From a virus: DNA of 24,806 nucleotides. Below the pieces are notes generated by a model, which made no database searches, was not told the DNA's origin, and was given only the letters and a program-made list of their open reading frames with translations. Location of the stretch: IMG/VR virus record IMGVR_UViG_3300017613_000733, positions 1 to 24,806 of that record; one strand, written 5' to 3'. Made by a program: the position numbers and the translations under genes. Below are positions 1 through 24,806 of this stretch, piece by piece (the first letter of the stretch is position 1; every line of letters begins with the position of its first letter).

Positions 1-8
1 CAGAAACG

Positions 9-36
9 CCAACCTTAGAGTTTGGGTGAGGGTTGG
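9..36 (+). terminator. Terminator-like hairpin before the rightward module
   Basis: Arms 9-16 (CCAACCTT) and 29-36 (AGGGTTGG) can form an 8-bp stem with one G-U wobble and a 12-nt loop. An AT-rich, T-biased stretch follows (41-57). This is what an intrinsic terminator of an upstream rightward gene would look like. That gene could end just before it, but no coding sequence can be assigned in 1-16. The T tract is interrupted and the loop is long, so this is a moderate call. Confidence 0.4.
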
Positions 37-47
37 GGTGTATTATT

Positions 48-70
48 TATATTTATTGTGCCTAACGGTT
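48..70 (+). promoter_or_regulatory. Upstream element copy 1 (TATATTTA-N8-AACGGTT)
   Basis: TATATTTA at 48-55 is followed by TTGTGCCT and AACGGTT at 64-70, 49 bases before the ATG at 120. The same two blocks recur before the ligase gene (393-412), with CCTA before AACGGTT in both places. The element lies between a terminator-like hairpin and the first gene of the module, where a promoter or operator is expected. It fits the Bacteroides -33/-7 consensus poorly: the nearest TTTG, at 21-24, is 23 bases away. A phage-specific promoter or a regulator-binding site is therefore more likely. This is inference from two copies. Confidence 0.4.
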
Positions 71-119
71 TAGGTATGGCAAGTTATTTTACGATATAAT
101 AACTAATAAATTTATAGAT

Positions 120-371
120 ATGACTAAAGAAGAAATGAGAACAGAAAAAAGCAGGTTAATGATTAAGTTAAAGGCTAGTGGCTTTATATCAAATGAGACA
201 GAATCAGATATGTTTAACTTTGGATTTGAGGAAGCAGTAAAATTATTTACTATACCTGTTGTTAGCAATCATGTTTTTTGCCCTTATTGTGGAATGAAAA
301 GGGACTATGTAGTAACAACAGATATAAATAGTGGTAAAGCCTGTAAAAACCCTTTATGCAAAGGCAAATAA
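120..371 (+). CDS. Small zinc-ribbon-like protein, unknown function
   Basis: The 83-aa product has a charged, probably helical N-terminal half (residues 1-45). The C-terminal half has four cysteines arranged as CPYC (C54, C57) and CKNPLC (C75, C80), so CxxC-x17-CxxxxC. Such spacing can bind one zinc ion as a zinc ribbon or knuckle, typical of small phage nucleic-acid-binding or adaptor proteins. No named family is recognised. The ATG at 120 is the first in frame after the upstream element; there is no Shine-Dalgarno sequence, only an A/T-rich leader as usual in Bacteroidota. It lies 71 bp upstream of the ligase gene on the same strand, and both genes carry a similar upstream element, so they may be co-regulated. 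The cysteine arrangement and position make it a likely real gene; its role is unknown. Confidence 0.75.
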   Translation: MTKEEMRTEKSRLMIKLKASGFISNETESDMFNFGFEEAVKLFTIPVVSNHVFCPYCGMKRDYVVTTDINSGKACKNPLCKGK

Positions 372-392
372 ATGCACCATTAGGATAATAAT

Positions 393-412
393 TATATTTA
401 CCTATAACGGTT
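393..412 (+). promoter_or_regulatory. Upstream element copy 2 (TATATTTA-N5-AACGGTT)
   Basis: This is the second copy of the element at 48-70: TATATTTA at 393-400, then CCTAT, then AACGGTT at 406-412. It lies 30 bases before the ligase ATG at 443. The spacing between blocks is 5 rather than 8 bases, and the distance to the start codon also differs. No TTG/TTTG box lies about 20 bases upstream, so a standard Bacteroides promoter is not supported. A phage-specific promoter or operator is possible. Chance similarity in AT-rich DNA remains an alternative. Confidence 0.4.
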
Positions 413-442
413 AAGTAAAGAATACTAAGTAATTTAAAAAAT

Positions 443-1495
443 ATGAGACAGTTATATAAAAAAGATTCTAAAGGCAAGACTCGTATCTGGACTATAGATG
501 TAGTGGCAGATACTATTATAGAGCAAAGTGGGTTACTTGATGGTAAACTAGTATCCCATACTAAAGTAATTAAGGGTAAGAACCTTGGTAGATCTAATGA
601 AACTAATGCTCATCAGCAGGCTCAGTTGCAGGCTATGGCTAAGACTAAGAAGAAGAAAGATGAAGGCTACTTTAATACTATTAAGGAAGCTGAGACTAAA
701 GTAGTCATTCTTCCTATGCTTGCTAAGGATTATAAGAAAGAGTGTAAGAAGATTAATTGGAAAGATCTTGTGCAAACTCAACCTAAACTTGATGGTATGA
801 GAGCTCTAGGTGTACAGGATGATACCTTCATGTCTAGGACTGGTAAGAAGATTGAGAACCTTGATCATCTTTATAAGGAGCTTAACATACTAAGAAAGTT
901 ACTTGGACATATTCCAGATGGTGAGTTATATGCCCATGGAGTATCTTTCCAGGATAACATGAGGCTTATCAAGAAGTATAGGCCAGGAGAAACTGAGAGT
1001 GTCGGATACCATGTATATGATGTAGTCAGTGATCTACCATTTGCTCAGAGAAATCTGATGTTAGCTAAAGCTTTTGAAAACTATGCATTCGAACGTATAT
1101 CATACGTAGAGTCTAGTATAGTAAGTAGTGAAGATGACCTAGCTTACATACATAAGATCTATTTGAACGGAGAATATGAGGGATCCATTATTAGATGGGG
1201 AACTGCTGGCTATAAGATTAATGGTAGAAGTTCTAACCTACTTAAGTATAAGGATTTTCAGGATATAACTGCTAAGGTTATTGATGTAATCCCTTCTGAA
1301 GCTAGACCTAAGCAAGGCGTAATAGTCTGTGAAGGATTCAAGGCTTCTTTGAAAATGTCCCATGCTAAGCGTGAGGAGATATTAACTAATAAAGCTGACT
1401 ATATTGGACAGACTGCAGAGATTAGATTCTTTGAGTATACTGATAGTGGTATACCCAGGTTCCCAGTATGTGTTGGATTTAGACTAGATAAGTAA
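443..1495 (+). CDS. ATP-dependent DNA ligase with WGR-like N-terminal extension
   Basis: The 350-aa protein should seal nicked DNA using ATP through a covalent lysyl-AMP intermediate, probably during phage DNA replication and repair. The nucleotidyltransferase motifs are clear and in order: motif I KLDGMR at 115-120 (nucleophile K115), Ia SRTGKK at 131-136, III DGELY at 159-163, IIIa YDVV at 192-195, IV EGSIIRW at 246-252 and V LLKYK at 266-270. Residues about 274-350 form the expected OB-fold, ending in RFPVCVGFR. Residues about 1-78 precede the catalytic domain. Their pattern (aromatic-rich strand, GKNLGRSNETNA, a lysine-rich helix, DEGY) resembles a WGR-type nucleic-acid-binding domain; this part is inferred. 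The 90-aa gene follows after one base, so the two are translated together. The ATG at 443 follows an A-rich leader with no Shine-Dalgarno sequence. Confidence 0.95.
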   Translation: MRQLYKKDSKGKTRIWTIDVVADTIIEQSGLLDGKLVSHTKVIKGKNLGRSNETNAHQQAQLQAMAKTKKKKDEGYFNTIKEAETKVVILPMLAKDYKKECKKINWKDLVQTQPKLDGMRALGVQDDTFMSRTGKKIENLDHLYKELNILRKLLGHIPDGELYAHGVSFQDNMRLIKKYRPGETESVGYHVYDVVSDLPFAQRNLMLAKAFENYAFERISYVESSIVSSEDDLAYIHKIYLNGEYEGSIIRWGTAGYKINGRSSNLLKYKDFQDITAKVIDVIPSEARPKQGVIVCEGFKASLKMSHAKREEILTNKADYIGQTAEIRFFEYTDSGIPRFPVCVGFRLDK

Positions 1496-1496
1496 T

Positions 1497-1769
1497 ATGA
1501 AAACAGTAGATATAACTAGTACTGCAGATTTAAAAGAGAAAGTATCCGATGTCCAAGTATTTGGTAATGGAGATACTTGGCAACTAATCTGTAAAGCTTC
1601 CTCTGTGAAAGAGGGGTGGATGAAGAGCACTAAGGCCATGGAAACTGGTAATGGTGTAGTAGTTCAAGTTACTACCCAGCAATGGGATCAAGTAGCTGAA
1701 TCATTGGTATTTGTACCTGGAGCTTCTGTATATGAGCACAATGGAATTAAATCCATTAAAGTAAATTAA
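1497..1769 (+). CDS. Small conserved-type phage protein, unknown function
   Basis: The 90-aa product has no recognised family. It looks like a compact alpha/beta protein with alternating hydrophobic residues (VVVQVTT, SLVFVPGASVY) and no membrane segment, signal peptide or metal-binding cysteines. Its ATG follows the ligase stop after a single base (TAATATG), so translation is almost certainly coupled to the ligase and the two may act together. It is the last gene of the rightward module and ends eight bases before the hairpin at 1778-1805. It is real on context; the function is unknown. Confidence 0.75.
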   Translation: MKTVDITSTADLKEKVSDVQVFGNGDTWQLICKASSVKEGWMKSTKAMETGNGVVVQVTTQQWDQVAESLVFVPGASVYEHNGIKSIKVN

Positions 1770-1777
1770 TGTAATAA

Positions 1778-1805
1778 AGGGAGGGCTAAATGAATAGCTC
1801 TCCCT
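1778..1805. terminator. Bidirectional intrinsic terminator between convergent modules
   Basis: Arms 1778-1787 (AGGGAGGGCT) and 1796-1805 (AGCTCTCCCT) pair over 10 bp with one G-U wobble around an 8-nt loop. Rightward, the hairpin is followed by an AT stretch. Leftward, it is followed by a T-rich run (TTTATTAC). It lies between the end of the ligase operon (1769) and the end of the giant leftward operon (1848), exactly where both transcripts must stop. The remaining bases to 1847 show nothing further. Confidence 0.75.
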
Positions 1806-1847
1806 ATATATTCGTGGGGTGTCTGCGCTCACATACATTCGATGCTA

Positions 1848-4800
1848 TTAATCACCTGCAAAGAAGATCAACTTATCCTCTGGGTGTAATAGTCCTTCTA
1901 TGTGATGATATACAGGAACTAATTTAGTAGTCCTCTTGTATAGCTTAGTTCTACCCTTATACCAACCACGCTCATATACGTCATTCCACTGCCAGAACTT
2001 AAACCATGTTACTAAGGATTCTATCTGGTTCATTGCGGGAACAGGACTCTGTGCTATCCTAAGCATCTCACTCGTTCCCATGAGTGGAACATAAACAGCA
2101 AGTTCAGTTACTAGTCTATTCACCTGATAAGCTGCCATATTAAGTGCCCAGTTCTCATCATCATCGTCAGCTAGATTAGTAAGTATATGTGCTAATGTAA
2201 TAGCAGCTATAAGATAAGCTGACTCAGACATCATACGCATCATATTAGCCTTTTGATGAGGCTTTAGCTCGCCCCAATGAGCTTTAGCTAAGAATTGTCC
2301 TTTCTTCAAGTCATTGAGCAACTGTCCGATGAAGTGGAGAGTAGTAGTATAGAAACCCTCTGTATGAACTTGCCCCTCAAAGTTATAACGACCCTTTTGA
2401 AAGCGCCTATTAAAACCAGGCTTCATCCATTTACGGAACATAATAGCTAATCGCCCTAGAGCATATCTCTGCATAGCAGCTCTATCCCTTTGGTTATAGA
2501 TACCGTGGAGCCTCTTGTTAACAAAGTTCTGCTTACGAACATACTCATTAAAGTCTCTTTCAATGAATAGCTGGCCATCTCTTTCACCACCTGCATAACG
2601 TAATTCTTTCTTTATCACAAGTTTATTACCAACTACTTCATGAGCTTCATATAAGTTCATCACATTACCCTGCTCATCCTTTACCTTAATAGTGTTAGCT
2701 ATAGCTAAAGATGTTCTAAGCTGCATTTGATGTTCACCAGCATGGTTAATAAAGAATAGTGCACTAAGGTTAAATAATTTACCTGCCCTAGTCTTACGAG
2801 TAGTATCGATCTCTCTAAGATCTGAGCTAAAAGATTGCATAGTATCAGCCTTCTCAGCCCATAGAGTCATCTTATTCTTTTGATCACGTAAGCCAACTTC
2901 ACCAAGTACTCCAGGTAATTCTGTAGCATAAGTTTTGTCCGCCCATAGTACATCCTTATGATCATAATATTCTCCAGCAATAGCTTCCTGTCTAATGAGT
3001 ATATTACCTAAGATAGGATTCTGTAATCCAGCATATACGTTAAAGGCCAGACCATGGATAGATACAAAGCGTCCTAATGTGTCAATCACTTTAGCTTTAT
3101 CTACCTCAATACCTAAGATAGGTATCGTCCATTTTCCTTCATTTCTCTTAAGCTGACCATAAATTACCATATCATAGTAGTCTGTTAGTCGCTCATAGGC
3201 CTTCCCACCAGCTTTATCAGATCTAGCTACTAAGTTCTCCATACGTTTAGCTGCAGACCCAAGTACTTCACCTACTCCTTTACCAGAGGAATCCATTTCT
3301 CCAATCGTACGCTTGCCAATCATATCTTTACCCATCTCTAACACATCAATGATCATATTCATATCATGATAGTCATGGGCCATAGCTGAAAACATAGACA
3401 TAGTAGCAACTATATCAGTAGATAAGCTCTTCTTATCTTTCACTTCATTAATGTATAGTACAGGTAAGAAGCTAATAGGATTACCTTCCTCATCGGTTAG
3501 TACCTTTTGTTGCTCAAGTTGAGCTCCACGTTCTGCTTCATCTTCCCTTACTCTAAAAGCATCCCCTACTTCCTTTTGTATCTCTTGTACATCCTTAAGT
3601 GTCTTAGCAGACTTTAACCTCTCAACAAGATCCTTACGTATCTGCGGAGCCATAAACTCACGCTGAAACTTACCAGGAAGTAGTGCATCTAATTTATCCT
3701 TCATCTCTCTGATAACATTAAAGAATGTCTCTTGAGCTTCTGTTAGATCTAGTGGCTGACCATACTTCTCTGTACTAGGCTGTGCTAACTCAGTACGGAA
3801 TACTTCCACACCTAAGTAAGTAGTAAACATATTACGCTTTACCCAAGCTTCATACTGTTCAGCTGTTAACTCTTCCTTCTTCTTAGCCATAATCTCTTTA
3901 GCGTCAGGCCTTGCTTCAGAATGCTCACTATACCAACCACCTACATCACTATCGTACTTTCTATCAAGTTCTTCCTTTAATCTCGATAAGAATAAATTAT
4001 CGTCAGCAAAGTTCTCATCTGCCATAGCTAGTTCAGCTTCTTTGACTACATCTAAGTTCTTAGCACCTTTGTACCAAGCAGCTAGTTCGTCTGCATTTAA
4101 GAAATCAAATGGGATCACTCTTCCTGTATTAGGATTAGTAGGTAGACCATACTTCTTTTCCATCTTGTCAAAGAACTCAGCCTTATCCTTATCATACTCA
4201 CCCCAGTTATGATCAGATATTAAGTTGCCTGTAAGACCCCCATCTTCATGACGTTCATATATCCAGTCTACTTCCTGTTCTCCAGAATCCTCAAGAGCTT
4301 TCAAAGCATCCTTAAGTATCTTCTGGTCTTGTATAGACTTTATACGAGCTCCTTCTTTAGTATCAGCCACTGCTTCATCTACCAACTTGAGTACATCATC
4401 AGATGATTCAGCCATAGCATCTAACCAGCGTTCAAAGAATCCTATATCACGCTCAGCAAACTGTAATGACTTAGTTAATTGCTTTTCATCATACTGATCT
4501 CCAGCAAATGGTTGCAAGAACTTAGCAAAGATGGGTACACCCATTTCATAATAGCTAGCTTCAACCCTACCAATACTCTTCTGCATCTCCTCAGCAAATT
4601 CAAGAATACCTTTCTCTACATTAGTGAGTCTACTTAGGTCAGCCATCGAAACATCTATTACTTCTATATTAGCAGCATCCCCTGATGTATATAGTTCTCC
4701 TCGTAACTCTGACGTTAGCATCTCTATAATAGGCTTATAAGCTAATGCATAGGTCTTCAACTCACGAAGTTTACCAGTTATATGACTCATAGAGTACATC

Positions 4801-7295
4801 TCATCATCACCTGCCATAATTTCCCTAGCTTCCTGTATCTCAGCCTCAATAACTTTCATCTCCTTAGCCATAGTCTGTAAGAATTGAATAACTCCTAACT
4901 CACTAGAGTTAGCTTCAAACTTTTTCTGCAGCTCATAATAAAGCTTACGATCAGCGCCTACAAAGTCTTGTTTACCGCGACCTCTATATATACGCATTTT
5001 CTTATTGATCGCCCGTAAGGCAGTTTGTAAGGACTTCTGCATAGGAGACAGATCATCTTCTGATAGATTAAAGAACTTAGTCTCTTTTGTTTTAGCTAGA
5101 GTTTCCATATTCCCTTTCAATTCTCCTGAAAGAATAGATACAGCAGTAGAGCCAAATATCTTCTCTACCTCTGCTTGGAATACCTTCTCATGTAAAGGCT
5201 TAAAGATTGCTAATACTTTATTAACTATCTTGCGTAGAATCTTTACTACAGCTAAGTCACCTTCTTGTTCATACTTCTTAATAATATGTTGTCCAAGTAA
5301 TTTACCAGCAGCTTCCTTCTTAAGTTTATTAATGTCCCCACCATAAGCACTGAAGTAAGTATCATAGTCTTTACCTAAGATCTCAATGTATCTCTCATCG
5401 ATCGCCTTAAGCATCATCTTAATTAAAGGATGTTCATCCCCTAAAGCTTCCATAAAGAAGTGAGAGAACTCTTCAGGTAATGTAGTGATATCTTCTTTAC
5501 CCTTAGCAATACGTACTACCTTATCTAACATATCTGCAACAGATACAGCGTCATAGCCAGTGTGTTCTATTAAGGAATCTAGACTCTCAACACTAACACC
5601 TAACTCAGCCAGTAAAGAAATTAGTCTTTCATTAAGTTGTTTATTAGCAGCTTTCTTAGATTGCTCTGTAAACTGAAATAATTTACCTTGGTTGTTCTCT
5701 GTGATCACATACGTGTAGAGGTCAGCTTGGCCAACCTTTTTAAACTCAATACTGTGAGCAGTACCGTTAATTTGATTGAACTTCTTAAGCCTGGCCAGAG
5801 CATTAACCCTTTGTTGATAGGATACCTCTTTCCTATGTAGACCTAACTGCTTTTTTAAAGGAGCAGGTTTACTAATAGGAGCAGCCTCCTTAGCTAGCTT
5901 CTTAGCTTGGTGTGCTTTAAACCCTGCTATATCTGCTTTAGAACCTGCTATATAAACTTGGTTAGGATTAAATACCACAGTAGCTATATGAGTATCACTA
6001 GTCTTTATATTGATTCCCCCATCTACTGTATTATCTTTCTTACGTGCCTCACTTAAACTATACCTATCATGCCCAGCTGGGTTTTTAATATTCAGTATAG
6101 CATAAATAGTCTCAGTTCTAGTAGCATAATCTCCTTTTTCCTTCCAACTAGAGTTTATACTAAAGGATAAATCTGATTCCAGTGGTTTATTTATTTTAAA
6201 CTCACTATCTAAAATACTCTTTTTGTTAGCCTCGGTTGTAAAATGATACATAAATCCTCTAACCTTGCTCTCAGGGAATATAGTATTAAGATATTCTCTA
6301 TACTCTTTCTCTGTACCTAACTTAAGTAACTCAGGAGTCTCCTGCATAACTTCTTGCACCTCGTTAGTCTTGCCTGGAGAAGCAAACAAGTCCTCAGGTG
6401 GAGCACTTACTTCAGGTACACCTTTAGTTCTGAGACTAGCCTCATCTTCTTTAGATTCGAAAGCTTTGTTATCTTCTAGTATACGTACCCCAATATCCAT
6501 ACCTTGTGCTAAGGCTGACTTACTTATCTTAGGATCTCTACCCAAACCTTTAGTAAACATCCTAGTTAAGATGTCCAAGAATTCATCCCATAAATTAGTG
6601 AATTTCTTTTCCTCAGTAGCTGGTTGCTCTTTAAGGAACTTAATAAGTTTAGGACTAGTAAAGATACCAACCATGAATTCTTCTAGATTAGAAAAAGCAT
6701 ATATACCTTCAGGAGCTATTTCCTTAAAGTGGTTATATAAATCCTGGAGTTCTTTAACATTAGTAGTACTTTGATTAATCATCTCCACAGATATAGAATG
6801 TAGTATCTCATGCAAAGCAGTCTCAGCTACTTCTTCTACATCCTTTTTAGCTACTATATGTATTTCTCTAGTTCCGTGATTATAATTCCCAACAGGAATA
6901 AATCCTCCTGTGGTTATACCCCTAGCTAAAGCAACTTCATCAGACACCCTCATCTTATAAGACTCTGATTCTGGTACAATCTTTACCTTAATTTCATCAT
7001 GAATTAAAGGTAATAATCTACGTGCTAACCTAACAAATCTAGGAGATAAGTTACCCTCCTCGTTATTAGCTAGTTTAACAAGAACTTCTTCTACGGTATA
7101 TTCATTACTGAACTTAATAGGCGTGTCATCAACCTCTGCGGTTAAAGCAGCGTTAGTCACCAGAAAGTATTCTACTTCTTCCATAGGGGGCATGATCGAA
7201 TCATTAGCTATAAAGAATTTATAGGCATCTAATTCACCTAAGCCTTCTACTAATGCTTTCCATTCAGGACTATGTATGTTAGGACAATTAGCCAT
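1848..7295 (-). CDS. Giant virion cargo protein with metallopeptidase-like, ADP-ribosyltransferase-like and hydrophobic C-terminal regions
   Basis: This 1815-aa protein is probably packaged in the virion and ejected into the host. Visible parts in order follow. Residues 100-250 are a zincin-like metallopeptidase with HEILH at 162-166 and a candidate third ligand at E205/E206. Residues about 346-452 have a YHFTT start (H351), an IYAILNIKNP strand, DGG and VVFNPNQVY (442-448), the pattern of ADP-ribosyltransferase-fold domains in phage polyvalent proteins. Residues about 595-670 have LPEEFSHFF (EEFSH 608-612) with E661 downstream, like a zincin that lost its first histidine. Residues about 720-1500 are mostly charged and helical. 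The C-terminal region has FRKWMKPGFNRRF and a hydrophobic segment at 1691-1709, suggesting membrane contact. Its ATG overlaps the stop of the polymerase gene by one base (TAATG), implying termination-reinitiation. ART activity and ejection are inferred; the ART-like domain could instead be a related barnase/EndoU-type nuclease fold. Confidence 0.85.
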   Translation of the reverse strand: MANCPNIHSPEWKALVEGLGELDAYKFFIANDSIMPPMEEVEYFLVTNAALTAEVDDTPIKFSNEYTVEEVLVKLANNEEGNLSPRFVRLARRLLPLIHDEIKVKIVPESESYKMRVSDEVALARGITTGGFIPVGNYNHGTREIHIVAKKDVEEVAETALHEILHSISVEMINQSTTNVKELQDLYNHFKEIAPEGIYAFSNLEEFMVGIFTSPKLIKFLKEQPATEEKKFTNLWDEFLDILTRMFTKGLGRDPKISKSALAQGMDIGVRILEDNKAFESKEDEASLRTKGVPEVSAPPEDLFASPGKTNEVQEVMQETPELLKLGTEKEYREYLNTIFPESKVRGFMYHFTTEANKKSILDSEFKINKPLESDLSFSINSSWKEKGDYATRTETIYAILNIKNPAGHDRYSLSEARKKDNTVDGGINIKTSDTHIATVVFNPNQVYIAGSKADIAGFKAHQAKKLAKEAAPISKPAPLKKQLGLHRKEVSYQQRVNALARLKKFNQINGTAHSIEFKKVGQADLYTYVITENNQGKLFQFTEQSKKAANKQLNERLISLLAELGVSVESLDSLIEHTGYDAVSVADMLDKVVRIAKGKEDITTLPEEFSHFFMEALGDEHPLIKMMLKAIDERYIEILGKDYDTYFSAYGGDINKLKKEAAGKLLGQHIIKKYEQEGDLAVVKILRKIVNKVLAIFKPLHEKVFQAEVEKIFGSTAVSILSGELKGNMETLAKTKETKFFNLSEDDLSPMQKSLQTALRAINKKMRIYRGRGKQDFVGADRKLYYELQKKFEANSSELGVIQFLQTMAKEMKVIEAEIQEAREIMAGDDEMYSMSHITGKLRELKTYALAYKPIIEMLTSELRGELYTSGDAANIEVIDVSMADLSRLTNVEKGILEFAEEMQKSIGRVEASYYEMGVPIFAKFLQPFAGDQYDEKQLTKSLQFAERDIGFFERWLDAMAESSDDVLKLVDEAVADTKEGARIKSIQDQKILKDALKALEDSGEQEVDWIYERHEDGGLTGNLISDHNWGEYDKDKAEFFDKMEKKYGLPTNPNTGRVIPFDFLNADELAAWYKGAKNLDVVKEAELAMADENFADDNLFLSRLKEELDRKYDSDVGGWYSEHSEARPDAKEIMAKKKEELTAEQYEAWVKRNMFTTYLGVEVFRTELAQPSTEKYGQPLDLTEAQETFFNVIREMKDKLDALLPGKFQREFMAPQIRKDLVERLKSAKTLKDVQEIQKEVGDAFRVREDEAERGAQLEQQKVLTDEEGNPISFLPVLYINEVKDKKSLSTDIVATMSMFSAMAHDYHDMNMIIDVLEMGKDMIGKRTIGEMDSSGKGVGEVLGSAAKRMENLVARSDKAGGKAYERLTDYYDMVIYGQLKRNEGKWTIPILGIEVDKAKVIDTLGRFVSIHGLAFNVYAGLQNPILGNILIRQEAIAGEYYDHKDVLWADKTYATELPGVLGEVGLRDQKNKMTLWAEKADTMQSFSSDLREIDTTRKTRAGKLFNLSALFFINHAGEHQMQLRTSLAIANTIKVKDEQGNVMNLYEAHEVVGNKLVIKKELRYAGGERDGQLFIERDFNEYVRKQNFVNKRLHGIYNQRDRAAMQRYALGRLAIMFRKWMKPGFNRRFQKGRYNFEGQVHTEGFYTTTLHFIGQLLNDLKKGQFLAKAHWGELKPHQKANMMRMMSESAYLIAAITLAHILTNLADDDDENWALNMAAYQVNRLVTELAVYVPLMGTSEMLRIAQSPVPAMNQIESLVTWFKFWQWNDVYERGWYKGRTKLYKRTTKLVPVYHHIEGLLHPEDKLIFFAGD

Positions 7296-10200
7296 TACTT
7301 ACACTCCTTTCTACGTTCTTCTGCAACTTCATCAGACATATTATTAAATTTATCAATTACACTATTAAATTCTCCTGGGCTAGCAAAATCACTCCAGTCT
7401 GTCAATCCCTCTCCGAGCTCATGCTCATCAGGTAAAATTGGAGGAGGTGCACCATCAGGTACATTCTCAGGGCCTTGAGGCTGCTGTAATGTAGGACTGT
7501 CTATCATGAGAGAACTCGAAACAGTTACTGATTTACTAATCAGCCCAGTCTTATTAGCATTCAACTCAGTCTCTAAACCAAAGTTATTCTTTAACTCTGT
7601 TTGTAGCCACTCAGCAAATCTAGTAGGCAGCTTAGCTTTATCAGAAGCAAACCCTTTAGGGAATACTATAGGCTTGTTTAAAGCCTTAAGTTCCGCAATC
7701 AATTTTGTGTTGACTTCAGTAAATTCTTTAAAGTCAGCATCAGTATCCTGATAATCTACATTCTCCCTAGTATTATAATCATACTTTTTCTTAGTAACAA
7801 TAGCATATGCATTGCTTAATCCTCTAATAATTGCTGAACCTCCACCCTGTCTATCAGGGAATGCTGTAATACTATGAGTATTCTCAGTAAATACATAAGC
7901 AGTTTCTGGATCAGCTTCAACATTCTTTCTAGTATAATTACCTGAAGTTATGCTAACCTCTATTGTAGGAGCTCCATCAAAAGGTACCTCAGCTTGTGCT
8001 AGTATTTGCTCAGGCACTTCCCCATGAGGAGCAGTAGGCCGAGCTTCATCAAGAAGCTGCTGAGTCTCCTTTAAATCCTGACCAACTTGTACTCTATTTG
8101 CATTAATAACACTCTCAGTACCTTCAAACATTGTGCCATCAATAGGAGCAGTGTACTCTGTTACACGATGAGGAATACCTAACTTACTTACCTTCTCATA
8201 AACACCATCTTCTGTATGCTTAAATAAATACCAGACACCGCTAATATTTGCTTTAACGTAAGGAGCGAAATATGTTATTTCTTCGTACTTTATCTTAAAT
8301 AAACTAGCGTCCTTCACAGTAGTAGGATCTACTAGGAATCCCAGAATAGCTCCCTTTTTATTCCTGATATAGTCACCGCTAATATTACTTAAATCTCTGT
8401 TAACACCTGTAACATACTTATCTTCGTACCAGTGGTTTCTATAGAACTGATCTATGAACATGCCAAAGTCAGTCATATCAACCTCACTATTATTCTCTAG
8501 TACTTCAGTTTTTAAGAAAGTATTGAAGTCACTAAACTGAGTGTAGTAACTAACAGGTATGAGATGCCCAAATGAGAAAGGGTTAAACCCAAAACCATGA
8601 GTATACATCACATACTTAACTAGCTTCTCACCAATTTCTTTCATCTTAGGATCTTTATTTCCTAGTAAACCTTCCCAATGCTGTACTAACATATCCTTAT
8701 GATAAGAAGATAAGCTTCCTGTGTTATCAAACCTCAATGAAGGTATAGGTGATTTATCATCTGATGGAACAATAGCTATCCTTCTAAGGAATTCATCTTC
8801 CTTTAGTCTAGGATTATCACGCATAGCTTTCGTAAACTCTGCAGGAAAGTTATTAATAATATCAGACTTATCTGATGGATCAAACAGTGGAGTAAACTTC
8901 TTAGATAGGTATGATAAGTATTGATAGTTTATAAACTCTATCTCATCAATTCCTATATCCTGATCAATCAAGGATGAGTTCTCCATTATCCGCTTCTTAA
9001 CAGCTTTGAATTCCATATTAAACCATGGGAACATAGCTGATATTCCATCAAATCTACTTTCAGCATGAGCTTTAAGTTCCTCTTCAGTCATAGATTCCCT
9101 CTGTTTCTGAGTTAAATCTGGATCACCATACACAGGTTTATCTAAACCATTTTCATAGAAGGAATCCATAGTAGGATAATCGGATTTAGCTGGGCCCTGC
9201 TTACGTACAGATCTAGTAAACTTACGTCCCTCACCATCTTCAGAGAGTTGTTTTGTTGGGATAATATTCTTTAATCCTTTAACACCTCCAGGAGCACCTT
9301 CATGCTCCATTGCTTTATCGATCTTCTCCATTAGGAACTCAGATCTAGCAAGTGTAGGGCCTAAGCTACCATTAGGACGATCAAACTTCAAGGCACTCAC
9401 TATATCATTAAGTACGGCACCTTTCTTACTATGTCTTTTAAACATTCTAAGTACATTAAGCTGATCCACAAAGTAATCATAATGAGTTTCATACACTTTC
9501 TTTAAAGCATCTTCTCTTTCAGTCTCATCTGTAAGTGCCTTAGCATTAGCTAATTCTTGAGCAACCTTTTTACCAGTAGTAATATTGTTTAACATGGTAT
9601 TAGTGTTCAAGTTAACATGAACCTTTGTGTCACCTCTATTCGTGTACTTACTTATGCCATCTCCAATCTCCTTAGTTAACTCTACTAAAGCTTGTGCTTC
9701 AGCTTTTCTATGTCCACCATAGTTATAGTACCTTCTATTAAGTTCCTTAATTATAGGCTGCGATGTAAAACTAAAGATAGTTGTTTCACTATAACCTAGA
9801 GAGGCTAGTAAAGCAACTGTATCTGCAGTATACAATGACATATTAATAATTGAGGCAATAGGATCTTTAGCATTATCTACAGCAGCAGATAAGAAAGATG
9901 ATATTACCCTGGAAATATAACCCTGCCCATCAATAGTTTTAACACCATTGATCTTAGTAGCTTTATGTCCATCGAACATAATAGCATTATTGAATTCTAC
10001 TTCACTCCACTGCAGCACTGCATGTGCAGTATTATGATTAGCGAATACAGAAATGAGTTCCTTACCAGTCATATTACGAGTAAATTGCTCTACCCAATCC
10101 TGACGTAAGTGAAGGTTAAGAGGCTTCTTAGCTTTAACCTCTTCAGCTAAACTATTGAGTTCATCATCAGTTAAGTTACTAATATCTTCGTATAGATTAC

Positions 10201-13200
10201 CATCTTCCAATAGAGTAATTATATTACCTATCTTCTTAAGGTTATCGAATCCACCTGGATTAATAAACTTATGGAAAGTAGTTTGATGAGTCATGATTGA
10301 CCACATAATATCTTGTAAACCATTAGCTCTTTGTGCCCTAGAACTACCCTCAATATCATCTAAGTCATACTTCTCTTTCTCAATAGTCTGTAATTTATAT
10401 CCAGCATCAGCTTCGAGTAACGCATTAACAGCTTTCTTAATGTTGCGATCTTCTCCTTTTAACTGGCTAAGATTATTATTAAGTACAACACCTAAAGTCC
10501 TATCACTAACATGATTGAAGCCCTTCTTTTTAAGTGCCTCTTTAATAGCAGCTTTGTCTACCACAGTATTGAAGTTGGGTATCATAACAAATAGCTTATC
10601 AATATCAAAGTCAGATCCTGCTATAGTAGTAATCTCAGAAGGTAACATAATAGATGCTCCAGACTCTTGAGGTAGAAACTTAACTACCTTCATAGGTAAT
10701 AAAGAATACTTATCCTCTGTAGGAATACGATAGCCTATCATCTTAAGCATCTCTTGTTGCTCTTTATTTAGTTTCTTAGGATCAAGGAAGCCTTTATCAT
10801 CCAGTAATGGTTGGAAGTATTTTTTACTAGTCCAAGGCATAGCTACTTCAGCATACTCTAAGGCCCCATCTTTCATCTTAAGATTAAGTTCATCAGAGAA
10901 TCCAAAGTTTGTTACCTGTACAAAGGATCCCCCATGAATCTTTTGCTTAGTAATCCTATTCCTAAAGACTGAAGTTACTAAGGCCTCAAGTCTCTTAGAG
11001 TGTAATGGATGATATAGAGGTAATTTAAAGTCACCATCTACTAATTGTAGAGCTTCTTCAAATTGCTCCCCTAAGTTTTGAGAACGAACTTCTTCCAGTA
11101 ATATTTTCTGGATACCTTCCTTAGTTAAGAATTCCTTCCTAACATTATCATAAGCAACCTCAAGGTCTTTACTTATTAACTGATTCCATTTATCCCATAA
11201 AGCACGCTTAGTTAAAGGTTCTTCTATACCACTAATTTTGAACATAGCATCTTCTGGTATATCAGCAAAGATAAGTTTCCTTGTCTGAGTACCAAAGATA
11301 TTCTCATCATCAATATGGTGAGGAGGAGTCTCCTGCTGGAGTCTATAATATCTATTATCTAATGTATGTACAGTGGCCTTACCTAGATTTTTAAAAGGTA
11401 CTTTACCAAATAGACCAGCCTTAACAACTGATTCAAAATGCATAGCATCAATAACTTTACCCGTCTCGTTATTCCCTTCTAGCGTATGTAGAATCTTGGC
11501 CATGGTTGGGGATTGGAAATCCTTATAACCATTCTTAGCATCTTCAGCACTAGGAGTTCTAACTGCACCAGTAGAATCTCTATAAGCAAGCTGTGGAGTT
11601 ACTATGAATTCTGAGTTCTTATGTTGAGTAGGTAGAACTACACCATCAACTTTATGCAATTGATACATAAAAGGCTTCATAGGATTCATGATGACTTCCA
11701 TATCATTTATGGTACCACCACCATCCTTGATTCTCTCAAAGGATTCATTAAGTACATCATTCCATCTACCTAATCCTATCTGAACTTTCCTAAACCTATC
11801 CATAGTAATATAGGACTGGCCATCAGCTACGTTCACATCTTTAGAAAAGAAGAATCTCTTAGTATCAGGATTAATAGCTACAGGCCTTTGCTCGCCTTTT
11901 AGCTCTCTAGTTTCCGTACCAGTTTTGTAACCATAGGAAGCTAGGATACTATACATCTTATCAGAACTAATCTGCTTCGCATCCACACTTACTTGTAAAG
12001 CCTTCTTCAGTTCCCCTAATATCTTAGAAGGAACTTCTACATCATCTACATATATATTATTATAGTCTTCTCCAGCTTCAATTACATTACCTTTAGGATC
12101 TGTATAGGTAGCTGTAGTATTCAAGAATAAACCAGGAGACCATAACTGCTTATTACGTTTTTGGAAATCAGAAGAACTCTTATAGAATGCTTCATCTCCA
12201 GAAGTAAGTTGTGATATCATAATAGATGCGAAGAATGAATCGAAGTAATACTGCTTAAGAAACTCATTCAGATCTTCCTTAGGTACTTCAGTACTTATCT
12301 TTCTATCATCACCTGTGATAGCCCAAGCCTCATCAGCTTTAGTCTTCCACTCGCTATACTTCTCCTCTAACCAAGCTTCGATGTTAGCCATAACAGCTTC
12401 CTTATTCTCTTCTAAGTTTTTCCCTAGAAAGTCTTTATTCAAAGAAGGTAAGTATATGAATTCATTCTTACGCTTATAAGCATCCATGAAAGCTACATCC
12501 TTACTGTTCTTAATCCTATTCATTCTAGTCTGTTCCTGTATAGCTACATTAAAAAGTGCCTTAACAACATCCTTTGTATTATCATTCTTTAGGAACTTAA
12601 CAAATCCCATAACAGGAGCATCTGCAAATATAGGCACTGCATAGAACCCATACTTACCTTTTACGTTGTTATTCAAATATTGGTTTATAGCAACGGCTTC
12701 TACCTGAGCTTCGTTCAGCTTAGTATATTTCTTACCCTTACGCTTGTGTTCCTTATATCCATCTAGGACTACAAACTCAATCTCTTCTCTATTCATAGCA
12801 TTATAATCCTGCTTAGGATCCTTAATTAAATCCTGTAGCCAAAGATTATCCTGATAGAATGGATCAGTGAGTAGATTATCTACCATAGTATTATCTCCCT
12901 TCTTAAGCTGAGCAATCATCTTAGTCATGAAGTTAGGAGGTATATGAGCATACGTCTTCTTGTTATCAATATTAAGGATAGAGGACTCAAATAGTTCTTC
13001 TCTATGTCTATTAATAAGATCAGACATTTCCTTAAGTCTCTTTGTCTCACCAACTGCTAGGTGTGGTAACGTGCCTTTCTGGAGCTTAGATATATAACTA
13101 TCCCTAACCAGGCCGTTCAGATACTCAAACCTTTCATACTTACTAATAAAATTTGGCTCACCTTTCACTCCCTTGTCTACTATAATCTTCTCAAGGTCAG

Positions 13201-16200
13201 TATAAGTTATATCCAATCCCATACGTTCAGTTAATGATAGGTAATCCAGGAAGTCGCCTTCGTCTAGAGCAGACTCTGTACGCTTCTTCTCAGCTAGAGC
13301 TGCAACGAAAGCTTCGAACTTCTGAGAGATATCATCTACCTGCTCGTCACGTATCTCCCCTTTAGAGTTAACTACAAAGTTGTCATGAGGAAGTGGATGC
13401 TCTAATGCATAAGACCAGTTATCTAGAACTATGTTCCTGGAATTTCTACGTGCTATATTAAAGACATTAAATCTACCACTCTCATCTTGAGTTACCATAA
13501 AGTATTTCATATGAGCCTTCATAAAGTCTACAGTAAATTTAGTCTTTAGAAGTGAGTCATTTTCTAAACGCTCAATCAAAGTATTATACTCAGGGTTCGC
13601 AACAGATAGTTCTGCAAGTTTAGCTGATATCTCTTCTGCAGAGTATAGATCAGCTAAGTCACGCTTAAGAGTATTATATATCCTATCAAAATCATAGTAC
13701 ATAGGGAATCCTAAATCATCATAGCGGAACTCAGGCTTGCCAAACTTATCATAAGATTGCTTACCGTTTACAGTCTTGGGTATAGGAACCTGTGATAGAA
13801 CAGTTCTTATCTCTTTAGATAAACTATCCTTACCAGACATCTGCTCAACCTGTACTTGCCAACCTTCAAGTCTAGTTTGTTCTTCCTCCTCAAGCTGTAT
13901 ATCCTCGGGCTGCTCTGCCTGTGGCCCTTGCTCACCCTTAGTAACTAGAGAGTCATTTCTGATCTTAGTTTTAATTCCACGTACAGCTAATTCTCTAGCA
14001 GCTAGTTCTCCTAACTTACCATATTTATTTATAATTTTCTTCTTACCCCTGATAGTAACTTCCGTCTTCTTAACGATGAAAGTATCTATCATAGCTTGAA
14101 TACGCTCAGCAATATAAGGATCATTAGGATTTTCCAACTTAGCCTTTTCACGCTGCTCTACAAGAGTCTGCTCAACTTCTCTATAGAAAAAGTCAATACC
14201 AAATTCCTTAGCTAGATCATGGTAAGAATAATTACTATAATCTTTTTGAGCTTCTGCCAAACCCTCCTTTAAGTCAGCGAGTGAAGTTAGAGGCTTACTA
14301 GCTTGCTTACTCTTAATGAAACTATTCATTGAAGTAATAAGCATATCGTTGATAGTAACAACCCTTCTATGCTGTTCACCAGGAGAATTCATTTCTTTTA
14401 TAAGATACCTAGGCTTCTGTGATTTAAAATTCTTCACATTAGCAGGTATAGGCTTACGGAATTTCTGACTCCAACTATTAGCTAGAATAAAGGTATCCTG
14501 CATACTAGTCCTATTGAATACAACTTGTCTAACGAATGCCCATAGTCCTTTAAAGAACCTATTGATACGTGCACCCCAAGATGTATTCTCCATCTCAGTC
14601 TCTACAAACTTCTTAAACTTTTCAGCCATACGCTCTTCTAGAGCTATCTTCTTAGCTTCTTGTTCGGTAAGCCCTTCTATGGAATCCATAACTTTTTTAA
14701 CCTCAGCAGCCATTAATGGTTTACTACTAGCTTCTTCTGCTAACAGTTTCTTCTGCTGAGCTTCTGATAAGTATAGGTTAAATACAGCGTGGAAAGCTTC
14801 ATGATAAGTAGTTCCTGTAGCAGCATTGTCAGATATATATACAGCAGCATTGTAGAATGTACCCCAAGCTAGTTCCCCACCTTTAAGTACTTCCTTAAGA
14901 TTCTGGAATACATGGAATGGTACGTTAGGGAATCTAGACTTAAACCAAGCCTCTTCCTTCTTACGATCCCATTGTTGCATATCCTCACTAGTCTTAAGGC
15001 TGAACCTTCTACTTGAGTCTGCTTGATTATTATCACGATTAGTGGCATTCTCAGCTTTAGGTGTAGGTTTAGTAGTAGGCTTAACCTCTGGAGTAGTAGG
15101 CTTAGTTTCTACAGGCTCCTGCTGAGGGTCAACAGCTACAACTTCCTCGTCCTTAACTTTAGGAGTAAGAGATTCATCAGTCTTATTAACATCTTCATTA
15201 TCAGACTTATATTCTACAACTGGTTCAGCTACAGCTTTATTCTCAGAAGCTTTTTCATCATGTGGATTATCCTTAGGCACTACAGGAACACTTCCCTTAG
15301 GAGCATAAGGTACCACATCTATCCTACTAGAATGGGTATGCTGGTTAGGATGTAAGTTAGTCCATAACCTACCCTCACTAGATACCATCTCATTATAAGT
15401 TTTTTGATCTCCATACTTAACTGTAGAACGTCTATTAATTTCCTTAGAGGATATCTGTAGAGGTATGCTCTGAAGTAACTTAATCATATCAGTATTAGTT
15501 CTAAGCTCATTCCTCTTAACCTCTAAAGGAGAGTCATTCTTTCTTGTAAAGGTGAAGGTATCAGTCTCCTTATTATATTCGTACTCCAGGTAAGCTACCT
15601 TAGTAGCAGCCTTTTGAACTTTACCAAAGGCTACTGTATTAGAACTTTCTAACTGAGCCATCAACTCTTCGTATAGAGCAGCATTATTAGGCAATCCTTC
15701 TGGCCCAATCACAGGCTCATTATATAATCTGAAAGGTACCCATTCTCCAGCAGAGTTTTGTATTATAAGATATGTTATACCAGCTCTTACTGCAGAAAAT
15801 TTACCAGTGCTCTTAGAAGTTTTCTTAATCACTGTAGTATTAACAGGCATCTTTTTCTGGTTAGGTACATGTAAGGTAAGACCATTAGCTGTCATGATAC
15901 CAATACCTAATAAGAAAGGCTGATCATTAGTTAATACTTGAGTAGGTTTAAGCTTCATCTCCTGAGCTTTTGTTTTCGAGAGAGTCCAGAATCTACCCGC
16001 ATGTATCTTATCTACTTTACCTCCAATAGAGAATCTATGTTCCCCTTTAGTTTTCTTAGTATTAATAGTCTCTGTAAAGATATCATTCCTAAGCTGTTGT
16101 AACTGAGCTTCTTGAGCTGTATCAGTGAACTTAACTTTACCTTTACCATATGCTTGATCCATACGAGGGAGTGTGCCAATAACTTTACCACTCTTCTTAT

Positions 16201-19114
16201 GGACTATACGTATTAATGCATTTCTCTGAAAGATTTCATTATGCATCATATCTTCATGAGACATCTTAAGTACTCTAAGATCCTTGCCATCCTTTTTAAT
16301 TATCTTACCTCCAGCATCCCTAACATATTCAAAGGGCAGCCCCAGGTCATCCATTAGGAAACCTGCAGATTGGCTCTGGTTAAATAATGTAAGGTCTACC
16401 TCATAGTATATCTCATCATCAACTGCAACATTACCAGGCTTATCTAGGAAGTCAAAGTCTACCTTAAAGACATCCCTATTCATAGTATTATCCTGAAGCT
16501 GATGAGTAGTCTTATGAAACTCAAAGAATCTCATTGTTTTGTCCATTAAGAACTTAAATATAGTAGAAGAGAATGCTTTAACAGGCTTCTTTACTTTCTC
16601 CTTAACATCTACAGGATCTAGTTCGCCAGCTTCTGACGAATCCTCAGTAGTACTATCAGGAGTATTAGGAGTAACAAGCTCGATAGGAGCAGGTTTATTT
16701 TCTACTACAGCAGCTTCTTTCTTCTTCTTAGCAGAGCTTTTAGCTTTCTGAGCATAGTACTCATTTATAAGAGATAAAGTCTTTTTGGTCTCAGGGGTAT
16801 TAGTAGGGAGAATACTACTAACGAAATCTGCAAATCCTTGTGCAGAGTTATTCTTATTAGTAAGCAGTTTCATAAGTCCTGCAGGTGTACCCTCCTTCTG
16901 GAGTAGTGCTTCTATCTCGTCCATCTCAGTGGCCAATAAGAATTCTCTACCCTCATACCGATTGCCAATTTGCGCACCAGTTGTCTCTGTAACATTAGGA
17001 GCCTCGGCAGCTTGTTTGTTAAGTGCCTCTGTCTTAGCTTCGTTTACAGTACCTTCAGCTTCAGTACCTTTAACATCATTATCAAACTTGTCCATATTAA
17101 CACCATCAGTAGGGGCCTCTTCATCACCACTACTTTCTATCTTCTCAGTAGTGTCCTTCTTTAGCTTCTCCTTATTACGCTTGATTTGATCCTCAGTATC
17201 TTTACGCTGATATTCCTTATCAGAGAAATTCTTAAAGTCCTCAGCTCGCTGGGTATACTCTCTTGTAGTCTGTATCTTTTCAAACTCAGCACTACCTAAT
17301 GCTTTCACATCAACAGTCCCAGAGACATCCTTATCAGTATTCTTCTCTTCATTAGTACGAGGGTCTTTCTCAAGAATACCATCATTCTTCTTCTTAGTGG
17401 CAGCTATCCTAGCCTCATAAAACTTCTCTTTTATTTTATATAACTCTCTCCTAGACTGCTTGAGATCACCTTTCTCTAAGCGCATCTTAATATACTTTAA
17501 GCTCTTCTCATAACCATCTAGTATAACTTGGTTATCTAATAATTCTCTACCAGTTGCAGATAGTTCGTGTAACAGAGCTTCTGAATCTTTGAGCTTAGTA
17601 ATCTTCTTCTCAATGGACTCTAGTTTTTCACCATAGACATCCTTTAAGAACTTACTCTTAGCAATCTTCTTAGCGTAGTAAGGGTCATTAGTTTTAACTG
17701 CCTTAGTGTATTCATCAGCAGCTCTCTGTGCGTTAGCTATATCAGAATCAAGTATACCATGTTCTTCCTTAAATGCATTCAATTCTTCAATAAGACTTTC
17801 TGTATTACCATTAGCAGCTGCCTCAATAGCCATGTCAGATATTACAGACTGACCTATAAATTCCTGAGCATCTACATCATGGACTACTTCAGCCTCTTCT
17901 CTAACTCCAGCAAAATGAGCTAGTTTGGCCCCACGCTCTTCAATTTCTTGAACTCTACGTTGCTCCTCAGTAAGTATCCCTTTAGAGTTAAGTATAGCAT
18001 CGTTAATCTTCTTACCTGCCGTAGCAAATACTCCGCCACCTAGTGCTCCCATAAATGCTGAAGACCAGAACTCACCCTTATTCATGGCATGTCCCAGACG
18101 TTCAGTAAATGAGGAATCATCTGTTTCCCCAGATGCAAGCTCAGCAACACGTTCAGCTTCTTCGCCTACTACAAATTGAAAACCTTCTTCAATACCTTCA
18201 CTAACCATAGTTGAAGCTACATCATAAGGCTGAGCAAACCTAGCTTCCTTTAATTTATTTTTAAGTCCCTTAGCTTTTAAAGCTTTCTCTACCTTAACAC
18301 TCTTAGGTATCTTCAAGCGATTCAGAGCCAAGTATTGAGGTAAGTCCTGTGCCATCATAGCCCAGTTGGTATTCCAGCTGAACTGTGCACCTTTGGCAGC
18401 ATTCTTTCTAGCTTCCTGCTCATCCATACCTCCCTCAACGAATTCTTCGTACTTGCTTTCAAAGACTTGAGAAGCCTCCATCATGTTCTCCATATACCTA
18501 GATACAGTAGCTTGTCCTAAACCAGTAGTCATCCACTTAGCAGTCTTGCCCATCTTCTGGCTTATGTTCATTGCTTTGCCTAGCATACTAACTCCCTTAA
18601 CAGCACCTGCAGCGGGTATCATAAGACTTAATGTAGAAGCAACTGATGGAGCATTAGACATCCACCATGACCATGAGCCTGGATTAAACTTACCTTGATC
18701 AGCTTCTTTTTGGTATATAGGAGTAGCCTCTTGTGTCCAAGTACGTAAGCCCTTACCTATATCTGATAACCAGTTGCCCCAATCATCTTCAGTCTGGCTG
18801 ACAGTTCCTACTATGTCTTCAACGTCTAGCATATATCCTAAGCCTTCTAGAGTACCTCCAGCAATCTCACCAACTATGGCTTGATTTAATGCATTACCTA
18901 GCTGGGCCATCTTACCCTGTCTATGAGCACGGATATCCCCTACCCTATCAAGATTCTCTAATACAATATTCTTATCGTACTTAGATGTAAGTACATTACC
19001 TAACTGATGTACACCAGGAACAGCATAGTTCTTAGGTACGTCACCAGGCATAAGTTGTTCTTGCGGATTATCTTTCTCGTAATCAGCTATACTAGCATAA
19101 GTCTTCTTTGCCAT
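7295..19114 (-). CDS. Giant crAss-type virion RNA polymerase fused to metallopeptidase-like and membrane-active-like domains
   Basis: This 3939-aa protein should be a single-chain DNA-dependent RNA polymerase of the YonO/crAss group, which is related to cellular beta/beta' subunits, carried in the virion and acting early after ejection. Parts in order: residues 1-370 with hydrophobic segments at 155-178 and 351-367, possibly membrane-active; charged coiled coil about 380-640; acidic or Pro/Thr-rich linkers near 650-730, 790-850 and 1290-1368; a zincin-like metallopeptidase with HEAFH at 1438-1442 and candidate third ligand E1493/E1494. The polymerase core follows: KIHGGSF (H2727), recalling the beta-subunit HGNKG barrel motif; GYRIPTE at 2794-2800, recalling the beta' RxPTLH motif; the metal-binding DFDID at 2835-2839; a helix with SRAQRANG (about 2925-2932); and VDNAKDP at 3079-3085. 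Residues about 3735-3850 form a separate domain around GGGSAIIRG...NAYAIVTKKK. The gene starts two bases after the 486-aa gene and overlaps the next by one base. Polymerase identity is firm; flanking roles are inferred. Confidence 0.95.
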   Translation of the reverse strand: MAKKTYASIADYEKDNPQEQLMPGDVPKNYAVPGVHQLGNVLTSKYDKNIVLENLDRVGDIRAHRQGKMAQLGNALNQAIVGEIAGGTLEGLGYMLDVEDIVGTVSQTEDDWGNWLSDIGKGLRTWTQEATPIYQKEADQGKFNPGSWSWWMSNAPSVASTLSLMIPAAGAVKGVSMLGKAMNISQKMGKTAKWMTTGLGQATVSRYMENMMEASQVFESKYEEFVEGGMDEQEARKNAAKGAQFSWNTNWAMMAQDLPQYLALNRLKIPKSVKVEKALKAKGLKNKLKEARFAQPYDVASTMVSEGIEEGFQFVVGEEAERVAELASGETDDSSFTERLGHAMNKGEFWSSAFMGALGGGVFATAGKKINDAILNSKGILTEEQRRVQEIEERGAKLAHFAGVREEAEVVHDVDAQEFIGQSVISDMAIEAAANGNTESLIEELNAFKEEHGILDSDIANAQRAADEYTKAVKTNDPYYAKKIAKSKFLKDVYGEKLESIEKKITKLKDSEALLHELSATGRELLDNQVILDGYEKSLKYIKMRLEKGDLKQSRRELYKIKEKFYEARIAATKKKNDGILEKDPRTNEEKNTDKDVSGTVDVKALGSAEFEKIQTTREYTQRAEDFKNFSDKEYQRKDTEDQIKRNKEKLKKDTTEKIESSGDEEAPTDGVNMDKFDNDVKGTEAEGTVNEAKTEALNKQAAEAPNVTETTGAQIGNRYEGREFLLATEMDEIEALLQKEGTPAGLMKLLTNKNNSAQGFADFVSSILPTNTPETKKTLSLINEYYAQKAKSSAKKKKEAAVVENKPAPIELVTPNTPDSTTEDSSEAGELDPVDVKEKVKKPVKAFSSTIFKFLMDKTMRFFEFHKTTHQLQDNTMNRDVFKVDFDFLDKPGNVAVDDEIYYEVDLTLFNQSQSAGFLMDDLGLPFEYVRDAGGKIIKKDGKDLRVLKMSHEDMMHNEIFQRNALIRIVHKKSGKVIGTLPRMDQAYGKGKVKFTDTAQEAQLQQLRNDIFTETINTKKTKGEHRFSIGGKVDKIHAGRFWTLSKTKAQEMKLKPTQVLTNDQPFLLGIGIMTANGLTLHVPNQKKMPVNTTVIKKTSKSTGKFSAVRAGITYLIIQNSAGEWVPFRLYNEPVIGPEGLPNNAALYEELMAQLESSNTVAFGKVQKAATKVAYLEYEYNKETDTFTFTRKNDSPLEVKRNELRTNTDMIKLLQSIPLQISSKEINRRSTVKYGDQKTYNEMVSSEGRLWTNLHPNQHTHSSRIDVVPYAPKGSVPVVPKDNPHDEKASENKAVAEPVVEYKSDNEDVNKTDESLTPKVKDEEVVAVDPQQEPVETKPTTPEVKPTTKPTPKAENATNRDNNQADSSRRFSLKTSEDMQQWDRKKEEAWFKSRFPNVPFHVFQNLKEVLKGGELAWGTFYNAAVYISDNAATGTTYHEAFHAVFNLYLSEAQQKKLLAEEASSKPLMAAEVKKVMDSIEGLTEQEAKKIALEERMAEKFKKFVETEMENTSWGARINRFFKGLWAFVRQVVFNRTSMQDTFILANSWSQKFRKPIPANVKNFKSQKPRYLIKEMNSPGEQHRRVVTINDMLITSMNSFIKSKQASKPLTSLADLKEGLAEAQKDYSNYSYHDLAKEFGIDFFYREVEQTLVEQREKAKLENPNDPYIAERIQAMIDTFIVKKTEVTIRGKKKIINKYGKLGELAARELAVRGIKTKIRNDSLVTKGEQGPQAEQPEDIQLEEEEQTRLEGWQVQVEQMSGKDSLSKEIRTVLSQVPIPKTVNGKQSYDKFGKPEFRYDDLGFPMYYDFDRIYNTLKRDLADLYSAEEISAKLAELSVANPEYNTLIERLENDSLLKTKFTVDFMKAHMKYFMVTQDESGRFNVFNIARRNSRNIVLDNWSYALEHPLPHDNFVVNSKGEIRDEQVDDISQKFEAFVAALAEKKRTESALDEGDFLDYLSLTERMGLDITYTDLEKIIVDKGVKGEPNFISKYERFEYLNGLVRDSYISKLQKGTLPHLAVGETKRLKEMSDLINRHREELFESSILNIDNKKTYAHIPPNFMTKMIAQLKKGDNTMVDNLLTDPFYQDNLWLQDLIKDPKQDYNAMNREEIEFVVLDGYKEHKRKGKKYTKLNEAQVEAVAINQYLNNNVKGKYGFYAVPIFADAPVMGFVKFLKNDNTKDVVKALFNVAIQEQTRMNRIKNSKDVAFMDAYKRKNEFIYLPSLNKDFLGKNLEENKEAVMANIEAWLEEKYSEWKTKADEAWAITGDDRKISTEVPKEDLNEFLKQYYFDSFFASIMISQLTSGDEAFYKSSSDFQKRNKQLWSPGLFLNTTATYTDPKGNVIEAGEDYNNIYVDDVEVPSKILGELKKALQVSVDAKQISSDKMYSILASYGYKTGTETRELKGEQRPVAINPDTKRFFFSKDVNVADGQSYITMDRFRKVQIGLGRWNDVLNESFERIKDGGGTINDMEVIMNPMKPFMYQLHKVDGVVLPTQHKNSEFIVTPQLAYRDSTGAVRTPSAEDAKNGYKDFQSPTMAKILHTLEGNNETGKVIDAMHFESVVKAGLFGKVPFKNLGKATVHTLDNRYYRLQQETPPHHIDDENIFGTQTRKLIFADIPEDAMFKISGIEEPLTKRALWDKWNQLISKDLEVAYDNVRKEFLTKEGIQKILLEEVRSQNLGEQFEEALQLVDGDFKLPLYHPLHSKRLEALVTSVFRNRITKQKIHGGSFVQVTNFGFSDELNLKMKDGALEYAEVAMPWTSKKYFQPLLDDKGFLDPKKLNKEQQEMLKMIGYRIPTEDKYSLLPMKVVKFLPQESGASIMLPSEITTIAGSDFDIDKLFVMIPNFNTVVDKAAIKEALKKKGFNHVSDRTLGVVLNNNLSQLKGEDRNIKKAVNALLEADAGYKLQTIEKEKYDLDDIEGSSRAQRANGLQDIMWSIMTHQTTFHKFINPGGFDNLKKIGNIITLLEDGNLYEDISNLTDDELNSLAEEVKAKKPLNLHLRQDWVEQFTRNMTGKELISVFANHNTAHAVLQWSEVEFNNAIMFDGHKATKINGVKTIDGQGYISRVISSFLSAAVDNAKDPIASIINMSLYTADTVALLASLGYSETTIFSFTSQPIIKELNRRYYNYGGHRKAEAQALVELTKEIGDGISKYTNRGDTKVHVNLNTNTMLNNITTGKKVAQELANAKALTDETEREDALKKVYETHYDYFVDQLNVLRMFKRHSKKGAVLNDIVSALKFDRPNGSLGPTLARSEFLMEKIDKAMEHEGAPGGVKGLKNIIPTKQLSEDGEGRKFTRSVRKQGPAKSDYPTMDSFYENGLDKPVYGDPDLTQKQRESMTEEELKAHAESRFDGISAMFPWFNMEFKAVKKRIMENSSLIDQDIGIDEIEFINYQYLSYLSKKFTPLFDPSDKSDIINNFPAEFTKAMRDNPRLKEDEFLRRIAIVPSDDKSPIPSLRFDNTGSLSSYHKDMLVQHWEGLLGNKDPKMKEIGEKLVKYVMYTHGFGFNPFSFGHLIPVSYYTQFSDFNTFLKTEVLENNSEVDMTDFGMFIDQFYRNHWYEDKYVTGVNRDLSNISGDYIRNKKGAILGFLVDPTTVKDASLFKIKYEEITYFAPYVKANISGVWYLFKHTEDGVYEKVSKLGIPHRVTEYTAPIDGTMFEGTESVINANRVQVGQDLKETQQLLDEARPTAPHGEVPEQILAQAEVPFDGAPTIEVSITSGNYTRKNVEADPETAYVFTENTHSITAFPDRQGGGSAIIRGLSNAYAIVTKKKYDYNTRENVDYQDTDADFKEFTEVNTKLIAELKALNKPIVFPKGFASDKAKLPTRFAEWLQTELKNNFGLETELNANKTGLISKSVTVSSSLMIDSPTLQQPQGPENVPDGAPPPILPDEHELGEGLTDWSDFASPGEFNSVIDKFNNMSDEVAEERRKECK

Positions 19115-19116
19115 AA

Positions 19117-20577
19117 TTATAATACTTTCATAAATTTTTCAGGAGTTAATATAGTAGTGTTGCCTTCCCCATCCTTATACTCTACTTCATATCCCCATAA
19201 ACCATCTATATTGATAACAGGAATACTACGTGCTTTTCTACCACCGCTTAAATTTCTAACAGGAGCTTCTCCCGTTAGTCTGTTGTAAGAGGGTAAAATA
19301 TCCATATACAAGTTGTTCATTAACCCTTGCTTAGTATCTTTCATCCCAGGATCGCCTACAGCATATCTAAGAGTCTTACCACCCACTTTAGCTGTAGCAT
19401 ATAAAGCTCCATCTAAATAAGGATTATTTTGCATCTGACCTACTACTTGGAAAGTTTTCCAGAACTCATCAACTTTTTCATCATCCTTAAAGCCCTCTAG
19501 TATGTCAACAAGTTGGCCCTGACCATTTCCTCCTAATTGGAAGACAGGTACATCCCCTAAGGTAGATTTAACTAATTTAGTTTTGTTACTCATATCACTA
19601 GCCTTTTCCCATCTACGATATCCAAAACTTTGATCTTCTAAACCTTTATCAGCATAGTCTATACGTCTTTCCAGATCCTTTTGATCACCTATAGCATCGC
19701 CTTTCATAGGCCTTATCCTACCTTTAATATTAGCATACTCTTCGTCACTAGTACCGCCTACCCAGCCTTGGCCAAAGAGACCACTGTCACGAGTAGTACC
19801 GAAATCAAATTCTTCTGAAGCAGTGTTATATGTACCAGCAGCGAAGTCGTCAGATGTACCACCACTACCGTCAGCAGGATCTGGCATTCTAAACTTATTT
19901 CTTACTACATCCTCTATCACTCTCATCTCTGAATTAAAATATGCATCACCAGCTGCACGAGCATAAGCAAGTTGCCTAGCCATAGGTAGATTATTTTGAA
20001 CATATTCCTGAGCCATCTGATGAACTTCATTAAAGGTTTTGCCCTTAGTAGCACTACTATTAACCCAGGTATTTAATTCCTTACCTATGTCAACGTAGTC
20101 AGCTATTGGAGTTAGTGGATCCTGCATAGCTAGGCTTTCCATATAAGCAGGAAGCTTACCTTCAGTCACACGTTTATTAATGCCCTCTATATTTTTCTGA
20201 GCAGTCGTATACCTAGTTTGTATCTGACCTAACTCTCCAGACTGTAGATTAGTTTCTAATTCTCTACGCATTCCTTTCATATATGGAATTAACTGTGAGT
20301 AGTCACCCTTAGCACTAGCTATCTTATTTTTTATTGCATCGCCATAGGTCTTCTGGATTTGCTGTAGTCTCTCCTTGTCTGGGCCATAAGCCCTAACTGA
20401 GTTAACTAACCTATCACTAGCATCTGATAATGCTTCCCCTTGGAGGAAGTCTTGATGCTCTCTCTGCTTTGTCTGAGAGTACATGTTCAGCTGTTGTGCT
20501 TGTAAGCCAGCTAAAAAGTTCTGATTGATTGGGGTCAGTCTCTGACTAACACCTTGAGTAAATGGAGTTATAGCCAT
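19117..20577 (-). CDS. Putative virion cargo protein, mostly helical
   Basis: The 486-aa product is not recognisable by name. Residues about 15-210 are predominantly helical, rich in Gln, Lys, Glu and Ala, and could form a coiled coil. A Gly/Ser/Asp-rich linker follows near 235-265. The C-terminal half is more mixed and ends in an alpha/beta segment (IPVINIDGLWGYEVEY). There is no signal peptide or clear membrane segment. Its ATG is two bases after the stop of the preceding gene, and its stop is two bases before the start of the giant polymerase, so it belongs to the same tightly coupled unit. In crAss-like phages, genes between the muzzle and the RNA polymerase encode proteins packaged in the capsid or tail. 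A cargo or ejection role is therefore inferred from position and composition. Confidence 0.75.
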   Translation of the reverse strand: MAITPFTQGVSQRLTPINQNFLAGLQAQQLNMYSQTKQREHQDFLQGEALSDASDRLVNSVRAYGPDKERLQQIQKTYGDAIKNKIASAKGDYSQLIPYMKGMRRELETNLQSGELGQIQTRYTTAQKNIEGINKRVTEGKLPAYMESLAMQDPLTPIADYVDIGKELNTWVNSSATKGKTFNEVHQMAQEYVQNNLPMARQLAYARAAGDAYFNSEMRVIEDVVRNKFRMPDPADGSGGTSDDFAAGTYNTASEEFDFGTTRDSGLFGQGWVGGTSDEEYANIKGRIRPMKGDAIGDQKDLERRIDYADKGLEDQSFGYRRWEKASDMSNKTKLVKSTLGDVPVFQLGGNGQGQLVDILEGFKDDEKVDEFWKTFQVVGQMQNNPYLDGALYATAKVGGKTLRYAVGDPGMKDTKQGLMNNLYMDILPSYNRLTGEAPVRNLSGGRKARSIPVINIDGLWGYEVEYKDGEGNTTILTPEKFMKVL

Positions 20578-20579
20578 GC

Positions 20580-22523
20580 TTATTGTGTTAAATTATATGG
20601 GTCAAACGTACTTATCCTCTTATTAATATCATATAACTTCTTTACATAAGCCTCTTTCTCAGCTTGTTTGGCTGCAGGATTATATATCTCTGAAGTATTA
20701 TAAATAGGATTAAAATTAGGGTCTTGTTTATGAGTAGGAGGAGGTGCTTCTGACTGCTTATATAAAGACAAAAAGTTTACTCCTGTTAGTGCACCTAACT
20801 TAAGTAAATCCATTCTCTCTTGTTTAGTCAGTGGCTCATCCTTTAGCTTCTCTGCAGGCTTATCCCCAGATATAAATCTACTTCCATCAGATAATACATC
20901 TAGTGCTGCTTGTCCAGTTAAGGATACAGTCTCACTAATCTTCTCTGTAAATGATTTATCTTGGTTCCATATATCTCCTAAAGATTCTCCATATCCTGGA
21001 ATATCTTCTGCTATAGGAGAGTTGGCCCCTTGAGCAGCAGCCATAGATGCGATATCAGCATCATGAGCAGCCTTAGCAGGATCTACAGTACCTGTACCTT
21101 GTGGTGTAGTACTATTAGTTGTAGCTGGAGACTGTGGATTTAAATTAGCTGTATTAATATCAGGACGTAATATAGGATTATCTACTTTCTTTACAGGAGA
21201 CTCATAATCACCCATGATATTCTTATTAGTAGCATCAATATAACCTTTCATGAGCTCTTTGTTATCAGCTAAAGCAGCCTTATATAATGCTTGTTGGCCT
21301 ACATACTGTCCTAAATCAGATAGTTGACTTAATCCCATAGAAGCTAGATTACTTTTAGTAGCTTCACTCTGTAGATTAAATTGATCAACTCCATAGTCTG
21401 ATTGTGCATTCTGACCTTGAGCCATTAAAGATTGTCTAGCATTAAATGTATCAGCTTGCATTTGATTCTGAGCATCTACATTAGCTTTATACTGCTGAGC
21501 TTTAGATAGTGCTTGGCCACCTGCAGTCTGAGCTGCAATCTGTCCAGCCATGGAGTTCCTAAGGTTACGTCTAGTTATATTAGTCTGGCCTTCGATACCT
21601 CTAAGCTCTTCACTAACATCATACTCAGGAGCTTCTATACGTTCTGGAGTAATCTGATAGTCTTCCTTATTCAGTTTCTCAGTCTTGCCAAATACACCTC
21701 TTGCTAAGTTAGCAACAGCAGGTAAAGCTTGTGCTGCCATTGTTAGAGCTTCTGTATTACCCAAAGTATTTACTATACCACCTTTAAGGTTATCTCCAGG
21801 ATCACCTGTTAAAGTAGGGTCATGTGTATAAGTATCCTTAGTTTGTATAGAAGTTGGATGAGCACTATAAGTAGCTGGAGCTTGAGGTTGGATCCCTATA
21901 TCTAATTGCTCATATGGCACATCAGTATTATCATTACCAGTGTAATGGACTGGAGCTACTTGAGGCTCAATTACACCTGGCCAGCGAACCAAAGGGTTAG
22001 AAGGCTGAGTTAGGTCTAACCCTAAACCTGGTTGCATGAATCCTGACTGTCCAATAAAAGGAGGATCTGTTGGAGGAGCACTATAAGTAGCTGCAGAATC
22101 TTTATTATATGTAGTTGGTACATTAGCACCAGACCTAGTAGCTATAGCTTCAGGAACCCCTGTATTAGGAAATGCAGTAACTCCTTGAGTACCCATATTA
22201 ATAGGATCAATATAAGGATTCTGATAATTATCCAAGATATTAAAGTTTCCAAAGGTCTGCTCTTGTCCTACAGGAGGAATGTCTGGGTTTATATACCCAC
22301 CTAAATTAAAGTTTTCAGTGACGAACTGTGGAGCGACTCTAGTATTGTCAGCCTCCATAGCTACTCTCTGTATTTCTTGTTTCTGTTTTAAAGCTGTCAG
22401 TTCAGCTATTAAAGACTTCTCGGCCATAGGATCAAGCTCAGATAAATCATCCCCTAAACGGACTTTATACTTAGCCATGATCTTTTTAGCTTGAGAAGCA
22501 TATGAGGGTTTCTTCTTAGCCAT
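20580..22523 (-). CDS. Putative virion cargo protein with Ala/Gln-rich coiled coil
   Basis: The predicted product is 647 aa from the ATG at 22523. That start is preferred over one 57 bases upstream because it gives MAKKKPSYAS, like the next giant gene's MAKKTYAS, and overlaps the previous stop by only 8 bases (ATGGCTAA). Residues about 20-55 are a charged helix. Residues 60-255 are Pro/Gly/Thr/Asn-rich and probably disordered, with a short repeated TYSA(P/H)PT motif. Residues about 258-280 are hydrophobic with alanines. Residues about 306-436 are a long Ala/Gln-rich helical region as in phage ejection proteins. The C-terminal third is again polar and Pro-rich. No enzyme motif is visible. Position between the muzzle and the virion polymerase suggests a packaged or ejected protein (inference). 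Confidence 0.75.
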   Translation of the reverse strand: MAKKKPSYASQAKKIMAKYKVRLGDDLSELDPMAEKSLIAELTALKQKQEIQRVAMEADNTRVAPQFVTENFNLGGYINPDIPPVGQEQTFGNFNILDNYQNPYIDPINMGTQGVTAFPNTGVPEAIATRSGANVPTTYNKDSAATYSAPPTDPPFIGQSGFMQPGLGLDLTQPSNPLVRWPGVIEPQVAPVHYTGNDNTDVPYEQLDIGIQPQAPATYSAHPTSIQTKDTYTHDPTLTGDPGDNLKGGIVNTLGNTEALTMAAQALPAVANLARGVFGKTEKLNKEDYQITPERIEAPEYDVSEELRGIEGQTNITRRNLRNSMAGQIAAQTAGGQALSKAQQYKANVDAQNQMQADTFNARQSLMAQGQNAQSDYGVDQFNLQSEATKSNLASMGLSQLSDLGQYVGQQALYKAALADNKELMKGYIDATNKNIMGDYESPVKKVDNPILRPDINTANLNPQSPATTNSTTPQGTGTVDPAKAAHDADIASMAAAQGANSPIAEDIPGYGESLGDIWNQDKSFTEKISETVSLTGQAALDVLSDGSRFISGDKPAEKLKDEPLTKQERMDLLKLGALTGVNFLSLYKQSEAPPPTHKQDPNFNPIYNTSEIYNPAAKQAEKEAYVKKLYDINKRISTFDPYNLTQ

Positions 22524-23526
22524 CGTATTCAATATTATCTGAGAATATATAATCACCAAACTTGACTTCATTGTTGTCAACCATGGCTATATCTCCTAGT
22601 TTAATACTATCAGTGGTACCATTACCACCTTTAATTTCTGAAATACCTTTGTTTGTAGAGCCTAGTGACCCACCATAAGCTCTATTGAGCATAGTAGGAT
22701 CTAGGTTAGCATTATATTGTTGAGCAGCTGTTTGTTGGGTAGCCATATCTAATTGACCTTGCTGGGCTTTAGCAGCTTTGTCCTTACCAACTTGCCCTGC
22801 TATACTTCCAACACCACTAGCCATAAGAGGTACACCAGCAATAGCCCCGCCAGGAACTATACTGAGAGCAGCTCCAGCAGCAGTCTGTAAAATGCCTGGG
22901 ATATATCCCCCAAACTTAAACCCTGGTATATCAGTATTACCTACATTAGGTCTTTTATCTTTAGGTTTAGGATTACCTGGCCCCCATTGAATATCAACAG
23001 GGGAACCACCCTCATTACTGGAACCTAAATGCTTACCTAAATTCCTAGCTTGCCCATATATACTAGTACCTTGATCGGGTATAGACTTTAAGTAACCAGC
23101 TAGTGAAGGATCAGCAACTCTATTATTAAAATTATACTGATCAGATACTATTGTATCATTACCATGTATATTAATATTAGCCTGACCTAAGGTAGTCTTA
23201 AGGTTATATGCTGGATCTGTAGCCTTCTTTAATATTTCAGAATTCTTAGCAGAACCCCCCACATCACCGTATTGTGTTCCTGTGGCATAATCAGCATACT
23301 CTATAGTATTCTTACCTTTAGCTAAATTCTTTTTGGTAATATCCTTAAGAATCTTCATTTCTTCTGGGGTCAGGCTCTTCTCCGTAATAGGAGAGTCTCC
23401 ACCTGCTATATCGTAAAGTAGTTGGTTAGCTGCCAAAGGAACCCCTAGATTCTTATGCCTCATATCCCTACTAACTCCACCAAGAGTTCTACTCTTTCGC
23501 TTTCTCTTAGTCTTAGTTTCTGCCAT
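22516..23526 (-). CDS. Putative virion cargo or ejection protein with glycine-zipper-like segment
   Basis: This 336-aa product is first after the mapped promoter. It begins with a very basic stretch (KTKRKRKSR). Residues about 30-180 form a globular domain with DQYNFNN at 129-135 and YGQARNLG at 157-164, which I cannot name. Residues 205-246 are Gly/Ala-rich and hydrophobic (FKFGGYIPGILQTAAGAA, then IVPGGAIAGVPLMASGVGS), a glycine-zipper-like pattern that could insert in a membrane. A Gln/Ala-rich helix at 248-272 and a C-terminal beta-rich tail (GDIAMVDNNEVKFGDYIFSD) follow. The ATG is 20 bases downstream of the -7 promoter element, giving a leader of only about 10-15 nt without a Shine-Dalgarno sequence. 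The gene overlaps the next by 8 bases. A cargo or membrane-penetration role is inferred. Confidence 0.75.
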   Translation of the reverse strand: MAETKTKRKRKSRTLGGVSRDMRHKNLGVPLAANQLLYDIAGGDSPITEKSLTPEEMKILKDITKKNLAKGKNTIEYADYATGTQYGDVGGSAKNSEILKKATDPAYNLKTTLGQANINIHGNDTIVSDQYNFNNRVADPSLAGYLKSIPDQGTSIYGQARNLGKHLGSSNEGGSPVDIQWGPGNPKPKDKRPNVGNTDIPGFKFGGYIPGILQTAAGAALSIVPGGAIAGVPLMASGVGSIAGQVGKDKAAKAQQGQLDMATQQTAAQQYNANLDPTMLNRAYGGSLGSTNKGISEIKGGNGTTDSIKLGDIAMVDNNEVKFGDYIFSDNIEYDG

Positions 23527-23545
23527 AATATATATAATTTGTGTG

Positions 23546-23577
23546 CAAAGATACGATAATCAAGTACCTAATGCAAG
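23546..23577 (-). promoter_or_regulatory. Bacteroides-type housekeeping promoter for the cargo/RNA polymerase operon
   Basis: On the minus strand, the -7 box TATCTTTG (plus-strand 23546-23553) matches the Bacteroidota consensus TAnnTTTG exactly. A CTTG box (23574-23577) containing the core TTG of the -33 TTTG consensus lies exactly 20 bases upstream, within the usual spacing. The predicted transcript begins near 23538-23542 and has a leader of roughly 10-15 nt before the ATG at 23526. This is the only leftward intergenic gap large enough to hold a promoter, and it would drive five genes spanning about 21.7 kb with the host's own RNA polymerase. Confidence 0.75.
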
Positions 23578-23618
23578 TGATTTCCAATATTTATTTTTAG
23601 TTAATGCCCTCAATGAGC

Positions 23619-24806
23619 TTATCTAAGGTGAGGTAAGAAATATACTAACACATCATGTAAGTTCATTTTATATCCCTTAGTGTTGTCATAGTAGAGTTTT
23701 AGAAACATGTAAGTATCTCTTAGCCTGGACTTTGAATCTAGACTATCACGATCTAACATAAATCTCCATAACCTAACTTTATTCTTACGCTTGACCTTAT
23801 CAACTGTTAAAGGAATTACTCCAGTATCTTGATATTGATTCCACGCCTCATATTGATAGAAGGTTTCATCAGTAGCTGTTCCATCAGAAGTATTCTGAAC
23901 ATACTCTACATTAGCATAAACCTTACTCTTATCAGGCATTGGGTTAGCTATTAAAGTAATCGTAGTATCATATACACCACCATAGAATTCTCCAGCATTG
24001 CCTATATCATGTACATAGACATTTGCAGTAGGAGCACTATTAGGCTCTACAGATAATAGTGTACCATTAATCTCCGTATATATAGCTGGCACAAAATCAT
24101 AGAAGGATTCAAAGCCTAGGCCATATTCAGAGTAGCTTAAAGTTTCTCGTGTAGCGTAATCTGTAAAGCTAAATAATATCCTATTATTGGCAGAATCATA
24201 TATACTATGTACGCCCACTCCTTGTAAGGTATTATCCACTGTAAGTAGGTCTCCAGTAAGATTATTCTTTAACCAGGACTCCATACCATTTGAAGCACTT
24301 AATGGGCCCAAGCCTTCGCCAGTATAAGACATGATTGCCTTATTAGTAGCATCGAAGTAATATAAGCCGTTATTAGAGCTTACAACTGAGAACTGATGTC
24401 TAGTACCATATTTTGTAGATACGTACACATGCGAGTCGAGAACGCCTCCTGTGCCCAATACAAGCTCTGTATCATTCTCTGCATTGATAACAACTCCACG
24501 TTCATTTACAGAAGCTACTCCAAATGCATACCATTGAATAAATACTAAGCGATCATTAAAGTTATGTAAACTAGTTATCCCACCATAGTTAGATTGTACA
24601 TCTAGCTTATTATCAGGTAAGAAGGATAACCAACTATCAGCTAATTCTCCATATACCTTTTGTAGGCTGTTCCTGATTCTACTATCATAGTCAACTATTC
24701 CTGTAGATAATAGATATTCAGCTGGATAATTAATAATAGTATTTCCCTGAGAGTATACAGGATTGTATAGCATTAAATCATAGGACTGCGTATAAGGATC
24801 ATAATA
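23619..24806 (-). CDS. Muzzle/tail-stabilisation-like protein, partial
   Basis: The reading frame stays open to the window end (the last 36 bases encode YYDPYTQSYDLM), so the N-terminus lies outside and the ATG at 24773 is probably internal. The visible 396 residues are rich in Tyr, Asn, Gly and short beta strands. They include YGGITSLHNFNDRLVFIQ, SVNERGVVI, LVLGTGG and repeated aromatic turns, a pattern typical of the beta-propeller-like tail stabilisation proteins (P22 gp10 type) and of the crAss muzzle that closes the tail tip. The C-terminus is beta-rich and ends in a short LHDVLVYFLPHLR helix or strand. It is followed by a 92-bp gap containing the promoter for the cargo operon, with no convincing terminator. 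The assignment rests on recalled family patterns plus position next to the virion polymerase block. Confidence 0.7.
   Translation of the reverse strand, partial: YYDPYTQSYDLMLYNPVYSQGNTIINYPAEYLLSTGIVDYDSRIRNSLQKVYGELADSWLSFLPDNKLDVQSNYGGITSLHNFNDRLVFIQWYAFGVASVNERGVVINAENDTELVLGTGGVLDSHVYVSTKYGTRHQFSVVSSNNGLYYFDATNKAIMSYTGEGLGPLSASNGMESWLKNNLTGDLLTVDNTLQGVGVHSIYDSANNRILFSFTDYATRETLSYSEYGLGFESFYDFVPAIYTEINGTLLSVEPNSAPTANVYVHDIGNAGEFYGGVYDTTITLIANPMPDKSKVYANVEYVQNTSDGTATDETFYQYEAWNQYQDTGVIPLTVDKVKRKNKVRLWRFMLDRDSLDSKSRLRDTYMFLKLYYDNTKGYKMNLHDVLVYFLPHLR

Follow-up and report, generated by a model that had tools for sequence, protein, structure and literature searches.

A probable crassvirus virion RNA polymerase joined in one chain to its RNAP-associated protein and a zincin-like domain

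Crassvirus RNA polymerase (RNAP) genes reaching ~6000 aa have been described as a hallmark (PMC10136315). Five proteins of crAss001, namely gp45, gp46, gp47, gp49 and gp50, have been found in its virions (PMC10172136), and every gene of phi14:2 from gp71 to gp65 is annotated from virion MS/MS. The N4 virion RNA polymerase (vRNAP) is built of a membrane-associated helical N-domain, a tether of ~100 residues, RNAP and an HExxH domain (PMC12633501); it is always fused to a zincin and is packaged unprocessed (PMC5512222). A proposal of 2017 had already invoked zincin-RNAP fusions among injected polyvalent proteins, as well as zincin processing of injected multidomain 'polyvalent' phage proteins, N4 vRNAP included (PMC5512222), and p-crAssphage gp45 already carries the annotation 'RNAP associated protein fused to zincin protease'. 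The suggestion in the sequence-only reading of this locus that a metallopeptidase-bearing chain is processed is therefore not new.

The window analyzed here, the whole of an IMG/VR record of 24,806 bases, is a contig representing a fragment of a genome. It contains a giant ORF of 3939 aa (7295-19114), part of a compact series of genes that follows a crassvirus muzzle gene. The frame is open throughout, as the earlier reading had it, and lies on the minus strand, which that reading left unsaid. The features of the block, with residue numbers referring to the 3939-aa chain unless another protein is named, are as follows.

23619..24806, minus strand, crassvirus muzzle protein, C-terminal part, running off the contig (Pfam crAss_MUZ, E=6e-59)
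22516-23526, 336-aa protein, N-terminal half matching the end of PHROG 7348 ('endolysin', 2564 positions; E=1.5e-30)
20580..22580, minus strand, 666-aa protein in cargo-protein position (gene order; weak match to a cr118_1 neighbor, E=0.01)
19117..20577, minus strand, 486-aa protein in cargo-protein position beside the polymerase, the position of phi14:2 gp68 (gene order only)
7295..19114, minus strand, 3939-aa chain, gp47-like part fused to gp50-like virion RNA polymerase (ORF and homology)
17996..18985, minus strand, N-terminal helical domain common to crassvirus gp47/gp45-type proteins, residues 44-373 (profile, model and Foldseek)
18578..18646, minus strand, moderately hydrophobic conserved segment, residues 157-179 (Kyte-Doolittle (KD) 1.29; family mean 1.1)
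14975..15274, minus strand, acidic, Pro/Thr-rich linker immediately upstream of the zincin, residues 1281-1380 (composition)
14423..14974, minus strand, zincin (metallopeptidase-like) domain, residues 1381-1564 (profile in 36 proteins)
14789..14803, minus strand, HEAFH motif, residues 1438-1442 (distal LEERMAE at 1492-1498)
8096..14071, minus strand, RNA polymerase part homologous to crAss001 gp50, residues 1682-3673 (blast; PDB 6VR4 match at 2424-3126)
10598..10612, minus strand, catalytic DFDID, residues 2835-2839 (three Asp invariant in nine aligned crassvirus polymerases)
7619..7942, minus strand, C-terminal accessory domain DUF7831, residues 3725-3832 (Pfam PF25176, E=2.7e-9, above cut-off)
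1848..7295, minus strand, 1815-aa homologue of crAss001 gp49, an RNAP-associated virion protein (tblastn, E=3e-119)
6483..6890, minus strand, second zincin (HEILH), residues 136-271 of the gp49 homologue, near its N-terminus (profile)

The 486-aa gene directly precedes the 3939-aa ORF, which meets the 1815-aa ORF at base 7295, and the resulting order of muzzle, small cargo-position genes, gp47-like part, RNAP and gp49 is that of phi14:2 gp71-gp65. The 336-aa protein is probably a cargo-position protein rather than an endolysin. A gene for an ATP-dependent DNA ligase (443-1495, plus strand; Pfam PF01068, E=2.8e-12) is convergent with the virion block.

By blast, residues 44-373 and 1323-1528 of the chain match gp47-type proteins and residues 1682-3673 match gp50. 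Because its N-terminal and zincin parts are gp47-like and its polymerase part gp50-like, the chain is, by homology, gp47 and gp50 in one frame, with gp49 as the next gene. It is probably a crassvirus virion RNA polymerase joined to the RNAP-associated protein, which has a gene of its own in crAss001 (gp47) and phi14:2 (gp67). This is a known kind of protein; the lineage member is new, and the same fusion occurs in many relatives. Searches of the 3939-aa chain against PHROGs and NCBIfam gave no match, and in the Pfam scan DUF7831 was the sole family above cut-off. DUF7831 is a mobile accessory domain, present in five polymerase chains of the set, at the chain end or, in L053, upstream of the catalytic core. 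The middle region (401-1370) searched as a single query had no relatives at E<=1e-4, and local blast alignments extend into it to residue 719 in L023 and 744 in L042.

The polymerase assignment made in the sequence-only reading holds. Residues 2286-3673 match crAss001 gp50, for which E=1e-117 was obtained, and phmmer matched one solved structure, chain A of 6VR4 (the phi14:2 virion RNA polymerase), with E=1e-26, so that together with the muzzle gene in the same block the protein can be assigned to the Crassvirales virion-type RNA polymerases. A match of profile A1 to 6VR4 was left out of the evidence because A1 contains phi14:2 gp66 itself. DFDID and HEAFH were found where that reading placed them, 1397 residues apart, and its RxPT-like and HGGS-like motifs correspond to RIPT at 2796 and HGGS at 2727. 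A chain of this length and make-up would be expected to contain ~0.09 HExxH and 0.003 DFDID motifs by chance, and both HEAFH and DFDID fall within conserved homologous domains. Invariant in the nine aligned crassvirus polymerases are the Asp triad of DFDID, the R and P of RIPT and one Gly of the GG motif. The locus thus combines catalytic-core homology, the DxDxD triad with barrel motifs and the muzzle/cargo/gp49 gene block, all features of the phi14:2 gp66 type, and two double-psi beta-barrels are expected in the polymerase fold from the 6VR4 match. The protein does not look like an N4-type (T7-type single-subunit) polymerase: its core matches the two-barrel enzyme of 6VR4, and Pfam hits down to a significance of E=0.1 included no T7-type RNAP family.

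Three crassviruses have a polymerase gene that is broken at or beside the catalytic DxDxD codons, the breaks corresponding to window residues 2835-2838 (L016:17939-18834, bajarodcaudo virus 1; L022:18993-19834, cr116_1; L009:22461-22752, cr108_1). An annotated endonuclease lies between the polymerase halves in bajarodcaudo virus 1 and another small ORF in cr116_1. The active-site codons look like a hotspot for intron insertion; those of the window's polymerase gene are uninterrupted.

When IMG/VR was scanned with the protein by itself no kin of the chain came up, and an alignment scan yielded 80 loci. In the polymerase tree, where zincin-bearing chains are labeled as fused, the window groups with L023, L025 and L042, all of them fused (SH-aLRT 98), and crassvirus polymerases thereby gain an environmental lineage. 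Misassembly or pseudogene status is an exceedingly unlikely explanation of the fused ORF. In its favor is that the contig is a 24.8-kb IMG/VR fragment; against it, the same architecture is found on two independent contigs (3600 and 3524 aa) that group with the window and L042, and the frame is open over 11.8 kb with intact catalytic residues. The same fusion is seen within the Suoliviridae and in the window's nearest IMG/VR kin. Among the 47 genomes scored, which are those with a recognizable N-terminal domain, this domain is in the polymerase chain in 26 and in a separate gene in 21. On the polymerase-core tree the RNAP-associated protein and the polymerase have changed between one chain and separate genes about eight times, a count using a stricter N-domain label. 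The position of the gene break varies: it follows the zincin in crAss001 and Dulem virus 41, whereas in L039 it precedes the zincin.

The N-terminal domain belongs to a family spanning fused and unfused proteins alike, its profile matching 48 stretches that include crAss001 gp47, p-crAssphage gp45, phi14:2 gp67 and many environmental phages. An AlphaFold2 model of the domain is all helix (mean pLDDT 75.5). Its best Foldseek matches in BFVD are crassvirus proteins, followed more weakly by 'large polyvalent protein associated' phage proteins; against the PDB it had no match with E<=0.001. A membrane-active-like head with two hydrophobic segments in the first 370 residues had been proposed. The domain is conserved and predicted to be all-helical. 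Only one N-terminal segment passes a KD threshold of 1.2 over 19 residues (157-179, maximum 1.29); the second (349-367) peaks at 1.07, so that the count of two holds only in a loose sense. Family mean hydropathy is ~1.1 at both 80-98 and 157-175, and the polymerase part has two more hydrophobic windows, at 2156-2175 (1.43) and 3085-3104 (1.42). The head being only borderline hydrophobic, the membrane reading of it is weak.

A profile seeded with residues 1360-1640 converged on a domain of ~182 positions in 36 proteins, most with HE[AGS][FYW]H, a preceding context as in GTxYHEAFH and a distal (L)EExxAE. The metallopeptidase of the earlier reading can thus be recognized as a conserved zincin-like domain of ~180 aa, predicted from HEAFH and the distal Glu. 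An AlphaFold2 model of it (mean pLDDT 74) left the strands unmodeled and had no PDB match with E<=0.001 by Foldseek; VIA-align placed it among unrelated helical proteins (best Z 4.5), and against PDB sequences the best hit of the zincin profile, Pro-Pro endopeptidase, was not significant (E=0.35). The second type of zincin, that of the window's gp49 homologue and also of p-crAssphage gp45, is related to the first (hhalign profile match, E=5e-7). HExxH has been lost within a retained zincin domain at two separate places on the tree: WEAFR replaces HEAFH in the fused chains L050, L056, L057, L070 and L074, and HEGFE replaces HExxH in L096. Judged by its motif, a zincin with WEAFR is dead.

The sequence-only reading regarded the chain as a polyprotein, and one account of this kind has the zincin cutting the linkers during maturation or after ejection, which would release the polymerase from a membrane-anchored head. 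We consider this unlikely. D/E/P/T/K-rich linkers are indeed present near residues 581-700, 781-840 and 1281-1380. As processing sites they fare poorly, however, since all lie upstream of the zincin and none between the zincin and the polymerase, and these variable linkers show no conserved cut site. The zincin adjoins a linker and the polymerase in most fused chains, the window retains the catalytic HExxH and the distal Glu, and the zincin-bearing polyvalent protein DdrB of P1 is processed before packaging (PMC5512222); N4 vRNAP, on the other hand, carries HExxH and is packaged uncut (PMC5512222). A processing model would also predict an association of zincin with fusion, so the association observed counts against an uncut chain. 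A HEAFH-type zincin is found in 20/26 fused versus 3/21 split genomes (Fisher p=2.5e-5, kinship ignored), and a zincin of either profiled kind in 26/26 versus 13/21 (p=6e-4, kinship ignored). Once kinship is controlled the association is not significant: three of seven pairs were informative, all three for and none against, and four showed no difference (p=0.25). The halves are moreover separate genes in 21/47 genomes, and the break can come before or after the zincin. HExxH is missing from every large ORF of the locus in the fused L056, L057, L070 and L074, and likewise from the L050 fragment, which makes at least five fused chains without it. Cutting by the HEAFH-type zincin is consequently not a general need of fused chains. 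With the parts encoded separately in many relatives and several fused chains devoid of HExxH, the term polyprotein was not upheld, and a chain left uncut is more likely than obligatory cutting.

A narrower proposal, which we regard as quite improbable, is that the HEAFH zincin is a vRNAP maturation protease which, in fused-chain phages, cuts the polymerase loose from the N-terminal part once the chain has been ejected, lineages with split genes or another means of release losing the zincin or its active site. If so, fusion state and zincin state would evolve together. Alternatively, the zincin may be an injected effector cleaving a host protein and merely riding with the polymerase, one of the options proposed for polyvalent proteins (PMC5512222), which we entertain as a tentative possibility. 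Consistent with an effector, the window's gene block has two different zincins, and relatives carry the second type in any of three positions (within gp49, or terminating either the RNAP chain or gp47/gp45), as would be expected for a mobile module. The HEAFH type, however, keeps one place, 1343-1721 residues before DFDID, and the domain persists with dead motifs in one clade. This fixed place and persistence suggest a structural role for the zincin as well.

By analogy with crAss001, phi14:2 and N4, the polymerase chain is very probably packed in the particle and injected with the phage DNA. Virion presence and activity in early transcription have been shown for relatives of the crAss001 and phi14:2 kind. 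The chain would share the capsid with the gp49 homologue and be ejected, partly unfolded, through the tail behind small channel-forming cargo proteins, the polymerase then refolding in the cytoplasm and transcribing early genes. The N-terminal domain would most likely serve in packaging, ejection and placement at the inner membrane, the linkers may act as flexible hinges, and the zincin would most likely be an accessory module carried in the particle and kept because it has its own target or a structural use. Natural variants in fusion, and zincins without HExxH, make the role of this domain testable and provide material for testing the 2017 zincin-processing proposal.

Compared with the described systems, phi14:2 has the same gene order (gp67, gp66 and gp65), a solved polymerase structure (gp66, PDB 6VR4) and a second-type zincin (HEIMH) in its gp65-type protein, like the gp49 homologue of the window. 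Its gp67 and gp66 are separate genes and gp67 has no HExxH, whereas the window has a fused chain with HEAFH. In crAss001 (Steigviridae), gp50, gp47 and gp49 have domains homologous to those of the window, and the HEAFH zincin of the window's chain recurs as the last part of gp47. Where the window has a fusion, crAss001 has two genes, gp47 and gp50, that point in opposite directions, and gp50 aligns only up to window residue 3673, short of the DUF7831 region. The crAss001 proteins are known to be present in virions. Five giant CDSs of the Suoliviridae (cr4_1, 4491 aa; cr118_1, 4946 aa; cr53_1, 4645 aa; cr109_1, 4328 aa; cr130_1, 5801 aa; TAG read as sense in all but cr118_1) have zincin and RNAP in one chain like the window, with HEA[FW]H 1431-1587 residues ahead of DFDID; cr53_1 and cr109_1 have a recognizable N-domain too. 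They are larger than the window's chain and their polymerase is only distantly related. The closest mechanistic parallel is N4 virion RNA polymerase gp50 (Schitoviridae), one ejected multidomain chain in which the linkers are seen as tethers. It differs in having a T7-type single-subunit RNAP and an HExxH domain after the polymerase, and we found no homology between it and the window in this analysis. In P23-45 gp96 the RNAP is fused to a tail tape measure protein and the polymerase is at the N-terminus, unlike in the window; its 5002-aa chain resembles the window's in combining a virion RNAP with metallopeptidase and membrane domains.

What the first reader, a model, noticed from the sequence alone, without database searches (positions are those of the whole stretch)
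5930..6260. ADP-ribosyltransferase-like domain inside an ejected-cargo candidate
Residues about 346-452 of the 1815-aa protein read YHFTT, then IYAILNIKNPAGHD, then DGG and VVFNPNQVYIAG. This order matches my recollection of ADP-ribosyltransferase-fold domains in phage polyvalent proteins (His at strand 1, an 'F-NP-NQ' terminal strand). T4 injects the ART Alt to modify host RNA polymerase. A crAss-like phage injecting an ART with its own polymerase would be a parallel takeover strategy not usually noted for this gene block.
Basis: partly seen in the sequence, partly recalled or inferred. Interest (0 to 1): 0.75.

Follow-up and report, generated by a model that had tools for sequence, protein, structure and literature searches.

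The report
Phage ADP-ribosyltransferase-fold domain beside RNA polymerase
A crAss-like phage carries, next to the RNA polymerase that its relatives package in the virion, a domain folded like enzymes that tag proteins with ADP-ribose; this copy lacks one of three expected catalytic residues, and the general idea is already published for other phages.

Summary
The ART call holds. A profile of 45 relatives that excludes the window finds residues 319-462 at 89 bits, E 5e-26; the best of 2000 shuffles scores 11.7. Of 37 aligned members, 31 match Pfam ART-PolyVal. AlphaFold gives pLDDT 91, and the 50 best PDB fold matches are all ART-superfamily entries, though the best E is only 0.007. In 32 of 40 examined contexts the module lies inside or beside RNA-polymerase-like or gp49-like genes. 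crAss001 gp49 and gp50 are virion cargo (PMC10172136), so injection is likely but inferred. Two limits. The polyvalent-protein ART active site is His-Tyr-Asp (PMC5512222); the window and its nearest relative have His-Ser-Asp and lack the PARP-type Glu, so activity is uncertain. And ART plus virion RNA polymerase as an Alt-like strategy was proposed in 2017, while two gut crassvirus proteins are already named 'ART-PolyVal-like'. New here: how often crAss-like phages place the module at the polymerase/gp49 junction, and the Tyr-less subtype.

The parts
1848..7295 (-). P0001, 1815-aa polyvalent protein: zincin motif, ART-like domain, gp49-like C-terminal two thirds
   Evidence: ORF; 551-1812 matches crAss001 gp49 at 34%, E 3e-119
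5892..6344 (-). ART-fold domain, residues 318-468
   Evidence: family HMM hit 319-462, 86.5 bits; AlphaFold pLDDT 91.4; Foldseek top 50 PDB matches all ART superfamily
6243..6245 (-). His351, strand 1
   Evidence: His in 43 of 46 relatives; in predicted strand 349-353
6165..6167 (-). Ser377, in the place of the strand-2 Tyr
   Evidence: Tyr in 29, Phe in 6, Ser only in L001 of 46 relatives; in predicted strand 376-379
6021..6023 (-). Asp425 of DGG, probable third catalytic position of the H-Y-D triad
   Evidence: Asp in 37 of 46 relatives; the triad is from PMC5512222; equating it with Asp425 is inference
5982..5984 (-). Ala438, position of the PARP-type Glu (NEYVVF)
   Evidence: Glu in 17 of 46 relatives, Ala in the window and L001
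5958..5960 (-). Gln446 of F-x-P-x-Q, between the last two strands
   Evidence: invariant in relatives, by construction of the scan pattern
6798..6812 (-). HEILH zincin metallopeptidase motif, residues 162-166, 157 aa upstream of the ART domain
   Evidence: sequence; HExxH within 450 aa upstream of the ART in 9 relatives; L102 aligns over residues 161-248 at E about 1e-5
1860..5645 (-). gp49-like region (RNA-polymerase-associated virion cargo), residues 551-1812
   Evidence: gp49 in the virion: PMC10172136
7295..19114 (-). P0002, 3939-aa gp50-like protein; residues 2286-3673 (8096-12259) match crAss001 gp50 and overlap phi14:2 g066, the catalytic RNA polymerase subunit
   Evidence: its stop overlaps the P0001 start (TAATG)
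14789..14803 (-). HEAFH zincin motif of P0002
   Evidence: sequence; region 1323-1504 matches crAss001 gp47 at E 7e-18
19117..23526 (-). P0003, P0004, P0005: in the positions of the cargo-protein genes; P0005 has a weak crAss_CARG1 match
   Evidence: gene order; PF25725 E 0.14
23619..24806 (-). C-terminal part of the crassvirus muzzle protein, running off the window end
   Evidence: PF25731 E 6.7e-58

Best explanation
Residues 318-468 are an ADP-ribosyltransferase-superfamily domain of the ART-PolyVal/PARP-like type, inserted between a zincin-like N-terminus and the gp49-like body of a crAss-like phage cargo protein. Most likely the protein is packaged in the head, passes with the virion RNA polymerase through the tail before the DNA, and refolds in the cytoplasm, where the ART domain modifies a host protein (transcription machinery or a defence component) at the start of infection. 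Shown by computation: the fold, the family, the neighbourhood. Inferred from homologues: packaging and injection. Not shown: catalysis and target; the Ser in place of the catalytic Tyr leaves a noncatalytic or altered activity quite possible.
For: Leave-out HMM 89 bits against at most 11.7 in shuffles, core alone above 4000 shuffles; 31 of 37 members match PF18760, best E 2.9e-14; L047 passes the curated cut-offs of PF18760 and of PARP PF00644. AlphaFold pLDDT 91.4, pTM 0.82; 50 of 50 listed PDB matches are ARTs; the viral structure library gives ART-PolyVal proteins, among them crassvirus and RNA-polymerase proteins. Relative L047 matches tankyrase at 1.2e-4 and AcrIF11 (6kyf) at 1.7e-4. The module lies inside or beside gp50/gp49-like genes in 32 of 40 contexts. 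gp49 and gp50 of crAss001 are virion proteins.
Against: The window copy alone is below the Pfam cut-off (15.9 against 31.2 bits) and its best PDB fold match has E 0.0068 and TM about 0.5. Tyr is replaced by Ser and the PARP-type Glu by Ala. crAss001, phi14:2, crAssphage ZA and DAC15 show no match to PF18760, so the function is dispensable for the group. No packaging or activity data exist for this phage.
Confidence: 0.6

Rival explanations
1. The domain keeps the ART fold but has lost catalysis; it binds NAD, ADP-ribose or a partner, or is a structural spacer, as PARP13 does among PARPs.
For: Tyr to Ser and Glu to Ala in both known members of this subtype; the best single PDB match is PARP13/ZC3HAV1, known to be inactive (own knowledge).
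Against: H351 and D425 are kept, and DGGINIKTSDTH is identical between the window and L001, 62% identical overall, which suggests continuing constraint.
Confidence: 0.3
2. It is an active ART but serves counter-defence (as the anti-CRISPR ART AcrIF11 does) rather than takeover of host RNA polymerase.
For: The canonical relative L047 matches AcrIF11 6kyf at E 1.7e-4; AcrIF11 acts with an Asp in place of the usual Glu (PMC12421852); the hypervariable core (21% identity) between conserved ends suggests changing targets.
Against: It sits in the transcription block, not among early anti-defence genes; no target evidence either way.
Confidence: 0.3
3. It is not an ART; the resemblance comes from shared ends around an unrelated core.
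For: Most of the profile score lies in the conserved leader and tail; core identity within the family is 21%.
Against: The core alone beats 4000 shuffles, L001 gives ART-PolyVal E 0.0013, and the predicted strands H351-, S377-, DGG- and VVF- follow ART order with pLDDT 91 and ART-only PDB matches.
Confidence: 0.04

Closest known systems
ART-PolyVal (Pfam PF18760; Tox-ART-HYD2 clade of Iyer et al. 2017, PMC5512222)
   Same: Fold, strand-1 His, conserved D-G, F-x-P-x-Q end strand, zincin neighbour, large polyvalent phage protein with RNA polymerase nearby.
   Different: Strand-2 Tyr is Ser; below the Pfam cut-off on its own; attached to the crassvirus gp49-like protein instead of an N4-type RNA polymerase.
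ART fused to the N4-like virion RNA polymerase of Roseovarius Plymouth podovirus 1 (CBX87992.1)
   Same: ART in a packaged polymerase protein; proposed Alt-like role.
   Different: Different RNA polymerase class; here the ART lies in the neighbouring gp49-like protein.
ART-PolyVal-like proteins of gut crassviruses cr116_1 and cr130_1
   Same: PF18760 over the cut-off in the polymerase block: in the polymerase gene of cr116_1, near the start of the next gene in cr130_1.
   Different: Only weak matches to the window family's profile, and not over its conserved leader.
T4 Alt
   Same: Head-packaged, injected ART that modifies host RNA polymerase (mechanistic analogy).
   Different: R-S-E clade, not H-Y-D; no sequence match seen here.
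AcrIF11 anti-CRISPR ART
   Same: Fold match to family member L047; phage ART with an Asp in the catalytic place.
   Different: Small stand-alone protein, not virion cargo.

Membership tests
ART superfamily | split beta-sheet ART fold | tested here: met
   pLDDT 91.4 model; all 50 listed PDB matches are ARTs, best E 0.0068
ART-PolyVal / HYD2 clade | Pfam PF18760 score over the curated cut-off | tested here: not met
   window 15.9 bits, L001 20.0, cut-off 31.2; other family members up to 54.6 bits
ART-PolyVal / HYD2 clade | His in strand 1 | tested here: met
   H351, 43 of 46 relatives
ART-PolyVal / HYD2 clade | Tyr in strand 2 | tested here: not met
   S377 in the window, Ser also in L001; Tyr in 29 of 46 relatives
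ART-PolyVal / HYD2 clade | Asp in strand 5 | tested here: inconclusive
   D425 is kept, Asp in 37 of 46; that it is the Asp meant in PMC5512222 is inference
ART-PolyVal / HYD2 clade | NAD-dependent transfer activity | not testable with these tools
   needs an assay
T4 Alt-like injected ART | R-S-E active site | tested here: not met
   His at the strand-1 position
T4 Alt-like injected ART | packaged in the virion and injected | not testable with these tools
   inferred from crAss001 gp49 in virions
Crassvirus gp49-like cargo protein | homology to crAss001 gp49 downstream of the RNA polymerase gene | tested here: met
   residues 551-1812, 34% identity, E 3e-119; P0002 matches gp50

The most novel reading that the evidence does not exclude
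crAss-like phages use the boundary between virion RNA polymerase and gp49 as a slot for exchangeable injected ART effectors, with conserved ends that allow cores to be swapped by recombination, and the window subtype is an H-S-D ART with changed chemistry or target.
Probability: 0.25. Interest if true: 0.7.

Novelty: new variant of a known kind. Interest (0 to 1): 0.45.

Why it matters
crAss-like phages are among the most abundant phages, and how they take over the cell is largely unknown. A common ART module in the proteins thought to be injected with their RNA polymerase gives a concrete, testable candidate for early host modification or counter-defence. The variable core between conserved ends would make it a comparative set for finding targets.

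Tried and rejected
Direct Pfam scan of the whole protein: no ART hit; it showed only with the domain alone. PHROGs: nothing. PDB by sequence: nothing for the single domain, two irrelevant hits with the profile. tblastn in INPHARED phages: none with the window domain or L053, only insignificant ones with L001 and two weak ones with L047. Scan of genomes with the two-sequence alignment: none. Scans for more members of the window subtype found only L001. Q446 as catalytic was set aside. A profile of zincin regions from relatives did not find the window segment significantly (E 0.07), so the zincin call rests on the motif and one pairwise match.

Full report
Observation. The 1815-aa ORF lies at window 1848-7295 on the minus strand. 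The motifs are at residues 350 (YHFTT), 425 (DGGINIK) and 440 (VVFNPNQ), so H351 and Q446 are numbered correctly; the stated coordinates hold.

What the protein is. The window holds the end of a crassvirus muzzle gene (PF25731, E 6.7e-58). Residues 551-1812 match crAss001 gp49 at 34% identity (crAss001 gene table), and the upstream 3939-aa protein matches gp50 over residues 2286-3673 and part of gp47; part of the same stretch matches phi14:2 g066, annotated from proteomics as the catalytic RNA polymerase subunit. Mass spectrometry found gp45, gp46, gp47, gp49 and gp50 in crAss001 virions (PMC10172136). P0001 is therefore a gp49-like cargo protein with about 550 N-terminal residues outside that match: they hold a zincin motif (HEILH, 162-166) and the domain in question. 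All listed phage-collection matches to P0001 begin at residue 466 or later, and the domain alone found nothing there.

Is it an ART? The domain alone gives sub-threshold hits to ART-PolyVal and Tox-ART-HYD1 (both E 0.024). Its closest relative, L001, 62% identical, gives ART-PolyVal E 0.0013. A DNA-pattern scan of viral contigs gathered 66 stretches encoding the tail motif. A profile of 45 of them, without the window and L001, finds P0001 at 89 bits, E 5e-26, against 11.7 bits for the best of 2000 shuffles. Because these sequences share conserved ends around a variable core (75%, 21% and 76% mean identity for leader, core and tail), I tested the core alone: window 15.7 and L001 20.1 bits, best of 4000 shuffles 11.1. 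Of 37 aligned members 31 match PF18760, best E 2.9e-14, and L047 also passes the PARP cut-off. AlphaFold on that alignment gives pLDDT 91.4 and pTM 0.82 with strands at 349-353, 376-379, 395-401, 426-431, 437-441 and 447-449. The 50 listed PDB matches are all ARTs: PARP13, PARP4, KptA, PARP1, PARP10, tankyrases; the E-values are modest (0.0068 at best). The canonical relative L047 reaches 1.2e-4 with tankyrase 2 and 1.7e-4 with AcrIF11. I take the fold as established by computation.

Catalytic residues. Iyer et al. 2017 describe the polyvalent ART site as His in strand 1, Tyr in strand 2, Asp in strand 5 (PMC5512222). In the alignment H351 is His in 43 of 46 relatives; position 377 is Tyr in 29 and Phe in 6 but Ser in the window and L001; D425 is Asp in 37; position 438, where PARPs have Glu, is Glu in 17 and Ala in the window and L001. 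H-[YF]-D is complete in 25 of 47 rows, window counted among the 47. So this copy keeps two of three residues. That D425 is the published Asp is my reading, not a test. Pocket geometry could not be measured, since coordinates are not given. Invariance of P444 and Q446 is by construction of the pattern.

Neighbourhood. In 40 contexts fetched around the module, it lies inside a gp49-like ORF in 12, inside an RNA-polymerase-like ORF in 11 and next to one in 9; 8 show neither, some at contig ends. Two pairs of contexts overlap (L082/L083 are one contig; L079/L106 look alike), so the contexts are not fully independent. A common place is the boundary between polymerase and gp49: the end of the former or the start of the latter. 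Nine relatives have HExxH within 450 aa upstream of the ART, the metallopeptidase-ART pairing described in PMC5512222. At least 23 of 50 contigs carry a crassvirus muzzle gene. Among ten named phages, PF18760 is over its cut-off only in cr116_1 and cr130_1, both in the polymerase block; crAss001, phi14:2, crAssphage ZA and DAC15 show no match.

Mechanism. Best explanation: a packaged, injected ART that modifies a host protein early in infection. Fold and context are shown; packaging and injection are inferred from crAss001; catalysis and target are not shown. Rivals: a noncatalytic ART fold, and an active ART with a counter-defence target in the manner of AcrIF11 (PMC12421852).

Novelty. Iyer et al. 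already proposed that ARTs fused to N4-like virion polymerases act like T4 Alt, and 'ART-PolyVal-like' is already a database name for cr116_1 and cr130_1 proteins. I found no paper in the held library that discusses ARTs in the crassvirus transcription block; the main survey of that block has no occurrence of 'ADP' in its text. The library omits most subscription papers. New here are the frequency of the module at that junction and the Tyr-less subtype.

Noticed in passing
L001-L068, ART modules: Leader and tail of the module are also more alike at third codon positions (0.77) than the core (0.67; 0.63 expected from core codon usage), which hints at recombination between conserved ends.
   Followed up: partly
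L087, L105, and others: Some proteins carry two or three module copies or pieces in a row.
   Followed up: no
L111, L112, L114, L117, L118, L122, L124: Relatives of the module in genome contigs, several titled Patescibacteria (Nomurabacteria, Falkowbacteria, Paceibacterota), some contigs of 470-590 kb.
   Followed up: no
window 7295-19114, P0002 residues 3725-3832: DUF7831 match over its cut-off (E 2.7e-9); L051 encodes a 69% identical stretch.
   Followed up: no
L132 (cr126_1): The polymerase-like gene is annotated DUF1768; from own knowledge that is the NADAR domain, linked to ADP-ribose, which would be a second NAD-related domain in this gene block.
   Followed up: no
L001:1948-2805: An ORF resembling a GIY-YIG homing endonuclease sits between the ART-bearing ORF and the gp49-like ORF (by eye, not searched).
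   Followed up: no
window 443-1495, plus strand: ATP-dependent DNA ligase gene (PF01068 E 2.8e-12) downstream of the cargo block on the other strand.
   Followed up: no
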